A stretch of DNA of 64,000 nt from a virus. This document shows, one piece after another, positions 1 through 64,000 of this stretch. The notes beneath the pieces are model-generated. The model made no database searches. It saw only the letters and a list, made by a program, of their open reading frames with translations, and had not been told where the DNA came from. The translations under genes were made by a program, and so were the position numbers. Each line of letters starts with the position of its first letter. Positions within the stretch are counted from its first letter, which is position 1. Location of the stretch: the IMG/VR virus record IMGVR_UViG_3300029319_007985, positions 1 through 64,000 of that record; one strand, 5' to 3'.

Positions 1-104
1 CTAAGGCACAGTTCAATTGCATGGGTGCAACTATCAGTGGCCACGGCAAATGGTGCGCTATAGAAGTCTGCCAACTCAATTTCAAATTTTCGAACCAGTT
101 CCAT
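1..104 (-). CDS. DegT/DnrJ/StrS-type PLP aminotransferase, N-terminus only (runs off window)
   Basis: The minus strand from an ATG at 104-102 reads MELVRKFEIELADFY and continues with a segment containing FAVATDSCTHAIEL. This is the usual N-terminus of sugar aminotransferases of the DegT/DnrJ/EryC1/StrS family, with the loop before the PLP site. Only 34 codons are in the window; the catalytic lysine lies outside. The start codon shares one base with the stop of the amidinotransferase gene (TAATG), so the two are translationally coupled. The family adds an amino group to nucleotide-linked keto-sugars. The assignment rests on this short N-terminal match. Confidence 0.6.
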   Translation of the reverse strand, partial: MELVRKFEIELADFYSAPFAVATDSCTHAIELCL

Positions 105-1075
105 TATTCTCTTTCCACGTCTACTGTTATACAATGAAAACAGCCACCCAATGTCCTTGCATGTCTCATTGGTAGCATTGCACATTCTATCTTATAGGAT
201 TCTAGAAGTTTTCTTAGATTGTCTTGTTTCTGTTCTAACACAACTAAATTTTCATTCACAGATAAAAGGTTCATGCTAACCCACGGACTTGAATTACAAT
301 GACCAGGATAGTGCCCAATGTCTATAGGCTGTGGTGCAGATATTATGTCCCAGTTCTGCAACACTTTGGGTAGTTGCATTTTATCTTTGATCCTGTCTGG
401 ATTAACGAGTAGTAGGCCGTCTCGGAGTATGGCCATAGTGCTATCTAAATGCATGTATGAGTAAACATTTTCTATAACGTGGACCTTAGTTTCCCTACCC
501 AAGAAGTTTTGTAAAGAGTTTGCCCCGGACAAGTTACCGCTGTTACTGACTAGATAAAACACATCTTGGTTGTGTCTTAGAACGTTGGCGGCATCAAAAC
601 AAGGCTCAGTTTCATTTAAAGCCAATACTTCTTTGTTATCTATACAACTTTCGTTGTATAATGAATCCTCACGAGTTATTTTCATTGTTGTCTGTAAAGA
701 CTCTGGAAGAAGTTTTGTGTAGGCTGTGTATTCATTTTGTCTTGCCCTTATGCTCATTGGTGCAAATATTATTTTATCGCCATAGGTGAATAAAACATCT
801 CGTGGACAGTAATTGTAGTAGGCGGGTTTATTTTTCTCAGGTCTAAGAACTTTGATGTTTTGTTCTTTTAAAAATTCTATGAAGATATCGATATCTTCGT
901 TAGCCTCATCAATCACTTGTGGAGGATACAAGCCTGGTGCAGGTATGTCCTTAGTGTCTACTTTATCAGCATAGTTTACACAACGGAGGCTTTTGTCCAA
1001 AGCAGGTATCCTTGCATCTGTGGCGTCGCCAACTATCACGGATTTCAACTGACTATATTCGTTTTTTGCTAACAT
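104..1075 (-). CDS. Amidinotransferase of the arginine:glycine / StrB type
   Basis: 323 aa, guanidino-group modifying superfamily (arginine amidinotransferases and deiminases). Visible landmarks are PCFDAANVLR (acidic substrate-binding strand), the catalytic histidine in YMHLDSTMAI and the catalytic cysteine in LGGCFHCITVD near the C-terminus, in the order and spacing of amidinotransferases. These enzymes move an amidino group from arginine to an amine, giving guanidinoacetate (AGAT) or amidino-inosamines (StrB). It overlaps the oxygenase gene upstream by 7 nt and is coupled to a DegT-type aminotransferase downstream. Pairing with a StrS-like aminotransferase favours a sugar or cyclitol substrate over glycine, but this is inference. 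Confidence 0.72.
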   Translation of the reverse strand: MLAKNEYSQLKSVIVGDATDARIPALDKSLRCVNYADKVDTKDIPAPGLYPPQVIDEANEDIDIFIEFLKEQNIKVLRPEKNKPAYYNYCPRDVLFTYGDKIIFAPMSIRARQNEYTAYTKLLPESLQTTMKITREDSLYNESCIDNKEVLALNETEPCFDAANVLRHNQDVFYLVSNSGNLSGANSLQNFLGRETKVHVIENVYSYMHLDSTMAILRDGLLLVNPDRIKDKMQLPKVLQNWDIISAPQPIDIGHYPGHCNSSPWVSMNLLSVNENLVVLEQKQDNLRKLLESYKIECAMLPMRHARTLGGCFHCITVDVERE

Positions 1076-1551
1076 TCTATACCGGTTATCTGTAAAATAT
1101 ACCTATCTTCTTGTCCAAGATTTGCCGCCATGTGTTCAGTGGCTTGATCCCAGCCGAAAAAACTGCCTGCCTTTCCAACACATATTTTGTCCTTGATCCA
1201 AAGTTGATGCCCTGCTTTTTGATCATGTAAGAATACAATTATCCTTTTGATCTGATCTTTGTTTGAAATATTGTTCTTCTTCCTGTAAGTCTCATATTTG
1301 TCGGTGTGATAAGGTAAAACCTGTCCGGGCACAAGTTTATTGACTGCCACAACAGTTTTGTCCAAACCAAAACCGTCACCTACCTGCCTGAAAACTTCTG
1401 GCACATTTTCATAACACATGAAAACTCCTACATTGTATCGGGCAGTGTCCACAGTGGCATTGAGTTTTTCTTCGGGCCTTTCATTTGTTACCCAAGACAA
1501 ATTTTGATAATCATGTTCATTCCAAGTCACTGGAATCTTGCCTTTTATCAT
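1069..1551 (-). CDS. 2OG-Fe(II) oxygenase-like protein
   Basis: 160 aa. It has an HxD iron-binding pair in LPYHTDKYETY, a strand with the distal histidine in TEHMAANLG, and a final strand RYILQITG. The same arrangement (HxD, then H.xAN, then LLQxTGE) occurs in the larger oxygenases at 29511 and 30184, so the three look like one family. Such small Fe(II)/2-oxoglutarate oxygenases are common in T4-like marine phages and hydroxylate proteins, nucleotides or small molecules; the substrate is unknown. First gene of a minus-strand operon with the amidinotransferase and DegT aminotransferase. A TAAATA late-type element lies 18 nt upstream of the ATG and there is no clear Shine-Dalgarno. Confidence 0.55.
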   Translation of the reverse strand: MIKGKIPVTWNEHDYQNLSWVTNERPEEKLNATVDTARYNVGVFMCYENVPEVFRQVGDGFGLDKTVVAVNKLVPGQVLPYHTDKYETYRKKNNISNKDQIKRIIVFLHDQKAGHQLWIKDKICVGKAGSFFGWDQATEHMAANLGQEDRYILQITGIEC

Positions 1552-1569
1552 AGTATAGTAATATGCCCA

Positions 1570-1575
1570 TATTTA
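1570..1575 (-). promoter_or_regulatory. T4-like late promoter element
   Basis: TAAATA on the minus strand, 18 nt before the ATG of the oxygenase gene (1551). Matches the core of the T4 late promoter TATAAATA. Confidence 0.4.
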
Positions 1576-1641
1576 ACCGTCGTATGTGTTGCTGATTAAA
1601 GAAAGGTGTGTCTTATGGTAAATAGTTTTAGGAAAAAAATA

Positions 1642-2025
1642 ATGGCAAATTCAGATACAGCATACGGCGTCTACAATAAAATAACCAAAGAATATAAAAT
1701 TGTAAACGTCAATGACAGTTCAGTTAAGTCTCAAAGTTTTAGCGGAAACGTTGAAACTGCTAAGAGTCATTTCTTCACAGACGATGCATTAGCCTGCTTC
1801 AATACAAACGCCACACAACTACAATGGGCAATTACAGATGATGGCAATGGAGTGAAGTTCACAATTGCTTTTGGTGTTCCTGCTGATGCTTCAGCAACAG
1901 CGTGGGCCGATGCTTGGAAAAACACAAAGACCAATTTACAGAACGCTAACAATTGGGTTAAAGACTCTGCAGTCGGAACAAACGAAAAGTGGCAATCAAC
2001 AGATAGCGACTCGCACTTATTCTAA
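1642..2025 (+). CDS. Unknown small protein
   Basis: About 127 aa from ATG 1642 (MANSDTAYGVYNK), chosen because TTAGGA precedes it; upstream in-frame starts have no ribosome site. Polar, rich in N, T and D, with no signal peptide or membrane segment. It has a repeated aromatic pattern (AYGVYNKITKEYKIV, HFFTDDALACF, NNWVKDSA). It sits alone between two minus-strand genes and its end overlaps the radical SAM gene by 4 nt. No family recognised; a virion or internal protein is possible. Confidence 0.55.
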   Translation: MANSDTAYGVYNKITKEYKIVNVNDSSVKSQSFSGNVETAKSHFFTDDALACFNTNATQLQWAITDDGNGVKFTIAFGVPADASATAWADAWKNTKTNLQNANNWVKDSAVGTNEKWQSTDSDSHLF

Positions 2026-2906
2026 GACGAACAGTTCATTGCACAGATCCAGTTACAATTTTTTGTAGTCCAAGTCTTTTTGATCGATTCGAAAGTTTCT
2101 AATTTTTGAAATGGCATGTCGGGCAGACCAAATCCCTGATAGCAACAAGGACCAATGTTACCCAAGGCATCTATATAAACTGATTGTCTTGTCTCGTGTT
2201 CGCAACTTAGATTGTAAACTTTGTCTTCAGTAAAAAAGTTTTTTCTTGTTTCTCTATATCTTTGCACACCTGCTTTCACGTCATAGACTCCAGGATGGCG
2301 ACTGTTATCGGCAGGTAATATCCAGTGAGTTATGTTGCCTTTTGTATCGAGGGCAGGGCCATAGTTTCTTCCATGATCCTCCACGTGGAACATCTTGAAA
2401 CCAAGTGTTCGCGATAGTGATCTTGCTTCTTCAACTTGGTGTGCATTGTGTTTGAAAATAATAAATTTCCACACTGCTTCTCCACCTGCTTCTATGAACC
2501 AAGACACTCTCTCCATTATCTTGCTCCAGGATACATCCTGTCTATAAAGATGATTGGTATCCTGCAGTCCATCTATGCTGAATGTTACCTCTACTCCTTT
2601 TTTTGCCAATTGTTCCCAGGTGTTCCTCTTTCCTACACTACCATTTGTGGTTATGCCTGTGCGACATGAGGTCACGTCTGCTAACTCCAAAATCCTAGGG
2701 TTCATCATAGGATCTCCAAGGTTACCATTAAAATAAACATAATCTCTTTCTGGAAAGTTTGACAAACAATTTTTAAACTTATCAACTGATAAATGAACTT
2801 CTGGGTAGACTCCTTCAACTTTTAATCCGTAGAGATTCCTTGGACATAAAGGACATCTTGCATTACAATATGTTGATGCTTCAACATGGATCTCTCTGAC
2901 TTGCAT
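2022..2906 (-). CDS. Radical SAM protein with SPASM-like C-terminal cysteines
   Basis: 294 aa. The N-terminus carries the [4Fe-4S]-SAM motif CNARCPLC (residues about 14-21), followed by a GNLGDPMMNP strand (the GGE-like SAM-binding position) and TTNGS. Near the C-terminus CEHETRQSVYIDALGNIGPCC and CAMNC supply extra cysteines like those of SPASM/twitch domains that hold auxiliary Fe-S clusters in peptide-modifying radical SAM enzymes. Substrate unknown. A TAAATA element sits 6 nt before the ATG, so the mRNA should be leaderless. Confidence 0.75.
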   Translation of the reverse strand: MQVREIHVEASTYCNARCPLCPRNLYGLKVEGVYPEVHLSVDKFKNCLSNFPERDYVYFNGNLGDPMMNPRILELADVTSCRTGITTNGSVGKRNTWEQLAKKGVEVTFSIDGLQDTNHLYRQDVSWSKIMERVSWFIEAGGEAVWKFIIFKHNAHQVEEARSLSRTLGFKMFHVEDHGRNYGPALDTKGNITHWILPADNSRHPGVYDVKAGVQRYRETRKNFFTEDKVYNLSCEHETRQSVYIDALGNIGPCCYQGFGLPDMPFQKLETFESIKKTWTTKNCNWICAMNCSS

Positions 2907-2912
2907 AATCCA

Positions 2913-2918
2913 TATTTA
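2913..2918 (-). promoter_or_regulatory. T4-like late promoter element, leaderless spacing
   Basis: TAAATA on the minus strand, 6 nt before the ATG of the radical SAM gene (2906). With T4 late geometry (element at about -13 to -6) transcription would start at or next to the start codon. Confidence 0.55.
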
Positions 2919-2926
2919 ATAAAAAA

Positions 2927-2952
2927 AAGGGCGATAGTTGCCTACCGCCCTT
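2927..2952 (-). terminator. Intrinsic terminator
   Basis: On the minus strand AAGGGCG pairs with CGCCCTT; the stem continues past one mismatch to a TTGC-region loop and is followed by a run of eight Ts. It lies just after the stop of the 2975-3358 gene and before the radical SAM promoter. A textbook rho-independent terminator. Confidence 0.85.
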
Positions 2953-2974
2953 CTAATAGTGATTAGTATGTTAA

Positions 2975-3358
2975 TTACGCAGAGTAATTAATTACTTTTC
3001 TGCCTGACTTTTTAAGTAATGAAATTAAATTTGCTTTCATTCCTAAAGCAGATGATTTAGGTGCAGTACCTAAAACATTTACAGTAAAGTCAATACCTTT
3101 TGATAACAACTTGTTAGTCGCTGTTTTTCTTGCAGTATTTTTCACAGCCAAGTTTTTAAACTTGATTTTACCACCGTGAACTTCACCGTTTACTGTGTAT
3201 CCAGATACAGGTTCAGCAAATACACCAATTTGTTTTGCTCTTGTTCTGAACTCTCTTGTGTAGATTACGTATTGTTGTGATCTAGCCATTTTTCTTCCTT
3301 TTGTAGTTAAAGAAGAAGATGTTCTTGTATTCGAACCGAAGTCAAATAATCCAAACAT
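2975..3358 (-). CDS. Unknown basic protein
   Basis: Start ATG 3358 (MFGLFDFGSN) has a strong GGAGG five bases upstream; an internal ATG at 3289 (MARSQQYVIYTREF) also has AAGGAAG and could give a 104-aa form. The longer form is 127 aa, lysine- and arginine-rich, without signal peptide or membrane segments, ending in LLKKSGRKVINYSA. An intrinsic terminator follows and an inverted repeat lies upstream, so it is probably a single-gene unit. The two good ribosome sites could mean two products. No family recognised. Confidence 0.6.
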   Translation of the reverse strand: MFGLFDFGSNTRTSSSLTTKGRKMARSQQYVIYTREFRTRAKQIGVFAEPVSGYTVNGEVHGGKIKFKNLAVKNTARKTATNKLLSKGIDFTVNVLGTAPKSSALGMKANLISLLKKSGRKVINYSA

Positions 3359-3384
3359 GCTTTCCTCCATTAGTTAAAAATAAA

Positions 3385-3399
3385 CCAGGACTATCCTGG
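3385..3399. promoter_or_regulatory. Inverted repeat, possible operator or 5' UTR hairpin
   Basis: CCAGGA-CTA-TCCTGG, a perfect 6-bp inverted repeat between an AT-rich stretch and the start of the 2975-3358 gene. It could be an operator or a leader hairpin. Confidence 0.35.
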
Positions 3400-3464
3400 C
3401 CTATATAAAAATATATTTTACACGAAAATAAAAATAAGTCAACCGCTAATTGCAGTTTTGGTAA

Positions 3465-3911
3465 TTAATTGTCTTTGACCTTTGGCACATGGAACAGATC
3501 AACGCCTTCATCAAGTAATTTACTAACTTCTTCGTCGGATGGTGTGCCGTAAAACTTTTCATCTCTTTTGCCTGCTTGGCTTTTCTTTACCTCTTTATAG
3601 AACTTTTTACCAACATTTTCAAAGTTCTTCTCAACATATTTGTTTATCCTACGTAAAACAGCCTTGGCCTGCCCGGCCATCATGATGTCTTTGCTAGAAT
3701 AATCTACACTGTTTGTCGAGGAAACAGTTTTCTTTTGTGTTTGTTTCTTCTGGATGTTAGGTGCCATGATCGCTTTGTCAACATTACCACTGTCGCAGAA
3801 CGGACACAACAGTTGGCCAGTTTTTTTCTGCTTGGAAAAATCTTTGCTGTCTGGAAACCAACCCTCGAAAGTATTTGTGCAATCGCCACAATTTAAACTG
3901 TACTTGATCAT
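3465..3911 (-). CDS. DUF1178 family protein
   Basis: 148 aa from ATG 3911 (MIKYSLNCGDC). It shows the DUF1178 pattern: a zinc-ribbon-like start with CGDC, an FEGWF strand, then CPFCDSGNVDKAIMAPN, a variable lysine-rich linker, and a C-terminal KFYGTPSDEEVSKLLDEGVD segment. The family is widespread in alpha- and betaproteobacteria and has no established function. The paired CxxC motifs suggest metal binding. Its presence in a phage is unexpected and suggests capture from a proteobacterial host. Confidence 0.75.
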   Translation of the reverse strand: MIKYSLNCGDCTNTFEGWFPDSKDFSKQKKTGQLLCPFCDSGNVDKAIMAPNIQKKQTQKKTVSSTNSVDYSSKDIMMAGQAKAVLRRINKYVEKNFENVGKKFYKEVKKSQAGKRDEKFYGTPSDEEVSKLLDEGVDLFHVPKVKDN

Positions 3912-3967
3912 ACTATTATTTACTATTATACACTTGACTTGCATTTCTGTCTATTGTATTATTAGTC

Positions 3968-4111
3968 ATGGCAGTTAAATTTGGCGCAGTTGATAGACCC
4001 AGAAACATGAAAAGAACTTCTCAGGCTAGTAAAAAGAGAAGAGTCAAGTTTGCATCAATGAACAAACACAAAAGATTAAGTTGGAAGCCGGGCAGAGGTC
4101 AAGGTCGATAA
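3968..4111 (+). CDS. Small very basic protein (47 aa)
   Basis: ATG 3968 opens MAVKFGAVDRPRNMKRTSQ and ends in KPGRGQGR before TAA 4109. About one third of residues are K or R. It overlaps the end of the convergent minus-strand gene by 13 nt. Composition resembles a nucleic-acid-binding or ribosome-associated peptide, but no family is recognised. The strand is isolated from its neighbours; coding status rests on composition and the clean reading frame. Confidence 0.45.
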   Translation: MAVKFGAVDRPRNMKRTSQASKKRRVKFASMNKHKRLSWKPGRGQGR

Positions 4112-4557
4112 TCAAACATAGTGTATTTGAAGGCGTCTTTCTGCCGTCTAAATTTTATTGTGTCTGTGCTTATCTGGTAAACATTGTAAGGGCCACCTAG
4201 TTTTTTTATCTGTTTGTGATCTAATATTTCATTTTCTTTACATTCCACGCTGTAACCAAACCACATAGGCCACCACTTCAAAGGGTTAGTTCCGTATTCT
4301 TCAGCCGCTAGAAAATATGCAACCACAGGAATAAAACTTGCTATTTCAAAATACCAAGCAATCATACCAAAGGTAAAATGATCAAACCAATGCAGTATCA
4401 ACCAGTAGGAAAACCAAACTCCGGCCGCCAAGCCGAATACTATCCAACCATCCTCTTCGATTTCGAAACGCTCATGATGTGAATATCTGCCGCCAGAATC
4501 TGGTGGTGCCCAAAAGTTCATCATATAATTACTTAACATATTTGTTGTAACGCTCAC
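4099..4557 (-). CDS. Membrane protein of unknown function
   Basis: 152 aa with two likely transmembrane segments in the middle (GWIVFGLAAGVWFSYWLIL and IASFIPVVAYFLAA), a tryptophan-rich region after the second, and a charged C-terminus. Divergently transcribed from the TctA gene, 35 nt away. It is not a convincing TctB (which has four membrane segments), though its position invites that idea. No family recognised. Confidence 0.55.
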   Translation of the reverse strand: MSVTTNMLSNYMMNFWAPPDSGGRYSHHERFEIEEDGWIVFGLAAGVWFSYWLILHWFDHFTFGMIAWYFEIASFIPVVAYFLAAEEYGTNPLKWWPMWFGYSVECKENEILDHKQIKKLGGPYNVYQISTDTIKFRRQKDAFKYTMFDYRP

Positions 4558-4592
4558 AAGAAGTTCACAACATCAATCCAAAAATAATCGTT

Positions 4593-6029
4593 ATGGAATT
4601 TGCTATATTAATGGCAGGTATTGTTTACGGCTTAATCATTGGCCTAATACCAGCCGCGGGTGCTACGACAGGATTGATAACACTGTTTGGACTTATGCCT
4701 TACTTTGTTGGAGATCCATACTTAGGTGTAATCTTTTGTGTGGCTGTTGTCGCATCATCTACAACCGGTGATTCATTCAGTGGTGTGCTTCTAGGCATAC
4801 CCGGGGCCAACAGTGCGGCCGCAACAATGGTTGATGGTTTTCCAATGGCCAAAGATGGGCAGGCCAGCAGGGCCTTGTCTGCCGCTATAACTTCATCCAC
4901 GGTGAACGGACTGCTGTTTGGATCTTTGACCTTTTTATTTTTACCTTACTACACTAAGATTGTGATGTACATGGGCATACCGGAACTGTGGGCATTGGTG
5001 CTACTAGCATTTGTCACAGTTGGATTTGTCAGCACAAAGAAATATGTGCGGAGTGTGTGTGCCATTGTGCTAGGAGTTACACTAGGACTGGTTGGTGTAG
5101 ATGTCAACAATGTGCCTAGGTTTACTATGGGTTGGAGATATCTAGAAGATGGAATACAGATACTACCTTTCGTGGCAGGACTATTTGCTGTACCAGAGAT
5201 GTGGGAAGGCTGGCGTAAAAGAAAGCAGACTGCACAACACAAAGATTTAAAAGGCAGTTGGTCACAGATCAAACAAGGCATGTTGGACACAAAACAAAGT
5301 TGGCGAGACAGTTTCCGAGGAGGAGCCATAGGATCATTTATAGGATTATTGCCCGGCCTGGGAGGAGCAATGGCAGATTGGTTAGCCTATGGATCAACTG
5401 TGGCACGTAATCCAAAAGAAAAATTTGGTGTGGGTAATGTGCGTGGAGTAATAGGAGCGGAAGGAGCCAATAATGCCCAGAAGGCATCAAGTTTTATTCC
5501 CACGGTGTTGTTTGGAATACCCGGTGCGCCATTCGCCGCAATCCTTATGGGACTATTTTTATACATAGGAATAGATCTTGGATCACCTGATACATTTTAC
5601 GACGACAAACTATTTGACAGTATGGCATTTGCCTTCTTAGTTGGAACCATTATTACTGCTGTAATCTGTTATGGACTGGCCTACTTCGCAGGTTGGGTAA
5701 CCAAGGTGCCTTATGTTTATTATTTTCCTTTCATCATAGCCACAATATTATGGGCAACTTTACAGTACACAGGAGGCTGGGAGGACGTGGCTGTTCTTTT
5801 AATTTTCAGTGTGCTAGGATTATTATGCAAGAAATTTCAAGTTAGCAGACCCGCTCTGCTTATTGGATTCCTGTTAAGTGACAGGATATACAGTTTAAGT
5901 TATCAGATGACAACCCTACATAAGATAACTGACCTGGCAACCAGGCCAATATTTTTAACAATAATGGCGTGTGTTGTTTTTTTAATATATTGGGGTGTAA
6001 CAAAAAGGAGTAGAATAGATTATGCTTAA
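4593..6029 (+). CDS. tctA: TTT transporter large membrane subunit, TctA family
   Basis: 478 aa, close to the usual length of about 500, with 10-12 hydrophobic segments. Two diagnostic glycine-rich stretches of the family are present: GLIPAAGATTG near the N-terminus and GLLPGLGGAMADW mid-protein, followed by a conserved region containing EGANNAQKASSFIP and LFGIPGAPFAAI. TctA is the inner-membrane subunit of tripartite tricarboxylate transporters, importing citrate and other carboxylates with cation symport. The next gene, overlapping by 8 nt, encodes the TctC-type binding protein. No TctB gene is seen. Phage-borne TctA is unusual. Confidence 0.88.
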   Translation: MEFAILMAGIVYGLIIGLIPAAGATTGLITLFGLMPYFVGDPYLGVIFCVAVVASSTTGDSFSGVLLGIPGANSAAATMVDGFPMAKDGQASRALSAAITSSTVNGLLFGSLTFLFLPYYTKIVMYMGIPELWALVLLAFVTVGFVSTKKYVRSVCAIVLGVTLGLVGVDVNNVPRFTMGWRYLEDGIQILPFVAGLFAVPEMWEGWRKRKQTAQHKDLKGSWSQIKQGMLDTKQSWRDSFRGGAIGSFIGLLPGLGGAMADWLAYGSTVARNPKEKFGVGNVRGVIGAEGANNAQKASSFIPTVLFGIPGAPFAAILMGLFLYIGIDLGSPDTFYDDKLFDSMAFAFLVGTIITAVICYGLAYFAGWVTKVPYVYYFPFIIATILWATLQYTGGWEDVAVLLIFSVLGLLCKKFQVSRPALLIGFLLSDRIYSLSYQMTTLHKITDLATRPIFLTIMACVVFLIYWGVTKRSRIDYA

Positions 6030-7068
6030 GAAAATAATCATTGCAATGATGTTAATGACAACAACAGCATTGGCAGAATACAACTTGATAGTGCCACAAA
6101 AACCATCAGGTGGAACATCTGTATGGGCACAGATAGTTGTAAAGGAATGGGAGAAGCATTTGGGAGAAAAGATCAATTTGATCTATAAGCCAGGTGCCAG
6201 AGACCAGTTGGGACCTAACGAGTTCCAAAATAAACTTAGGTTCGATGATAAAACAATACTTGTGTCACATGGTGGGAACGGTATCAGTTATCTAGTTGAA
6301 CCCGTGGACTACAACTATCTGGATTGGCAGTCAATAGGACAGATGAACTTGAACATCATAGTTGGTGCCAAAAAGGAAACAGATGTGTTGAATGGACCTA
6401 TACAGTTCTCAGCAGGATCAGGAATGACGCCTGAGATAATGGCAATAGTGCAACTGCTGACAGGACCAAAGAAAAACTATCTAGACACTTGGGAGACCAA
6501 GATAACTTGGGTAAAAGGCATGAGTGGCTCAGAAAGAAGACTGGCCTTCAGAAGAGGTGATCTCAACGCAACAAGAGAAAATCCAGCGGCATACAAGAAA
6601 CACGTGATGCCTGTGATTGAACAAGGTGACGCATTCACATGGTTCCATCATGGACTTTTAAATGTTGAAACAGGAAAGCACGACAATGATCCAAACTTTC
6701 AAGAGCCAACATTTGAAGCACTATATCAAGAGATGTGGGGTGTTGCACCGGAAGGTGATTTCTATGATGCATATAGACTTGTGAAAAGTTGGAGAGATGC
6801 GTTACAGAAAGCATTTTGGGTAAACAAAGGAAATCCCAACAAAGATAAACTTGTTGCGGCATTGAACAAAATGATCAATGATCCTGAGTCGGTTGCCGCC
6901 ATAGAGGCGAAGGTTGGCAAATACGAATGGAGGACAGGTTCAGATGGTGACAAGGCAGTGCAAACGTTGAAAACGTTCATTACGCCTGGAGCACTCAAAA
7001 CCTTATCTGACTTTGGAAAAAACCAATTAGGATATAATACAGTGTATAAAGAACAACTGTTGAAATAA
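6022..7068 (+). CDS. tctC: TTT transporter periplasmic solute-binding protein, TctC-like
   Basis: 348 aa with a signal peptide (MLKKIIIAMMLMTTTALA, cleavage before EYNL). The mature start IVPQKPSGGTSVWAQIV fits the TctC/BUG pattern, where the glycine-rich loop binds a carboxylate. It overlaps the tctA stop by 8 nt and its own stop overlaps the next ATG, so it is in one operon. TctC proteins capture di- and tricarboxylates or related acids in the periplasm and deliver them to TctA/TctB. The ligand cannot be read from the sequence. Confidence 0.78.
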   Translation: MLKKIIIAMMLMTTTALAEYNLIVPQKPSGGTSVWAQIVVKEWEKHLGEKINLIYKPGARDQLGPNEFQNKLRFDDKTILVSHGGNGISYLVEPVDYNYLDWQSIGQMNLNIIVGAKKETDVLNGPIQFSAGSGMTPEIMAIVQLLTGPKKNYLDTWETKITWVKGMSGSERRLAFRRGDLNATRENPAAYKKHVMPVIEQGDAFTWFHHGLLNVETGKHDNDPNFQEPTFEALYQEMWGVAPEGDFYDAYRLVKSWRDALQKAFWVNKGNPNKDKLVAALNKMINDPESVAAIEAKVGKYEWRTGSDGDKAVQTLKTFITPGALKTLSDFGKNQLGYNTVYKEQLLK

Positions 7069-7700
7069 TGAAATATATCTTTGTAGTAGGTGCTCCTGGT
7101 TCACGTTGGAGCGGTGTGGCCAAGAGCATCTATTACTCGGATCAAATTGATCAGTCAGACGACACACCCGAAAGAACATATTACAATCCTAAGAGTCCTG
7201 CCAAAGCCAAACAGTTGATGCACAGAGGTGCCTACTTTGATCCAGGAATGGAGTTTGGCAACGAACTCGAGGACTTTGATTCACTTTCGAAAGAAGATCT
7301 AGAAAAAATATTTGACGCTCCTTTTCAAGGTTCCGATCGTATCAGAATAATTAAGAGTCATGTGCTAAGCCTACATCTAGAAAAATTATCTAAGATGTTT
7401 ACCGATCCAATTGTGCTAGTCTATAGGCATGATGAAGACTGCTATGATTGGTGGAAAGAGGCAGGAGGTTGGGATATCACTTATCCTAACTACAAGTGGT
7501 ATAAAGACGACGACACAATCAAGAGTCAGATTGCTTTACAGAACCATGCCATTAAAAAATTCGTACACACACAAAAATTGTATAGTTTGAATAATAGTTT
7601 GCAACTGCAGAAATATCTTGGAATAAAGGCAATGGGACATTTGGACTTTACAGATGTAGAAGTTTATTGTAAAATGTATCATGAACAAAAAAATTCTTAA
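7068..7700 (+). CDS. Sulfotransferase-like P-loop protein
   Basis: 210 aa. The N-terminus FVVGAPGSRWSGVAKSI fits the PAPS-binding P-loop of sulfotransferases, and the middle FTDPIVLVYRHDEDCYDWW resembles the region after the 3'-phosphate-binding segment. Similar proteins are frequent in T4-like marine phages. Start ATG overlaps the tctC stop. The acceptor is unknown; with methyltransferase, SGNH and glycosyltransferase genes nearby, modification of a surface sugar is a reasonable guess. Confidence 0.5.
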   Translation: MKYIFVVGAPGSRWSGVAKSIYYSDQIDQSDDTPERTYYNPKSPAKAKQLMHRGAYFDPGMEFGNELEDFDSLSKEDLEKIFDAPFQGSDRIRIIKSHVLSLHLEKLSKMFTDPIVLVYRHDEDCYDWWKEAGGWDITYPNYKWYKDDDTIKSQIALQNHAIKKFVHTQKLYSLNNSLQLQKYLGIKAMGHLDFTDVEVYCKMYHEQKNS

Positions 7701-8334
7701 CCAATTAATATTGGATCTTGGTAAAGGTGAGATCAATGCAGAATACGTTAAAGATACTTTTGATATTGATATCACAAAAAGTTATAATAACATTAATGAA
7801 TGGGCAGATGCAATTGACGATGCGATATTACACAGATACTTCTCCAAAGTCTGGCAACCGGACATGAAGAAATGGAAACACAGCGGACTCCAACTAATAG
7901 ACGAAGTCAATAACCTAAGGCCAAGAAATGTTCTTGATGTTGGGTGTGGCTACAATGAATTCAAGGGCAAAATTAATTTCCTCACTGGGATAGATCCTTA
8001 TAATGATAAAGCGGACATATTGATAAAAACTATAGATTATACTCCAAAGCAAAAGTTTGATGTTATTTTGTGTCTTGGATCTATAAACTTTGGATCGCAA
8101 AGCAAAATAGAAACAGAAGTTGCTCACTGTGCCAGCCTACTTGAAAAGGGTGGAACCATGTTTTTTCGGGTCAACCCAGGTGTTAAGCATGACAAACCAG
8201 AATCCAAGTGGATTGACTTCTATGCTTGGAACGTGCCTTTTATTATCGAACTTGCAGAAAAGTTAAACTTAAAAGTTTTAGATATAAGAGACGACACTAA
8301 CAAGAGAAAATACTTTGTTTATAGGAAAATATAA
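7681..8334 (+). CDS. SAM-dependent methyltransferase
   Basis: 217 aa, Rossmann-type class I fold. Motif I is NVLDVGCGYNEF, the acidic residue after strand 2 is in LTGIDPYND, and motif IV is FDVILCLGSINFG, followed by LLEKGGTMFFRVNPG. It starts inside the last 20 nt of the preceding gene. The C-terminus returns to a strand ending in KYFVYRKI. Substrate unknown. Confidence 0.72.
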   Translation: MNKKILNQLILDLGKGEINAEYVKDTFDIDITKSYNNINEWADAIDDAILHRYFSKVWQPDMKKWKHSGLQLIDEVNNLRPRNVLDVGCGYNEFKGKINFLTGIDPYNDKADILIKTIDYTPKQKFDVILCLGSINFGSQSKIETEVAHCASLLEKGGTMFFRVNPGVKHDKPESKWIDFYAWNVPFIIELAEKLNLKVLDIRDDTNKRKYFVYRKI

Positions 8335-8388
8335 GAAAAACACCCATAATAGCAATAGACAAATGCTTTTTCTGTGTTACAATAAATG

Positions 8389-8394
8389 TAAATA
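8389..8394 (+). promoter_or_regulatory. T4-like late promoter element, leaderless spacing
   Basis: TAAATA 6 nt before ATG 8401. Confidence 0.5.
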
Positions 8395-8400
8395 CAACAA

Positions 8401-8703
8401 ATGCAGAAAAAAACCAATAGTATCCTAGAAGAACTAGCAAACGTTAGGTTAAACAAAGACCCAGAAAACTTTGTGGAACATCGTGCAAGTCACATCATTG
8501 ATAGTGCAATTAACCTTGTACATTACATTAGAGAAAACTTTGACCAACAAACTGCATACACATTAGAAAAAAAATTCAACTCGGCAATAAAGAATCTTGA
8601 CAGTAATAAATTTCATAAAGGCGTTTCACGTATCAAAGAACTAAAGGACGTAAAGAAGTCGTTCACCATTAAACAAGGCGAATTCAAAGACGAGGACGCA
8701 TAA
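8401..8703 (+). CDS. Unknown small helical protein
   Basis: 100 aa, predicted mostly helical and charged (EELANVRLNKDPENFVEHRASHIIDSAI, then YTLEKKFNSAIKNL). No signal peptide or membrane segment. Preceded by a 67-nt gap with a TAAATA element 6 nt before the ATG and no Shine-Dalgarno. No family recognised; probably a phage structural or regulatory protein. Confidence 0.6.
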   Translation: MQKKTNSILEELANVRLNKDPENFVEHRASHIIDSAINLVHYIRENFDQQTAYTLEKKFNSAIKNLDSNKFHKGVSRIKELKDVKKSFTIKQGEFKDEDA

Positions 8704-8706
8704 TAA

Positions 8707-9444
8707 ATGCCTAATATTTTAGTTAATGGTGACTCTTTCAGTCATGAAAGACATTTTGCTATAGACGAATCTTATGTTGAAAAGACTTGGGCCTATAGTA
8801 TAGGAGCAAATAATATAGCATTGGGCGGATGTTCAAATGACAGAATTTTTTATTCTACAATAGAATATTTGAACAAAAATTTTGTTGATGTTTTGATTAT
8901 TGGCTGGACTAGTTTTGAACGTTACAGTTTACCTTTAAGTAAAGGACGTAATCTTCATTTGACACCTGGTGGAGCCGCTGACGATAATTTATTTGGATTT
9001 CTTGAACAGGATAAAGATGCGTATATACATTATCATGATTTTTATTACAAAAACTGCCACAACACTTTTTTAAACTTTCAACGCTTTTTAAATTTTTACC
9101 TACATCTACAAGACTATTGTGACATCAAAAAAATTAAATTCATTAATTTTTTATCAATGGATTCTTTCCCCAATACTAAACAAATAAAAAATATTGCCAA
9201 ATTGGCATATATGAATCGTTCGTCAAAAGATTTAGAACAAGCAGGCACAATTTACAACACTAATATATTAAACAATTTAATAGAAAAAATAGATCCAAAA
9301 AATTGGGTGCAAAACACCGTTGGATTCGCATATGAAAAGTTAGTAAAAGATAAAAACTTTCCTTTATTGAAGGATGGCCACCCAGGACTAGAAGCATCAA
9401 AGTATTGGGGCGAATTAATTCAACAACATATAGTTAAATATTGA
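8707..9444 (+). CDS. SGNH-hydrolase-like protein
   Basis: 245 aa. Block I is NGDSFSHE (GDS nucleophile), block II glycine and block III asparagine may be GGCSNDRI, and block V is KDGHPG with the Asp-x-His of the catalytic triad. SGNH/GDSL enzymes are esterases, lipases or sugar deacetylases. Similar short versions occur in T4-like cyanophages without assigned substrate. No signal peptide, so it acts in the cytoplasm or in the virion. Confidence 0.6.
   Translation: MPNILVNGDSFSHERHFAIDESYVEKTWAYSIGANNIALGGCSNDRIFYSTIEYLNKNFVDVLIIGWTSFERYSLPLSKGRNLHLTPGGAADDNLFGFLEQDKDAYIHYHDFYYKNCHNTFLNFQRFLNFYLHLQDYCDIKKIKFINFLSMDSFPNTKQIKNIAKLAYMNRSSKDLEQAGTIYNTNILNNLIEKIDPKNWVQNTVGFAYEKLVKDKNFPLLKDGHPGLEASKYWGELIQQHIVKY
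9435..9440 (+). promoter_or_regulatory. T4-like late promoter element, leaderless spacing
   Basis: TAAATA exactly 5 nt before ATG 9446, overlapping the last codons of the preceding gene. With T4 late geometry the A of ATG is +1. Confidence 0.55.
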
Positions 9445-9445
9445 T

Positions 9446-10663
9446 ATGCTAATAGAAGATGTATTAAACGAATTTAAAAGAACACACCTTGAGCACATTG
9501 AAGATATCATTCTCACTCAAGGGTACGAGGGAGGACAGGCTGTTATAGATTATTACAGAGGACTCTTAGTTACACTGCAAGGCACATCTGTTGAACCTTT
9601 AAAAGTCAGTGTAAAGTGGGACGGTGCTCCTGCTGTAGTTTGTGGCACCAATCCTGACAATGGAAGATTTTTCGTAGGGACCAAGTCTGTGTTTTCTCAG
9701 TCACCTAAAATAAATTACACTAAGAGCGATATTGCCAAAAATCACGGCACAGAAGATCTTGGACAAAAACTTTTGAAGTGTTTAGTGCATTTGAAAAAAC
9801 TAAACATACAAGGCGTCGTGCAAGGAGATCTTTTGTTCACTGACGAAGACTTATCCAGAAAACCAATTGGAGGCAAACAGCATATTACATTTACACCCAA
9901 CACGATCACCTACGCTGTAGAGGAAGGCACCGATATTGCCAAGCAGATAGATGCCGCAAAGGTTGGAATTATTTTTCACACTTCATATGAAGGAGATGGA
10001 CTTGCAGACATGAATGCATCAGCAGGCGTAGATGTAGCAAGTTTCTCCAAGTCACCGGACGTGTTTTTCGACAACGCAACATATAAAGATGTATCTGGCA
10101 GTGCAAAGTTTACTAAGGATGAGACAGCGAACTTCATGCAACAGATTGATAACCTTGAAAAACTGTTACAATCTGTGCCTCGTAATCTTAGCGACATGTT
10201 TCGAGGCAACCAAGACTTTGTCCCATTCTTCCAAATGTTTATAAACGATCAAGTCAAGCAAGGCAAACTGCCAACAAATGCAAATCAATTTATAAATGAT
10301 TTTAGGAAATTCTATACAGATAGAATGCAACAGCAGATAGCAGGACTCAAAGCACAGAAGGCCCTGGCATTAAGGCAGGAAAAAATTAAAAACATGCCGC
10401 AGTTTCTAAACAGGATCAAGAGACCACTACAAGCGATGTTGAGTTTTTACAAGATGACACAGGCCATGAAGATATTTGTTCTAAGGAAAATGAACCAGGC
10501 GATGGCCATAGGATCATTTAGTCAAACCGAAAATGGACTTGAAGTGACTGAGCCAGAAGGATTTGTTGCAGTCGATAAGCAAGGCGGCGCTGTGAAACTG
10601 GTAGATAGATTAGGATTTAGCAGAAGAAATCTTACCGCTATCAAAAAATTCAAACCACGATAG
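9446..10663 (+). CDS. Phage protein with a KxDG motif, possibly nucleotidyltransferase/RNA-ligase fold
   Basis: 405 aa. SVKWDGAPAVVCG resembles motif I of nucleotidyltransferases (lysine that carries AMP, followed by DG), GVVQGDLLFTDE resembles motif III, and VGIIFHTSYEGDG could be motif IV. The C-terminal 150 residues are helical and basic. Related proteins are common, unnamed, in T4-like cyanophages. It converges on the glycosyltransferase gene and overlaps its end by 54 nt. Ligase or capping-type activity is inference from motifs only. Confidence 0.5.
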   Translation: MLIEDVLNEFKRTHLEHIEDIILTQGYEGGQAVIDYYRGLLVTLQGTSVEPLKVSVKWDGAPAVVCGTNPDNGRFFVGTKSVFSQSPKINYTKSDIAKNHGTEDLGQKLLKCLVHLKKLNIQGVVQGDLLFTDEDLSRKPIGGKQHITFTPNTITYAVEEGTDIAKQIDAAKVGIIFHTSYEGDGLADMNASAGVDVASFSKSPDVFFDNATYKDVSGSAKFTKDETANFMQQIDNLEKLLQSVPRNLSDMFRGNQDFVPFFQMFINDQVKQGKLPTNANQFINDFRKFYTDRMQQQIAGLKAQKALALRQEKIKNMPQFLNRIKRPLQAMLSFYKMTQAMKIFVLRKMNQAMAIGSFSQTENGLEVTEPEGFVAVDKQGGAVKLVDRLGFSRRNLTAIKKFKPR

Positions 10664-11680
10664 TATTTCTTGATTTACAACTGACGCAAGACTTTTTGTG
10701 TTGAAAAATTGTTTGTAGTTGTGCGTCCTGGCTTCTTTGGTCAACTCGTAAATGTCTAACATAGATTTCTTGATGTCCCGGCAAGTGCCTACAAGTTTGT
10801 TTATCCTTTCATTTGGATCTTGTTCGTTATCATATGACTCATCAAAAACATTGTCAAAAGTTTTAAATCCTAGTTCTTTAATTTTTTTCAAATAGTGCAG
10901 GTTACCATGAACAACAAAAGGATGATGCATCAACACAGGCTTCCATAATTTTTCAGTTATGAAAACTTCAAAATTATTATCATTGGTCTCTGAAATAATG
11001 CTGACTTTGGTTTTCTCATAAGGTAGTGCATAGATGTCCTGGTCCATTCCGTTATGAGGATAATGTTTTGTGTTGTCAAGCCATGGCAGTTCATATCTTT
11101 TATCAAGGTCATATGGTTTGGTTGGATGACTGACAAAACTGGTCAATGAATTGGATAAAACATCTTCGTTCTGTAGTTTGTCATACAACTTCAACCTATG
11201 CGGTCTTGGTTGTTTGTTTAGATACAAGAAATCAAAATGTTTGTCTGTATGTTTTGTCTTGTAGTTTTTATTGTGTTTCATCAGCATGTAAACCCAAAAC
11301 CAACTTACCCCGCCATACCAAATGTAATCATCATTGCTGGGTAAAGGAAAATATGATTGCCTTGTGTTTGTAAAGTTATCTTTAGATTCCCATGGGGTAG
11401 CATATATGATTCCAAAGCCTAATGATTTCAATTTCTTTATTCTGTTGCTAAAATCTGCTTTGAAGTCTTCGCAGTCAAATCGCCATTTGTTTATCTGACG
11501 CATATCTACCATTGCAAACTTGCGATCGAAATGTGTGAGATCATGTGTGTGTAAAGCATAGTATTCATTTTCCATTACGAAACTTTGCTCAGTAAGACTA
11601 TTATAGTCAATATAACTTTCAAACCTGACATGATCACCTGTTTTCATGACATCTGATAGAATAAAATTGCTCTGTTTCAT
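10610..11680 (-). CDS. Glycosyltransferase-like protein (GT10/exostosin-like C-terminus)
   Basis: 356 aa. The C-terminal half has KVSIISETNDNNFEVFITEKLWKP, matching the ENxxxxxYxTEKxxxA pattern of the nucleotide-sugar site of fucosyltransferase-like and exostosin-like enzymes, followed by FVVHGNLHYLKKIKELGFKTF. The N-terminal half is divergent. No signal peptide. Probable role is transfer of a sugar to a virion glycan or to the host envelope; donor and acceptor unknown. Single minus-strand gene within a plus-strand block. Confidence 0.55.
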   Translation of the reverse strand: MKQSNFILSDVMKTGDHVRFESYIDYNSLTEQSFVMENEYYALHTHDLTHFDRKFAMVDMRQINKWRFDCEDFKADFSNRIKKLKSLGFGIIYATPWESKDNFTNTRQSYFPLPSNDDYIWYGGVSWFWVYMLMKHNKNYKTKHTDKHFDFLYLNKQPRPHRLKLYDKLQNEDVLSNSLTSFVSHPTKPYDLDKRYELPWLDNTKHYPHNGMDQDIYALPYEKTKVSIISETNDNNFEVFITEKLWKPVLMHHPFVVHGNLHYLKKIKELGFKTFDNVFDESYDNEQDPNERINKLVGTCRDIKKSMLDIYELTKEARTHNYKQFFNTKSLASVVNQEILSWFEFFDSGKISSAKS

Positions 11681-11684
11681 ACGG

Positions 11685-11690
11685 TAAATA
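11685..11690 (+). promoter_or_regulatory. T4-like late promoter element, leaderless spacing
   Basis: TAAATA exactly 5 nt before ATG 11696. An in-frame ATG at 11690 overlaps the element itself and would lie upstream of the predicted +1, which argues for 11696 as the start. Confidence 0.55.
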
Positions 11691-11695
11691 TGTGT

Positions 11696-12547
11696 ATGTT
11701 AACACCCTTTTTACAGTATGTATCTGAAGCAAGAATAGTAAGACGGCAAGATGACTTGTCAAGGTACACTTACCAAGAGATCGAAGAAAGAGTGTTCCTA
11801 TCTTTTCTGGCTCTTGCCTTTTTAAAGATGTTCAACAGTTCAAAATCATTTGCTAAACAGTACGCCAACGCAACAATGACCTATGGTGGATTTGAAAGAG
11901 TAAGAACAACTGCCAATGACCTTCACAACATGCTGGCTGTCCTTGATGGAGACAAAAATTTGTTAGACAAACTGTCGAACAAACAACAAGCCAAGGCCCT
12001 GAGGCAAAGGCACATACTTCCTACGATGGCGATCAAGAGATATCTTAGGACCTTCGATGATGATTATAAATTTTTGACAACAATAGAAAGATCATTAGCA
12101 ATTAATAATCTAGACTATAAAAATTTACGCACCGCTGTGTCCGACTTCAACAATCTAGACTCAAGGAGGAAAAAAGTCACAGTGACAAGACTGTTACAGG
12201 CCTTGAGAGCAAAACTTGGTGGCACTGATATATTAAGGCAAGTTGACATCCTATCAAAGCAACAGGACTTCGAACTAGATAATGTTGTTGACGCTGAAAG
12301 GACCACGGCGCCCACTGAGATGACAGCAGATGAATTGAATGCATATAGAATACTAGTTGGTCCAACCAATGTGAGACGAGCCAAGATAGCAGTGGACCAA
12401 GCAAGACAGGGAAAAGGACTTGCAGGCCCGTTGGCGGCATCTTACTATCCAATAATGAAAATGATGGACGACATCGCAAAAGGTGGTTACACTTTTGTTA
12501 AGTTGTTTCAAACAATAGCAGACCGAGCCAAAAGAAGCAAAAAGTAG
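11696..12547 (+). CDS. Probable internal head protein with T4-type capsid-targeting N-terminus
   Basis: 283 aa from ATG 11696. The N-terminus MLTPFLQYVSEARIV resembles the capsid-targeting sequence of T4 internal proteins (MKTYQEFIAEAR...), where gp21 protease cuts after the glutamate. The rest is highly basic and helical with no membrane segment, as expected of a DNA-associated internal head protein. No enzyme motif seen. The role is inferred from the N-terminus and composition. Confidence 0.5.
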   Translation: MLTPFLQYVSEARIVRRQDDLSRYTYQEIEERVFLSFLALAFLKMFNSSKSFAKQYANATMTYGGFERVRTTANDLHNMLAVLDGDKNLLDKLSNKQQAKALRQRHILPTMAIKRYLRTFDDDYKFLTTIERSLAINNLDYKNLRTAVSDFNNLDSRRKKVTVTRLLQALRAKLGGTDILRQVDILSKQQDFELDNVVDAERTTAPTEMTADELNAYRILVGPTNVRRAKIAVDQARQGKGLAGPLAASYYPIMKMMDDIAKGGYTFVKLFQTIADRAKRSKK

Positions 12548-12588
12548 CATTTTTTATATATTATAGTAAAATTTACCAACCTTTACCA

Positions 12589-12594
12589 TAAATA
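12589..12594 (+). promoter_or_regulatory. T4-like late promoter element
   Basis: ATAAATA upstream of the three tandem MPIA genes; the leader of about 55 nt contains a hairpin. Confidence 0.5.
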
Positions 12595-12603
12595 AAAACA
12601 ACT

Positions 12604-12620
12604 GTCACCTGAGCGGTGAC
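12604..12620 (+). other. 5' UTR hairpin
   Basis: GTCACC-TGAGC-GGTGAC, perfect 6-bp stem (7 with the flanking T-A), just downstream of the late promoter near the predicted mRNA 5' end. It may stabilise an abundant structural mRNA. Confidence 0.5.
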
Positions 12621-12656
12621 ATAGCATTGTAAATCAGAGAAAAAGGAGGATTAATA

Positions 12657-13082
12657 ATGCCAATAGCAACAAACAACAACAATCTAGGTACAACAATTGG
12701 GAACTTGTACACAGGACATGGAGTAGAATCCAAGTTCTTTACAGTAGTCGTAAAAGACAGTTCAGCAACTGCAATGGACCTAAGAGCACATGATGACTCA
12801 GATGGAAAATTCCATAAGGACGGTCTTGTAGACAGAGTTTTACAAATCGCCCAAACAAGAGGCACCATTGTGTACTTTAACGTAAAAAACGATAACAGTG
12901 GAACTATCACAATCGGAATGGAAGGTGAGTTTGGAACAGCAACTAACCTAGCATCTGCTTTTGATAACTCAGACGGTTCTAGCAACTTATCTGTTAAATT
13001 CAGAGCAACTGCTTCTTCTACAACAGAAGACGGTGTGGCTGACATTGCAGGTACGACTGTAACCGCTGATACACTTGTATAA
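12657..13082 (+). CDS. Putative virion structural protein, MPIA family copy 1
   Basis: 141 aa beginning MPIATNNNNLG, rich in S, T, A and D with alternating hydrophobics typical of beta-structured virion proteins. AAGGAGGATT before the start is a strong ribosome site, unlike most genes here. The next two genes begin MPIARNN and MPIASNN and each has its own AGGAGG, so the three form a tandem set behind one late promoter and before one terminator. High expression is implied. Similar unnamed proteins occur in T4-like marine phages. Confidence 0.6.
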   Translation: MPIATNNNNLGTTIGNLYTGHGVESKFFTVVVKDSSATAMDLRAHDDSDGKFHKDGLVDRVLQIAQTRGTIVYFNVKNDNSGTITIGMEGEFGTATNLASAFDNSDGSSNLSVKFRATASSTTEDGVADIAGTTVTADTLV

Positions 13083-13101
13083 TAACTGGGAGGAATAACA
13101 A

Positions 13102-13527
13102 ATGCCAATAGCAAGAAATAATTTCGCTTCGTTAGCCACAGCGGCTGAATTCGAAGGCGTGGACGTAAGTTTCCTAACAGTTGATTTCATTAACTCAATG
13201 GCGGCAGAAACAGGAGATCCACAAGCGGACTCCACTGTTGCAGGCTTGGCGTTAGTGAGACAGGCTCTAGAAAACTTAGGGTTTAACATAATCGGAAATG
13301 GTGCTTTAGCAGTATCAAGCACTGAGATGACTTACATGGTAAGAACAGACTCAGTAGATGCTACTCTATTAGCAACAGCATCCGACAACACAATAAGAGA
13401 CGCCATAAGAGCAGTTGACACAGCAGGTAGAGCCGCTTCGGCAACACCAAGAAACACTGCAAACTTTAGTGCGGCAACAGTAACAATCCAATCAGCAGGA
13501 ATGTCTGATACGGGTGTTAACGCTTAA
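13102..13527 (+). CDS. Putative virion structural protein, MPIA family copy 2
   Basis: 141 aa beginning MPIARNNFASL. Same length as copy 1 and the same N-terminal tetrapeptide, but the body has diverged (LTVDFINSMAAETG, LGFNIIGNGALAVSSTEMTYMV). GGGAGGAATAAC precedes the start. Acidic, alanine- and threonine-rich, without signal peptide. Confidence 0.6.
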   Translation: MPIARNNFASLATAAEFEGVDVSFLTVDFINSMAAETGDPQADSTVAGLALVRQALENLGFNIIGNGALAVSSTEMTYMVRTDSVDATLLATASDNTIRDAIRAVDTAGRAASATPRNTANFSAATVTIQSAGMSDTGVNA

Positions 13528-13548
13528 TAAGGTATAGGAGGATAACAA

Positions 13549-14112
13549 ATGCCAATAGCAAGTAACAATACAGGTATTATGTCAAGAAGACAATCTTTCA
13601 ACGGTAAAGGTTTAACTTTTATCGAAGTGATTTTTGACAATGCCATTACAGCGACAGCAACTACTCCTGATACAAAAGACTCAACTTTCCAAAAAGTTAG
13701 AGATGCAGTATTAGGCGGCGTTGTGTCAGGAACAACTTTGTTAGCACAATCTTACAGATTAGCGGCAAAGGCAACTGACGATGATGCATCTGAGGCGGCG
13801 GCGATCGACGCTGACGACTCAATCGATTCATATCAGTTTATCGTAGAAGGTTCGCCTGATGCGATTCAAACTGCTGACTCGACCGGCTCACCAAACGCTG
13901 GTGTGGCCGTTGCAACTCAAACTGCAGACGACACAGCAACTTTAATTTCAAGTGCTGAAGCAGATCTAGAAGCAGATATTCTATCAAGAATTGATGTATC
14001 TGACTCTGCTGGTAACGTGCATGTTAAAATCAGATTTTTACCATCTGATGGAGTTGGTTCTTCAGGCGGAAGTGCCGTTTACGGTATGTTCGACCAAAGA
14101 GGCGATGCATAA
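13549..14112 (+). CDS. Putative virion structural protein, MPIA family copy 3
   Basis: 187 aa beginning MPIASNNTGIM, the longest of the three. It carries repeated acidic A/D/T stretches (TADDTATLISSAEADLEADIL) and a C-terminal glycine/serine-rich strand (VGSSGGSAVYGMFD). ATAGGAGGATAAC precedes the start. An intrinsic terminator follows, ending the unit. Confidence 0.6.
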   Translation: MPIASNNTGIMSRRQSFNGKGLTFIEVIFDNAITATATTPDTKDSTFQKVRDAVLGGVVSGTTLLAQSYRLAAKATDDDASEAAAIDADDSIDSYQFIVEGSPDAIQTADSTGSPNAGVAVATQTADDTATLISSAEADLEADILSRIDVSDSAGNVHVKIRFLPSDGVGSSGGSAVYGMFDQRGDA

Positions 14113-14133
14113 TCTTTAATTAGGTTAATTACC

Positions 14134-14169
14134 AAAAAGGGCGGATCTTTAATTAGGTTCGCCCTTTTT
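14134..14169 (+). terminator. Intrinsic terminator after the MPIA genes
   Basis: AAAAAGGGCG pairs perfectly with CGCCCTTTTT, with the T run included. Near-symmetrical, so it could work in both directions. The loop holds the second copy of a 14-nt direct repeat (TCTTTAATTAGGTT) whose first copy is at 14113-14126. Confidence 0.85.
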
Positions 14170-14177
14170 CTATTATG

Positions 14178-14183
14178 TAAATA
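14178..14183 (+). promoter_or_regulatory. T4-like late promoter element, leaderless spacing
   Basis: TAAATA exactly 5 nt before ATG 14189, directly after the terminator. Confidence 0.6.
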
Positions 14184-14188
14184 TCAAC

Positions 14189-14614
14189 ATGAAGCATCTT
14201 AAAGCACAAAATAAATTCGAAGATTACAAGACAGTGACCATGGAGATGAAATATCTAGTGCCTGCCAGTGTTTACAAAAAAGTACCGGACAGAGAAAAAC
14301 TTTTTGACAGCATACAAAAAGGAGAATTACTGTATCCTTTACTGGTGTACCAAGCAGAACAAGAATACTGGACCAAGAACCATTTGCCACTTTACGAATC
14401 TAACAGTCCAGAACTTCCAAAGAAGGCTCCAGTACTAGAAACAGAAATAATACGTGCCGGGCACCAATACTTTGAACCTAAGATTCATGTGATCTGGAGC
14501 GGCAGACAGAGATTCCAATTGGCCAAAGAACTGGGTTACACACACGTTGACTGTGTCATCGAATCGAATTTTTTTAGGATGGTGGACAAGGCCGGAAAGT
14601 ATAGAAAATTATAA
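14189..14614 (+). CDS. ParB/sulfiredoxin-fold-like protein
   Basis: 141 aa. VTMEMKYLVPASVYKKVP and PLLVYQAEQEYW resemble the first half of a ParB-like nucleotide-binding domain, and IHVIWSGRQRFQLAKELGYTHVDCVI matches the xxGxxRxxAAxxLGxxxVPxxV signature. Small phage ParB-like proteins act as DNA-binding or NTP-dependent regulators. Its start fits a leaderless late mRNA and its stop overlaps the next ATG. Confidence 0.5.
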   Translation: MKHLKAQNKFEDYKTVTMEMKYLVPASVYKKVPDREKLFDSIQKGELLYPLLVYQAEQEYWTKNHLPLYESNSPELPKKAPVLETEIIRAGHQYFEPKIHVIWSGRQRFQLAKELGYTHVDCVIESNFFRMVDKAGKYRKL

Positions 14615-15084
14615 TGCATACTTTTTGCATACACACCCTGGTAGATATAACAGAAAACGGAATGTTGAAAAAAGAATTTCCTTTCAAGACGAAGAGTGGT
14701 GAAATAGTACATGATAAACCAACGTTAGACATCGCTAAAAATCAGCAGTCCAATTTTATTACACTGATACAAACTTTACAACTACGGGGTAACATTGTTT
14801 GGGAACACACACCAGTGAAGATCCATGAAAATATTGCTAACATGCGTTTTGGTGAAGCATATGAAGGTAAGCATTTCATATGGAACTTCATGTGGCAAGT
14901 TGAACAACCTGACATATACAGCCAAGGAGTGGACAGATATGCTCAACTGCGTGAGGATTTTAACATGATCCCGGTGTTAAGTTTTTGTAAAGAGACTGCC
15001 ACTTTTCCGGCAAGTGCATTCATTACTGATGACCCAAAAACCATAAACACATACTTTACGTTTGTTCCTGATGAAAATAAATAA
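14614..15084 (+). CDS. Unknown phage protein
   Basis: 156 aa, starts on the last base of the previous gene (TAATG). Mixed alpha/beta, with clusters such as IVWEHTPVKIHENIANMRFGEAY and FIWNFMWQVEQ. No signal peptide. Resembles unnamed proteins of T4-like marine phages; function not recognised. Confidence 0.6.
   Translation: MHTFCIHTLVDITENGMLKKEFPFKTKSGEIVHDKPTLDIAKNQQSNFITLIQTLQLRGNIVWEHTPVKIHENIANMRFGEAYEGKHFIWNFMWQVEQPDIYSQGVDRYAQLREDFNMIPVLSFCKETATFPASAFITDDPKTINTYFTFVPDENK
15078..15083 (+). promoter_or_regulatory. T4-like late promoter element
   Basis: TAAATA over the final codons of the preceding gene, 33 nt before ATG 15117. Confidence 0.35.
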
Positions 15085-15116
15085 CTGCAATTACGGCACA
15101 CTAGGCTTACACAGGC

Positions 15117-15419
15117 ATGACTACTCAGGCACAGTTCCAGGCTTTATACCAACATCTGAGCGATGTAAAAAAGGAATTAAAAATTATGAGTAATACAACA
15201 GAACTAGAAAAACAGAATTTAGAAGCACACGTTGACCTTTGTAGTGAACGTTATACTCGTCTGCACGATCGTTTATCAGCAATAGAACTAAGACTAGCCA
15301 AGATGAATGAAGACATGACTGCTGGACACAAATCACAATCAAAAACAATTATAGCCACAGCAGGCACAGTGATAGCAGGTCTACTATCCACAATGGTTGT
15401 TGTGTTAATGAAATTTTAA
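15117..15419 (+). CDS. Coiled-coil protein with C-terminal membrane anchor
   Basis: 100 aa. Residues about 10-70 are heptad-rich (LEKQNLEAHVDLCSERY and LHDRLSAIELRLAKM) and the last 24 form one transmembrane helix (TIIATAGTVIAGLLSTMVVVL). The layout resembles phage membrane proteins of holin or superinfection-exclusion type, but nothing decides between these. Confidence 0.55.
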   Translation: MTTQAQFQALYQHLSDVKKELKIMSNTTELEKQNLEAHVDLCSERYTRLHDRLSAIELRLAKMNEDMTAGHKSQSKTIIATAGTVIAGLLSTMVVVLMKF

Positions 15420-15434
15420 TATAACCTTATCCAA

Positions 15435-15659
15435 ATGAAATGCCAAATCGCTCGAGGAGTTCGAGTCTTTATTACCAAAGAAGAATACGACTTTGTCTTG
15501 TCAATGCAAGGCAAAACTCCATTTATTATTTCTAATTTACCAATCGAGCAACAACCTATCGCACAAAGACTAGGAGACAAAACTATTTTTGTGAGGAAAA
15601 AACTTGTCAACACTACCCAATATAATTTAAATAAGAATGTAAAATTTTTGTATGAATAA
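15435..15659 (+). CDS. Unknown small protein
   Basis: 74 aa (MKCQIARGVRVFITKEEYDF), alpha/beta, with an EQQPIAQRLGDKTIFVRKKLV C-terminal part. Stop overlaps the next gene by 8 nt. No family recognised; probably co-transcribed with its neighbours. Confidence 0.5.
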   Translation: MKCQIARGVRVFITKEEYDFVLSMQGKTPFIISNLPIEQQPIAQRLGDKTIFVRKKLVNTTQYNLNKNVKFLYE

Positions 15660-16143
15660 AAACGAACTATTAAAGCAGATACATCATTATAATCTTTCCA
15701 GCAAACTTAAGACACTTGCTGAAAATGATCAAAAGAAAAGGCCGTTTCGACACTTACCCAAGCAGTTTTCAAAAGGCATATTGATTGGCAACATAGCGAT
15801 AGTTCCAAAGAAGTCTACCGACACCCGATACGTTTACGTCATAGCAGACATGATCGAAGCAAAAGTGTTACATGACAATATTAGTCTAAAACAGACAGCC
15901 ATTATGATTGCTCATTACTTGGCGGAAGGACAGCCTGCTCCGGATCATCTGATCGAGCAAGATACTGCATTTGCATCAAAAATATTTGACATATCAAACT
16001 TCAAAAGAATGCAAAAAGACGCCCATAAGCAAGGAGACGAGGAACTTGAATTTGTGTATGAAAACAAGTTTGTTGAAGCCAACAGGGCGGCCGATGAACT
16101 TAAACACACAATCCAAACAAATTTTAACAGCCTGTTCAGTTAA
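15652..16143 (+). CDS. Unknown phage protein
   Basis: 163 aa, helical and basic, with a central segment IGNIAIVPKKSTDTRYVYVIADMIEA and a charged C-terminal helix. It precedes another helical protein of the type found near head genes in T4-like marine phages. No enzyme motif seen. Confidence 0.6.
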   Translation: MNKNELLKQIHHYNLSSKLKTLAENDQKKRPFRHLPKQFSKGILIGNIAIVPKKSTDTRYVYVIADMIEAKVLHDNISLKQTAIMIAHYLAEGQPAPDHLIEQDTAFASKIFDISNFKRMQKDAHKQGDEELEFVYENKFVEANRAADELKHTIQTNFNSLFS

Positions 16144-16151
16144 GGAGACGC

Positions 16152-16157
16152 TAAATA
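16152..16157 (+). promoter_or_regulatory. T4-like late promoter element, leaderless spacing
   Basis: CTAAATA 6 nt before ATG 16164. An AGGAG at 16144-16148 lies upstream of the element and so would not be on the mRNA made from it. Confidence 0.5.
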
Positions 16158-16163
16158 TAACAT

Positions 16164-16994
16164 ATGCAATCATTTGAACTTACACAACCAGTATCTAGTG
16201 CCATATTATTGAAGCAGTTTGAATCGAGATTCGGCCAAACTATGAATCTACAAGGACTAGACAAAACACAATTAGAAGATTTAGCAAACAGTGTAAGAAC
16301 TAAAATACACACAATAACAGACAACTTGCACTTTGGCAAGGAACTTAAAGATAATGAATATCAAAAAAGTCAAATGATGTTAGATATCTTAAATCAAGCA
16401 ATAAATGAATATGGTGGTGGCATGGCAAGTTCAATAATTGGCAAAGCAACAGGTGAGATTAAAGATAAACTTTCAAAAGGACAAGCAGTAAGTCCAGCAG
16501 ATAGAAAAGCGGCGGCCCAGGCAATGAAGACAGAGGGCGTTGAAGAACAATCAGAATTAATTTTAGCGGCCAAAGACATGATGGACAAAGTCACAGGTTA
16601 CCTAGAAGATCTAGCATCAATGAAGACAGAAGGCATGTTAGAACTAGCAGACAGAATAAGAGATGAAATGGGTGCTGACAAGGCAGATGCATTCCTACAA
16701 AAAATCCAACCAGCAATAGAACAAGCAGAATCAACACTTACTCAAACTAGACAGGATCTAGACCAAGGCGTGAGAATATTAACAGGTGAAGAGACAGCAA
16801 CTGACACCATCGGCGCTGACACCATGAACACTGACGCTGACCTAGACAGTTTAGAAAGTCCTGAGGAAGATGATGAGTTCGGAGCCACTGACGCTGAAGC
16901 AGGCGGAACCGAGCCAGAAGGCAGAGAACAGAGAGAATCCAAAGAAGTTTTCGAACAGTCAAATAGGATCTACGCCAAACTAGCAGGGAAGTAA
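16164..16994 (+). CDS. Helical virion-type protein
   Basis: 276 aa, almost entirely helical and acidic towards the C-terminus (TDADLDSLESPEEDDEFG, then a GGTEPEGREQRES linker). Polar, without signal or membrane segment. Similar acidic helical proteins are common, unnamed, in the structural regions of T4-like marine phages. Five bases separate it from the next gene, so the two are co-expressed. Confidence 0.6.
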   Translation: MQSFELTQPVSSAILLKQFESRFGQTMNLQGLDKTQLEDLANSVRTKIHTITDNLHFGKELKDNEYQKSQMMLDILNQAINEYGGGMASSIIGKATGEIKDKLSKGQAVSPADRKAAAQAMKTEGVEEQSELILAAKDMMDKVTGYLEDLASMKTEGMLELADRIRDEMGADKADAFLQKIQPAIEQAESTLTQTRQDLDQGVRILTGEETATDTIGADTMNTDADLDSLESPEEDDEFGATDAEAGGTEPEGREQRESKEVFEQSNRIYAKLAGK

Positions 16995-16998
16995 TTCC

Positions 16999-17355
16999 AT
17001 GCGTTTCACAGAATTCAAATCACCAGACACTGAAATAGAGTCAGCATTGGTTAACACCTTGACAAATATGAGAGGTGATGCCGATGACGATAAAGACACT
17101 GCTGAAATAAGTTTTCCTGCGTTAGATCAAATAATGAAGAACACAGGTTACCCAACATTCAATTACCAACTTTTTAAAACAATTTACGACAGAAGCGAAA
17201 CACTTAAAAATGTAGTGGACGATTTTGACCAAGAAAAGATAATAGTTAAGACAGATAAACAGGCAGAAAAAGATCCTGCCATGGACTTTGACAAGCAAGG
17301 CTCTACCGACGTAGTAAAAAAAATGGCTAAGTCTGCCATGAATAAACGTAAGTAA
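16999..17355 (+). CDS. Unknown phage protein (MRFTEF type)
   Basis: 118 aa, starts MRFTEFKSPDTEIES. Short N-termini of this form recur in T4-like cyanophage proteins of unknown role. The body is charged and helical; the C-terminus is basic (KKMAKSAMNKRK). Likely co-transcribed with the preceding gene. Confidence 0.6.
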   Translation: MRFTEFKSPDTEIESALVNTLTNMRGDADDDKDTAEISFPALDQIMKNTGYPTFNYQLFKTIYDRSETLKNVVDDFDQEKIIVKTDKQAEKDPAMDFDKQGSTDVVKKMAKSAMNKRK

Positions 17356-17384
17356 TTGACACCACCAACAAAGGCTTATATAAT
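17356..17384 (+). promoter_or_regulatory. Sigma70-type promoter
   Basis: TTGACA, 17-bp spacer, TATAAT: perfect consensus. The nuclease gene begins ATGATG 3 nt downstream, so the second ATG (17391) sits at the expected +1. Confidence 0.85.
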
Positions 17385-17387
17385 AAC

Positions 17388-18095
17388 ATGATGAAGATAT
17401 CTGAAGATGTTCTAAAGGACAAAGGCATTTCCTATATAAAAAAATATCCTTACGAAGACATCTCTAAAACTTCCAAAGGAGGAAAAAGGCACTATGAGAC
17501 TCCTGACGGGAGAGCAGTGCCAAGTGTGACCACAGTGTTATCAGCAACCAAGGACATGACCCATCTAAATGCTTGGAAGAAAAGGGTAGGTGAGCAAAAG
17601 GCACAACAAATTGCAACTGAATCTGCAAACATAGGCACAGTGATGCATCGCAGTCTTGAGAAACATGTTAAGGGACAAGACAGAACACCAGGCTCTAATT
17701 TGATTCAGCAAAAAGGATTTGCGATGGCAAACATTATTATAGATCAAGGTCTCAATGACGTGTCCGAAGTTTGGGGATCAGAAATATCTTTATACTATCC
17801 AGAACTATACGCAGGTACCACCGACTTAATTGGCATCTACAAAGATGCTCCTGCAATAATGGATTTCAAACAGGCCCGTAAATTAAAGAAAAAAGAATGG
17901 GTAGAGGACTATTTTTTACAGTTAGTAGCCTACGCAGAAGCACATAACAAACAATACGGCACAGACATAAAAACAGGGCGTATTTTTATATGTACGCAAA
18001 AAAATGAATTCCAAACGTTTGAACTAGAAAACTATGACCAGTGGGCAGGCAAATGGTATAGTAAATTAGAACAATATTACAAGTCTGTCCTTTAA
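17388..18095 (+). CDS. PD-(D/E)XK exonuclease
   Basis: 235 aa, RecB/Cas4-like nuclease core. VPSVTTVLSATKDMTHL is the N-terminal substrate-binding region, SANIGTVMHRSLEKHVKG has the conserved histidine, GTTDLIGIYKDAPAIMDFKQARK supplies the D...D-K active site (with Q in place of the usual E), and DYFLQLVAYAEAHN matches the QxxxY motif. T4-like marine phages carry the same type of exonuclease in DNA metabolism. A consensus sigma70 promoter lies directly upstream, suggesting early expression; the first or second ATG may be used. Confidence 0.8.
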   Translation: MMKISEDVLKDKGISYIKKYPYEDISKTSKGGKRHYETPDGRAVPSVTTVLSATKDMTHLNAWKKRVGEQKAQQIATESANIGTVMHRSLEKHVKGQDRTPGSNLIQQKGFAMANIIIDQGLNDVSEVWGSEISLYYPELYAGTTDLIGIYKDAPAIMDFKQARKLKKKEWVEDYFLQLVAYAEAHNKQYGTDIKTGRIFICTQKNEFQTFELENYDQWAGKWYSKLEQYYKSVL

Positions 18096-18101
18096 TAAAT
18101 A
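18096..18101 (+). promoter_or_regulatory. T4-like late promoter element
   Basis: TAAATA 19 nt before the tail-fibre ATG 18121; a second related element (TATAAATT) lies immediately before the start. Confidence 0.4.
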
Positions 18102-18120
18102 ACACTAAATTTATAAATTT

Positions 18121-19725
18121 ATGGCAGTAGTTCAAATATCAAGAATACAACACAGACGTGGTCTAGCAACAGATCTCCCGCAATTAGCGGCAGGAGAATT
18201 AGGTTGGTCTATAGACGATCAAAAATTGTACATAGGAAACGGAACAGTTGCTGATGGGGCCCCTGCAGTTGGCAACACAGAAATTATCACTTCTGGATCA
18301 TCTAGTTTTACGACAGCGTTAAGTTATGTCTACAAAGGCTATCTTGGATCAAGCACAGTCATCACAACTGGTGCCAGTGGAGACTTCACAAGAACTGCAC
18401 AAGCAAAATTAGATGACTTTGTATCTGTGAAAGACTTTGGTGCACTTGGAGATGGATCCACTGCAGATGTATCTGCTATCCAAAGAGCACTAGATGAACT
18501 TTATTGCGACACCGATAAGGACGACGAGAGAGCAAGAAGAGTTTTATATTTTCCGGCAGGTGATTACCGAATTAATGCAAGTTTAAAAATACCACCATTC
18601 GCAAATTTAAGAGGAGAAGGACCAGGTAAGACTGTTATTGTACAATCTGCCAGTGCTCCTGTGGCTGTATTTCAAGATGACGAAAAACAAACTTATGGAT
18701 CAATAGGAGGAAGTGCCGCAACAACTCCTACCAACATTAACATAGAAGGTATAACTTTCAATAATGGATCAAGTTATGGCGGAGTCAGTATTGATAATGC
18801 AACCAATGTAAGATTTGAAAGATGTGAATTTAAAGGCGCATACGTGTCTGATGGTGCAGACAATTCAGTTTCAAAAGGTATAACAGTAAGATCAACAACC
18901 GCTTTACCATGTAGAGACATAATATTTGATGCTTGTATATTTCAAAAATTTGCCAGATTGGCTGATATAACAGATGATTCAACCAGTGTTAAATTTGTAA
19001 ACTGTGACTTCAAGATTGCATACTATGGTATAATAGTTGGTGAACAATTGGACGGTTCCACATCAGGAAAAACTATTGGACCGAAAGATGTTAAAGTGTC
19101 CAACAGTCAGTTTGCAACTATAGGACAAAATGCCATATTGGTAAAAGCACAGTCTTCTGCCGCTGACGGCTCTGTTGGTGAGGTTAGAAACTTTGTAAGT
19201 TTTGCAAATTATTTTGCACAAGACGTAGGTACAAATTTTGACACAGTTGATTCCACAGTAAACTTTTCACCAGCAATTCAATTTGATACTGATGAATGTC
19301 AGTCTATTGCTGATTATTTTGATGGAACACAAAGAAGACATCACGAAATAAATCCTATCCCAGAATTACAAGGGATCGGAGTAAACACAAGACCAATAAG
19401 ACAAATAACACTCGCGGATGATGCCTCGTCGGCCACCAGACTTTTACAGTTGCCAGCGTTGGCAGGTAAAAGCATTGAGATAAAATATAAAATGGAACGT
19501 AGCGGAAACTTAAGAACAGGAACATTTTGTATTAGTGCATCAACAAGTGGTGTTGCTTTCCATGATGACTTTATAGAATCAGATGGAGATGTAGGTGTAA
19601 CTTTATCCGCTGTCCTTTCAAATCTTGATTCTACCGCTGGTAACGAAACTGTTGAGGTCCAATACACATCTACCAATGACAGTTCTGCCGTTACAATGGA
19701 CTATGTTGTTACCGAAATGGTATAA
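18121..19725 (+). CDS. Tail fibre/spike with pectate-lyase-like beta-helix
   Basis: 534 aa. The first 50 residues (VQISRIQHRRGLATDLPQL through GELGWSIDDQKLYIGNG) match the conserved N-terminal baseplate-attachment segment of phage fibres. Residues about 95-330 form a parallel beta-helix beginning VSVKDFGALGDGSTADVSAIQ, the pectate-lyase superfamily entry motif. The last 130 residues are beta-rich and variable-looking and probably form the receptor-binding tip. Likely role is host recognition or glycan depolymerisation. Confidence 0.78.
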   Translation: MAVVQISRIQHRRGLATDLPQLAAGELGWSIDDQKLYIGNGTVADGAPAVGNTEIITSGSSSFTTALSYVYKGYLGSSTVITTGASGDFTRTAQAKLDDFVSVKDFGALGDGSTADVSAIQRALDELYCDTDKDDERARRVLYFPAGDYRINASLKIPPFANLRGEGPGKTVIVQSASAPVAVFQDDEKQTYGSIGGSAATTPTNINIEGITFNNGSSYGGVSIDNATNVRFERCEFKGAYVSDGADNSVSKGITVRSTTALPCRDIIFDACIFQKFARLADITDDSTSVKFVNCDFKIAYYGIIVGEQLDGSTSGKTIGPKDVKVSNSQFATIGQNAILVKAQSSAADGSVGEVRNFVSFANYFAQDVGTNFDTVDSTVNFSPAIQFDTDECQSIADYFDGTQRRHHEINPIPELQGIGVNTRPIRQITLADDASSATRLLQLPALAGKSIEIKYKMERSGNLRTGTFCISASTSGVAFHDDFIESDGDVGVTLSAVLSNLDSTAGNETVEVQYTSTNDSSAVTMDYVVTEMV

Positions 19726-19768
19726 CCATTAGTTGTATAAAAATATAAACTACTCATATTATCTTTAC

Positions 19769-19797
19769 TAGACATCGTTTTGTATTTGTTTTATAAT
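19769..19797 (+). promoter_or_regulatory. Sigma70-type promoter of nrdAB
   Basis: TAGACA, 17-bp spacer, TATAAT, followed by a leader of about 38 nt before ATG 19842. Confidence 0.7.
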
Positions 19798-19841
19798 AGC
19801 ACTTTATAAAAGATTAATACGAATAGGATTAGAAAAAATTT

Positions 19842-22304
19842 ATGAAGACCGAAATCGCCCTTAATAAAAAAAATACGATAAATACCCATATTCAAAAAAA
19901 GAAAATCAACGGAACAAATAAAATTATTATGCCATCGACCAATACTGCAACTATTCAAGTCAAAAAAAGGGATGGCAGAAAAGAACTTTTAGATATTAAT
20001 AAAATTCATTTCGTGGTGGAAGAAGCCTGTGAAGGTTTGTCAGGTGTGTCTGCATCATTGATTGAAATGAATGCCAACATACAATTCTATGATGGCATGA
20101 CAACTAAAGACATTCAAAATGTTTTGGTAAGGTCAGCAAATGATCTTATCAGTTTGGAGTCTCCAAATTATCAATATGCCGCGGCCAGATTGTTATTGTA
20201 TGATGTAAGGAAAGAAGCACACGGACAATATGAATATGAGCCTTTGGTAAAAGTTATTCTAAGAAATATTAGACTAGGTGTTTATGACAAAGGCATCGTT
20301 GAAAAATATACAAAGACAGAATTAAAGAAATTCAATACATGGATAAAAAGAGACAGAGATCTTAAATTTACATATGCAGGTTTAAGACAAGTTGTGGACA
20401 AATATCTTGTGCAGGACAGAAGTTCTGGACAACTTTATGAAACTCCACAAGACATGTATATGATGATCGCGGCAACATTGTTTGCCGATTACCCAACAAA
20501 AACAAGGATGAGTTATGTTAAAAAATATTATGACGCAATTTCATTACATAAGATCAACATTCCAACTCCGGTTATGGCGGGGGTTAGAACGCCTATCAGA
20601 CAATTTGCAAGTTGCGTACTCGTTGACAGCGACGACACTTTGCCTAGCATTTTTTCTAGCGATATGGCCATTGGTCTTTATGTGGCTCGTAGGGCAGGGA
20701 TTGGTATCAACGCTGGTAGGATCAGAGGCATCAATTCGAAAATAAGAGGTGGTGAGGTCCAACACACAGGAGTGGTTCCGTTCCTTAAGAAGTTCGAATC
20801 AACTGTGAGATGTTGCACACAGAATGGTGTGCGTGGCGGTAATGCAACCGTACACTTTCCAATATGGCACCAAGAGATAGAAGACATATTAGTTTTAAAA
20901 AACAACAAAGGCACAGAAGACAACAGAGTAAGACGTATGGACTACTCTATACAAATTAGTAAATTGTTCTACGAGAGATTTATCAATGACGAAGAAATCA
21001 CTTTGTTCTCTCCACACCAAGTGCCTGGACTATATGATGCGTTTGGTATGCCAGAATTTGATGAACTTTATATAAAATATGAGAAAGATAAAACTATTCC
21101 TAAGAAAAAAATAAAAGCACAAGATTTATTTTTTGATCTGTTGAAAGAAAGAGCAGAGACTGGACGAATCTATATAATGAACATCGACCACGCAAACTCA
21201 CATTCAAGTTTCAAAGACAGGGTATCAATGAGTAATTTGTGTCAGGAGATAACATTGCCTACAACTCCAATACAACATGTTGATGATGACAAGGGAGAAA
21301 TTGCTCTCTGTATATTGTCTGCAATCAATGTTGGGGCAATCAACAATCCGGATGAACTTGAAAACTTGTGTGATCTAAGCGTGAGAGCATTAGATGAAAT
21401 AATCGACTACCAAGACTATCCTGTGAAGGCCGCAGAAGTATCAACCAAAGCAAGACGATCATTAGGCATTGGTTATATTGGGTTGGCGCACTATCTAGCA
21501 AAACAAGGCTTCAAGTATTCAGACAAAGGCGCATGGGACTCTGTAGACAGATTGACAGAAGCATTTCAATATTATCTATTATCAGCCTCGAATGACCTTG
21601 CAAAGGAAAAAGGCAAATGCACAGGTTTTGACAGAACAAAATATGCTGATGGACAATTACCTATAGATCACTACAAGAAAGAAGTTGATGAAATAGTTCC
21701 ACACAAACAAAGATACGCATGGGAGGCCCTAAGAAGAGATATTGCAAAACATGGTTTGAGACATTCAACACTGTCAGCACAAATGCCGTCCGAATCAAGT
21801 TCAGTTGTGTCAAATGCAACGAATGGTATTGAGCCACCAAGAGCCTTGCTATCAATTAAGAAAAGTAAAAAAGGTCCACTAAAACAAATTGTACCTGGGT
21901 TTCCAAAATTAAAAAATGATTACACTTTGCTTTGGGAAATGAAGGGCAATGAAGGTTACATTAATGTTGTATCAGTAATGCAAAAATACTTCGACCAAGC
22001 CATATCGGGCAACTGGAGTTACAATCCTCTACAGTACACGAATAATGAAGTGCCTTTAAGTGCTATGGCTACTGACTTACTAACAACTTACAAATACGGG
22101 TGGAAGACAAGTTATTATCAGAACACGTATGACTTCAAAGGTGAAGAAGAAGAGGTGCAACCTGCAGGCATAGGAGCAGTAAGCACAGAAGACGAAGGAG
22201 AGGACGTTGAACTGCCACATGACTTAGACCAAGTAAATGGCAGTACAAAAATAAATAGCACCACTGGTGATGACGCTGGAGAGTGTGAGGCCTGTACCAT
22301 ATAA
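19842..22304 (+). CDS. nrdA: Class Ia ribonucleoside-diphosphate reductase, alpha subunit
   Basis: 820 aa. An ATP-cone begins at QVKKRDGRKE, so the allosteric activity domain is present. The catalytic pieces are the cysteine in FASCVLVDSDD, the N-x-C-x-E triad in SNLCQEITLPT, and the C-terminal relay cysteines in ECEACTI. An in-frame ATG at 19929 (MPSTNTATIQV) could be the true start, since the first 29 residues are lysine-rich and outside the usual family length. The enzyme makes deoxynucleotides for phage DNA replication. nrdB follows after 5 nt and a glutaredoxin gene at 44948 may supply electrons. Confidence 0.95.
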   Translation: MKTEIALNKKNTINTHIQKKKINGTNKIIMPSTNTATIQVKKRDGRKELLDINKIHFVVEEACEGLSGVSASLIEMNANIQFYDGMTTKDIQNVLVRSANDLISLESPNYQYAAARLLLYDVRKEAHGQYEYEPLVKVILRNIRLGVYDKGIVEKYTKTELKKFNTWIKRDRDLKFTYAGLRQVVDKYLVQDRSSGQLYETPQDMYMMIAATLFADYPTKTRMSYVKKYYDAISLHKINIPTPVMAGVRTPIRQFASCVLVDSDDTLPSIFSSDMAIGLYVARRAGIGINAGRIRGINSKIRGGEVQHTGVVPFLKKFESTVRCCTQNGVRGGNATVHFPIWHQEIEDILVLKNNKGTEDNRVRRMDYSIQISKLFYERFINDEEITLFSPHQVPGLYDAFGMPEFDELYIKYEKDKTIPKKKIKAQDLFFDLLKERAETGRIYIMNIDHANSHSSFKDRVSMSNLCQEITLPTTPIQHVDDDKGEIALCILSAINVGAINNPDELENLCDLSVRALDEIIDYQDYPVKAAEVSTKARRSLGIGYIGLAHYLAKQGFKYSDKGAWDSVDRLTEAFQYYLLSASNDLAKEKGKCTGFDRTKYADGQLPIDHYKKEVDEIVPHKQRYAWEALRRDIAKHGLRHSTLSAQMPSESSSVVSNATNGIEPPRALLSIKKSKKGPLKQIVPGFPKLKNDYTLLWEMKGNEGYINVVSVMQKYFDQAISGNWSYNPLQYTNNEVPLSAMATDLLTTYKYGWKTSYYQNTYDFKGEEEEVQPAGIGAVSTEDEGEDVELPHDLDQVNGSTKINSTTGDDAGECEACTI

Positions 22305-22309
22305 CAACT

Positions 22310-23410
22310 ATGACAAAAACAGTTTTTAACAGAGAAGATATTGATTTTACAAAAGAGCCGATGTTCTTTGGTGAAGGACAGAACGTTCAGAGATATGATG
22401 TGTTCAAGTATCCACAGTTTGATAAATTGAATCAAACAATGATAGGATACTTTTGGCGTCCAGAAGAGGTATCTCTACAGAAAGACAGAGCAGACTTCCA
22501 AAACTTCAGACCAGAACAAAAACACATATTCACTTCCAACTTAAAATATCAAACACTATTGGACAGTGTGCAAGGCAGAGGACCAAGTCTTATGTTTTTA
22601 CCATACGTTTCTAGTCCAGAACTTGAAGGTTGTATTGTGACTTGGGACTTTTTTGAAACTATTCACAGCAGATCATACACACACATTATCAAAAATGTTT
22701 ACCCAGATCCAGCAGAAGTGTTTGATACCATATTGAACGATGAAGAAATATTAAAGAGAGCAAAGTCTGTAACCAAAAACTATGACGTGTTTGGCACAGC
22801 CGCAGAAGATTACTTTATTAAAGGCAAAGGTGATATACTAGATGTAAAAAGAAAACTATATCTGGCAATGATAAATGTTAACCTGCTAGAAGGTTTACGA
22901 TTTTATGTTTCATTTGCATGTACTTTTGCTTTTGGTGAACTAAAACTTATGGAAGGTTCAGCAAAAATACTTTCATTGATCGCAAGAGACGAAGCCACAC
23001 ACTTGAACCTATCGACACACGTGATCAAGGCATGGCAAAAAGGTGACGATAAAGAAATGACAAAAGCCATGAAAGGACAAGACAAATTGGTATTACAGAT
23101 GTTCAAAGACTGTGTTGAAGAAGAAAAGGCATGGGCAAGACACTTGTTCAAAGATGGCTCAATCATTGGACTAAATGAAAAATTACTAGGTCAATACGTT
23201 GAATTTATTGCTAACAAAAGACTGAAGGCACTTGGATATGATCCTATCTACGACATACCAGCAAGTGCAAATCCTCTACCATGGACACAACACTGGTTAA
23301 GTTCTAAAGGTATGCAGGTGGCCCCACAAGAAACAGAAGTAGAATCTTACATTGTTGGTGGTATAAAACAAGACGTGAAGCAAGGACAGTTTAGTAAATT
23401 TAAACTGTAA
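22310..23410 (+). CDS. nrdB: Class Ia ribonucleoside-diphosphate reductase, beta subunit
   Basis: 366 aa. Iron ligands and radical site are visible: the Asp in NLKYQTLLDSVQG, Glu and His in FFETIHSRSYTHI with the radical tyrosine (equivalent to E. coli Tyr122) in SRSY, and Glu/His in RDEATHLNLS. It is therefore a classic tyrosyl-radical diiron protein and does not depend on B12. Same operon as nrdA. Confidence 0.95.
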   Translation: MTKTVFNREDIDFTKEPMFFGEGQNVQRYDVFKYPQFDKLNQTMIGYFWRPEEVSLQKDRADFQNFRPEQKHIFTSNLKYQTLLDSVQGRGPSLMFLPYVSSPELEGCIVTWDFFETIHSRSYTHIIKNVYPDPAEVFDTILNDEEILKRAKSVTKNYDVFGTAAEDYFIKGKGDILDVKRKLYLAMINVNLLEGLRFYVSFACTFAFGELKLMEGSAKILSLIARDEATHLNLSTHVIKAWQKGDDKEMTKAMKGQDKLVLQMFKDCVEEEKAWARHLFKDGSIIGLNEKLLGQYVEFIANKRLKALGYDPIYDIPASANPLPWTQHWLSSKGMQVAPQETEVESYIVGGIKQDVKQGQFSKFKL

Positions 23411-23452
23411 CGTTAGACCAACTTCATTATAGTAGCACATTATTATTATCCA

Positions 23453-23458
23453 TAAATA
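23453..23458 (+). promoter_or_regulatory. T4-like late promoter element, leaderless spacing
   Basis: ATAAATA exactly 5 nt before the PAAR ATG 23464. A virion gene behind a near-perfect T4 late element. Confidence 0.65.
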
Positions 23459-23463
23459 TTGGT

Positions 23464-23763
23464 ATGACCAGACCCATTGCAAGAAAAGGCGACAGAGAAG
23501 CAACACACTGTTCAACTCCTTTTAGGAAAGGACATTTCAAAACAGTATTTGCAAACAACATTCCTATTTCTGGAGACAGGCATAGAAACACTCCACACTT
23601 ATTACCTAATCCAAGTCCTCCACCGCCGTGTGTTGGACATTCGGCAAGATTGAAAGCAACAACAAGTTCAGTTTTTGCTGAAGGACGTAGAGTAGGAAGA
23701 GTAGGAGACCCAACCTGCACAGTGGTTGTGCAAGGATCACCTAATGTGTTTGTAGGAGGTTAG
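23464..23763 (+). CDS. PAAR-domain tail spike tip protein
   Basis: 99 aa. Repeated glycine/proline-rich strands with metal-binding histidines and cysteine (ATHCSTP, SGDRHRN, PPPPCVGHSA) and a closing RVGRVGDPTCTVVVQGSPNVFVGG are the PAAR fold, which sharpens the gp5-type spike of contractile tails (T4 gp5.4). Late promoter immediately upstream; the next structural gene starts right after its stop. Confidence 0.85.
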   Translation: MTRPIARKGDREATHCSTPFRKGHFKTVFANNIPISGDRHRNTPHLLPNPSPPPPCVGHSARLKATTSSVFAEGRRVGRVGDPTCTVVVQGSPNVFVGG

Positions 23764-24996
23764 ATGCCAATCAATCAAGGCTTAAAAGCATTTGCAGAAT
23801 CAACACCGGACTTTGACAATCAATCAGTTCAAAATATGATCAACCTGGTCAACACAGGATGGGTAGAAAAAACAAGGACACTGGCTCAAAAAGTTGATGC
23901 CAGCACAGTGTTAACAGTGAGTCAAAAAAATGACCTCAATGACACATTAGACACACAACCTTATCTCAACCTAGGAAGAACTTTGGAAGATCTAGATCTA
24001 CACACAGCCAAAATTTTTACTGGAGCACTTGGAGAAGCAAGGGAAGATGGTAGCACTGGAACATTTTTGGAACATGTACAATCAGTGCAAAGTTTTGTTA
24101 CAACCGTTCCTTCTCTATTTGGCCACACTGCTGACTTTATTAGAAAAGGCGTAGAAGGACATTTCGGCACAGTGAGTGGATCAATAGATGCGGCAATGGC
24201 CACACTTAAAGAAGCAGTTGTTCACATAACCGAAAGGTCGGATCTACTCTCAGATCAACAATCACTAAAGAATGGTTTATTCCAAACAGCAACGCAAAAC
24301 ATTATTAATTTTTTAGATGCATTAGGAGACAGCACATCATTTGACGAAAGCACATTTAACAGTTTACAGTCCGCTTTCCAAACTGCCGCTAACGAATTTG
24401 ATACTACTCTACAAACTGGAGAATATGCAACCTTTAGAACAAACTTAATTAATTCAAGAAAAACTATTGTTGATCAAATAGCATTAGAAGTTTTGAATCT
24501 TGGTGCATTAGACACTTACAGCACCACTTTAGATAATGTGAATTCGTATCTAACATTGACTGATGATCAAGATGTGCGTAACCTAATAGTTCGTAATAGT
24601 GCAAATACTAATTTTAAAAGTTACTTCCAGCAGTATGCAACGAGAAACTCCAACAGGAATCCTCTCTATGAAGGCGTACTTGATGATAGTTCTGAGGAAA
24701 CCGCAATAAATGAAATATTGCAACTTAGAGGCCTACCTGACGTTACAGATTTTTTAGACCTCGATGCTGTGGCGGCCAAGGCAACAAGAGATGATAGACT
24801 TAAAACAACGGTAAGTTTTACAGGAAAAAACACAGAAGAAATTATTATTTTGGCGTGTGATACTTTACAAATTAATAAGGAAACAAAAAACATCAATGCC
24901 TTGAGTAAAACACTTCTTGAGAACATGAATAGGCATGATAGAGAAACTATCAAGACTCAACTAAATCTTAATCAGCAAATAGATACACTTAGTTAA
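23764..24996 (+). CDS. Putative virion structural protein
   Basis: 410 aa directly after the PAAR gene with no gap. Polar, helical N-terminal half (many N, T, L, D), no signal peptide, ending RETIKTQLNLNQQIDTLS. It resembles unnamed structural proteins that follow PAAR genes in T4-like marine phages. Converges with rplL. Confidence 0.6.
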   Translation: MPINQGLKAFAESTPDFDNQSVQNMINLVNTGWVEKTRTLAQKVDASTVLTVSQKNDLNDTLDTQPYLNLGRTLEDLDLHTAKIFTGALGEAREDGSTGTFLEHVQSVQSFVTTVPSLFGHTADFIRKGVEGHFGTVSGSIDAAMATLKEAVVHITERSDLLSDQQSLKNGLFQTATQNIINFLDALGDSTSFDESTFNSLQSAFQTAANEFDTTLQTGEYATFRTNLINSRKTIVDQIALEVLNLGALDTYSTTLDNVNSYLTLTDDQDVRNLIVRNSANTNFKSYFQQYATRNSNRNPLYEGVLDDSSEETAINEILQLRGLPDVTDFLDLDAVAAKATRDDRLKTTVSFTGKNTEEIIILACDTLQINKETKNINALSKTLLENMNRHDRETIKTQLNLNQQIDTLS

Positions 24997-25362
24997 TTAT
25001 TTTATTTGGACGGTTGCACCTTGTTCTATAAGTGCTTTCTTGATTTCTTCTGCTTCGCTTTTATCGATATCTTCTTTGACTGCTTTAGGTAGACCTTCGA
25101 CAAAGTTTTTGGCTTCTAATAGGCCAAGTCCAAGTATTTCTTTTACTTTCTTTAGAACAGAGATTTTTTTACCATCCTCAAATCCTGTTAGCACAACAGA
25201 GGCAGTAGATTTTGCTTCTGCTGGTGCCTCGGCTGTTGGAGCCGCAACCATGCCTGCTGTTGCTGTTACACCCCACTCTTTCTCTAATTTGTTTGCTAAA
25301 TCCGCCGCTTCTTGCAGAGTCAATTTGCCTAACTGTTCAACTAAAGCATTAATATCGGCCAT
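24997..25362 (-). CDS. rplL: Ribosomal protein bL12 (L7/L12)
   Basis: 121 aa, full family length. The N-terminal dimerisation helix (INALVEQLGKLTLQEAADLANKLE), the alanine-rich hinge (AAPTAEAPAEAK) and the C-terminal factor-binding domain with VLKKVKEILGLGLLEAKNFVEGLP are all present. bL12 forms the ribosomal stalk that recruits elongation factors. The usual partner rplJ is absent, pointing to a captured gene able to exchange into host ribosomes. Start ATG 25362 has AAAAGGAAAAT upstream and overlaps the stop of a 30-codon reading frame. Confidence 0.95.
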   Translation of the reverse strand: MADINALVEQLGKLTLQEAADLANKLEKEWGVTATAGMVAAPTAEAPAEAKSTASVVLTGFEDGKKISVLKKVKEILGLGLLEAKNFVEGLPKAVKEDIDKSEAEEIKKALIEQGATVQIK

Positions 25363-25454
25363 TATTTTCCTTTTCTGTGTCTGCCCATGTACCAATCTCC
25401 TGGCTCATAGTTCCATTTTTTACCATGATGCCCTCTGATATCAGCATACCACAT
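25362..25454 (-). CDS. Possible 30-aa peptide coupled to rplL
   Basis: Reads MWYADIRGHHGKKWNYEPG and ends RHRKGK; its TAA overlaps the rplL ATG (TAATG). Rich in W, Y, H, K and R. It may be a real small basic peptide or a leader frame that couples or regulates bL12 translation. There is only a weak ribosome site. Confidence 0.4.
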   Translation of the reverse strand: MWYADIRGHHGKKWNYEPGDWYMGRHRKGK

Positions 25455-25496
25455 TCTTAGTCTTACAATTAATCTTTTTAATAGCATATAACTAAT

Positions 25497-25760
25497 TTAT
25501 CTCGAAAGTTTCTTTTTACGTCCTAAAGGCACCTTGACCATTCTTGCAATCTTGTTACCTTTTCTGTTCGTGTATTCAACACTGACTTCAGTTGTTCCTT
25601 TTGGTAAGTTGCTCTGAACCGACTTTATGATCTTTTTAAAAGATAGGCCTTCCTTGGTCTCATCAAATTCCTTAAGATCAGTTATCCTTATTGATAATTT
25701 TCTTTTGCTTTTGGCGTCTATTAGTGGTTGAAATGCCTTGTTAATTAATTCTTGACTCAT
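25497..25760 (-). CDS. Unknown small basic protein
   Basis: 87 aa from ATG 25760 (MSQELINKAFQPLID). An alpha/beta pattern with RKLSIRITDLKEF, EVSVEYTNRKGNKIARMVKVPLG and a lysine/arginine-rich tail suggests nucleic-acid binding. Its position between rplL and a lipoprotein, near the tmRNA, makes a translation-related role possible. No family recognised. Confidence 0.5.
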   Translation of the reverse strand: MSQELINKAFQPLIDAKSKRKLSIRITDLKEFDETKEGLSFKKIIKSVQSNLPKGTTEVSVEYTNRKGNKIARMVKVPLGRKKKLSR

Positions 25761-25800
25761 GCTATCATTATATAGCAACCTATATTTTTTGTCAACTATG

Positions 25801-26004
25801 TTAGAAAGTCTTTTTGTAACGCCAAATGTCTATTTCGTTATTGTGGATATCTTCCAAGGCTTTCAATTTGTCCTCACAGTTGTTCCAATGTATCTTGTGT
25901 TCTAGCAGGTACGTGAGGCACTTCTTGTTAAAATTATCATAGGTAGGAGAACTGTGCTGTCCAGCACATGAAACTAATACTAAAAATAGTATTACCCAAC
26001 GCAT
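25801..26004 (-). CDS. Small lipoprotein
   Basis: 67 aa. MRWVILFLVLVSCAGQ is a lipoprotein signal peptide with lipobox LVSC. The mature part is short and charged with two further cysteines (KKCLTYLL, NNCEDKL). Phage lipoproteins of this size include outer-membrane spanins, but no partner inner-membrane spanin lies nearby. Confidence 0.55.
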   Translation of the reverse strand: MRWVILFLVLVSCAGQHSSPTYDNFNKKCLTYLLEHKIHWNNCEDKLKALEDIHNNEIDIWRYKKTF

Positions 26005-26045
26005 AATACTAGTTTAATGATTGTGCCAATATAGTCAAGTTGTAT

Positions 26046-26074
26046 TTGACACTAAATTGGTAACAGTATATAAT
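26046..26074 (+). promoter_or_regulatory. Sigma70-type promoter of the tmRNA gene
   Basis: TTGACA, 17-bp spacer, TATAAT: perfect consensus. The predicted +1 is about 26081, at the start of the acceptor piece. Confidence 0.85.
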
Positions 26075-26080
26075 TAAAAC

Positions 26081-26382
26081 GTAGATGTTGAAGTTGGAAA
26101 ATAGTTTCGACGGACGTGGGTTCAATTCCCACCACCTCCACCATACTAGGATTGGTGGCTTATGTAATCCCTTTCGGGGGTGACCTGGAATCGACGTGTT
26201 ATGAAAGTCCAATGGAGTTTACGCAGTAGACACGAGCATACGTTCATGTTTTAAATGCAAACAGAAAAGCATTAAGATTTGCTGACTTGGTAGCAATGCC
26301 AACAAGCGGATCTGCATTGAGACTAGCGGCCTAGTCCACTAGACTCTGGGGTTGGCAACTTACCTAGCAACAGAAAAGTTGC
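26081..26382 (+). ncRNA. ssrA: Circularly permuted (two-piece) tmRNA
   Basis: The tRNA-like 3' part comes first: T-arm GTGGG-TTCAATT-CCCAC (26116-26132), acceptor strand CACCTCC (26133-26139), then A and an encoded CCA ending at 26143. After a 32-nt spacer the canonical tmRNA 5' end begins at 26176 with GGGGGTGACCTGGAATCGACG. GGGGGTG pairs with CACCTCC including a G-U at the third pair, the alanine identity element. AAGTTG (26091-26096) pairs with CAACTT (26356-26361), joining the two pieces. The probable tag frame runs from GCA 26257 to TAG 26332-26334 and ends in LRLAA. Hairpin 26367-26382 and a T-rich run follow. This arrangement is known from alphaproteobacteria and a few other lineages. 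It rescues stalled ribosomes and tags nascent proteins for degradation. Confidence 0.9.
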
Positions 26383-26420
26383 GTCATCATAGTAGCACTT
26401 TTCTTTTTTTAATTAATATC

Positions 26421-26426
26421 TAAATA
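26421..26426 (+). promoter_or_regulatory. T4-like late promoter element
   Basis: TAAATA 8 nt before the GTG start at 26435. Confidence 0.4.
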
Positions 26427-26434
26427 AACTTACT

Positions 26435-26707
26435 GTGTGGAAATATCAAAGACAAAACAGTCGTTCAAAATGGAACGAAGTAAGAAAAAAGGCACCAAAG
26501 GTTCCTGACATAACTTGTCCAGACATAGACGAGGTTATTAAAGTCATTGAGGCTCATTGGCACGACAAAAAAATCATGAGCAAAAGGACATATAATAAAC
26601 TCGAAAGAATAATGGAGAGGCTAAGAAACTCCAACGAAAAACTCAGAGATAGTGGCATTTTTTGGCATGATACTGCCAAAGAACTATGTAAGAAATACAT
26701 AGATTGA
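26435..26707 (+). CDS. Unknown small helical protein
   Basis: 90 aa from a GTG (MWKYQRQNSRSKW). Charged helices (DEVIKVIEAHWHDKKIMSKRTY, LERIMERLRNSNEKL). The late element 8 nt upstream supports this start as leaderless. No family recognised. Confidence 0.5.
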   Translation: MWKYQRQNSRSKWNEVRKKAPKVPDITCPDIDEVIKVIEAHWHDKKIMSKRTYNKLERIMERLRNSNEKLRDSGIFWHDTAKELCKKYID

Positions 26708-26731
26708 CAAATATCCAAAAAGTGTTATAAT
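26704..26731 (+). promoter_or_regulatory. Sigma70-type promoter
   Basis: TTGACA, 16-bp spacer, TATAAT, overlapping the last codons of the previous gene. It gives a leader of about 70 nt before ATG 26807. Confidence 0.75.
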
Positions 26732-26806
26732 AGTAAGTAATTTGAGAACATACTCTTTGAGTATAATATTCTCAACTTTAGGAAACAATAACACTAATGG
26801 ATATAC

Positions 26807-27907
26807 ATGACCGATAACAAAGTTAAAACTCTCAATCAAGTTGTTGAAGAATTCTACAAAGACGGAGAGGAAGAAGTCGCAAACTTCAAAACAAGAATAC
26901 AAACAGCCAAAGATAGACTCAAAGATTTACAACAAGATCAACAAATGCTACTGCCACAAGGCATTACGCAGGTAGAGATAAATGATGATCTGTGTTTCAA
27001 TTACAGTGTGCAGAGAGACTTAAGGCCATCCCATGTTGTAAGGATTTGTGAAAAATTTGATCCAAGAGTAGTAAGGCCAGCGTCTGCAGTGAAAAGAGAT
27101 GGCAAATACTATCTCTTTGACGGGCAACACACTTCTGTTGCTTTGGCAGTGCTAGGATATAAAGCGGTGCCAATGACCTGGGTTGAAACAGAGGCAAAGG
27201 CATTTGACGCCATAGCATTTGAAATACTCAACGATACAGGAATCTTACGGGCAGGCACAGAAGAAATACACAGAGGCCTCTTACATAGATGGCACACTGA
27301 CGAGAACGATCGTATGCAACCTAGGGTAAAAACTGCTTACACGGTGGACACACTTTTCAAAAAGTGCCAAATAGACCTAGAGCCAAAACGTGTCAGGAAG
27401 TCGCCAGGAAAATGTGGCCCTAATAAACATTACTTCTCACATTTTGATTATGCATATAAAGGAATTGACATGACTGGAAATGTAGAAGTTTTAGAAAACA
27501 TACTGAATGGAATCAAAACATTTTATGGCGATGAGGACGGTGGAGAAATCAATCAAGGTATCTATATAGGTTTGGTCAAAATGTACACTCTCGCAAAAGA
27601 AGATGGGTCAACCAAGTTCTTGCCAAAGGATTGGATTGAAAGAATACTATCCGCACTTATCAAAGTGTGTGGAAGAAATGCGCAGGGTATCCATTCCGCC
27701 AGCAAGAAACAATGGCAACACACACGAGGTACTAGTTGGGACGCACCAGTGGCCATGAGCACACTGATGCGTGAAGCATACCTACTACAGGCACCTGAAG
27801 AAGATCAGTTCAACCCACCACACGAACCAAAGGTTAATATGGGATTGATGCAAAATGACGTGTGTGCAGAATTCAAACCTTTTTATAAGAATGTTGCAAA
27901 GATATAA
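26807..27907 (+). CDS. ParB-like nuclease-domain protein
   Basis: 366 aa. After a coiled-coil start (VANFKTRIQTAKDRLKDLQ), residues about 55-125 read as a ParB/sulfiredoxin-like domain: NYSVQRDLRPSHVVRICEKFDP, then VKRDGKYYLFDGQHTSVALAVLG, the GxHRxxA-type motif with Q-H, then VPMTWVET. The C-terminal two thirds are helical and unassigned, with DYAYKGIDMTGN and SASKKQWQHTRG. Proteins of this layout are common in phages and are annotated as ParB-like nucleases; a regulatory DNA-binding role is equally possible. Strong promoter suggests early expression. Confidence 0.65.
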   Translation: MTDNKVKTLNQVVEEFYKDGEEEVANFKTRIQTAKDRLKDLQQDQQMLLPQGITQVEINDDLCFNYSVQRDLRPSHVVRICEKFDPRVVRPASAVKRDGKYYLFDGQHTSVALAVLGYKAVPMTWVETEAKAFDAIAFEILNDTGILRAGTEEIHRGLLHRWHTDENDRMQPRVKTAYTVDTLFKKCQIDLEPKRVRKSPGKCGPNKHYFSHFDYAYKGIDMTGNVEVLENILNGIKTFYGDEDGGEINQGIYIGLVKMYTLAKEDGSTKFLPKDWIERILSALIKVCGRNAQGIHSASKKQWQHTRGTSWDAPVAMSTLMREAYLLQAPEEDQFNPPHEPKVNMGLMQNDVCAEFKPFYKNVAKI

Positions 27908-28430
27908 AATACTTGACACAAAGGTCAAAGGCAAACTTACTATAAAATCAACCAAGACAAGTATTGAATCAGATTGTGCTATCCTTGACAAATTTAAAAG
28001 TGAACTGTTAAGTGAAAACACAGAAAGAGATGTCAAGGGCAAATACTTTTATTTCTTACAAAGATATCTTAGAGACACTCAGAAAGAAAAATGTAAGCCT
28101 CACCAGGCACATTACTACGCAGTGGATTTGCCAGATAAAAAACATTTAGAACATCCGATACCTCAGAACAGGATACTACAGGCCTACTTAGATGGAAATA
28201 TAAGTGCCTTAGAAGCAATCCATATGCCGTTATGTCTTTTAAGTGACTTTGACAAACACTATCTACAAGGAGAGTGGGAACAAAACGCGACCTGGGAACT
28301 GCCTTTCATGAGATATAAATTAGCCGGACTACGTGTGCCCATAAAAAATCTTAGAGGTGATTTAATAGATTTTACAAAATGGACTATCAAAGATCATTTT
28401 GAAATGTTAGGAATAGAAATAAAGGAGTAG
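27891..28430 (+). CDS. Unknown phage protein
   Basis: 179 aa from ATG 27891 (MLQRYKILDTKVKGK), which overlaps the previous gene by 17 nt; an upstream ATG at 27855 is possible but overlaps more. Basic, mixed alpha/beta, with CKPHQAHYYAVDLPDKKHLEHP and WELPFMRYKLAGLRVPIKNL. No motif recognised. Confidence 0.55.
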   Translation: MLQRYKILDTKVKGKLTIKSTKTSIESDCAILDKFKSELLSENTERDVKGKYFYFLQRYLRDTQKEKCKPHQAHYYAVDLPDKKHLEHPIPQNRILQAYLDGNISALEAIHMPLCLLSDFDKHYLQGEWEQNATWELPFMRYKLAGLRVPIKNLRGDLIDFTKWTIKDHFEMLGIEIKE

Positions 28431-28431
28431 T

Positions 28432-28590
28432 ATGGAACTGATATATGGTTTAGGTATGTTGTTGTTAGGTACAATTGCCACAATTGTGTTCTTTTGTGTA
28501 TGGATAAAAATACAAGAGCCAAAAAAAAAGCCAGATCCTGAAGACAATGAGGTGCTTAAAAGGAGTGGTTTACTTGATGATTCGGAATAG
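28432..28590 (+). CDS. Small single-pass membrane protein
   Basis: 52 aa from ATG 28432, with AAAGGAG 7-8 nt upstream. MELIYGLGMLLLGTIATIV continues into one transmembrane helix, followed by a charged cytoplasmic tail (QEPKKKPDPEDNEVLKRSG). No signal cleavage site. Small membrane proteins like this in phages can affect host membranes or lysis; nothing specific is seen. Confidence 0.55.
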   Translation: MELIYGLGMLLLGTIATIVFFCVWIKIQEPKKKPDPEDNEVLKRSGLLDDSE

Positions 28591-28591
28591 G

Positions 28592-28619
28592 TTGACTATT
28601 TCCAAGTTTATGCTATAAT
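28592..28619 (+). promoter_or_regulatory. Sigma70-type promoter of the structured leader
   Basis: TTGACT, 16-bp spacer, TATAAT. The expected +1 (about 28626) coincides with the first base of the closing stem of the RNA element. Confidence 0.75.
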
Positions 28620-28625
28620 ATGGTA

Positions 28626-28725
28626 AAGTGTTGTGTCCACATACCTCTTGTGTCAACGCAACTTACACCCCATCTAGGGTACGCATTTTGGTCCGGGTAA
28701 CCGGCGAGATTGGTGCACAACACTT
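28626..28725 (+). ncRNA. Structured 5' leader RNA, unassigned riboswitch-like element
   Basis: A perfect 10-bp closing stem (AAGTGTTGTG with CACAACACTT) begins at the predicted transcription start and ends 7 nt before ATG 28733. Inside is a CCGG-GTAA-CCGG hairpin with a GNRA tetraloop (near 28692-28703) and conserved-looking unpaired runs such as CATCTAGGGTACGC and GCGAGATTGG. No Shine-Dalgarno lies between the stem and the ATG, so the closing stem itself could control ribosome access. I do not recognise the class. Confidence 0.6.
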
Positions 28726-28732
28726 ATAAATT

Positions 28733-29170
28733 ATGGAAAGCAAAACACAAAAACTTTTAGACAATCTTAAGCAAATTACAAAACCTAAAAAACGTGAGCC
28801 GAAGGTGGACGTGATATCAAATAGGTATGGTGAAGACAGTAAAGGCAGACCAATATACATAGATAGAATATATGGCGGCATTTATGGACAGGTGAATTTA
28901 ATAAACAAAAACTGCACACAATATAAAGGAAAAATTTTTAAAAGATCAATAACTGTGAAAGGAATGGACGGAAACAATTTTAGGTCATACGCATATGAAA
29001 CACAAGACGGCCGTTGGTTCGATAGGGCAGGAATGCCTATAGATAAGCCTAAACAAAAATCCATTTTGAAGGATGTGCCACAAGAAACAACCATAGAGGT
29101 GCAAAAGACCGAATTGACCGCTGACGAAAAGATTCAGATTGAAAAGGATTTTTTGAGTAAACTGAAATGA
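28733..29170 (+). CDS. Unknown protein under the structured leader
   Basis: 145 aa, basic, with the N-terminal half KTQKLLDNLKQITKPKKREPKV and a compact beta-rich centre (YGEDSKGRPIYIDRIYGGIY, SYAYETQDGRWFDRAG). The C-terminus is an acidic/lysine helix. It is the first gene after the leader RNA, so its product or its operon partner at 29167 may be tied to whatever the leader senses. No family recognised. Confidence 0.6.
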   Translation: MESKTQKLLDNLKQITKPKKREPKVDVISNRYGEDSKGRPIYIDRIYGGIYGQVNLINKNCTQYKGKIFKRSITVKGMDGNNFRSYAYETQDGRWFDRAGMPIDKPKQKSILKDVPQETTIEVQKTELTADEKIQIEKDFLSKLK

Positions 29171-29310
29171 TCAAAGTAAACAGAGACCAACAACCTAGAC
29201 TATTGAGCAACGCACGAATGGCAATGCTGAATGCTAGAGATCCATGGTTCAAGGAATATTGGGAAAACGTTTATCGATATCTCCTTAAAAAATTCAACAA
29301 ACTTAACTAG
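29167..29310 (+). CDS. Small unknown protein (47 aa)
   Basis: ATG 29167 overlaps the previous stop (ATGA), a coupled start. MIKVNRDQQPRLLSNARMA then a helix with WFKEYWENVYRYLLKKF. Basic and amphipathic. No family recognised. Confidence 0.5.
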   Translation: MIKVNRDQQPRLLSNARMAMLNARDPWFKEYWENVYRYLLKKFNKLN

Positions 29311-29313
29311 AAA

Positions 29314-29319
29314 TAAATA
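29314..29319 (+). promoter_or_regulatory. T4-like late promoter element before a non-coding stretch
   Basis: ATAAATA 4 nt after the stop of the 29167-29310 gene; expected +1 is about 29325. What follows for about 185 nt is non-coding. Confidence 0.45.
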
Positions 29320-29324
29320 TACTT

Positions 29325-29440
29325 GTAACAACGCCACACAGTGACGTCGGAACAAAAAGGACCTCCAAGTAGCCTGAAAAGGCCAAAGGCTAGTTTACTA
29401 GAGTTAAGGGCCCCTCCGTGTGATACAGATCTGTATCTAG
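29325..29440 (+). ncRNA. Possible small structured RNA
   Basis: Non-coding stretch directly after a late-type element. It holds several hairpins: CCT-GAAA-AGG with a GNRA loop inside a longer AGCCT...AGGCT stem, CTAG-TTTA-CTAG, CACAC...GTGTG pairing across the whole stretch, and a 16-bp palindrome GATACAGATCTGTATC (29422-29437) that could end the transcript. Not a known class to me. It could be an independent late RNA or the leader of the oxygenase operon. Confidence 0.4.
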
Positions 29441-29475
29441 TTCAATTTAAATGATAGTGAGATTACCAAGTCATG

Positions 29476-29504
29476 TTGCTTGTAACCTTACTTTAGTGTA
29501 TAAT
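29476..29504 (+). promoter_or_regulatory. Sigma70-type promoter, leaderless spacing
   Basis: TTGCTT, 17-bp spacer, TATAAT, then 6 nt to ATG 29511, placing +1 on the start codon. Confidence 0.65.
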
Positions 29505-29510
29505 TTAGAT

Positions 29511-30200
29511 ATGAAAACATTGTTTGATGAATTGTTGCAAAGATCCTCATACCGAGATGATTTTTTAAACAATAAAGTATTACCCAAAAATTTTTATAAA
29601 TTTCCAATCACTAACGTTTCTGAAAATTTATACAGTGTTGGTGATGACATAAAGGTTGATAACTCAACCTACAAGCGTGATGGTATTGCCAGCACACAGG
29701 CCACAGAACTAGGATATCCTGTGAGTGAAACTTTTGATTTTTCTCTGGTGACCCCGGATCAAAATACAAGGATATGGAATTGGTTACAAGGATGGCATCT
29801 TAAGAACACTGTATCTATTTTGCATAATCAAAAGCCTGGGCAGTCACATCCTTTCCATATGGACATGATAAGCAGTTATGTGAAATATGTTTCTAAGTAT
29901 TATGGGGTTACACTTCCAAATACACAAACCAATAATGAAGTTGTTGCCTACCTTAAAAACAAAGTGAAAAGGGTGTTTGTTTTTCTAGAAGATTGGTTAC
30001 CCGGGCAAATTATCATGCTTGGAAACCAACTAATCGTAGAATGGAACAAAGGAGACGTGTTATGGTTTGATTGGTATAATGTACCACATGGAACCGCTAA
30101 CTTCAGTCGCAGTGACCGGATGTTATTACAGGTTACAGGGGAAACCACACCTGAGTTTGAAAATTTAATTAAGGAGGAAAGTAATGCAGAAAACATTTGA
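29511..30200 (+). CDS. 2OG-Fe(II) oxygenase-like protein, copy A
   Basis: 229 aa from ATG 29511, chosen because TATAAT ends 6 nt upstream; a longer frame reaches back into the promoter. Iron site: HPFHMDMISSY (HxD) and NVPHGTANFSR (distal His), with a DRMLLQVTGETTPEF C-terminal strand carrying an arginine that could hold 2-oxoglutarate. Clearly paralogous to the next gene over its full length. Between the HxD and distal His it has an insertion (YVSKYYGVTLPNTQTNNE) the other copy lacks. Substrate unknown. Confidence 0.65.
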   Translation: MKTLFDELLQRSSYRDDFLNNKVLPKNFYKFPITNVSENLYSVGDDIKVDNSTYKRDGIASTQATELGYPVSETFDFSLVTPDQNTRIWNWLQGWHLKNTVSILHNQKPGQSHPFHMDMISSYVKYVSKYYGVTLPNTQTNNEVVAYLKNKVKRVFVFLEDWLPGQIIMLGNQLIVEWNKGDVLWFDWYNVPHGTANFSRSDRMLLQVTGETTPEFENLIKEESNAENI

Positions 30201-30801
30201 AAAATTAATTGAAAGGTCTGATTTCAAAGATGGATTTTATAATAAACAACCTTTGCCGCAAAAGTATTTTAAATTTCCTCTCTGTAATATTAAAGATGAT
30301 CTTTATCCAAAAGAAAAAATAGAGTTGGATAATAATAAACACAAGCACAGCGGACCATCGTTTGATCAACAGAATGAATTAGGCCTGGACATACACAAAA
30401 GTTATGACCTGTCAGTCATTACAAAAGAGAGATACAAAACTCTATACGATTGGATGCATTCTTGGCATCTTAAAAATCCTATAGGACAGATCCATAATCA
30501 GCAACCAGGTCAAGCACACACATTTCATATGGATGTAATCAATAGTTATAACAATTATATTGCCGATCCCAAAGATAAAAAAACAAAAGTCAAACGTGTG
30601 TTTGTTTTCCTTAACGATTGGACAGCAGGCCAAGTGATAATGGCTGGCACAAAAATTATCACAGGCTGGAAAAAAGGTGACGTATTTTGGTTCGATTGGT
30701 ACCATGTGCCACATGGCACCGCCAATTTTAGCAGAACCAATAGAATGATGTTACAAATTACAGGAGAAACAACACCAGCCTTCGAAAAATTAATACTGTG
30801 A
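30184..30801 (+). CDS. 2OG-Fe(II) oxygenase-like protein, copy B
   Basis: 205 aa, AAGGAGG upstream inside the end of copy A (17-nt overlap). HTFHMDVINSY (HxD) and HVPHGTANFSR match copy A closely, and both share the LxxKYFKFP/KFYKFP and GQxHNQQPGQ/LHNQKPGQ segments. Tandem duplication followed by divergence is the simplest origin. It directly precedes a second TctA/TctC pair, which may be in the same operon. Confidence 0.65.
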   Translation: MQKTFEKLIERSDFKDGFYNKQPLPQKYFKFPLCNIKDDLYPKEKIELDNNKHKHSGPSFDQQNELGLDIHKSYDLSVITKERYKTLYDWMHSWHLKNPIGQIHNQQPGQAHTFHMDVINSYNNYIADPKDKKTKVKRVFVFLNDWTAGQVIMAGTKIITGWKKGDVFWFDWYHVPHGTANFSRTNRMMLQITGETTPAFEKLIL

Positions 30802-30803
30802 TT

Positions 30804-32138
30804 ATGTTAGAACACTTACTGATTGTTATGGGTGGAATCCTTATTGGCACAGCCAGTGGCGTGTTGCCTGGAATAGGTACTACTATCGCGTTGATAGTAG
30901 CAACACCTGTGTTATTGCAGTTGGACATTATTCAATTATTTTTATTCTATATGGCAATACTAAGCACTGCGCAATTTACAGGCACCATCCCAAGTGTGTT
31001 TTTACAGGTGCCAGGTGAGGCAAATAGTTTACCCACAGTTGTAGAAGGATCAAAATTTAGAAAGAAAAATCTTAATAGCCTTGCCATAGGTCTATGTGCT
31101 GTAGGTAGTTTATTCGGAAGTTTAATTGCAGTTGTCATTACTTTCTTTGGTTTGCCATACGTTATAGATTTTTTCACAGTGTTTCTAAAAGACAGTTTTA
31201 AAATTGTTTTATATGCAGTGGTGCTATTGGCAAGCATTTTTGCTTTCAATAATAAAAGATATATTTTAAATTTTGCGTTACTTTCTATTGGCTACTTCTT
31301 ATCTATGATAGGTCCTGACCTACAAGGAGGCACATTCAGATACACATTTGGTATTGAAGCAATGGAGGAAGGCATTCCTTTTTATCCATTGATACTAGGA
31401 CTCATTGTTGCACCTGCGTTGTTCACGTCTGTGCATCGTGATATAAGATTAAGTTTTATTAAAGAAAAACTATCCTCATTTACACGGGTTTTCTTTTTAT
31501 TTCTAAGAAACATAGGTGCCAGCATAAGAGGGGCAGTGATAGGATTCTTTGCGGCGATGTCACCTGGCTTTGGCACACTCCTTAGCACCAATCTTTCATA
31601 TGCGGTTGAGTCAAAGTTAAACAAAAATTATCCTAGTAAAAAATTAGTGGCCGCCGAGACTGCTAACAACAGCGGTGGATTTGGAATGTTGTTACCTCTT
31701 GTGTTATTAGGCATACCTTTGACTTCAAGTGAATTTATTCTTTTCAACTATCTCATAGAAGCAGGATGGTCTCCGTATCAGTTTGAGAACCTGGAACAAA
31801 ATGGCCTTATGCTGATGCAAACTCTAGTGCCTTGGTTCGTTTTTATTAATTTTATAGCACTACTAATTGCATGGCCTCTTGCAAAGTTTATCATAGTCCT
31901 CATGCAAAAATTGAAAAAAGTTTTGAATATTTTTATTGCATTAGTGTGCTTTACCACTTGCGTGTACTTGGGTATTGACAACTATCAGTTAGTGTTTTAT
32001 ATTACATGTTTAGTTGTAGTTTCTTTAATTGCAATAAAATTTAAAGAGATCAATCTCATGCCGATTTTGTTCTCTTTTATATTAGGAAATGAATTAGAGT
32101 TCGTCATTTCCCGATACATCACATTATGGACTCATTAA
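30804..32138 (+). CDS. tctA: TTT transporter large membrane subunit, TctA family, second copy
   Basis: 444 aa from ATG 30804 (a GTG at 30798 overlaps the previous stop and is an alternative). Multi-spanning membrane protein with GTASGVLPGIGTTIALIV near the N-terminus and FFAAMSPGFGTLLSTNLSY mid-protein followed by AAETANNSGGFGMLLPLVLLGIP, the TctA landmarks. It is clearly diverged from the copy at 4593, so the two were probably acquired separately or split long ago. A TctC-like gene follows; TctB is again missing. Confidence 0.82.
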   Translation: MLEHLLIVMGGILIGTASGVLPGIGTTIALIVATPVLLQLDIIQLFLFYMAILSTAQFTGTIPSVFLQVPGEANSLPTVVEGSKFRKKNLNSLAIGLCAVGSLFGSLIAVVITFFGLPYVIDFFTVFLKDSFKIVLYAVVLLASIFAFNNKRYILNFALLSIGYFLSMIGPDLQGGTFRYTFGIEAMEEGIPFYPLILGLIVAPALFTSVHRDIRLSFIKEKLSSFTRVFFLFLRNIGASIRGAVIGFFAAMSPGFGTLLSTNLSYAVESKLNKNYPSKKLVAAETANNSGGFGMLLPLVLLGIPLTSSEFILFNYLIEAGWSPYQFENLEQNGLMLMQTLVPWFVFINFIALLIAWPLAKFIIVLMQKLKKVLNIFIALVCFTTCVYLGIDNYQLVFYITCLVVVSLIAIKFKEINLMPILFSFILGNELEFVISRYITLWTH

Positions 32139-32156
32139 ACAAGGAGAAAGACTGAT

Positions 32157-32981
32157 ATGAAAAAAATATATCTTTTTTTATTATCTACAATTTTGTTAAT
32201 GACAAGTGCATTGGCAGAATCGATTACTGTTGTTCCAGGTGGTAAGCCGGGCGGGTCTAGTTTCGCCAGAGCAACAATGTATAAGGAAGTGCTAACAAAG
32301 ATGGGACACGATGTAAAGTTTGAAAACATAAGTTCCACCAAGGAGGGTGCAAAATATTTAGAAAAAACAAGGGGCAAGGAAACAGTAATAATGATGTACC
32401 CAACCAATCAACCTTCTCAGATTGGCTACGACATCACTGAAAACAACTTTGTGTTGAAAGAATATTTCGCTCCATACTTCTGGTGCCAATCAAATGAGGC
32501 CGTCAACAAAGACGTGTTTAAGGTTGGATTGGATAAAAACATGAACCAAAAGTTTTCTGATAAACTTTTTGGTACCTTGGGTAAAGAAGTAATCTATCTA
32601 AGATATAAAAACAGTGGTGCACTCTACAATGCCATTACGGCAGGAGACATAGATGCCATGTTTACTAACCAAGGTAAGTCACTTAAACTTGTGAAAAATA
32701 ACCAAGGGTCTTGCATTGCCAATACAAGCAGTGAAGTAATACATGACATACCATCTGTTTACACCATAGTTAAGGATGGAACAAAATTTCCTGTGATGGA
32801 ATACCCTGTTATTTCAAACAACACATCCGAAAAACTTAGAAGTATTCTTATTGAGGCAAACAAAGACGAATTATTTGTGCAATGGAGAGCAAGTAAAGGC
32901 CTGCCGGAGATAGTTGGTCAGGACACTCGACAAGAAGAACTTAGACTTGCCATGGAAGGGCAAGAACTTTGGAAACAGTAG
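32157..32981 (+). CDS. tctC: TctC-like periplasmic binding protein, second copy
   Basis: 274 aa with signal peptide (MKKIYLFLLSTILLMTSALA). Mature start SITVVPGGKPGGSSFARAT carries the glycine-rich ligand loop. AAGGAGAAAG precedes the start. Shorter than typical TctC (about 320 aa) and diverged from the copy at 6022. GALYNAITAGDIDAMFTNQG recalls the hinge region of TctC/TAXI-type binding proteins, so the exact subfamily is uncertain. Confidence 0.65.
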   Translation: MKKIYLFLLSTILLMTSALAESITVVPGGKPGGSSFARATMYKEVLTKMGHDVKFENISSTKEGAKYLEKTRGKETVIMMYPTNQPSQIGYDITENNFVLKEYFAPYFWCQSNEAVNKDVFKVGLDKNMNQKFSDKLFGTLGKEVIYLRYKNSGALYNAITAGDIDAMFTNQGKSLKLVKNNQGSCIANTSSEVIHDIPSVYTIVKDGTKFPVMEYPVISNNTSEKLRSILIEANKDELFVQWRASKGLPEIVGQDTRQEELRLAMEGQELWKQ

Positions 32982-34096
32982 TATATGATTCTTATTATGA
33001 CGTTGGTGGAAATCAATTCGCCAACGTCTTCCAAGCACTAGATCACGCGAATCAGACTCAAAAATTTTGTTACTTCAATATTCACAAAGACTGGATCAAT
33101 GCATTGGAGCGGACATATTCATTACCAAAACCAAACAGGCAATCACTTCAAGTCCTATACTTAAAAAAATTAAAACATCTAAGACAAAACCATAATAAAC
33201 TTGTGCTCGCTTACAGTGGTGGCTCTGACAGTCATACCATACTAAAAATTGCAATCGATAATGACATTTATTTTGATGAAGTTATCATTGAATATCCTGG
33301 AGTAATGGAAGCGGCAAATGACCAAATCATCAACGCAGAACAAATCATGGCGCTTGAATTTGTAAACAGGCATATTGGAAAAAGTATAGGCAAGGTCACT
33401 GTTATCAAATGGACCGAGAAGGATTATGAATACTTAAACCATGCAGGTTGGTATAAAAATCCTAAATTTTATCAGCATAACAAAATTAAGGTTCGTCCTT
33501 GTGTTAAAGTGTATATGGCAAAACATTACAATGACCTAGATGGAGTAATAATTACCGGACACGAAAAACCAGGAGTACGATTTAAAAACAATAAATTTTA
33601 TTGGTTTGTGACTGACACAGGAACAACAGAACACAAAATTATAAGAAACTCATTTCCATTTTTTCTTGATCCGGAAATTGTTGTCTCATATGCATATGTG
33701 TTAAGAGATCAACTGAAAGGTAAACTAAATTATTTCACCCAAATAGGAGACAGATATGATTTCTTTTGGAAGATTCCTTTGGCGGAAACTAAAAAATTTT
33801 ATGAGTCATTAGGCTTGGAATTTATTAATCAAGAATCAGTTAAGTTTACTCAAAAGCCAAATTGGGGTACTCATCACAACTACAAGAATAAAGGCATAAT
33901 TGATTCATTAGAAAAATATGGACACAGGCAAATACTAGATAAAATTTTTAATTTACACGAACATATTAATAATGAATACAAAAACACTAATCATGCTGTG
34001 CAGTCAGATGGAACATTTGTTAAAACAGTCGAACGTTATTCTCAGATGTTTGAATATGTAGAAAATACATTGATTTGTAGAGGGCATGACGTATAA
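32969..34096 (+). CDS. ATP-pyrophosphatase domain protein (PAPS reductase/adenine nucleotide hydrolase-like)
   Basis: 375 aa from a TTG start overlapping the previous gene by 13 nt. LVLAYSGGSDSHTILKIA is the SGGxDS PP-loop of N-type ATP pyrophosphatases, followed by FDEVIIEYPGVMEAAND and a central VIITGHEKPGVRF. The C-terminal part is unassigned. The family adenylates substrates (PAPS reductase, tRNA thiolation, QueC, asparagine synthase). Similar genes are seen in T4-like marine phages. Exact reaction unknown. Confidence 0.65.
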   Translation: METVVYDSYYDVGGNQFANVFQALDHANQTQKFCYFNIHKDWINALERTYSLPKPNRQSLQVLYLKKLKHLRQNHNKLVLAYSGGSDSHTILKIAIDNDIYFDEVIIEYPGVMEAANDQIINAEQIMALEFVNRHIGKSIGKVTVIKWTEKDYEYLNHAGWYKNPKFYQHNKIKVRPCVKVYMAKHYNDLDGVIITGHEKPGVRFKNNKFYWFVTDTGTTEHKIIRNSFPFFLDPEIVVSYAYVLRDQLKGKLNYFTQIGDRYDFFWKIPLAETKKFYESLGLEFINQESVKFTQKPNWGTHHNYKNKGIIDSLEKYGHRQILDKIFNLHEHINNEYKNTNHAVQSDGTFVKTVERYSQMFEYVENTLICRGHDV

Positions 34097-34123
34097 CCGT
34101 TGGAAATTGGAAATTATTACCAC

Positions 34124-34151
34124 TTGACACAATACCAAATCGTGTTATAAT
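34124..34151 (+). promoter_or_regulatory. Sigma70-type promoter
   Basis: TTGACA, 16-bp spacer, TATAAT before the 34173 gene, which also has a TAGGAG ribosome site. Confidence 0.8.
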
Positions 34152-34172
34152 AATGGTAACTTAGGAGAATAT

Positions 34173-34523
34173 ATGTATAAATGTTCAGCACAAGCACAGT
34201 TGGTTTTGGATCAAGTGACTGCAAGATGTCAAAAAGATACTGAAACTAAAAATACTTGGACAGGTAAAAGTGGGAAATACATGTTTATCATGGGCAGAGA
34301 AAATGCTGATGGTAAGGCAACTGGTGTGGTACACAAATATCAACCAGATGGCTCACACAAATTAGCCGGTTCATTTAAAATACTTGCTGATGGTATCATC
34401 ACAAGATTTACTGGTTTATCAAAAGCAGATTGGAACAACTACATGAATTCTGCAGAAGCAGAATACAAAAAGTCGTTGACTAATGCTGGAGAAGACAATA
34501 AACTAGAAACTAAAGTAGCATAA
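34173..34523 (+). CDS. Unknown small protein under a strong promoter
   Basis: 116 aa (MYKCSAQAQLVLDQV), beta-rich centre (KYMFIMGRENADGKATGVVHKY), acidic C-terminal helix. Consensus promoter and good Shine-Dalgarno suggest strong early expression, followed by a TTCG hairpin. It forms a single-gene unit. No family recognised; early host-takeover proteins often look like this. Confidence 0.6.
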   Translation: MYKCSAQAQLVLDQVTARCQKDTETKNTWTGKSGKYMFIMGRENADGKATGVVHKYQPDGSHKLAGSFKILADGIITRFTGLSKADWNNYMNSAEAEYKKSLTNAGEDNKLETKVA

Positions 34524-34530
34524 ACAAAAC

Positions 34531-34548
34531 GGTGCCCTTCGGGGCACC
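34531..34548 (+). terminator. TTCG-loop hairpin
   Basis: GGTGCCC-TTCG-GGGCACC, a perfect 7-bp stem with a stable UUCG-type tetraloop, 8 nt after the previous stop. No T run follows, so it may be a processing or stability hairpin and it could also limit ribosome access to ATG 34559. Confidence 0.65.
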
Positions 34549-34558
34549 AAATAACAAT

Positions 34559-35215
34559 ATGGAAAATTGGGAGAGGCATCTAAATAGAATTTGGAACGGT
34601 GGTAAACTGTTCATCATTGGTGCAGTGGTTTTATTCATTACATTTACTTTGGGCACATTTAAACCGAACAAACATGTAGTAAACAACATAAAACTTGATC
34701 AAGAACAAAAAACAATTAATAACCTTAAAAAATTTGGTTTACATGCACCTTTGTTTAAATTTAAAAATACAAAACAGTTTGTTGAAAACGTTCAAAACTG
34801 TGTAAACTACTTGAACCTTACAACTGAAGTCCATAAAAGAATACCTGACAAAATAATAATTGCAATGGCCGATGTGGAAAGTGCAAGTGGCACTAGTCGT
34901 TTTGCAACTGAAGGAAACGCCTTGTTTGGTGTTAGAACTTGGGACCTAGTAAACGTTCCACACATGAAACCTGGTGCAATACCAAATGCAAGTTTTGGTG
35001 TGAAGAAGTATAAGAATAAATGTGCCAGTGTTGCAGATGTAATAGACATATTAAACAGGCATCCTGCTTACAAAGATTTTAGGGCAGAAAGAAACAAACA
35101 ACTTAAAGACGCATATTGGGACTATAAGAAACTGGTTCCTTTACTTGCACCATGGAGCACCAACCCTGAGTACGGTAATATCATTCTGAGAAGAATGAAA
35201 GAGTTGAAATTGTAG
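34559..35215 (+). CDS. Membrane-anchored glucosaminidase/Bax-like muralytic enzyme
   Basis: 218 aa from ATG 34559; a longer frame would start with GTG inside the TTCG hairpin and is unlikely. One N-terminal membrane helix ([18 protein letters not shown]), then a catalytic domain with [34 protein letters not shown], the pattern of GH73/Bax glucosaminidases with the glutamate in VESASG. A C-terminal region ends in [11 protein letters not shown]. The anchor suggests a signal-arrest type endolysin or cell-wall enzyme exported to the periplasm. Confidence 0.7.
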
Positions 35216-35231
35216 TAAAATAAGTACTACG

Positions 35232-36665
35232 ATGCAGGACGTACTTCAAAAAACACTAGATAAAAAATACCAAGCAGGGTTTACCACCAATGTGGAGTCG
35301 GAAACTTTACCACCAGGTCTAGATGAAAATACAGTAAGAAAGATTAGCAAGATCAAAAATGAACCGGAGTGGTTGCTAAAGTTTAGATTGAAAGCATTTG
35401 ACAGGTGGAAAATTTTAAAAAAGCCTGATTGGGCAAATTTAGAAATAGAACCAATAGACTATCAAGCAATTAGTTACTATTCAGCACCAAAAAAAGGACC
35501 AGCATCATACGATGAAGTTGATCCAGAGATCAAAAAGGACTTTGAAAAATTAGGAATACCTCTCCATGAAAGAGAAAAACTAGCAGGGGTGGCGGTAGAT
35601 GCAGTTTTTGATTCTGTGTCTGTGGCTACAACGTTTTCAGAAGAATTGAAAAAATTAGGTATAATCTTCTGCAGTTTTAGTGAAGCGGTACAGAACCATC
35701 CTGAACTTGTGAAAAAGTATTTGGGTTCGGTTATTCCAATCAGTGACCATAGTTTTGCGGCCTTGAACAGTGCAGTATTTACAGATGGATCATTTGTGTA
35801 TATTCCACCAGGTGTGAGATGTCCTATGGAACTGTCAACGTATTTTAGAATAAATGCGGCCAACACTGGACAATTTGAACGAACACTTATAATAGCAGAT
35901 CGAGACAGTTATGTAAGTTATCTAGAAGGATGTACAGCACCTATGAGAGATGAGAACCAATTACATGCGGCCAATGTGGAACTGGTTGCTTTGGACAACG
36001 CAGAAATAAAGTATTCAACCATACAGAATTGGTATCCAGGAGATCCTGAAACAGGCAAGGGTGGTATCTATAACTTTGTTACAAAAAGGGGAAAATGTAT
36101 TGGAAAGCATTCAAAGATTACATGGACCCAATTTGAAACAGGTTCGAGATTAACTTGGAAATATCCAAGTTGTATTTTGATGGGTGACAACAGCATTGGT
36201 GAATTTTACAGTGTGGCTCTTACTAATGGCCGACAACAGGCCGACACAGGAACCAAAATGATACACATAGGTAAAAACACTAAAAGCACAATCATATCAA
36301 AAGGCATTAGTGCAGGTAAAAGTTCCAACACATATCGAGGACAGGTCAGCATAATGAAGAGGGCAATTAACAGTAGAAACTTCACTCAGTGTGATAGTTT
36401 GATGATGGGATCCGGATGTAGTGCTTCAACTGTGCCTGTGATACAAAATAGGAATAGCAGTTCAACCTGCGAACACGAAGCCACCACTAGCAAATTAAGT
36501 GATGAACAGATGTTTTACTGTATGCAGAGAGGCATACCAACCGAAGACACAATCAATATGTTGGTCAGTGGATTTTGTAAAGAAGTTTTCCAGAAACTAC
36601 CAATGGAGTTTGCCGCGGAGGCAAATAAACTACTAGAAATTAGTATGGAAGGTTCCGTAGGCTAA
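35232..36665 (+). CDS. sufB: Fe-S cluster assembly scaffold subunit SufB
   Basis: 477 aa, full length. Strong matches along the protein: [17 protein letters not shown] near the N-terminus, the [24 protein letters not shown] segment, [23 protein letters not shown] with the conserved cysteine, and a C-terminal [22 protein letters not shown]. SufB with SufC and SufD builds Fe-S clusters under iron or oxidative stress. SufC and SufD are not in the window, so it would have to join host SufCD. Several Fe-S enzymes (four radical SAM proteins) are encoded nearby. Confidence 0.95.
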
Positions 36666-36668
36666 AAC

Positions 36669-37487
36669 ATGAATAGTAAAGGCTTGATGTTGCGTTGGTT
36701 CGGTGGATCAGGAGGTGACACCATATGCACACTAATAGACATGGCCGAAAAGGATCTGTACACTAACTTCACTTGCAAATATAACAGCAGGGCCAATGGA
36801 AAAACAAACACACATCAGTTCAAAGATCCTGAATATCCAACACTTTATAGATTTGGTATAAGTTGGAATGCAGGAATTGAATTGAAAAAGGCAGAAAAAG
36901 ATCTCAGTAAGTTAAAGAATTCAAATAAAAAGTTTTTAATAAAGTCTATGAATTTTACAAAATCATTAGATAATGTTGTTTCAGACTATATGGAGATTGT
37001 TAGCATAGGTTATGATTATTCTTTTTTACCATTTTTGGTGCAGACTAATTTAACCAAAACAAAGACAATAAAATACTATTTTACCAAGAACAACTTATCC
37101 AAATATAAAAAAGACCTAGTTCTGCTTGATATTACCAAAAAATTAAACCAAGACCAAAAAACCAAACTAGTAATTTGGAATGTTATCAAGTCAGCAATAG
37201 ATTATATGAACGATTTTAATTTGGATAAGAGTAGTATTCAAATCAGCGATATGTTCTATAACCAACAAAGTATTAAAGATTTTTTCGCAGATAGAAATAT
37301 TGAAATAGACTTTAATAACAAATTGTATAAAAACTGGTTAAAACTAAACCAGAAATATATTCCTAGTGATATTTTCAATAAATGCCTAAAAACTAGATCC
37401 TACAATTATCAAAATAGCGATATGAATTTGTTTGAAAGATATGTGCTTTTAGCAATTTCTGGAAAAAAGTTCAAGTTTCTCTCATAA
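36669..37487 (+). CDS. Unknown protein, possibly sulfotransferase-like
   Basis: 272 aa (MNSKGLMLRWFGGSGGDTI). The N-terminal glycine-rich loop after a hydrophobic strand resembles a P-loop of sulfotransferase-like phage proteins, but the rest is divergent, rich in K and N. Starts 3 nt after sufB. Assignment is weak. Confidence 0.45.
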   Translation: MNSKGLMLRWFGGSGGDTICTLIDMAEKDLYTNFTCKYNSRANGKTNTHQFKDPEYPTLYRFGISWNAGIELKKAEKDLSKLKNSNKKFLIKSMNFTKSLDNVVSDYMEIVSIGYDYSFLPFLVQTNLTKTKTIKYYFTKNNLSKYKKDLVLLDITKKLNQDQKTKLVIWNVIKSAIDYMNDFNLDKSSIQISDMFYNQQSIKDFFADRNIEIDFNNKLYKNWLKLNQKYIPSDIFNKCLKTRSYNYQNSDMNLFERYVLLAISGKKFKFLS

Positions 37488-37528
37488 AAAGCCAGTAAAA
37501 TCAACACTTTTTAACCAGATCAACTTGG

Positions 37529-37556
37529 TTGACGTATTTGGAAAATATGCTATAAT
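37529..37556 (+). promoter_or_regulatory. Sigma70-type promoter, leaderless spacing
   Basis: TTGACG, 16-bp spacer, TATAAT, then 6 nt to ATG 37563. Confidence 0.7.
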
Positions 37557-37562
37557 TTACAC

Positions 37563-37727
37563 ATGATTAGATTGATAATATTGATTGCGATATTTTTTGC
37601 AGTTTATCCGATGATAGGTGAAGGCTATGATCAATTTTTGTCTGATTTTAATTTAGATGGAATTGGTAATATCTTTTCAAATCTTATTGCTTGGATGAGT
37701 GAAACTGTAGATAGGTTGCAATCTTAA
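37563..37727 (+). CDS. Small secreted or membrane peptide (54 aa)
   Basis: MIRLIILIAIFFAVYPMIG is a hydrophobic signal or anchor, followed by a short amphipathic part (FLSDFNLDGIGNIFSNLI). No Shine-Dalgarno; the start codon sits at the predicted +1. No family recognised. Confidence 0.5.
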   Translation: MIRLIILIAIFFAVYPMIGEGYDQFLSDFNLDGIGNIFSNLIAWMSETVDRLQS

Positions 37728-37744
37728 CTATAAGGAAAATGAGT

Positions 37745-38290
37745 ATGAAAAAACTAGCATTGGTTTTATTTGCAGGTTTGTTGTTGGCGCAATGTTCAAC
37801 CTACAAAATTAAGCCGGACATGACAAAGGATGGAGTTGTTAACAAGACTCCTAAATGGTATGTCAAATACGATCACGAAACAATGTTTAAGTATCAAGAG
37901 GCGGCAACTGCTGTATCTCCTGACTTAGAACTTGCTGTGAAGAAAAGTATTTTATTAGCAAAGGCTAAACTTGTTGATAGAATAAATGGTCTAATGAACA
38001 ATCAGACTACTATCAAGAAGGATGAAGTTGGTACTAATGAAACACTTACGGTACAGTCAGGTTCGCAGGACATTATCGTAAACGTGATTGAAGATACTTT
38101 AGCCAGAGGATATGAGGTAACAAAACAGGTTGTTTTTATGACAAACAACAAATCTTATAGATCTTATGTGATGGTTGAACTTTCTAAGAAAGAAGTAAAA
38201 GCCATTATCGAAGAAGTTAATAAGAAAAAAGTTGCATTCATTGATACTAGCAAACTTGAAAAAAGTGCTAAAAGCATCTTAAACAAGTAG
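37745..38290 (+). CDS. Lipoprotein
   Basis: 181 aa from ATG 37745 (AAGGA 8 nt upstream; ATG 37739 is too close). MKKLALVLFAGLLLAQC is a lipoprotein signal with lipobox LLAQC. The mature part resembles LPP20-like/envelope lipoproteins: ATAVSPDLELAVKKSILLAKAKLVDRI followed by VTKQVVFMTNNKSYRSYVMVEL. First of three consecutive exported proteins. Confidence 0.65.
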   Translation: MKKLALVLFAGLLLAQCSTYKIKPDMTKDGVVNKTPKWYVKYDHETMFKYQEAATAVSPDLELAVKKSILLAKAKLVDRINGLMNNQTTIKKDEVGTNETLTVQSGSQDIIVNVIEDTLARGYEVTKQVVFMTNNKSYRSYVMVELSKKEVKAIIEEVNKKKVAFIDTSKLEKSAKSILNK

Positions 38291-38296
38291 GGCAAT

Positions 38297-38647
38297 ATGA
38301 ACTACATTTACAAACTTATTGCCCTAGTTGTAGCACTTCTAATCTTTGGATTAGTTGGTGTGGCAAAGGCCGGAGGTCCATGGTCGGATCAATACTGTGA
38401 CATTAGCCATGAGACTGTGATCACAAAAAATGAAAAGGGAGAGATCATCGATAAAGTAACCAAAGAAAAAGTCAAGTGCGAAGACGGTGTAATGGACTTC
38501 CTACACGGAATGAAAATTGCGGAAAGTTGTAAGTTCTTTACTTGGCAGATGCCGATGGGAGAAAAGTTAGTAGAGCAGAGAGGTATTGCTTGTAAGAGAT
38601 TGGATGGAGGATATGAAATTGTTCAAGGTTATCACAGTATTAATTAG
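38297..38647 (+). CDS. Exported protein
   Basis: 116 aa with a signal peptide (LIALVVALLIFGLVGVAKA) and four cysteines in the mature part (QYCDISH, KCEDG, SCKFF, ACKRL) that could form disulfides in the periplasm. Co-transcribed with the lipoprotein before it; its end overlaps the next gene by 35 nt. Function unknown. Confidence 0.6.
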   Translation: MNYIYKLIALVVALLIFGLVGVAKAGGPWSDQYCDISHETVITKNEKGEIIDKVTKEKVKCEDGVMDFLHGMKIAESCKFFTWQMPMGEKLVEQRGIACKRLDGGYEIVQGYHSIN

Positions 38648-39074
38648 TCTGGTGCTTCTAACTAATTGCACGTCATCCAATGTGCAGAAAGTATCAGTTG
38701 TGCCTAAAGAAACCGATGGCGCATTGGCACAGATGCCATATCCGGTTATGCTTGGAGAAGGTGAGATATGGAGTGCGCCAGGAATGTTATGGAACGGTGC
38801 ACAATACATTAGATTTAATCTTAACAAGGCAGAGAAGCAACAACATCAACAAGCGGTATATCATAGTTTAAACAACGCACAAATTGGTGAAATAACTGCT
38901 TGGTATAGTAAAAAACGTCTAGCAAATGGCAAGATCAGGGTTATAAGTCACTTTCCTACGTCAGATGGCTACTGCCGTGTTTATCAGAGTTATATACAGT
39001 TAAATGGTGCACAAAGGCACATGACGAACAAGGCGTGTAAAAGATTAACACTACCTTGGGTATTCCTAAAATAA
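38613..39074 (+). CDS. Lipoprotein, surface-antigen-like
   Basis: 153 aa from ATG 38613 (ATGGAGGAT upstream). MKLFKVITVLISLVLLTNC is a lipoprotein signal. The mature part ends YCRVYQSYIQLNGAQRHMTNKACK, resembling the C-terminal half of the 17-kDa surface antigen/RT0821 family of alphaproteobacteria. An outer-membrane lipoprotein of this kind might block superinfection or alter the envelope. Confidence 0.6.
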   Translation: MKLFKVITVLISLVLLTNCTSSNVQKVSVVPKETDGALAQMPYPVMLGEGEIWSAPGMLWNGAQYIRFNLNKAEKQQHQQAVYHSLNNAQIGEITAWYSKKRLANGKIRVISHFPTSDGYCRVYQSYIQLNGAQRHMTNKACKRLTLPWVFLK

Positions 39075-39084
39075 ATAGTTCTAG

Positions 39085-39092
39085 TATAAATA
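39085..39092 (+). promoter_or_regulatory. Perfect T4 late promoter
   Basis: TATAAATA, exact T4 late consensus, 18 nt before ATG 39111 of a structural gene that also has CAAGGAA. A further TAAATA at 39072-39077 overlaps the end of the previous gene. Confidence 0.75.
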
Positions 39093-39110
39093 ATAGCAAG
39101 GAATTTACAA

Positions 39111-39758
39111 ATGGCAACAGTCGAACCAAAATCTTTATATAACGTTAATATTAACGAACCACAAATAACGTATTTCACAGTGGCAATAAACACTTCAGGC
39201 TTTTTAGACACTGAGACAGTAAATGGTGGAAGAGTGTCTCCGTGCATAGCGAATGACTTTGCAACTAAGCCTACAACACTAGCACAATCATTATTGGTAT
39301 CAAGAGGGAACTTAAGATGGAAAATGATGATGGAGGCTCTAGCAGTAAGATCCAATTTTAGAGTGTGCAATATTGTTACAACTTATGCCGCTGACGAAGG
39401 TGACTCACCGATTACTAACTTGGCATTTGGACTTGTTTTTGATACGCCAAACTTTGTTCCAACAACAGGTACAACAATCGACGGATCAACAACTACTACA
39501 ACAAGAGCATTATATCTTCAAGACAAAATTGCTGAAGCATTGAACACTACAAGAACTGAGAACATGAGTATTTTTGATCCAACTGGTACTGGCAATCCAC
39601 AGCAATTAAGAACAATTGAAGTAACAGCCGGTCCGGTGTTGACAGCATCAATTGGTGAAATAGTAGAAGCAATCACAGTTACAGAAGTTACTGGTTTTGC
39701 ACCAAACACTAGCAACCAATTGCCAACTGACAACTCATTGACATACTCAGCAGAGTAA
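39111..39758 (+). CDS. Putative virion structural protein
   Basis: 215 aa (MATVEPKSLYNVNINEPQITYF). Threonine-, asparagine- and alanine-rich beta protein, with LVSRGNLRWKMMMEALAVRS in the middle. Similar proteins are annotated as structural in T4-like marine phages. The exact late promoter upstream supports a virion role and high expression. Confidence 0.65.
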   Translation: MATVEPKSLYNVNINEPQITYFTVAINTSGFLDTETVNGGRVSPCIANDFATKPTTLAQSLLVSRGNLRWKMMMEALAVRSNFRVCNIVTTYAADEGDSPITNLAFGLVFDTPNFVPTTGTTIDGSTTTTTRALYLQDKIAEALNTTRTENMSIFDPTGTGNPQQLRTIEVTAGPVLTASIGEIVEAITVTEVTGFAPNTSNQLPTDNSLTYSAE

Positions 39759-39807
39759 TCACTTTACCAAATAATTCAGTAGCAGTAAAACGAAGTTTCT
39801 GTTATAG

Positions 39808-39813
39808 TAAATA
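39808..39813 (+). promoter_or_regulatory. T4-like late promoter element
   Basis: TAAATA 7 nt before ATG 39821, overlapping a possible -10 (TTATAGT). Confidence 0.4.
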
Positions 39814-39820
39814 ATCTATA

Positions 39821-41590
39821 ATGTTTATAGCAATTCTTACACTTTTATCTGCATTATCCATCTCGGGTGTTGCAATTTTCTATTCTGTGATAGGACTCGC
39901 CACAATCTTCCCTGGAGCATTTTGGCCTGTGGTTATAATGGGGTCAGTTCTTGAGGTTGGAAAATTAATTACAGCCAGTTGGCTATATCGGCAATGGAAG
40001 TTTACACCATTCCTTCTCAAAACTTATCTTACTATTGCGGTCATAATACTGTCAATAATAACTTCAATGGGTATTTTTGGATTCTTATCTAAGGCACACC
40101 TTGAACAAAACTTAGCCAGTGATACCTTGGTGCAAAGGGTTGATATTATTAACGACAAGATAGAAAGCCAGACTATCTATATTGAAAGGCAAAAGGCAGT
40201 CATCACACGTTCTGAAAAAGCAATTGATCGAACAGGAAAAGATTTCACACAGGACATTGCGGTGCAGGAAAACATTATCAATTCTGCCTATCTAAGACTA
40301 CAAGTGCTTGACGCAGACGTAAAGGCATACACAGATCAAGGAAAAGGTTTTTGGAAGGGTGACAACATTGCCAAAGGTGTGGAACTAAGGAAACAACAAA
40401 AACCTGAACGTGATCAACTAAATGCAGAAATAAAAGAGGCCAAGGCAAAGATAGAGAAATATAGGAATGAAGGCAGGATCGCAGGAGATAATAACAAAAC
40501 TACAATTAAAGAAGCAGAAGAAAATATCATAGTTGCCCAAAATAAGATTGATGATCTTATTATCGAAAGACAGCCGTTAGAAAAAAAATTAATTAATTTA
40601 GAGGCAGAAGTAGGTCCAGTGAAATACATAGCCGCTCTTGCGGTTGACTGGGGGTTTGCCGAAGAAGTAAATTTATCCAAAGCAGTAAGATGGGTGATAT
40701 TGATTATAATTGTTGTTTTTGATCCACTTGCAGTTTTACTTTTAATTGCCGCGAACCAAAGTCTGGTTAGAAGATTTCCTGTTAAACCACCTAAGCCTCA
40801 AGAGATTATAGACTTGGAAAAACCAGATGATGAAAGTATTATTCTAAAATGGAGAGAAATGGCGGAGCAGGCTAGTAAAAAAAACGCCCAAGAAAAACAA
40901 ATCAAAATTAAACAGCAAGTAGATGAATGGCAACAAAAACTTAAAAAATTTAATGAAAAGGCTCCAAAACCAGAAGACAAGCCTGTAGAAGTTATAGTTG
41001 AGCAACCAAAGAAAGAACCGACTAAGGAACAAAAAATAGAGGCCTTTGATGAAAGATTGAGAGCAGAAGAGGCAGAACTTGAAAGAGTCGCGGCAGAAAC
41101 AAAAGCAGATATTGAGAGGATAGAAGAAACTAGCAAACCAGTTGAAGACTATAATTTTGAAGATGAAATAAAATATGATGTAGACACAGAAGTTAAAAAA
41201 ACAGACGAAGAGCCAGGCATAGCCAAGCAGATAGAAAAGGCAATGGAAGGTGTACAAGCAAGAATAAAGCCTGACTTTACAGAAGTGATAGAGCCTGAAA
41301 GCCAAATTAAAAAACCAAAAGTGGGTGCCCTAGGCACAGTGTTGGTTGATAAAGGCAAGGTGATTAAACAACAACCTGCTTACACACAAAACTCTGAGCA
41401 AAATGAATCTGGTAACTGGAGTAAGATTAACGAAAAGCGTCTTATTGACGAAGAGACATATAGACAAAAAATTGAATCAAGAATAAATGATTTAATCATC
41501 AAAGTAAAAACTGGAGAAATGAAATTGGAAGACCTTGCCGAGGAAGATCAAAAATTAGTCAAACAAGCGATGGATAATGGAAACGACTAG
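39821..41590 (+). CDS. Large membrane protein with coiled coil
   Basis: 589 aa. Three membrane segments in the first 90 residues, a periplasmic or cytoplasmic coiled coil (about 105-265, for example QTIYIERQKAVITRSEKAID), a fourth membrane helix (WVILIIIVVFDPLAVLLLIAA, about 288-310), then a 270-residue K/E/P-rich soluble tail. Proteins with this layout occur in T4-like marine phages without assigned role. A membrane-remodelling or scaffold function is possible but unsupported. Confidence 0.6.
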   Translation: MFIAILTLLSALSISGVAIFYSVIGLATIFPGAFWPVVIMGSVLEVGKLITASWLYRQWKFTPFLLKTYLTIAVIILSIITSMGIFGFLSKAHLEQNLASDTLVQRVDIINDKIESQTIYIERQKAVITRSEKAIDRTGKDFTQDIAVQENIINSAYLRLQVLDADVKAYTDQGKGFWKGDNIAKGVELRKQQKPERDQLNAEIKEAKAKIEKYRNEGRIAGDNNKTTIKEAEENIIVAQNKIDDLIIERQPLEKKLINLEAEVGPVKYIAALAVDWGFAEEVNLSKAVRWVILIIIVVFDPLAVLLLIAANQSLVRRFPVKPPKPQEIIDLEKPDDESIILKWREMAEQASKKNAQEKQIKIKQQVDEWQQKLKKFNEKAPKPEDKPVEVIVEQPKKEPTKEQKIEAFDERLRAEEAELERVAAETKADIERIEETSKPVEDYNFEDEIKYDVDTEVKKTDEEPGIAKQIEKAMEGVQARIKPDFTEVIEPESQIKKPKVGALGTVLVDKGKVIKQQPAYTQNSEQNESGNWSKINEKRLIDEETYRQKIESRINDLIIKVKTGEMKLEDLAEEDQKLVKQAMDNGND

Positions 41591-41891
41591 ACTAGGCAAA
41601 CTGACTTTGGTTACACCACCCAGTATCTTAGAAGATAACAAAAACAGTTTTTGTATAATAAACTTCAAAACAGAAGATCAAGACAAGTTTGCCAATTATC
41701 TAAACAGGCATCTAGCAAATGATGATGTTGTTGTTTACGTTGTAGACAGTGCCAAGGACACTGAATTAACTTTGCCATGGTTGACAAACATACTAGAAAA
41801 GTCTAAAACTGTTATAGTTAAATCACAAAATAATTTTAAAGTTTTGAAAAACGAAACAATAATTGACTTGGAGGCGATATTCAATGAGTGA
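41577..41891 (+). CDS. Unknown small protein before clpX
   Basis: 104 aa ([20 protein letters not shown]), alpha/beta with [13 protein letters not shown] and a [15 protein letters not shown] strand. Overlaps its neighbours on both sides (14 and 8 nt), so it is co-translated with clpX. No family recognised; it could be a small ClpX partner but nothing in the sequence shows this. Confidence 0.5.
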
Positions 41892-43146
41892 TACAGATCA
41901 AAATCTTAATTGTTCTTTCTGTGGTAAGGGCAGGAAAGATGTCTCAAAAATGATCGTTGGTGCTGATAAAGTTACAATTTGTAATGAGTGTATAAAATTA
42001 TGCACAGAGATCATTGTGGAGGATAACCAAAAGGTTAGCAGTGAGCAAATCAAAACTGGTGAGAAACAAAATTTAAATCCTGTGGACATAAAAGAATATC
42101 TTGATCAATATGTTGTTGGGCAAGACTCTGCAAAAACTGTTCTTAGTGTTGCTGTGTCTAATCACTATAAAAGAATTTTAAATCCACCAAAGGACTTTGA
42201 ATTAGAAAAATCAAACGTTCTTATACTTGGTGCAAGTGGTTCCGGAAAAACACTTATGGCACGAACCATTGCCAAATATTTGGATGTGCCTTTTGCTATG
42301 GCAGATGCTACAAGTTTGACCGAGGCTGGATATGTTGGTGATGACGTTGAAAATGTAATCACTAAACTTTATCAAAACGCCAAGGGAGACAAATACATGA
42401 CTGAAAGAGGCATTGTGTTCATAGACGAAATTGATAAAATTTGTAAGAAATCAGAAAGCACCAGTATAACCAGAGACGTATCCGGAGAAGGAGTTCAACA
42501 AGGTTTACTTAAAATAGTCGAGGGCACAATTTGTAGGGTTCCACCACACGGAGGAAGGAAACACCCTGAACATCAACACGTTGAGATCGACACCTCAAAC
42601 ATTTTGTTTGTCGTTGGTGGTGCTTTTACAGACCTGGAACGACAAATTAAATCTAGAAAAAGCACAGGAATGGGTTTTAACTCTGAATTGATATCAAGCG
42701 AACAAAAAAACTACTTGGCAGAATCTCAACCAGAGGACCTAATTAAATTTGGACTGATACCGGAGTTTGTTGGCAGATTTAGTATGCTTACTCACGTGGA
42801 TCCATTGACAGAACTTCAATTAGTAAAAGTTTTAAATGAACCAAAAAATAGTTTACTGAAACAATATTCCTACTTGTTTAGTCTTGATCATATTAATTTA
42901 GAGATAGACAAAAAGGCCCAGTTGGCTGTTGCTAAAAAGGCTAAAAAATTAGGCACAAATGCAAGAGGATTAAGAAACATCTTGGATACTCTTCTCCTGC
43001 CTTACCAGTTTGACTCTGCTGAGATGCATAAAAAAGGAGTCACAAAAGTATCAATCACAGAAGAGTGTGTTGACAAAAACCAAGATCCTGTGTTACATTT
43101 TAAAACACCGGTAAACGAAATGAAAAAACAAAAGGCGAAAAATTAA
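41884..43146 (+). CDS. clpX: ClpX, ATP-dependent unfoldase
   Basis: 420 aa from ATG 41884 with TTGGAGG upstream. The N-terminal C4 zinc domain ([11 protein letters not shown] ... CNECIKLC), Walker A (GASGSGKT), Walker B (IVFIDEID), the [18 protein letters not shown] pore-2 region and the lid with [20 protein letters not shown] are all present, so it should be active. Typical ClpX carries an IGF loop to dock ClpP; here the matching part reads [13 protein letters not shown], which is the separate conserved segment, and I could not locate an IGF. ClpP is not in the window. Confidence 0.95.
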
Positions 43147-43376
43147 TGGCATACTACGTGGATGTTACAAAATCTGGCGGAGATGCTGTTCGAGCCTATA
43201 GAAAAATCAAAAGAAAGATCAAACAAGACAGGTTCATTGAGGAACTACGTGATAGACAATATTACCGTAAACCTTCCGAATTAAAACGTGAGAAACAAAA
43301 GAGAGCACGTATCACAATAAAGAGAAACCAAGCCAAAAGTAATTGGGCAGATCCAAGTAAAGTAAGACAAAGATAA
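43146..43376 (+). CDS. rpsU: Ribosomal protein bS21
   Basis: 76 aa. Family pattern VDVTKSGGDAVRAYRKIKRKI, then FIEELRDRQYYRKPSELKREKQ and a very basic helix. bS21 sits by the anti-Shine-Dalgarno on the 30S subunit and influences start-site choice. Phage-encoded bS21 is known from many aquatic phages and is thought to redirect ribosomes to phage mRNAs. Its ATG overlaps the clpX stop. Confidence 0.9.
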   Translation: MAYYVDVTKSGGDAVRAYRKIKRKIKQDRFIEELRDRQYYRKPSELKREKQKRARITIKRNQAKSNWADPSKVRQR

Positions 43377-43386
43377 TTGGTAAAAT

Positions 43387-43505
43387 AGGTCGTAATCCTA
43401 AAATTAATGACTATATGTATAGTGTAGGTGATAAATATCTACATACGATGCTAATAGATAGGTCGTACAAAAACTTAACTCGCTTAACAATAGGAGGCAA
43501 AGCAC
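43387..43505 (+). other. hsp20 leader region
   Basis: Non-coding 119 nt. TAGGTCGTA occurs twice (near 43387 and 43460), flanking a TAAATA late-type element at 43432-43437; AGGAGGC lies just before the hsp20 start. The repeat pair could be a regulatory site. Confidence 0.35.
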
Positions 43506-43961
43506 ATGACAAACAATAAAGCACTATCTATCTTTAATCAATTAAGACCCGTAACTGTTGGGTTTGATAACGTATTCGATCATTTCGAAAGAATGTTTGA
43601 AGACGATTTTTTCAGATTGCCAACAACTTCAAACTTCCCACCTTACAACATTGTAAAGACTGGGACAAACACTTATGACGTTGAACTTGCAGTAGCAGGT
43701 TTCGGTAAAGACGACATAGAAGTGCAGTATGAAGACAACATGTTGACTGTGAAGTCCAAAAAGTCTGATAAGTCAGAAGAAAAGGACGAGGACGGAAACG
43801 TTATCCACAGAGGAATTTCCAAAAGATTTTTCTCAAAATCATTCACGATAGCGGATGATGTGGAGATCAAGGGCGCCGAATTGAAAGATGGTTTATTGAA
43901 GGTTTCTATGGAAAGAATTGTTCCAGAAGCCAAAAAAGCAAGAACTATCGACATCAAATAA
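43506..43961 (+). CDS. Small heat-shock protein Hsp20
   Basis: 151 aa, alpha-crystallin domain (about 45-140): PPYNIVKTGTNTYDVELAVAGF, then DDIEVQYEDNMLTVKSKK, HRGISKRFFSKSFTIADDV, and A-x-x-x-x-GLLKVSME. The C-terminal I-x-I-type anchor is weak (ARTIDIK). ATP-independent holdase. T4-like cyanophages carry the same gene. Strong AGGAGG. Confidence 0.93.
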   Translation: MTNNKALSIFNQLRPVTVGFDNVFDHFERMFEDDFFRLPTTSNFPPYNIVKTGTNTYDVELAVAGFGKDDIEVQYEDNMLTVKSKKSDKSEEKDEDGNVIHRGISKRFFSKSFTIADDVEIKGAELKDGLLKVSMERIVPEAKKARTIDIK

Positions 43962-43973
43962 GGCAACAATAGA

Positions 43974-43997
43974 TAGGGCGGTGGTCACATCGCCCTA
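43974..43997 (+). terminator. Terminator-like hairpin after hsp20
   Basis: TAGGGCG pairs with CGCCCTA, extended by GTG/CAT with a short GTCA-region loop. No T run follows, so termination is uncertain. Confidence 0.5.
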
Positions 43998-44007
43998 CTT
44001 AATTCAA

Positions 44008-44035
44008 TAGACATATGTTTTAAATATGTTATAAT
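44008..44035 (+). promoter_or_regulatory. Sigma70-type promoter of clpS
   Basis: TAGACA, 16-bp spacer, TATAAT, then TTGGAG just before ATG 44042. A TAAATA at 44021-44026 falls in the spacer. Confidence 0.65.
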
Positions 44036-44041
44036 TGGAGT

Positions 44042-44353
44042 ATGGCAATGGCAGATTTAGGTGTTAAAACACTAACAAAAGACAAACTAGAATTAAAAGA
44101 ACCAGACAAATACGATGTGGTATTCGTTAATGATGATGTGACCACTGTAGAATTTGTTATTAAAGTTCTAAAAAATATATTTCATAAAACAACAGAACAA
44201 GCAGTTGCATTAACAACACACATTCACGAAAAAGGCAAAGGTGTTGTTGGCACATACCTGTACGAAATTGCAGAACAAAAAGGTATAGAAACAACTGTCC
44301 TTGCCAGAGACGAAGGATATCCATTACAGGTAAAAGTTCAAAGGCACGGTTAA
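44042..44353 (+). CDS. clpS: ClpS, adaptor for N-degron proteolysis
   Basis: 103 aa. KYDVVFVNDDVTTVEFVIKVLKNIF is the ClpS core with the acidic residues that read the N-terminal amino group, followed by THIHEKGKGVVGTYLYEIAEQK. ClpS delivers N-degron substrates to ClpAP; alphaproteobacteria often have two ClpS proteins. Here it lies near clpX and hsp20 but without clpA or clpP. Confidence 0.92.
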   Translation: MAMADLGVKTLTKDKLELKEPDKYDVVFVNDDVTTVEFVIKVLKNIFHKTTEQAVALTTHIHEKGKGVVGTYLYEIAEQKGIETTVLARDEGYPLQVKVQRHG

Positions 44354-44354
44354 A

Positions 44355-44741
44355 ATGAACTTTAATGATATTGTCAAAAACAATAGGCAAATTATAGACT
44401 TTGTAAATGCCTGGCCCGGCAGAACACAACCTTTCCATATAAAGAAAGATCTTTTACTAACGCCATACGTTGGCACACTGGACATAGCATCAGCAAGGTT
44501 AAATTCAATTTTATTAAGACTATCAGAACATCCTTTACTAAAAAGTGAATATGAACAGGACGTAAAAATTTGCAACGAAATATTGAATAAATTTTTCCGC
44601 ACTACTTTGAAGTTAAGAACTTGGCCAAAGATTTTTATTCCATTTTTTAAATGGCGACTCAAAAGAATTGGAGTAAAACATATTCCAAAAATTAAAGCGA
44701 CTTACAAGGCCATATGTAAAAAAACAGATGACAAAAGATAA
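44355..44741 (+). CDS. Unknown basic protein
   Basis: 128 aa, helical and strongly basic (TLKLRTWPKIFIPFFKWRLKRIG). Begins 1 nt after clpS. FVNAWPGRTQPFHIKKDLLL near the N-terminus. No family recognised. Confidence 0.5.
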   Translation: MNFNDIVKNNRQIIDFVNAWPGRTQPFHIKKDLLLTPYVGTLDIASARLNSILLRLSEHPLLKSEYEQDVKICNEILNKFFRTTLKLRTWPKIFIPFFKWRLKRIGVKHIPKIKATYKAICKKTDDKR

Positions 44742-44970
44742 ATGGATCACATGGGCAGTGCCAGTAGAATATTGTCCCACATACATTATAACGTTGTTCT
44801 TGGCCATGTTCATAATGCCACTTTTTGTTTTTGGTATAACGTTTACTACTTTTGGCTGGCTGGTTAACTTCCTATGGTTCGACTTTGTTTTTTACATATG
44901 GTACAAAGTAAGAATAACTATACAAAAAACTAAAGGAAAGGACAAGGATGAAGGCGATCGTATGGAGTAA
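44728..44970 (+). CDS. Small membrane protein
   Basis: 80 aa with two close membrane segments (YIITLFLAMFIMPLFVFGI and FGWLVNFLWFDFVFYIWY) and a basic/acidic tail. Overlaps both neighbours. No family recognised. Confidence 0.55.
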   Translation: MTKDKWITWAVPVEYCPTYIITLFLAMFIMPLFVFGITFTTFGWLVNFLWFDFVFYIWYKVRITIQKTKGKDKDEGDRME

Positions 44971-45175
44971 TGCTGGGTGTTCATATTGTGAACAGGCAAA
45001 AAATCTATTGAAATCAAAAAATATAGAAGTCGAGGAGAGAAATATTGCTCTTGGAACTTGGACTGTTCAGCAGTTGCAAGAAGCAGTGCCAGGTGCTAGA
45101 ACAGTGCCACAAATATTTGTTGACGACAAATATGTGGGTGGTTTCAGCGAATTAAAAGAAATGTTGGATGGCTAA
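44948..45175 (+). CDS. grx: Glutaredoxin
   Basis: 75 aa. Active site CSYC in SNAGCSYCEQAKNLL, the cis-proline in TVPQIF and the GG pair in YVGGFSELKEM. A likely electron donor for the phage-encoded ribonucleotide reductase. Overlaps its neighbours on both sides. Confidence 0.9.
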   Translation: MKAIVWSNAGCSYCEQAKNLLKSKNIEVEERNIALGTWTVQQLQEAVPGARTVPQIFVDDKYVGGFSELKEMLDG

Positions 45176-46298
45176 TAATAAATGTATTTTACCGTGGATA
45201 GCAGTAGACCGTAATCCTAAGACCCAAAAAGGAAAAATCACATTTTCTCCTTGTTGCTTTTTTGACACCTCTAAGAAATATAGGTCTGTTGCAGAATATT
45301 GGAACAGTGATGAAATCAAAGAACTGCGCCAATATTTTATCGAAGATAAAAGACATCCCGGTTGTAATCAGTGTTGGAATGCTGAGGACAAAGGAATAAA
45401 AAGTCTAAGGCAGTCAGTAAACGAGAGCAGGTTAGAAGAGTTTATAACAAGAACAGATACTACCACATGTGAAGATATGCCGGCACAGGTCAAATACACT
45501 GTTGGGAATCAGTGTAATCTGGCGTGTAGAATGTGTGTGCCAAATTCAAGTAGCAAAGTTAAAAAAGTATGGGACACACTCCAAATAGAAGATAAACTTG
45601 CTATCGATGATTTTGACTGGTATTCCTACGTAATTGAAAATTTTGACTCAATAAAGTATTTGGATATCACTGGCGGTGAACCTTTTTATCATAAAAATAC
45701 AAAGCAGATGTTAAATTTTCTTATTAGCAAAAATACTGCTAAAAACATAACACTATACATCCAAACAAATTTAACAATAATAAATGATGAGATAATAAAA
45801 TTACTAAATCAATTTAAGAAAGTTGTACTGAGAATCAGCATCGATGGTATAGGCAAAAGGCAGGAGTACATACGTCCCGGACTCAATTGGAAGTTGTTTG
45901 AAAAAAATATTAAGTTGTTAAAGAAAGAAAAATTTGACATGATGATTTCTCCGAGTCTAAGTGTGCTCAATATATGTACCTTTGAAGATTTAGAAAACTG
46001 GTGTAAAGAGAACAAGATAGGAATCTCACAACCGAGCATTGTTGAGTTTCCTGTGGAGATGGCGCCACACAACTTGCCTACTGCCTTACACAGTCTGGTA
46101 CCAAAAAAATTCAAAAAGTTTTTGGATAATCCAATAAATGCTGATAGTCTTAATTTTATAAGGAAGTTAGACAATTTTTGGAACACCGATATAAAAGAAA
46201 TCATGCCAGAATGGAAACTTGTCTATGATAGGTTGCATTGGTCCAACGTTGATCAACTTAAACAGATAGATAAAGAAACACAGAAGTATGTTGGATAA
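45168..46298 (+). CDS. Radical SAM protein, twitch-domain type
   Basis: 376 aa. The [4Fe-4S] motif is CNLACRMC (about 113-120), with GGEP (LDITGGEPFYH) and a later RISIDG strand. The first 80 residues hold four more cysteines (NKCILPW, FSPCCFF, GCNQCWNAE), unusual for being N-terminal, likely an auxiliary cluster. This type is frequent in T4-like marine phages. It overlaps the PLP-enzyme gene that follows, so the two may act in one pathway. Confidence 0.75.
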   Translation: MANNKCILPWIAVDRNPKTQKGKITFSPCCFFDTSKKYRSVAEYWNSDEIKELRQYFIEDKRHPGCNQCWNAEDKGIKSLRQSVNESRLEEFITRTDTTTCEDMPAQVKYTVGNQCNLACRMCVPNSSSKVKKVWDTLQIEDKLAIDDFDWYSYVIENFDSIKYLDITGGEPFYHKNTKQMLNFLISKNTAKNITLYIQTNLTIINDEIIKLLNQFKKVVLRISIDGIGKRQEYIRPGLNWKLFEKNIKLLKKEKFDMMISPSLSVLNICTFEDLENWCKENKIGISQPSIVEFPVEMAPHNLPTALHSLVPKKFKKFLDNPINADSLNFIRKLDNFWNTDIKEIMPEWKLVYDRLHWSNVDQLKQIDKETQKYVG

Positions 46299-47280
46299 GG
46301 AACTTTTTTTTAAATTAAAATGGTTAGTTGCAAAAAACGAACTGGTTAAACCAGACACTACAGGATCTTTTAGTTTTCAAAGACCAAAATCTGATTCAAT
46401 AATAGATATTCACACCAGAGTATCAGGCCTCCACCTTGGATTTTCTCCTCCGCGGACCGAATCAATACTAACTTGGATCAGTTCTGTTCCAGTAGACATA
46501 TTAAACATAGATAGATGGATTGTAAAAACACAGATAGACAACATGCCTGATATTGGTATCAGATGGTCAGAATACGAAATGACCGCCATGTCAGACACGG
46601 TTCATTGCGTGTACGAGTTCCTGCAAAAACATAGAGAACGTAAGCCTGTAATATTCAAAGGAGAATTTTGGTACTTTGATAAAATCATAGAAAATAAAAT
46701 TACTCGACTGGACGAACTCACAAAAGATTCAGTTCTCATAATAAGTTGTCCATTCATGGAACGCCTGCAAGTTAAAACAGATATGAATGATATATTACAA
46801 AGATGTTGTGAACTTGGTATTCCTGTGCTTATGGACTGTATATGGTTGCCGCTAACACATGAAAAGATATCTTTGAGAAACACCGATTGTATTGAACTGA
46901 TCACTCACAGTGTAACTAAGATGTTACCATTGGCTGGTATAAAAGGGGGATTTGCTTTTTACAAAAAACCCTTACCAATAGAAATGAGGCATAACGAAAT
47001 ACATGGAAAAATTGGTGCCTATTATCTGGATGAATTGATAAAACAAAAAGGTTATTGGCATGTTAGAGACTCACATGTCCAACTACAAGAAAAGTGGTGC
47101 AAGATCTTTGGTTTGGAAAAACACGAAGTCGTAATTGCTGGATGTCTTGGAAATGATAACACATTAAAGGACTACGGAGCAAAACACATAAACCCACTTA
47201 ATTTATTTTCGTTGGTTCCATATTTTAATCATGATAAGTCATGCACAAAATTTTTAGCAGACAACGGTGTTGAAACATAA
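46288..47280 (+). CDS. PLP-dependent aminotransferase-like protein
   Basis: 330 aa. THSVTKMLPLAGIKGGFAFY matches the PLP-lysine region of fold-type I aminotransferases (SxSKxxxxAGxRxGY), and PVLMDCIWLPLTHEK resembles the aspartate strand that holds the PLP nitrogen. The protein is shorter than usual and lacks a clear C-terminal arginine, so it may be divergent in activity. Its start overlaps the radical SAM gene by 11 nt. Confidence 0.55.
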   Translation: MLDKELFFKLKWLVAKNELVKPDTTGSFSFQRPKSDSIIDIHTRVSGLHLGFSPPRTESILTWISSVPVDILNIDRWIVKTQIDNMPDIGIRWSEYEMTAMSDTVHCVYEFLQKHRERKPVIFKGEFWYFDKIIENKITRLDELTKDSVLIISCPFMERLQVKTDMNDILQRCCELGIPVLMDCIWLPLTHEKISLRNTDCIELITHSVTKMLPLAGIKGGFAFYKKPLPIEMRHNEIHGKIGAYYLDELIKQKGYWHVRDSHVQLQEKWCKIFGLEKHEVVIAGCLGNDNTLKDYGAKHINPLNLFSLVPYFNHDKSCTKFLADNGVET

Positions 47281-47287
47281 TACTTAA

Positions 47288-47316
47288 TTGACACTATCCA
47301 ACTTATGTCATATAAT
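47288..47316 (+). promoter_or_regulatory. Sigma70-type promoter of the B12 riboswitch operon
   Basis: TTGACA, 17-bp spacer, TATAAT. Predicted +1 about 47323, just before the riboswitch. Confidence 0.85.
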
Positions 47317-47324
47317 ACATAGTA

Positions 47325-47430
47325 AGACTGTGCTAAAAGCATAGTGGGAAAGTGACGTGAAATTCGTCCACATTACTTGATACGGTCATAGTCCGAATGC
47401 CACCTAGCACAGGACAGAGCAAGGAGACTC
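47325..47430 (+). ncRNA. Cobalamin riboswitch, class II (Cbl-IIa, env8-like)
   Basis: The closing stem CTGTGCTA (47328-47335) pairs perfectly with TAGCACAG (47405-47412). Inside are GTGGGAAAGTGACGTG, ATTCGTCCA, TTACTTGATACGGT and AGTCCGAATGCCACC, nearly identical to the env8 hydroxocobalamin riboswitch crystallised from a marine metagenome sequence, as I recall it. Downstream GAG-CAAGGAGA-CTC (47417-47430) is the expression-platform hairpin whose loop holds the Shine-Dalgarno and can kiss the core loop when B12 is bound. The next gene is a BtuB-like receptor, as expected. Confidence 0.93.
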
Positions 47431-47432
47431 GA

Positions 47433-49262
47433 ATGATGAGATTAGTTCTTATGTTAATCTTGGTGTGGACATCTATCGCACACGCCAAAACGGAAAGTTG
47501 CAGTTGGGACAACGACGTTCCATGTGTCGTAATATCCAAACCAAATACAAATTTAATAAATGAAAAGGTGTCACCCAGCACGGTGATCACACAAGAACAA
47601 ATCAAAAAACATAATCTTTTGGACCTTAAAAGTGTTTTCAAGTTCCTCAACAACACAATTGCCGTGCAGTCAGGACCTACTGGACAACAGGCATCAGTTT
47701 TCATGCGAGGTACAAACAGCAACCACACACTAGTGTTATTGAACGGAATACCTATCAACGATCAAAGCACCACCAATGGTGCCTTTGATTTTGGACAAGA
47801 CTTCCTTTTCAACGTGCAAAGAATAGAAGTATACAAAGGTGCCGCTGGCGCACACTTTGGCGCTGACGCTATAGGAGGTGCAATAAATTTAATAACTGAC
47901 ATCGACTATCAAAATAACTTTTCAATAACAGGACATAACAATAGTAAGACCATAGAAGGAAACTATGCCTCTGAATACAATGGTTGGCAGTTTAACGTCA
48001 AAGGTGGATTGCATCAGTCTGAAACACAGTCGGCTCTAAAGGGAGGAACTGATCTTGACGGGACAAAAAATAAATCATGGACCGCAAGTGTAGTTAAATG
48101 GTTCAACGAAAAATTAAAATTTAGATCGAACCTCTTTACAAGAAATACTTTTAGTGATCTGGATGGCCATTCATTGGCCCTGCAAAATGGATATGACAGC
48201 GACAACAATCTTTATGCCTTCCAAACTGGGTTTGACTACTACACTAAAGACAGTCTCAGTTATGTCACACTGCACACCCATGGATATGACAGAGAGTACA
48301 ATAGTCCAGGCAACGAGTTCGACAACTATGAATCTGACGCCTACGTATTAAGAGCAGAACATAAAAAATACAAAGATGGGCCTTTCAAGTATGGACTAGG
48401 ATTTGAATACAAATACGATGTGGCCACGTTCACCAACAACGGATCATACAACAGCACATTGGATGGGGACTATGATAACATAGGACTATTTGTTAATTTT
48501 GGATATGAGTTCGACAACTGGGCAACCACGTTGAATCTAAGAACAGATGACAACAACCTCATAGGTAACAACGACAGTTACAAATTTGGGATATTAAGAC
48601 AGGACATATTGCCAAATCTCGATGTAAGTTTCAGTCGTGCAGAAGGGTTTAAAAATCCTAGTCTGTATGAAATGTTTGGTGCTGACAACTACGGATACAA
48701 AGGCAACATGGATTTGACAGCAGAAAACAGTATCCTCAACGAAGTCACGTTCGACTATGGTATTGACAAAAGCAAATACTCTTTGACATTGTTTAGAAAT
48801 CAAATAACAAACATGATCGAATACAGTTATCCAACATACAAAAACAATAGCACTGACTCTCTGGACCAAAGCGGAATCGAATTGTCCTACTCCTACAACG
48901 GAGATAAAAATAATTTCACCATTTGGGCAAACAGTCTCAGTAGTGAGAAAGGCAACAATTCAGCGCAGTTGAGGAGACCTGAGCATAGCATTGGTTTCAA
49001 TTATGAAAGGGTAGTCACCAACACATGGAGTTACTATGCAAACTACAACTTTACAGGCGAACACCATGACATACACAACAGTAATTGGAGCACAATTACC
49101 ATGCCCGACACCCACTTGCTTGATATAGGTATAACAAAAAATTACTATGGAATCGATTTAGGTTTAAGTATTAGCAATGTTTTCGACCAAGACTATGAAC
49201 AACCACATGGATTTAGTCAGGATGGAAGAAAAATTAATTTTATACTTAAACGTAGGTTTTGA
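47433..49262 (+). CDS. btuB: TonB-dependent vitamin B12 receptor, BtuB-like
   Basis: 609 aa from ATG 47433, preceded by AAGGAGA in the riboswitch hairpin; an upstream in-frame ATG lies inside the riboswitch and is ruled out. Signal peptide LVLMLILVWTSIAHA. Plug domain: STVITQEQIKKHNLLDL through SVFMRGTNSNHTLVLLNGIPIND, then VQRIEVYKGAAGAHFGADAIGGAINLIT, typical of TonB receptors. The C-terminal beta-barrel ends in the aromatic FILKRRF for BAM insertion. The cobalamin riboswitch makes corrinoid uptake the likely role. It depends on host TonB-ExbBD and BtuCDF. Confidence 0.88.
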   Translation: MMRLVLMLILVWTSIAHAKTESCSWDNDVPCVVISKPNTNLINEKVSPSTVITQEQIKKHNLLDLKSVFKFLNNTIAVQSGPTGQQASVFMRGTNSNHTLVLLNGIPINDQSTTNGAFDFGQDFLFNVQRIEVYKGAAGAHFGADAIGGAINLITDIDYQNNFSITGHNNSKTIEGNYASEYNGWQFNVKGGLHQSETQSALKGGTDLDGTKNKSWTASVVKWFNEKLKFRSNLFTRNTFSDLDGHSLALQNGYDSDNNLYAFQTGFDYYTKDSLSYVTLHTHGYDREYNSPGNEFDNYESDAYVLRAEHKKYKDGPFKYGLGFEYKYDVATFTNNGSYNSTLDGDYDNIGLFVNFGYEFDNWATTLNLRTDDNNLIGNNDSYKFGILRQDILPNLDVSFSRAEGFKNPSLYEMFGADNYGYKGNMDLTAENSILNEVTFDYGIDKSKYSLTLFRNQITNMIEYSYPTYKNNSTDSLDQSGIELSYSYNGDKNNFTIWANSLSSEKGNNSAQLRRPEHSIGFNYERVVTNTWSYYANYNFTGEHHDIHNSNWSTITMPDTHLLDIGITKNYYGIDLGLSISNVFDQDYEQPHGFSQDGRKINFILKRRF

Positions 49263-49888
49263 TGCAAGTTGATTACATAGACAAAATGGGCAGTGATCTC
49301 ACCGTGGTGAACGCCGCCAGAGTCAGTTACGCAAAAACAAAAGAACTAATGGACGCCAAGGATGAGAAACTTATCAAGTTTCTGGCAGAACACAACCATT
49401 GGTCACCTTTTGGACATGCATCTATACAGTTTCGTATCAAGGCACCAATTTTTGTTGCAAGACAACTTGTTAAACACCAAGTGGGATTGGTTTGGAACGA
49501 AGTTTCAAGAAGATACGTTGATTATCAACCTGAACTGTATGAACCAAAGCAATGGAGAGGTAGGCCCAAAAATAGTAAACAAGGATCGGACGGTGAAATT
49601 GAACTTGATAAAAACGAACAGTTTAGATTGAAAAACACCATGGAGCAGTGTTTGATCATATACAATTCACTTATAGAAATGAACGTGGCACCAGAGCAGG
49701 CAAGGATGGTTCTCCCTCAAAGTATGATGACCGAATGGTATTGGTCCGGCACTCTGTATGCATTTGCTAGAGTTTGTCAACTTAGATGTGCCAAAGATAC
49801 ACAGGAAGAAACAAGAGAGATTGCTGACCAAATCAGTGAACTCTGCGCCGAACACTTTCCTATTAGTTGGAAATATTTAAAAAAATGA
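49259..49888 (+). CDS. thyX: Flavin-dependent thymidylate synthase ThyX
   Basis: 209 aa. The signature is LVKHQVGLVWNEVSRRYVDY, where the usual RHRxxxxxxxS of ThyX is KHQ-x7-S; related marine proteins use RHQ, so activity is likely. WSPFGHASIQFRI is the early dUMP/FAD segment, and the C-terminal part QARMVLPQSMMTEWYWSGTL has the conserved glutamine/arginine face. Makes dTMP from dUMP using FAD and methylenetetrahydrofolate. Overlaps the btuB stop by 4 nt. Confidence 0.92.
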   Translation: MMQVDYIDKMGSDLTVVNAARVSYAKTKELMDAKDEKLIKFLAEHNHWSPFGHASIQFRIKAPIFVARQLVKHQVGLVWNEVSRRYVDYQPELYEPKQWRGRPKNSKQGSDGEIELDKNEQFRLKNTMEQCLIIYNSLIEMNVAPEQARMVLPQSMMTEWYWSGTLYAFARVCQLRCAKDTQEETREIADQISELCAEHFPISWKYLKK

Positions 49889-51438
49889 AAAAGAGAATAG
49901 CCTTACTGATCGCTCCTCGTATTCAAGACGATTTTGGTTACACGCCTGCAGGTGCATCATTGGTCAAGGCCGCCATAGTTAAAGCCGGTCATGAATGTAA
50001 AATTTTTGATTTTAATGCAGAACTAGAAAAAAGTTTTATGAACAAAAGGGAAGAACTGGTCCCAATAGACAACTGGTTCCTTAATCACAATTTTTATTCT
50101 GAAAAAGTTTATACTAAAATTATTGGCTTGGCACAAAAATGGATAGATGAAGTTTTTGAATATGACCCAACAGACGTTGGCATATCAGTCTTTTCATACA
50201 ATTCACAAAGGGCAACTATTCTGTTGTCGACTATGATCAAATCGAGAAAACCAGATATACCATTGTTTATGGGAGGCGCTGGCCTAAACACTGATAATAA
50301 TTTTGGGCCATATTGTTTGGAGCAAGGCATAATGGACTGTTGGATTCGGGGTGAAGGAGAACTATCTGTGCCTGCTTACCTTAATGGGGATATGTCCCAT
50401 CCTGGCCTTAATGGCATCCCACCAAAACAGATAGATAACATTGATGACCTTGAATTTCCTGACTACAGTGACTATGAACTAGCATCTTATACAAATAAAA
50501 AAGGACTTGTCGCTTTACCTATAACAGGATCCAGAGGGTGTGTAAGGGCCTGTACTTTTTGTGATATTGCCAGCATGTGGCCGAAATATAAATTTAGGTC
50601 GGGACATAGTATTGCTGAGGAGATAAAAACGCAAGTATCAAGATATGGAGCAAAAGCATTTAGATTTACAGATAGTTTGATAAACGGATCAATGAAAGCA
50701 TTCCGAGACATGACATATGAATTATCGGAGTATCGTATGAAACTTAAACCTGAGGATAGGTTCATTTGGGATAGTCATTTTATCGTTAGATCTAAAAAAC
50801 AGATGCCTCCAGAAGATTTTGAAAAAATGGCGCAGAGTGGTGCAGGCACTATGCTTATTGGAGTCGAGTCCGGATCACCAAAAGTGCGTGACCACATGAA
50901 AAAAGGATACAGTGATGAGGACCTACACTATAGTCTCAGCCAACTTTTCAAGAACAAGATCAAAGTTAGATTCTTAATGATCATTGGATATCCAGTAGAG
51001 ACCGAAGAAGATTTCAAATTGACTCTTGATTTTTTTGACCGATACGCACACTATGGAAAAAAAGGTTTAGTGGAAGAAATAAATTTAGGCCTTACTTTAA
51101 ATTTACTGCCAAACACTCCGTTGTATGACAATGCCGAGACACATGGCCTAGAGACAACTAAGAACCATATCAATGACTGGATATGTTTACAAAATCCTAC
51201 CCTTGATTTCAAAGAAAGATTAAAAAGAAGAATAATTGCCCAACATCATGTAGAAAAGTTAGGATACAAAGTTTTTGAGTCAAAAAATTATTTGCGGGCA
51301 CTTGCGATAGCATGGAATGAAGTAAGCAATATAAAAAACAAAAATATAACAAAGTTTGATGCCAGTAAGGTCAAGTTTGACAGAGAAAAAGGCATACTGG
51401 AAGAACAAAAGGATTTTGATCCATTGAGGACTTACTAA
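49885..51438 (+). CDS. B12-binding-domain radical SAM enzyme
   Basis: 517 aa from ATG 49885 (ATGA overlap with thyX). Residues 1-150 form a cobalamin-binding Rossmann domain (KRIALLIAPRIQDDFGYTPAGA, DVGISVFSYNSQR, FMGGAGLNTD), followed by the radical SAM motif CVRACTFC in TGSRGCVRACTFCDIASMW, FTDSLING, and IGVESGSPKVRDHM. This family (often class B) uses B12 and SAM for methylation or ring chemistry on unknown substrates. Being in the same operon as the B12 receptor suggests that cobalamin import serves this enzyme. Confidence 0.88.
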   Translation: MKKRIALLIAPRIQDDFGYTPAGASLVKAAIVKAGHECKIFDFNAELEKSFMNKREELVPIDNWFLNHNFYSEKVYTKIIGLAQKWIDEVFEYDPTDVGISVFSYNSQRATILLSTMIKSRKPDIPLFMGGAGLNTDNNFGPYCLEQGIMDCWIRGEGELSVPAYLNGDMSHPGLNGIPPKQIDNIDDLEFPDYSDYELASYTNKKGLVALPITGSRGCVRACTFCDIASMWPKYKFRSGHSIAEEIKTQVSRYGAKAFRFTDSLINGSMKAFRDMTYELSEYRMKLKPEDRFIWDSHFIVRSKKQMPPEDFEKMAQSGAGTMLIGVESGSPKVRDHMKKGYSDEDLHYSLSQLFKNKIKVRFLMIIGYPVETEEDFKLTLDFFDRYAHYGKKGLVEEINLGLTLNLLPNTPLYDNAETHGLETTKNHINDWICLQNPTLDFKERLKRRIIAQHHVEKLGYKVFESKNYLRALAIAWNEVSNIKNKNITKFDASKVKFDREKGILEEQKDFDPLRTY

Positions 51439-52022
51439 TGCAAATAAAGATTATAATAGAACCTAAGTTCAGTAAAAAGTGGCCTAACCTTAAGATAAAA
51501 GTAAACAGCAAAACAATGTTCGATGATGTTTGTATGCCAAACAAAGAAAAGTATTTTGTCTATGACACTTCGCTGGAGAATATGAATGAGTTAAATCATT
51601 TGGAAATTATTCATCATGGCAAAAGCGGAGATGATACTGTTGTTGACAAAGAAGGAAACGTTATTGATGACAGAGCAATAATTTTGAAATCTATCGAGTT
51701 CGACAACTATGCTGTTCCTGAAGTGCTGTTGTATGAAAATAAATTTTTTCCGGATTGGCCTGACCAGCCTGAATACATTAAAAACAATTTGTATTTTGGT
51801 TTCAATGGCACTTATAGACTAGAGTTTATAAACGATGCAAAGAAGATGTATTTTAACAACCTCTTGGAGAAAGAGAGTCTGGCAAACATTAACAACAAAA
51901 AAATAGTGCAACTTCCATCCGGTAAGGAAATAGAGAGTTTTGAGTTCAATGGTGAACTTGTTGACAGTGAAAAGAAAGACAACGTGACAATCGATGACCT
52001 TTATAAGGCGGTGACAAAATGA
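51438..52022 (+). CDS. Beta-rich protein, possible carbohydrate-binding type, copy A
   Basis: 194 aa. Alternating strands and hydrophobics (QIKIIIEPKFSKKWPNLKIKV, IILKSIEFDNYAVPEVLLYENKFFPDWP, FNGTYRLEFIND). It shares this layout with the next gene (KINFHSKYNKTKPKIRV, VFIKSIEIDGINLQHYIYDGTFFPEYD, LKGKWELKI), so the two are paralogues. Such proteins occur in T4-like marine phages near oxygenases. Binding of a sugar or peptide is plausible but unproven. Confidence 0.6.
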   Translation: MQIKIIIEPKFSKKWPNLKIKVNSKTMFDDVCMPNKEKYFVYDTSLENMNELNHLEIIHHGKSGDDTVVDKEGNVIDDRAIILKSIEFDNYAVPEVLLYENKFFPDWPDQPEYIKNNLYFGFNGTYRLEFINDAKKMYFNNLLEKESLANINNKKIVQLPSGKEIESFEFNGELVDSEKKDNVTIDDLYKAVTK

Positions 52023-52435
52023 AGGTTAAAATAAATTTCCATTCCAAATACAATAAAACCAAACCCAAAATACGTGTATCAACAACAAATACTTCTGTTG
52101 ATACGCACATACCAGGCACAATGGATTTTGAAAATGAATTTGATATACTAAAGGATGACAATCTCATGATCGAGTTCCTTAACAAAGATGGAGTCGACGA
52201 CAACATAGTTTTCATAAAAAGCATAGAAATAGACGGGATAAATTTACAACACTACATATATGACGGAACATTTTTTCCTGAGTATGACAAGGACTGGCTT
52301 GAGAAACAGACTGTGACTCCCCCTAATTTTTATAGGCCTTGCACGGAACTAAGACTAAAAGGAAAATGGGAACTAAAAATAACTACGCCAATATGGAAGA
52401 TGATAATGGAGAAATGGTTGCATGACAATAGATAA
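52019..52435 (+). CDS. Beta-rich protein, copy B
   Basis: 138 aa, paralogue of the previous gene without its C-terminal extension of about 60 residues. Overlaps copy A by 4 nt and the hydroxylase by 14 nt, so the three genes are one transcription unit. Confidence 0.6.
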   Translation: MKVKINFHSKYNKTKPKIRVSTTNTSVDTHIPGTMDFENEFDILKDDNLMIEFLNKDGVDDNIVFIKSIEIDGINLQHYIYDGTFFPEYDKDWLEKQTVTPPNFYRPCTELRLKGKWELKITTPIWKMIMEKWLHDNR

Positions 52436-53141
52436 TTTACCACGATTGTTACAAGACGCAATCAAGTCCAATGAATACGACATCAATGTGATCACAAAAC
52501 ATCTAAAACTTCCATGGCTAAAATTAGATCTTGATTTTGGTCTGGACGAAAATGATCACGATCAACTGATGAGCCAAGAGGATTGGAGAACAAAATGGAA
52601 CTTTCCTAGTTTAGAAGACAACTCTTATCAGGTCAAAAACTGGAACGGAAAAATATTTTTTGGGCCAAGAGACTTCTCTAAATTTCTAGACCTGTCTAAA
52701 AGCCACCAACACGACCACGACGAGGATAGTAAGTGCAGACTTTTTAGGAAAAAAATGGAGTATGGTTGGGCAACTGAAAGTGTCATTAAACAAAAAATAC
52801 AAAAGTTGATACCTGACGAAGATCTTAATTTGGTGAATTCTTACGTGCTTCCTCCTGGCGGCTATATCTTTCCACATAGAGATTACGCAATAGATGGGTT
52901 TGGATTGGCAAAAATATATGTTGCTGTACAATGGAAAAAAGGAAATATTTTTGGAATGTATGGCTGTGGCGATATACCAATCAAACAGGGTGATGTCCTA
53001 TTGGTAAACAATTACACTTTGCCTCATTGGGTCTACAATGGAAGCGATGAAAACAGGATAGTCCTCGATGTGTCTGCAAATTTGCAATCACCTAATATAA
53101 AAGACAGCATCATAGATGCCTTCAAAAAACATTTTCGGTAG
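52422..53141 (+). CDS. Aspartyl/asparaginyl beta-hydroxylase-like 2OG oxygenase
   Basis: 239 aa. Iron site IFPHRDYAIDG (HxD) and the distal His in NYTLPHWVYNGSDENRIVLDVSA, where the arginine after it binds 2-oxoglutarate; this is the Asp/Asn hydroxylase arrangement. The N-terminal 100 residues (WLKLDLDFGLDEND, VKNWNGKIFFGPRD) are specific to the phage type. The substrate may be a protein residue or a sugar; the preceding beta-rich pair could present it. Confidence 0.7.
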   Translation: MTIDNLPRLLQDAIKSNEYDINVITKHLKLPWLKLDLDFGLDENDHDQLMSQEDWRTKWNFPSLEDNSYQVKNWNGKIFFGPRDFSKFLDLSKSHQHDHDEDSKCRLFRKKMEYGWATESVIKQKIQKLIPDEDLNLVNSYVLPPGGYIFPHRDYAIDGFGLAKIYVAVQWKKGNIFGMYGCGDIPIKQGDVLLVNNYTLPHWVYNGSDENRIVLDVSANLQSPNIKDSIIDAFKKHFR

Positions 53142-53160
53142 TCACAAAAAAATAATATTT

Positions 53161-53189
53161 CTGTAACATTGTTGTAACATTTGTGTGTT
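53161..53189 (+). promoter_or_regulatory. Pho box upstream of pstS
   Basis: Three direct 7-nt repeats at 11-nt spacing: CTGTAAC (53161), TTGTAAC (53172) and the weaker GTGTGTT (53183). This is PhoB-box geometry. A TAAATA at 53190-53195 adjoins it. PhoB of the host would activate pstS under phosphate starvation. Confidence 0.65.
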
Positions 53190-53241
53190 TAAATATTACT
53201 GTTTTATAACCAATGAAAACATTAAAACAAAAGGACAATAA

Positions 53242-54195
53242 ATGAAACACATAACACAAATCCTTTGTGCAGTGTTTTTATTCTCAACCACAGTATCGGC
53301 AAAAACTCCAGCAATCAAAATTGTAGGTAGTTCAACTGTCTATCCTTTCACCACAGTAGTGGCAGAAAGATTTGGACAGGAGACAAAATATCCTACACCG
53401 GTTGTTGAGTCTACAGGTACAGGTGGCGGAATGAAACTATTCTGTGCAGGGGTAAACACAAACACTCCTTCTGTGACCAATGCCTCCAGAGCAATTAAAA
53501 GCAAAGAGAAAGCATTGTGTGAAAAGAACGGAGTATCATGGATTGAGATCGCAGTGGGCAATGACGGTATTGCTTTTGCCAATTCAAACGACGGACCAAA
53601 GATAAACATCACAAAGAAGCAGTTATGGGAAGCCATGGGTGCTCTTGGATCACATCCTAAGAAATGGTCAGACATAGACGCAAGTCTACCAGACCAAGAA
53701 ATCAAAGTGATGGTACCACCTCCAACATCAGGAACCAGAGATGCATGGAACAGTCTTGTAATGAAAAAAGGATGTCCTAAAGACATACTTGAAGCACAAG
53801 GCAAAAAGAAATGCTATCTTTTGAGAGAAGATGGAGCAATGGTTGAAGCAGGAGAAAATGACACTTTGTTAATACAAAAACTTGTGGCAGATCCTAAATA
53901 TTTTGCAATATTTGGATTCAGTTATCTAGACAATGCAAGAGACAAAGTAAAAGCGGCAACAATTGAAGATGCAGAAATAAGTCTTGATTCTATTCAGGAC
54001 TATTCTTATCCGGTGGCTAGACCTTTATTCATATACATCAAAAAAGAACACATAGGTACTGTTCCAGGACTGAACAAGTTCGTTAAGATGTATGTCAGTA
54101 AAAAGACCATGGGTCCAAAAGGTTACTTGATTGACAGAGGACTAGTGCCTTTGGACAAAGCAACCTACAAGGAAATGGTAAGCAGAACCAAATAG
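53242..54195 (+). CDS. pstS: Phosphate ABC transporter substrate-binding protein PstS
   Basis: 317 aa with signal peptide (MKHITQILCAVFLFSTTVSA). Phosphate-site segments: IKIVGSSTVYPFTTVVAERF, ESTGTGGGMKLFCAG, VTNASRAIKSKEK and PPPTSGTRDAWNSL. It captures phosphate in the periplasm for host PstABC. PstS is a known auxiliary gene of marine phages, and the Pho box makes host control likely. Confidence 0.93.
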   Translation: MKHITQILCAVFLFSTTVSAKTPAIKIVGSSTVYPFTTVVAERFGQETKYPTPVVESTGTGGGMKLFCAGVNTNTPSVTNASRAIKSKEKALCEKNGVSWIEIAVGNDGIAFANSNDGPKINITKKQLWEAMGALGSHPKKWSDIDASLPDQEIKVMVPPPTSGTRDAWNSLVMKKGCPKDILEAQGKKKCYLLREDGAMVEAGENDTLLIQKLVADPKYFAIFGFSYLDNARDKVKAATIEDAEISLDSIQDYSYPVARPLFIYIKKEHIGTVPGLNKFVKMYVSKKTMGPKGYLIDRGLVPLDKATYKEMVSRTK

Positions 54196-54196
54196 A

Positions 54197-54225
54197 TAGA
54201 CATTGTTCGCAATACCCAATAAAAT
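54197..54225 (+). promoter_or_regulatory. Sigma70-like promoter, leaderless spacing
   Basis: TAGACA, 17-bp spacer, TAAAAT, then 6 nt to ATG 54232. Confidence 0.55.
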
Positions 54226-54231
54226 ACTTTT

Positions 54232-55041
54232 ATGAAAAGATTGGGTATTGTTGGACATGGCTTTGTGGGATCTGCTATCAATCAAGGCTTTACCAAAAAC
54301 ATACAGAAATACATTGTTGATCCAAACAAGTTCAGTGGCAACACAATTCAACAACTTATAAAATTCAAACCCGACGCAGTGTTTGTTGCGGTTCCAACTC
54401 CACAACTTGAAACAGGAGAGTGTAACACAGAAATATTGGATTCAGTGTTGCAAGAACTGAATCAGGCAAAGGCCCTTTTAGTCATCATCAAGTCCACAGT
54501 GCCCGCATATAAACTACAAGCGATCAAAGAACAGTGTATAAATTTGAGAATAGTGTACAATCCAGAATTCCTAACTGAAAAGAATTATCTCCAGGATTTT
54601 AAAAGTCCTCCCATGCATGTTTTTGGAGGAGCAATCACAGACACAGAACAAGTTGAGGCGCTGTACAAGGAGTACAGCAGTTGTAAAAAGTGTCCTGTTT
54701 TCCATACAGACATCGTGTCAGCGTCTATGGTCAAGTACTGCATTAACAGTTTCCTTGCCACGAAGGTCACGTTCATGAACGAGATGTATGACGTGCTGAA
54801 AGCGGCCAAAGGAACTGATTGGAGTGAGTTTGTCAAAATAATCAACAGCGACCCAAGGATAGGCAAGACACATATGAGGGTTCCAGGCAATGACGGAGTC
54901 AGAGGTTACGCCGGGTCATGCTTTCCCAAGGACACTGCCGCACTGGCCTATTTTGCCAGAGAGATACTGAACACGCCATTTACACAACTAGAAACTAGTA
55001 TTGAAATCAACGACAAGTTAAGGAAAAAGAACCAGTCCTAA
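54232..55041 (+). CDS. Short UDP-glucose/nucleotide-sugar 6-dehydrogenase
   Basis: 269 aa against about 440 for the family. NAD site GIVGHGFVGSAI (GxGxxG), VFVAVPTPQL, IKSTVPAYK, then the central domain with VYNPEFLTEKNYLQDF and the catalytic cysteine in GYAGSCFPKDTAAL. The C-terminal UDP-sugar-binding domain is missing; the frame ends naturally, so it is a compact version and not a fresh truncation. It may act on a different sugar nucleotide or as part of a complex. Phage versions of this length occur in T4-like marine phages. Confidence 0.8.
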   Translation: MKRLGIVGHGFVGSAINQGFTKNIQKYIVDPNKFSGNTIQQLIKFKPDAVFVAVPTPQLETGECNTEILDSVLQELNQAKALLVIIKSTVPAYKLQAIKEQCINLRIVYNPEFLTEKNYLQDFKSPPMHVFGGAITDTEQVEALYKEYSSCKKCPVFHTDIVSASMVKYCINSFLATKVTFMNEMYDVLKAAKGTDWSEFVKIINSDPRIGKTHMRVPGNDGVRGYAGSCFPKDTAALAYFAREILNTPFTQLETSIEINDKLRKKNQS

Positions 55042-55046
55042 ACGAT

Positions 55047-55052
55047 TAAATA
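55047..55052 (+). promoter_or_regulatory. T4-like late promoter element, leaderless spacing
   Basis: TAAATA exactly 5 nt before ATG 55058. Confidence 0.55.
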
Positions 55053-55057
55053 GTGTT

Positions 55058-56239
55058 ATGAAACCGTGGTTTATAGACGAAGCAGAAATAATCAAATTTC
55101 CTACGAAAAAAAGCAATGTGGTCACAATGCCCAATGTTAACAGTTATCCAGACTTTATCACAGGTGTGCGTGATCTACAGGCCAAACTCAAAGACAAAAC
55201 CATATCAACAGACAGTTACAACAAACTATACACTGACCTAATAAACAGATTTAGACTGCAAAGGGAGTCTGCGGACAAACCATGGTTCTTAAAAGAATTA
55301 GACGACCGTGGCATTATGAGTGTTATCAAAGCAAGACTAAAAGATCCAAATATCGACACTGAAACTTTACAAAAAGTGTTATTTGCTCTTGAAGGTGGTG
55401 GCCTAACAAAAAGATTACAAAATGTTTTAGAAAACGACCCAGATGCAAAAAGGATACTAGAAAAAGTTACAGAAACAATTTTACAGGCCAAAGGAACCAC
55501 AGAAGAAATTGATCAATTTATAAAACAATATCCACAAGGAATGGTTAAAATTGATGCATTAACATCACCAGGTGCTAAAAGTTGGGGAGACATATTTGTT
55601 GGATATGATGGCCAAAATTTTATGAGTAGAGTGGTAGAAAGATTGTATGGACTAAAAAATCAAGGAATAGGTCCAGGTGAAGTATGCCTTTCTGTATTGA
55701 GTCCACAAATATTCCATAGTGGATCAAAACCAGGAGCGGGAGATATCTTTGTTGAGGGCCAAGGTCATTTTGAAATAAAAGCCAGTGTGGCTAAACCAGG
55801 TAGACTATTTGATGGAAGAAAAGCAAAGGTTGACATGAACACAATACAGAATGTAAGAGATCAACTGAAGATTGATAAGCCTAGAGTCAACTTGAAAGAC
55901 CTTATAGCGGCCAATCCAAATCAACAACAAGTGGCTTCATTGACAAAAGCAATATTTAGACATGTTGATAACATCACACCATTTGTAAATGCAATTATGA
56001 AAAAGGACGAGGGTGCCGCAAAACTAGAACACACAAAACTGGCATACCAAAATTATCAAAATATGACAGCGCAAGGTGATGACACCTTTGTTGGAATAAT
56101 TTTCATGAGTGGTGCTAAAAAATGGTCAAATGTCGTGACAAATATTGACCAGTTGATACAGAACGTTGCAGTTGGCACGGTGTACGTTGCATCACCAGAC
56201 CAAGCAGATTTATTTCCACAGACCACCTACAAGTTTTAA
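55058..56239 (+). CDS. Unknown phage protein, possible PD-(D/E)XK-like core
   Basis: 393 aa. GSKPGAGDIFVEGQGHFEIKASVAK has the G-D-(x)n-E-x-K pattern of restriction-type nuclease folds. The N-terminal 200 residues are helical and charged. It fits the layout of unnamed proteins in T4-like cyanophages. Leaderless late start. Nuclease activity is inference from a short motif. Confidence 0.5.
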   Translation: MKPWFIDEAEIIKFPTKKSNVVTMPNVNSYPDFITGVRDLQAKLKDKTISTDSYNKLYTDLINRFRLQRESADKPWFLKELDDRGIMSVIKARLKDPNIDTETLQKVLFALEGGGLTKRLQNVLENDPDAKRILEKVTETILQAKGTTEEIDQFIKQYPQGMVKIDALTSPGAKSWGDIFVGYDGQNFMSRVVERLYGLKNQGIGPGEVCLSVLSPQIFHSGSKPGAGDIFVEGQGHFEIKASVAKPGRLFDGRKAKVDMNTIQNVRDQLKIDKPRVNLKDLIAANPNQQQVASLTKAIFRHVDNITPFVNAIMKKDEGAAKLEHTKLAYQNYQNMTAQGDDTFVGIIFMSGAKKWSNVVTNIDQLIQNVAVGTVYVASPDQADLFPQTTYKF

Positions 56240-56267
56240 ACACCTATGACACCATAAGTAAAAGTGT

Positions 56268-56846
56268 ATGAGCACTTATCTAGATGGAAAACTTTTGGTT
56301 GCTCCTCCAAAAATGAAAGATTGGAGATTTGCCAGAAGTGTGGTTTATATCTTCAAACATGACGTCAGTGGTGCGGGCGGGATCATAGTAAATAAAAAAG
56401 TTAGTGTGCCCACCTTTGACACTGTTTGCAAAACAGGCCATATCAAAAAAGATCCAAGTGTAAACCCCACAATTTTTTATGGCGGCCCAGTTATGACCAA
56501 TCTGATTGGTTGCTTACACACCTTGGATTATAGAATAGGAACCACCAATGTCTCTACAAGCAATGTTGGATTTACTCTAGACAAGAGCATAATAGAAGAT
56601 ATCGCAGTCGGCAAAGGCCCCAAAAAGTTTTTGCTTACCATGGGAATCTCTAGTTGGGAAGCAGGACAACTGGAGTCTGAAATCGATGCGCTACCACCGA
56701 GACAAAAAACAGGTTCTTGGCTCTCAATCAATTACGACAAAGAAATAGTTTTTGGACCCAAACTACAGTCCCTTTGGTCAGATTGTGTTTTTAGGTGTGT
56801 TGAAAACACAACCAAAGACTTCACAGACAAAGTTTTTAAAAATTAA
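56268..56846 (+). CDS. yqgE: YqgE/UPF0301 family protein
   Basis: 192 aa. Family landmarks: LDGKLLVAPPKMKDWRFARSVVYI, a GAGGIIVNKKV segment, IFYGGPVMTNL, and LTMGISSWEAGQLESEIDA. YqgE is conserved in proteobacteria with no settled role (linked to transcription and redox in some reports, from memory). Rare in phages. Convergent with the metalloprotease gene (4-nt overlap). Confidence 0.85.
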   Translation: MSTYLDGKLLVAPPKMKDWRFARSVVYIFKHDVSGAGGIIVNKKVSVPTFDTVCKTGHIKKDPSVNPTIFYGGPVMTNLIGCLHTLDYRIGTTNVSTSNVGFTLDKSIIEDIAVGKGPKKFLLTMGISSWEAGQLESEIDALPPRQKTGSWLSINYDKEIVFGPKLQSLWSDCVFRCVENTTKDFTDKVFKN

Positions 56847-57250
56847 TTTACTGGACAGGTACTAATAAGTTTGTACCAAAGTTCATCATATTCCCAATTC
56901 AGTCCGTGAACTTCCAACATGTATTTTTTCTGTAGAGGATACACATCTTTTTCCCACTCTTGTACGCATTCACCTTTGAATCCGTTCTGGTCCTGCACAT
57001 AATGAAACAGTTCGTGGAACAACACACTTTTCTTCCATGGGTCATGGATATCAAAATCGTCCCTGATATAGATGATATCTTTTTTTGTGCTGTAAAAACC
57101 TTTTAGATTTCCACCACCGGTCGTGGTTTCTCCGTATATTTCTTCCAACTGTGCCTGCGGTAACATGATCACTTGAGGGTGTGGAAGGTCAACGTTGTAG
57201 TTTGTATTTGCTCCAATCCAAAGGAGCATGAACGCAATCACTGACTTCAT
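56843..57250 (-). CDS. Exported zinc metalloprotease-like protein
   Basis: 135 aa from ATG 57250, with a signal peptide (MKSVIAFMLLWIGA). The HExxH motif is in LFHELFHYVQDQNGF, a minimal gluzincin-like site, followed by acidic residues (GECVQEWEKD) that could give the third ligand. A TAAATA element lies 10 nt upstream on the minus strand. Too small for a typical protease; a DUF-type metallopeptidase is likely. Confidence 0.6.
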   Translation of the reverse strand: MKSVIAFMLLWIGANTNYNVDLPHPQVIMLPQAQLEEIYGETTTGGGNLKGFYSTKKDIIYIRDDFDIHDPWKKSVLFHELFHYVQDQNGFKGECVQEWEKDVYPLQKKYMLEVHGLNWEYDELWYKLISTCPVN

Positions 57251-57260
57251 AATATACGCA

Positions 57261-57266
57261 TATTTA
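57261..57266 (-). promoter_or_regulatory. T4-like late promoter element
   Basis: TAAATA on the minus strand, 10 nt before the metalloprotease ATG, divergent from the element at 57335. Confidence 0.4.
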
Positions 57267-57334
57267 ATCCGATAAGAACTTAGAATAAACACCTATATAA
57301 TAATAGTATATTATTAATTTAGTAAACTGCTCTG

Positions 57335-57340
57335 TAAATA
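57335..57340 (+). promoter_or_regulatory. T4-like late promoter element of the RTX operon
   Basis: TAAATA 25 nt before ATG 57366. Confidence 0.4.
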
Positions 57341-57365
57341 ATCATGAGCGAGGTTAACGTACTAA

Positions 57366-60300
57366 ATGGCAGGTCACACAGAATCTATACAAATATCTTA
57401 CGAACAGTTGTCGCAAGGCAAGTATGTGCGTAATGGTGATGACCTTTCAATTACTACTCATGACCTATGGGGAGAAGCCAAAACGGTTCTGCTCAAAAAC
57501 TATTTTGAAACATCTCCCGACCTCGTCACTTTAAAAGGATCCACTCTCAAAGGCAACATTGTTAACCTCTTGGCTGTAGACAGTCAACCCGATACATCTA
57601 ATGTTGCTTTTGAGGATCCCAATGCCATAGGTAAAATTACAACCGCTGATTTGCCGGTCATAGTACAACGTGCGGACCAATTCATAGAATTACAAAAAGG
57701 CGATCTAATATATCTCAACGATGTGATAGATGCCAAAGACGGCAGTGTGGGTGTTGCATTCAAAGACGACAGTTCAATATCTGTTGACCCCGGTGCCAAA
57801 ATGGTCATAGACGACTTTGTGTATGATCCTGCTGAACCCACAACAGGATCCATGAATGCCAATATTATCACAGGAAACTTTTCTTTCATATCAGGACAGA
57901 TTGCCAAGACTGGCAACGATGCCATGCAGGTCACAACTCCTGTTTTGACCATAGGTGTTAGGGGAACAAATGTGGCAGGTAAAGCCAACCAAGACGGAGA
58001 AGAAAACGAAATAGTTTTACTTCCAAACGAAGACGGCACTGTTGGACAGGTCATGATAACAAACCAATCTGGATCTGTTTTATTGACAGAAGCATTTCAG
58101 GCCACAACCATAGCAACGGCTCTACAACCACCAACTGTGCCTGTGATACTGCCAAAAGAGATTGTGCTTAAAAAGTTTGCGAAAACGATAGCCACAACCA
58201 AAAAGACCAAAAAGTTAAGAGAAACAGAAAAAGAAGCAGAAGAGGCCGCTAAAGAAAAAGTGGAAGCAGAGGAAGAGAAAGAAGAACTGGAAGAAGAAAA
58301 AGAAGAATTAGAAGAAGAAGCCGAGGGGTTGGAAGAAGAGAAAGAACAACTTGAGGAGGAGGCCGAAGCACTGGAAGAAGAAGCGGAAGCACTGGAAGAG
58401 GAAAAAGAGCAGATCGAGGAAGAAGCAGAACTTGTTGAACAAGAAAAAGAACAGGTTGAAGAAAAAGCAGAGGCTCTGGAAGAGAAAGCAGAAGAACTTG
58501 AGAAGAAATTGGAAGAAGTGCCTGTTGAAGAAAAGGAACAGATCGAAAAAGAACTAGAAGCAATCGAAGAAGAGATTCAAGAAGTTGAAGAAATCAAAGA
58601 AGAGATTGACCAGAAGGTCCAAGAAGTAGAAGAAAAAATACAGGAAGTACAGGAAAAAGAACAGATAATAGAAGACAAAGCAGTAGAAATTGAACAGCAA
58701 GTTAAAGAAGTCGAACAACAGGTTCAGATAGTTGAAGAAAAATTTGTGCAAGTTGAACAACAGTTTGTTGAAATTGAAGAAAAAATAATACAGGTAGAAC
58801 AGAAGTTTGAACAGATTGAACAGGACTTCGAGCAGTTCCAACAGGAGTTTGTACAAGAATTTAAAGAATTTATTCCAGAAGAAGAACTACAACAGTTTGT
58901 AAATGAGGCACCAATTGAAATCATTCAAGACGTGCAAGAAATGATCAGAGAAGACATCAAAAACAATCCAGAAATTTTTGATCAAGAACCAGAGGTAATA
59001 GAAGAAGAAATAATTGACGAGGATCCTTTCCAAGAAGTGCCTGAAGAAGATGTAATTCTTCTAGATCCTGAACAGGACTTTGATCAAATGAAAGAAGAGT
59101 TTGAACAATTTGTAGAAGAAAATCCAAATGAAGTTCCTGAAGAAATACAAGATGTTTTTGCTGAGGCAGACAACATGGAAGAGTTTAATGAAGAAATGGA
59201 TGCCTTGATGCAGGACGAAGAGTTCATACAAAAGTTGGAAGAACAAATGCCAGTGCAGGATGAGGTGTTCAATGAAGAACCAGTGATAAAAGAAGAAGAG
59301 CCAATATTGGTTGAAGATGATTTACAAATTGAACAGCAAATCAATTATGATTACAATGAAGATGATCTGTTTATCGCATATGAGGGGCCTATTTTGGAAA
59401 TTGAAGGTCACAACGAACTAATAGAAGACAATAATTTTATTATTGAACTAACTCCTGAGGGAAACAATAATGATGATCTGCAATTACTGGTACAAGACCA
59501 ACAGATCGTGGCCAGTCCACTGGCTATTTCTTCCACTTCAACTGTGTCTATGGCAGAGAACGCCAGCGATGGTGCCACGGTGGCGGACATAGATCACACA
59601 GGAGGAGATGGCACAGTCACATATTCAATAACAGCAGGCAATGGTGAGGGCAAGTTTTCAATCAACAGTTCAACAGGCGTTATCACATACAACACACAGG
59701 CGGCTGTGCTGACTACGGAAACATTTGAAAGCACCACAGAAGGTGCCACACCAACAGGTTGGACAGGGGCAACAGTGGACGCAACAACCTACTACGGAAA
59801 CATATTGGGTAGGTTCAATGGAGATTCAAACACAGGACAGGATGTCTATAAGACATTTGATTTTGACAGTTCCCACGCAGGCAAAAGAGTCCAGATAGAT
59901 TTCAACTTCTGGGAGTTTGGTACGTGGGACGCAGTCAATCACGGATCGCTGGATCAGAGATTCATGGTGTATGTCAACGACACCTTGGTGGTACAGGACT
60001 TGAGAAGATACACAGGCAACAACCAACAGAAGTACGGTGAGACAGTGGGTAACCTTGGCACAGGTTGGACACCATTACCAAAGGAATCTGGAATGGCCAC
60101 CATAAACGGACAACAAGAAGGTGAACTGTACAGACTGTATGGTACCCTGGACGGCAACGGTGACATCAAGTTGGGATTTGGAGCCAGACTGGACGAATCT
60201 CTCAGCAACGAAAGTGCCGCTGTGGACAACATAAAGATTTCACTCACGGATCTTAACTATGAGGATGCCACATCACACACTTTAACAATAACTGCCACTG

Positions 60301-61781
60301 ACGCAAGTAACAACACAGACTCCGTCACACAGTTGATCACAGTGACTGACGTTAACGAAGCACCATACTTCATTGACAACGTGTACGCGGCAAGAACAAT
60401 AGACGAGAATGGTTCGTCTGGCACAGATGTTGCGAGAGTACACGCAGAGGATCTGGAGGGAGATGCAATCACTTATTCAATCACAGCGGGCAACACAGAC
60501 AACAAATTCACAATCAACTCATCCAACGGTTTGATAGAAACAGCAGGCGCACTGGACTATGAGACAACCAGTTCATACACATTAACAGTGACAGCAACAG
60601 ACGAGCACAATGCCACTGGCACCACAACAATCACAGTCAACGTGGGCAACGACACCAGTGATGACGTTCCCAACGATCCCGCAACATGGGTAACAGCAGG
60701 CGACGGATCAGCAGGTGCATACAAACAAACGATTGCCTATGCGGGTCCTGGCACAGATGGTAGAGATTATGCCTCAGCATTGGGACACCAAGGACTAGAT
60801 TTCAACGGTGCTATTGCAAGTAACTTCAATAGTTATGATGTTATTTGGTACCTCAACCAAAGCAACAGTTCATTCACAAACTCTGTATTTTACAATGACA
60901 CTAGATTCACTGATTGGCTCAACAACGGTGGTGTGTTCATAATGCACGATAGATATGTCAATGACAGTCAGTTGGACAATAACCTTCCGGGACACAACGG
61001 CAATGTAACGACTACCAGATCCTATGGTGGTAATGATTCCTCATCATATCAGATAGTGGACGAGAGCACCAGCAACCTACTCAAATACGGACCGGGAGGT
61101 ATCATGGTGGACGACACATCTTCATTTGGATCTGATACAGCAGGAGATCACTCCGGCAATACATGGCAGGGCACATTCAACATTGGTGGTGGTAATGCAA
61201 CCAATCACGGATACATGACAAATCTTGACAGTGACGTGTTGGGATTGGCAACCAACAACACCACAACACGGTACGTGGATGCGGTATGGGAATATGGATC
61301 AGGTGCAGTGTACTATTCCACATCACCACTTGACCACTACATAGGAGCCGCTCCCCAAGATAACGATGCTTGGGACGCCTATGCACTCAACAGTTTACAC
61401 TATGCCACTTCATTAATATTTGATGGATACTCACAGATCAACGGAACAACCAACGAGGACAAGATATATGCTACCGCAGGAGATGATGTGATATATGCTG
61501 GTAACAGTGCTGACACTATTTGGGGTGGTCAGGGAGACGATGTGTTTAAATATGACGCCACAGCAGAGTCTAACTCATCAGCCGTTGACACAATTCTGGA
61601 CTTTAACAAAGATGAAGATTCAATTGATATCAGTGCAATCACCAGCGGAGCATCTATTTCACGCACACTTACAGGCGGCACTAGATTCAAATTAGACATA
61701 GACAACAACGGCACTTACGACATGGAGTTTGAATTGTCAGGATACACGGGCACAGCAGATGATGTGACAGTGGTGACTTAG
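57366..61781 (+). CDS. Giant FecR/RTX-type secreted protein with coiled coil and cadherin-like repeats
   Basis: 1471 aa. Residues about 70-240 form a FecR-type domain (VQRADQFIELQKGDLIYLND, VTTPVLTIGVRGTN). About 265-520 is an extreme glutamate/lysine coiled coil, then an acidic Q/E-rich stretch to about 720. From about 720 come cadherin-like repeats (STVSMAENASDGATVADID, VTDVNEAPYFI, ALDYETTSSYTLTVTATDE) around a jelly-roll-like insert (about 785-960). About 1110-1370 is a GATase/flavodoxin-like segment (NNGGVFIMHDRYVND). The C-terminus has RTX-type calcium repeats (AGDDVIYAGNSADTIWGGQGDDVF) and an M10-type tail (ILDFNKDEDSIDIS), the usual uncleaved type I secretion signal. Probably a surface adhesin exported by the next two gene products. 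Confidence 0.85.
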   Translation: MAGHTESIQISYEQLSQGKYVRNGDDLSITTHDLWGEAKTVLLKNYFETSPDLVTLKGSTLKGNIVNLLAVDSQPDTSNVAFEDPNAIGKITTADLPVIVQRADQFIELQKGDLIYLNDVIDAKDGSVGVAFKDDSSISVDPGAKMVIDDFVYDPAEPTTGSMNANIITGNFSFISGQIAKTGNDAMQVTTPVLTIGVRGTNVAGKANQDGEENEIVLLPNEDGTVGQVMITNQSGSVLLTEAFQATTIATALQPPTVPVILPKEIVLKKFAKTIATTKKTKKLRETEKEAEEAAKEKVEAEEEKEELEEEKEELEEEAEGLEEEKEQLEEEAEALEEEAEALEEEKEQIEEEAELVEQEKEQVEEKAEALEEKAEELEKKLEEVPVEEKEQIEKELEAIEEEIQEVEEIKEEIDQKVQEVEEKIQEVQEKEQIIEDKAVEIEQQVKEVEQQVQIVEEKFVQVEQQFVEIEEKIIQVEQKFEQIEQDFEQFQQEFVQEFKEFIPEEELQQFVNEAPIEIIQDVQEMIREDIKNNPEIFDQEPEVIEEEIIDEDPFQEVPEEDVILLDPEQDFDQMKEEFEQFVEENPNEVPEEIQDVFAEADNMEEFNEEMDALMQDEEFIQKLEEQMPVQDEVFNEEPVIKEEEPILVEDDLQIEQQINYDYNEDDLFIAYEGPILEIEGHNELIEDNNFIIELTPEGNNNDDLQLLVQDQQIVASPLAISSTSTVSMAENASDGATVADIDHTGGDGTVTYSITAGNGEGKFSINSSTGVITYNTQAAVLTTETFESTTEGATPTGWTGATVDATTYYGNILGRFNGDSNTGQDVYKTFDFDSSHAGKRVQIDFNFWEFGTWDAVNHGSLDQRFMVYVNDTLVVQDLRRYTGNNQQKYGETVGNLGTGWTPLPKESGMATINGQQEGELYRLYGTLDGNGDIKLGFGARLDESLSNESAAVDNIKISLTDLNYEDATSHTLTITATDASNNTDSVTQLITVTDVNEAPYFIDNVYAARTIDENGSSGTDVARVHAEDLEGDAITYSITAGNTDNKFTINSSNGLIETAGALDYETTSSYTLTVTATDEHNATGTTTITVNVGNDTSDDVPNDPATWVTAGDGSAGAYKQTIAYAGPGTDGRDYASALGHQGLDFNGAIASNFNSYDVIWYLNQSNSSFTNSVFYNDTRFTDWLNNGGVFIMHDRYVNDSQLDNNLPGHNGNVTTTRSYGGNDSSSYQIVDESTSNLLKYGPGGIMVDDTSSFGSDTAGDHSGNTWQGTFNIGGGNATNHGYMTNLDSDVLGLATNNTTTRYVDAVWEYGSGAVYYSTSPLDHYIGAAPQDNDAWDAYALNSLHYATSLIFDGYSQINGTTNEDKIYATAGDDVIYAGNSADTIWGGQGDDVFKYDATAESNSSAVDTILDFNKDEDSIDISAITSGASISRTLTGGTRFKLDIDNNGTYDMEFELSGYTGTADDVTVVT

Positions 61782-61783
61782 AA

Positions 61784-61789
61784 TAAATA
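61784..61789 (+). promoter_or_regulatory. T4-like late promoter element
   Basis: ATAAATA 13 nt before ATG 61803, directly after the RTX stop. Confidence 0.45.
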
Positions 61790-61802
61790 TGGATACATTA
61801 TT

Positions 61803-63443
61803 ATGAAAAATTGGGCGTACTTTTTAATAGCAATTCTCTTTCTGACTGTGTCACCTGTGTCTGCTGAAGACGAAAACAAAGGTTGCAAGTGGGAAACTGT
61901 GGAAGAAACAGAACAGTTTATCAGGGAACAGTGTATTGGTGATGGGCAGTTGCAGGTTCGAATGAAGTCAAAACCTGTGCCAGGTGTCACTGTGATCGAA
62001 GCACCAAACACCAAAAAAAGTAATCCTTTAAAAGAGATCAAGGAAGTAGTAAAAAGCAAAGAAGCAAAAAAACAAGAAAAGAAAATTGAAAAGATTGAAC
62101 AGGCAGTAGAAGACACTGCTAAAAAAGTAGAAGAAGTCAAAAAAGAAACAGTAGTAAAAAAACAAGAGCCAAAAGTTGAAAAAGAAAAATCCAAAAAGTC
62201 AAATTGGAAGAGGCCCTACCAACTGCTACCAGAACTAATTTTAAACAATGAAAAAATTCAAGCGGCCGAACTAGATTATGATGCCGCCCTTGAAACACTA
62301 AAGTCTGAATACAGTGCGTACAAACCACAGGTCAGTGTCAGCATTGGACAGAACTGGGAGGACGATAGGACTCCTGCAAAGGGAACTTATCCCAACAACA
62401 CAATCACACATGACAGCAAAAACGGATTGACCAAGTCGATCACCATCACACAGATGTTGTGGGACGCAGGAAGAACTAGCAGTGTTGTTGACAAGGCCAA
62501 GCACACGGCACAACAGGCATACTTCAGGCTTGATCAGGCCAAAGAAGACCTAATGGTTGAAGCACTAAACGCCTGGATCAATTTAGGCAAAGCATACAAC
62601 AACTGGCAGAGCAACATGAAGGTCCAGAAAAATGCAATGACCACACTGAAGATGACCACCGAAAAAGTGAAAAAAGGTGAAGCATCCAAAATGGAACAGT
62701 TGCAGATTGAACAGCAGTTTAGAACATATCAAACTTTGACCATGACTAGCAAATTGGCCTATGACAGTGCGGTAGAAAGATTTAGAACAGTTTGGAAGTT
62801 TACGCCAAAAAATATTGATCAAATGCCAATGCCCGTATCGGATTTATTAGGTATGATTCCAGAGGCAGGCACCAACGTTAAGAACAACACCACAATAAAA
62901 ATTGCCAGCATGGATGTTAAAATTGCTGAACAACAGTTGAGGTTTGACAATGCTGATTTCAAACCAAGAGTTGATGGCAAATTGAGTTACACAGAAAAAG
63001 AGGGTGAACTTGGTGGCGGATTTGATAACGAACAAAAAGAAGAATGGCGGGCAGACATCACAATGACCTGGCAGGTGTTTGGTGGATTCAAAAAAACCCA
63101 CGTGTACAGAGCCGACAAGAGCAGATTAAAGGCCGCTGAAATAAGACTGACAGACACAGTAAACGCAACACAGGAGCAGTTCAATAATAGTTGGAACAAT
63201 TATGTTCTCGTAGAAAAAAATCTTAAAACACTGAAACGTACTGTCGAAATAAATCAAGAGATGTATAATCTCACATTGGCAGACTTCAAAGCAGGAAACA
63301 CACCTATCATGGCAGTGTTTGGCATGAAAACTTCATTGATCATGAGTGAGGTTGCATATCAAAATGCTCAGTTGGATTTGACTATAGCAAGATACCAATT
63401 ACACAAATTGTTAGGCATAGTTAATCCATTGTTCAAACAATAA
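61803..63443 (+). CDS. TolC-like outer-membrane secretion channel with odd N-terminal extension
   Basis: 546 aa with signal peptide (LIAILFLTVSPVSA). Residues about 145-545 are the TolC fold: YQLLPELILNNEKIQAAELDYDAALETLKSEYSAYKPQVSVSIG, MLWDAGRTSSVVDKAKH, then the second repeat with IKIASMDVKIAEQQLRFDNADFKPRVDGKLSY and MTWQVFGGFKKTH. Between signal and channel lies an unusual 120-residue stretch: two cysteines (GCKWETVEE, REQCIGDG) and a K/E coiled coil (KEVVKSKEAKKQEKKIEKIEQ) like that of the RTX protein. Adjacent RTX and ABC genes mark a type I secretion locus. Confidence 0.85.
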   Translation: MKNWAYFLIAILFLTVSPVSAEDENKGCKWETVEETEQFIREQCIGDGQLQVRMKSKPVPGVTVIEAPNTKKSNPLKEIKEVVKSKEAKKQEKKIEKIEQAVEDTAKKVEEVKKETVVKKQEPKVEKEKSKKSNWKRPYQLLPELILNNEKIQAAELDYDAALETLKSEYSAYKPQVSVSIGQNWEDDRTPAKGTYPNNTITHDSKNGLTKSITITQMLWDAGRTSSVVDKAKHTAQQAYFRLDQAKEDLMVEALNAWINLGKAYNNWQSNMKVQKNAMTTLKMTTEKVKKGEASKMEQLQIEQQFRTYQTLTMTSKLAYDSAVERFRTVWKFTPKNIDQMPMPVSDLLGMIPEAGTNVKNNTTIKIASMDVKIAEQQLRFDNADFKPRVDGKLSYTEKEGELGGGFDNEQKEEWRADITMTWQVFGGFKKTHVYRADKSRLKAAEIRLTDTVNATQEQFNNSWNNYVLVEKNLKTLKRTVEINQEMYNLTLADFKAGNTPIMAVFGMKTSLIMSEVAYQNAQLDLTIARYQLHKLLGIVNPLFKQ

Positions 63444-63447
63444 TAGT

Positions 63448-63453
63448 TAAATA
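63448..63453 (+). promoter_or_regulatory. T4-like late promoter element
   Basis: TAAATA 8 nt before ATG 63462. Confidence 0.4.
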
Positions 63454-63461
63454 CGCATATA

Positions 63462-64000
63462 ATGACAAGTCTTATTCGACAACTATTTCGAGATAAAACT
63501 GTGGCGGCCATGCTGTTGGTCAGCAGTTTTTTTATTGGTGTATGTGCATTGGCACCTTCGCTATTTGTTATAATAGTTTTAAACAAATTTTTGGCCAGTG
63601 GAGTCACAGCGACTCTAGTAAGTTTGGCATTTGGTGCTGTACTGCTTTTGGCCTTTGAACTGGCATTTAGACAGAACAGATCCACAATGATACAGGAGTT
63701 CAATCAAAAAGTATTTGATCCATTTATTAAAATGGTAAAAGACAGATTGTCCCTAAAACAGATCACAGGTGAACAGTTTAAAAAAGTTCAACAAAATGCC
63801 AATATAATAAAAGCCACAACTTCTCCGGGCATTACAGGTTGGGTCTTGGATTGGCCATTTGTGTTGATGTTTGCTGTGATACTTTTATTAATAAATTGGA
63901 CCGCGGCAGTTATAACAGTAATTTTTATGTTGATCACTTTAGCAGTCAACTTTTATCAAAGTAATCTAAACATCACGAACGACAGTAAAGCAAACTTGGA
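63462..64000 (+). CDS. Type I secretion ABC transporter, N-terminal membrane domain (runs off window)
   Basis: 179 codons are visible. MTSLIRQLFRDKTVAAMLLVSS opens a PrtD/HlyB-like membrane domain with hydrophobic helices (FFIGVCALAPSLFVIIVLN, TLVSLAFGAVLLLAFELAF, WVLDWPFVLMFAVILLLINW). DWPFV is typical of type I exporters. The ATPase domain is outside the window. It completes the RTX-TolC-ABC order; the membrane fusion protein would be expected next. Confidence 0.75.
   Translation, partial: MTSLIRQLFRDKTVAAMLLVSSFFIGVCALAPSLFVIIVLNKFLASGVTATLVSLAFGAVLLLAFELAFRQNRSTMIQEFNQKVFDPFIKMVKDRLSLKQITGEQFKKVQQNANIIKATTSPGITGWVLDWPFVLMFAVILLLINWTAAVITVIFMLITLAVNFYQSNLNITNDSKANL

Follow-up and report, generated by a model that had tools for sequence, protein, structure and literature searches.

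The RNA that most closely resembles the leader described here is env8, a hydroxocobalamin riboswitch (Cbl-IIa; PDB 4FRN/4FRG) of Rfam family RF01689 (AdoCbl-II, or AdoCbl-variant). In env8 the ribosome binding site (RBS) is located in the terminal loop of hairpin P13, a kissing loop is formed upon binding and translation is repressed (PMC10907184). The origin of env8 has been recorded as marine metagenome only (PMC10907184, PMC9600662, PMC2864571), and AdoCbl-variant has been listed simply as 'Marine' (PMC2864571). Among cellular systems, E. coli BtuB is a TonB-dependent receptor governed by its own cobalamin riboswitch, BtuM transports B12 as a solitary S-component-like protein, its gene often adjoining btuB (PMC6072759), and ECF-CbrT, the structure in PDB entry 6FNP, is a B12 transporter (PMC5997447). 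Regulatory RNAs are also known from phages, and these include a glutamine riboswitch in Melnitz and Mosig (PMC9004378) and the manA and wcaG motifs of cyanophages (PMC2864571); pelagimyophages have been searched for riboswitches and none was reported (PMC7029224). The open-access papers searched contain no account of a cobalamin riboswitch in a phage.

The locus analysed here has the aptamer type of env8 together with its P13 loop containing the RBS and its CUUG/CAAG kissing loop, and translational control is expected; it differs from env8, a sequence of metagenome origin, in standing on viral genomes ahead of an identified operon. As in E. coli, a B12 switch stands ahead of, and would govern, a TonB receptor with full-length homology to BtuB. 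In contrast to E. coli BtuB, however, the receptor is phage-encoded, has a leader of another riboswitch class and is expected to be co-transcribed with genes for ThyX and a radical SAM protein. The Melnitz/Mosig and cyanophage elements are likewise regulatory RNAs of marine T4-like phages, but their ligands and genes differ. The preliminary description of the locus had spoken of a new kind of auxiliary metabolism, which is too broad, as phages were already known to carry genes related to B12 and riboswitches for other ligands (PMC9004378, PMC2864571, PMC11360552).

The riboswitch-headed operon

The window, a stretch of 64,000 nucleotides, comprises positions 1 to 64,000 of IMG/VR record IMGVR_UViG_3300029319_007985 (172,389 bases; here G000). 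Among the genes of the record are those of a T4-type clamp loader and DNA polymerase (E=1e-195), the latter being nearest to the polymerases of the jumbo phages Phosso (49% identity) and Atu_ph07 (44.5%). This kinship suggests that 172 kb may be a fragment of a larger genome, and G000 may be incomplete; searches of G000 found no terminase, sheath or DUF6580 gene, and a search with T4 gp23 gave no match on G000 or on any other contig searched and is therefore uninformative. The preliminary description had placed a riboswitch core at 47325-47430, behind a consensus sigma70 promoter and directly upstream of a BtuB-like TonB receptor, followed by ThyX and a cobalamin-binding radical SAM enzyme. 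Each of these elements was recovered, the last in part, and the core corresponds to the aptamer plus the P13 hairpin:

47288..47316, + strand: sigma70 promoter TTGACA-17-TATAAT, 12/12 against the consensus
47330..47410, + strand: AdoCbl-II/Cbl-IIa (env8-like) cobalamin riboswitch aptamer, RF01689
47417..47430, + strand: P13 expression-platform hairpin GAG-CAAGGAGA-CTC, three pairs, with the RBS (AGGAG) in the loop
47433..49262, + strand: BtuB-like TonB-dependent outer-membrane receptor, starting at ATG 47433 or the in-frame ATG 47436
49262..49888, + strand: ThyX, FAD-dependent thymidylate synthase; start overlaps the receptor stop (TGATG)
49885..51438, + strand: radical SAM protein with a predicted N-terminal cobalamin-binding domain; start overlaps the ThyX stop (ATGA)
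51438..52022, + strand: unknown protein, in translational overlap; kept after the radical SAM gene in L033 and L034
52019..52435, + strand: unknown protein, overlapped; conserved in L033 and L034
52422..53141, + strand: possible Asp/Asn beta-hydroxylase-like oxygenase, last of six overlapping ORFs

The promoter was the sole 12/12 match within 45.0-55.5 kb and its 3' end lies 13 bases upstream of the aptamer; transcription is predicted to start just upstream of P1 of the switch. G000 has ten perfect sigma70 promoters on its + strand compared with 0.1 in simulation, and this excess over chance suggests that the phage is reliant on host sigma70. The aptamer, the only copy in the 172,389-base record, was matched over its full length by cmscan (84.3 bits, E=9.5e-20, against a gathering score of 36.5), and the P13 loop sequence CAAG is complementary to CUUG in L5. 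The pseudoknotted fold was missed by single-strand minimum free energy folding (z -0.83), as is expected of a tertiary structure. From its sequence, the leader would be expected to bind cobalamin and change expression.

Both the plug (PF07715) and the barrel (PF00593) of the receptor scored above Pfam cut-offs. A profile of 25 phage homologues had E. coli BtuB as its best PDB match (235.8 bits, compared with 117.8 for the next family), and the receptor is colinear with BtuB through to the C-terminus. It is ∼24% identical to Salmonella BtuB and its score against TIGR01779, the BtuB equivalog, was 173 bits where the cut-off is 599.7, and it is for this reason named BtuB-like rather than BtuB. 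Inspection of the receptor by eye recognised no canonical DTLVV-like TonB box near the mature N-terminus. Movement of B12 by this protein is the function that its homology suggests. ThyX was assigned by TIGR02170 (149.1 bits, NCBIfam cut-off 87.9).

The six ORFs from the receptor to position 53141 overlap at each junction, and a single transcript with translational coupling is therefore expected. The oxygenase match of the last ORF was 16.4 bits, below the cut-off of 22.6; the protein has an HxD...H motif and, with the two small ORFs, it stands behind the radical SAM gene in the window and in L033 and L034. These three ORFs and the radical SAM gene are possibly a peptide- or glycan-modifying set.

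The radical SAM domain of the 49885-51438 product scored above its Pfam cut-off, and the cysteines of the CX3CX2C motif (Cys219/223/226) were invariant in 11 phage homologues. The AlphaFold model (pLDDT 81) gave TsrM with cobalamin as its first Foldseek match (E=3e-18), followed by MgmA and OxsB, and the predicted model has the domain order and fold of TsrM and OxsB, although the phage protein is only ∼15% identical to them. AprD4, which is not known to be cobalamin-dependent, was also a close fold match. The N-terminal B12-binding domain predicted for this protein was matched at 28.6 bits, below the Pfam cut-off of 32.1. Use of B12 by the enzyme is suggested by the modelled fold. Approximately 10 radical SAM-type ORFs with CX3CX2C were found in G000, several of them clustered at its right end, which makes the presence of one beside the receptor less striking. 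Those located are as follows:

2022-2906, 45168-46298 and 49885-51438 of the window, and L005-L007: radical SAM-type ORFs of G000

Recurrence in viral contigs and covariation of the RNA

Viral contigs were scanned for the switch by pattern, with no use made of the receptor, and 22, 13 and 3 contigs were found (38 in total). Most of these switches were scored with Infernal, at 69-93 bits, and a few are known from the pattern alone. The next gene was the receptor or DUF6580 in 36/38, the remaining two contigs stopping right after the switch; where DUF6580 came first the receptor followed wherever the contig was long enough. Searching the viral contigs with one receptor protein sequence gave no match, while an alignment-based scan gave 127 contigs, of which 80 were kept, with sizes up to 328 kb. 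RF01689 was present in 14 of the 47 receptor contigs searched, always directly 5' of the receptor or of DUF6580-receptor, and six of these 14 were absent from the pattern scans. At least 44 IMG/VR contigs besides G000 thus carry an env8-type motif, and terminase and tail sheath genes were found on large receptor-bearing contigs. A recognisable switch was lacking in the other 33 of the 47 contigs with related phage receptors, indicating that the receptor gene does not require B12 control. The proposed link between the phage switch and B12 uptake is strengthened by the receptor or DUF6580-receptor pair that stands behind each switch wherever the contig continues, and by the operons of like kind in related cells described below.

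The comparison was made with the presumed env8 (4FRN) sequence, set down before the contigs were obtained. Two contigs, L016 and L025, were identical to it at 102/102 positions and most other env8-type contigs had one to three differences. The window aptamer matched that of L016 at 73/81 positions, which is the extent of the near identity to env8 that had been claimed for it. Phage genes stand on several contigs with such switches: L016 has tail-fibre genes and one for a T4-type baseplate-wedge/tail-fibre connector (phrog_677, E=4e-45), L012 a gene for a head-tail adaptor and the contig of L015 one for a tail sheath. The earlier suggestion that phages may carry switches of the env8 type is now strongly supported, and env8, a model cobalamin riboswitch of metagenome origin, gains a genomic home in marine viruses.

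Across 11 distinct phage P1 helices, pairs were formed in 65/66 cells; none of 5000 shuffles reached this level (mean 68%), in a statistic that ignores relatedness. P1 was counted from the helix ends, because MAFFT misaligned the inner P1/J columns between two switch subtypes. The L5/L13 states of the phage switches were CUUG/CAAG, CCAGG/CCUGG and CCUG/CCAGG, each of them complementary. A chance match as the source of the switch was ruled out by the RF01689 score and by recurrence in viral contigs.

Isolate phages had no near DNA matches to the locus, and their protein matches were mostly to bacterial-looking sequence deposited as phage. The INPHARED entries AGRM01000004.1 and AFYI01000005.1 contain 16S rRNA and BtuB genes and resemble Salmonella chromosome contigs. 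A second possible structured RNA (GTCTACAC...GTGTAGAC, GGCCGG/CCGGCC) was observed directly 5' of an env8-like switch at L043:970-1100, and had no Rfam match.

Gene neighbourhoods, DUF6580 and cellular relatives

The order found in the window, twSAM-p330-switch-receptor-ThyX-...-PstS, was also found in L073. In L033 and L034 the receptor is followed by a radical SAM gene, 80% identical to that of the window, and three ORFs, with no switch, and L072 and L090 have receptor-ThyX. Contigs of the env8 type have switch-receptor, and in many of them a radical SAM gene with 36-38% identity to that of the window lies convergent to it. A third type has DUF6580-receptor, in most cases preceded by the switch and mostly without a radical SAM neighbour. 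This protein family is seen at:

L100:4483-5004 and relatives: DUF6580 (PF20221), predicted S-component-like membrane protein

The DUF6580 model (pLDDT 88), with the six-helix S-component fold, matched the ECF S-components ThiT, PanT, FolT and BtuM with hydroxocobalamin. ThiT was matched by Foldseek with a probability of 1.00 and a TM of 0.61 and BtuM with a probability of 0.80, the E-values being weak (0.07-1.3), and the sole PDB sequence match was 6FNP (E=0.099). The S-component fold of BtuM and ECF-CbrT (PMC6072759, PMC5997447) is thus also predicted for a protein of sister phages that adjoins the receptor, and an invariant Cys in DUF6580 recalls Cys80 of BtuM. DUF6580 differs in having no significant sequence identity to BtuM or CbrT, and it is absent from G000. 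The modelled fold makes DUF6580 a candidate B12 inner-membrane transporter, and points to it as such in streamlined marine bacteria.

Cellular genomes were scanned from the class of an Oceanicaulis MAG (385 Alphaproteobacteria) and from that of Lamprocystis (369 Gammaproteobacteria), and RF01689 scored above cut-off in four and three of them respectively. Switch-receptor-DUF6580 operons were found in the best two alphaproteobacterial genomes (1.2 Mb, with a G+C of about 27% around the locus) and in all three gammaproteobacterial genomes (∼1 Mb); EcfT was not found with the operons of these five genomes. In both 1.2-Mb genomes a radical SAM gene whose product matches the B12-binding domain (in one case below the Pfam cut-off) lies 9-10 kb from the operon, and it was the only such match found per genome. 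In two ∼1-Mb genomes, RNR-subunit-like genes, judged by eye, are convergent to the operon (L134:3991-5970 and L135:3998-5947).

In the receptor tree, 28 phage receptors, including that of the window, grouped with the two 1.2-Mb cellular ones, and a second clade contained 13 phage receptors. The switch label required at least six changes on this tree, in which branches are long and the rooting is unsure. The cellular operons indicate a host source for the phage module, which is likely to be among streamlined marine bacteria; SAR11 is a guess, from the small genomes and adjacent rRNA-like sequence.

A proposed B12-uptake module and its alternatives

Given the observed parts of the module, their order, viral context and recurrence, and the covariation of the RNA, we consider it probable that phages infecting streamlined bacteria acquire, and retain, a module for B12 uptake under feedback control. 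G000 probably stems from a marine myovirus of the jumbo type with a streamlined proteobacterium as host. In this scheme the binding of the ligand, its transport, the coupling to TonB, the consumer and the host are inferred. The consensus promoter would be read by host RNA polymerase. With little cobalamin present, L5 and L13 would be undocked, the RBS in the P13 loop accessible and the BtuB-like receptor produced; it would insert in the outer membrane and presumably be energised by host TonB. When cobalamin is plentiful, the aptamer would bind it, L5 would dock on the P13 loop and the RBS would be occluded, and, owing to the overlap of the six ORFs, repression may extend in part to ThyX and the radical SAM enzyme. 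Such regulation would operate during infection. In other phages DUF6580, predicted to be an S-component-like protein of the inner membrane, could carry B12 across that membrane. During infection, the corrinoid taken up would supply the B12-type radical SAM enzyme of the phage as well as such B12 enzymes as the host may have, and the gain would be B12 for phage or host enzymes where the water is B12-poor. This suggests that phages monitor a vitamin in short supply and adjust its import accordingly. There is about an even chance that a wider statement holds, namely that oceanic env8 (Cbl-IIa) switches are largely viral and that several lineages of marine phage, jumbo phages among them, possess full sets of parts for scavenging B12 (switch, BtuB-like receptor and S-component-like inner-membrane protein), with which they supply phage-encoded radical SAM enzymes and host enzymes in infection.

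The module may instead import corrinoid or another tetrapyrrole for host enzymes (for example MetH, RNR or another radical SAM enzyme), the adjacent radical SAM protein being unrelated to B12. The B12-binding domain below its Pfam cut-off, the many radical SAM genes of G000 and the DUF6580-receptor phages that mostly lack this neighbour are all in keeping with such a role. We regard it as unlikely, however, as the radical SAM fold matches TsrM/OxsB with cobalamin and this subfamily stands repeatedly beside the receptor, in two orientations.

The presence of the env8-contig receptor gene among tail-fibre genes raises the question of whether the receptor alters the infected cell surface, as a decoy, in superinfection exclusion or as a receptor for progeny, the switch having come with the host gene. 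BtuB is often a phage receptor, according to papers on Salmonella and Klebsiella phages, and the switch is missing from many phage receptor copies. Masking would not need the pairing with DUF6580 or B12-type radical SAM genes, and divergent phages have kept both switch and kissing loop, with covariation, making a surface role rather improbable.

It is very unlikely that the leader is a non-regulating passenger from a host operon, either ligand-blind or irrelevant in a short infection. The homologous operons in cells and the six or more gains and losses on the receptor tree would agree with a passenger, but near-perfect P1 pairing, compensated L5-L13 changes between viral lineages, scores of up to 93 bits, a perfect promoter and the positioning of the RBS in L13 would not. 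An assembly artefact or mis-binned bacterial DNA, the joining that the preliminary description had feared, is scarcely credible: G000 is metagenomic and lacks terminase or capsid matches of its own, but it is a viral record with T4-type polymerase and clamp loader genes and even G+C, and the gene orders shared with L073 (twSAM to PstS) and with L033/L034 (receptor, radical SAM, three ORFs) recur in independent viral contigs, which makes a chimeric assembly unlikely and by which chimera and contamination were ruled out.

Several further genes were observed in the window. A permuted tmRNA of alphaproteobacterial type (26051-26425; tag ANRKALRFADLVAMPTSGSALRLAA) has a perfect sigma70 promoter in front (26046), and the related viral locus L035 has another permuted tmRNA at 975-1330. 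Host-like maintenance genes occupy 35232-44353 (SufB, ClpX, and Hsp20-like and ClpS-like ORFs), a class Ia RNR is encoded at 19842-23410 and an outer-membrane efflux protein at 61803-63443. The TctA gene (30798-32138) adjoins a TctC-like one, and another pair of this kind is located at 4593-7068.
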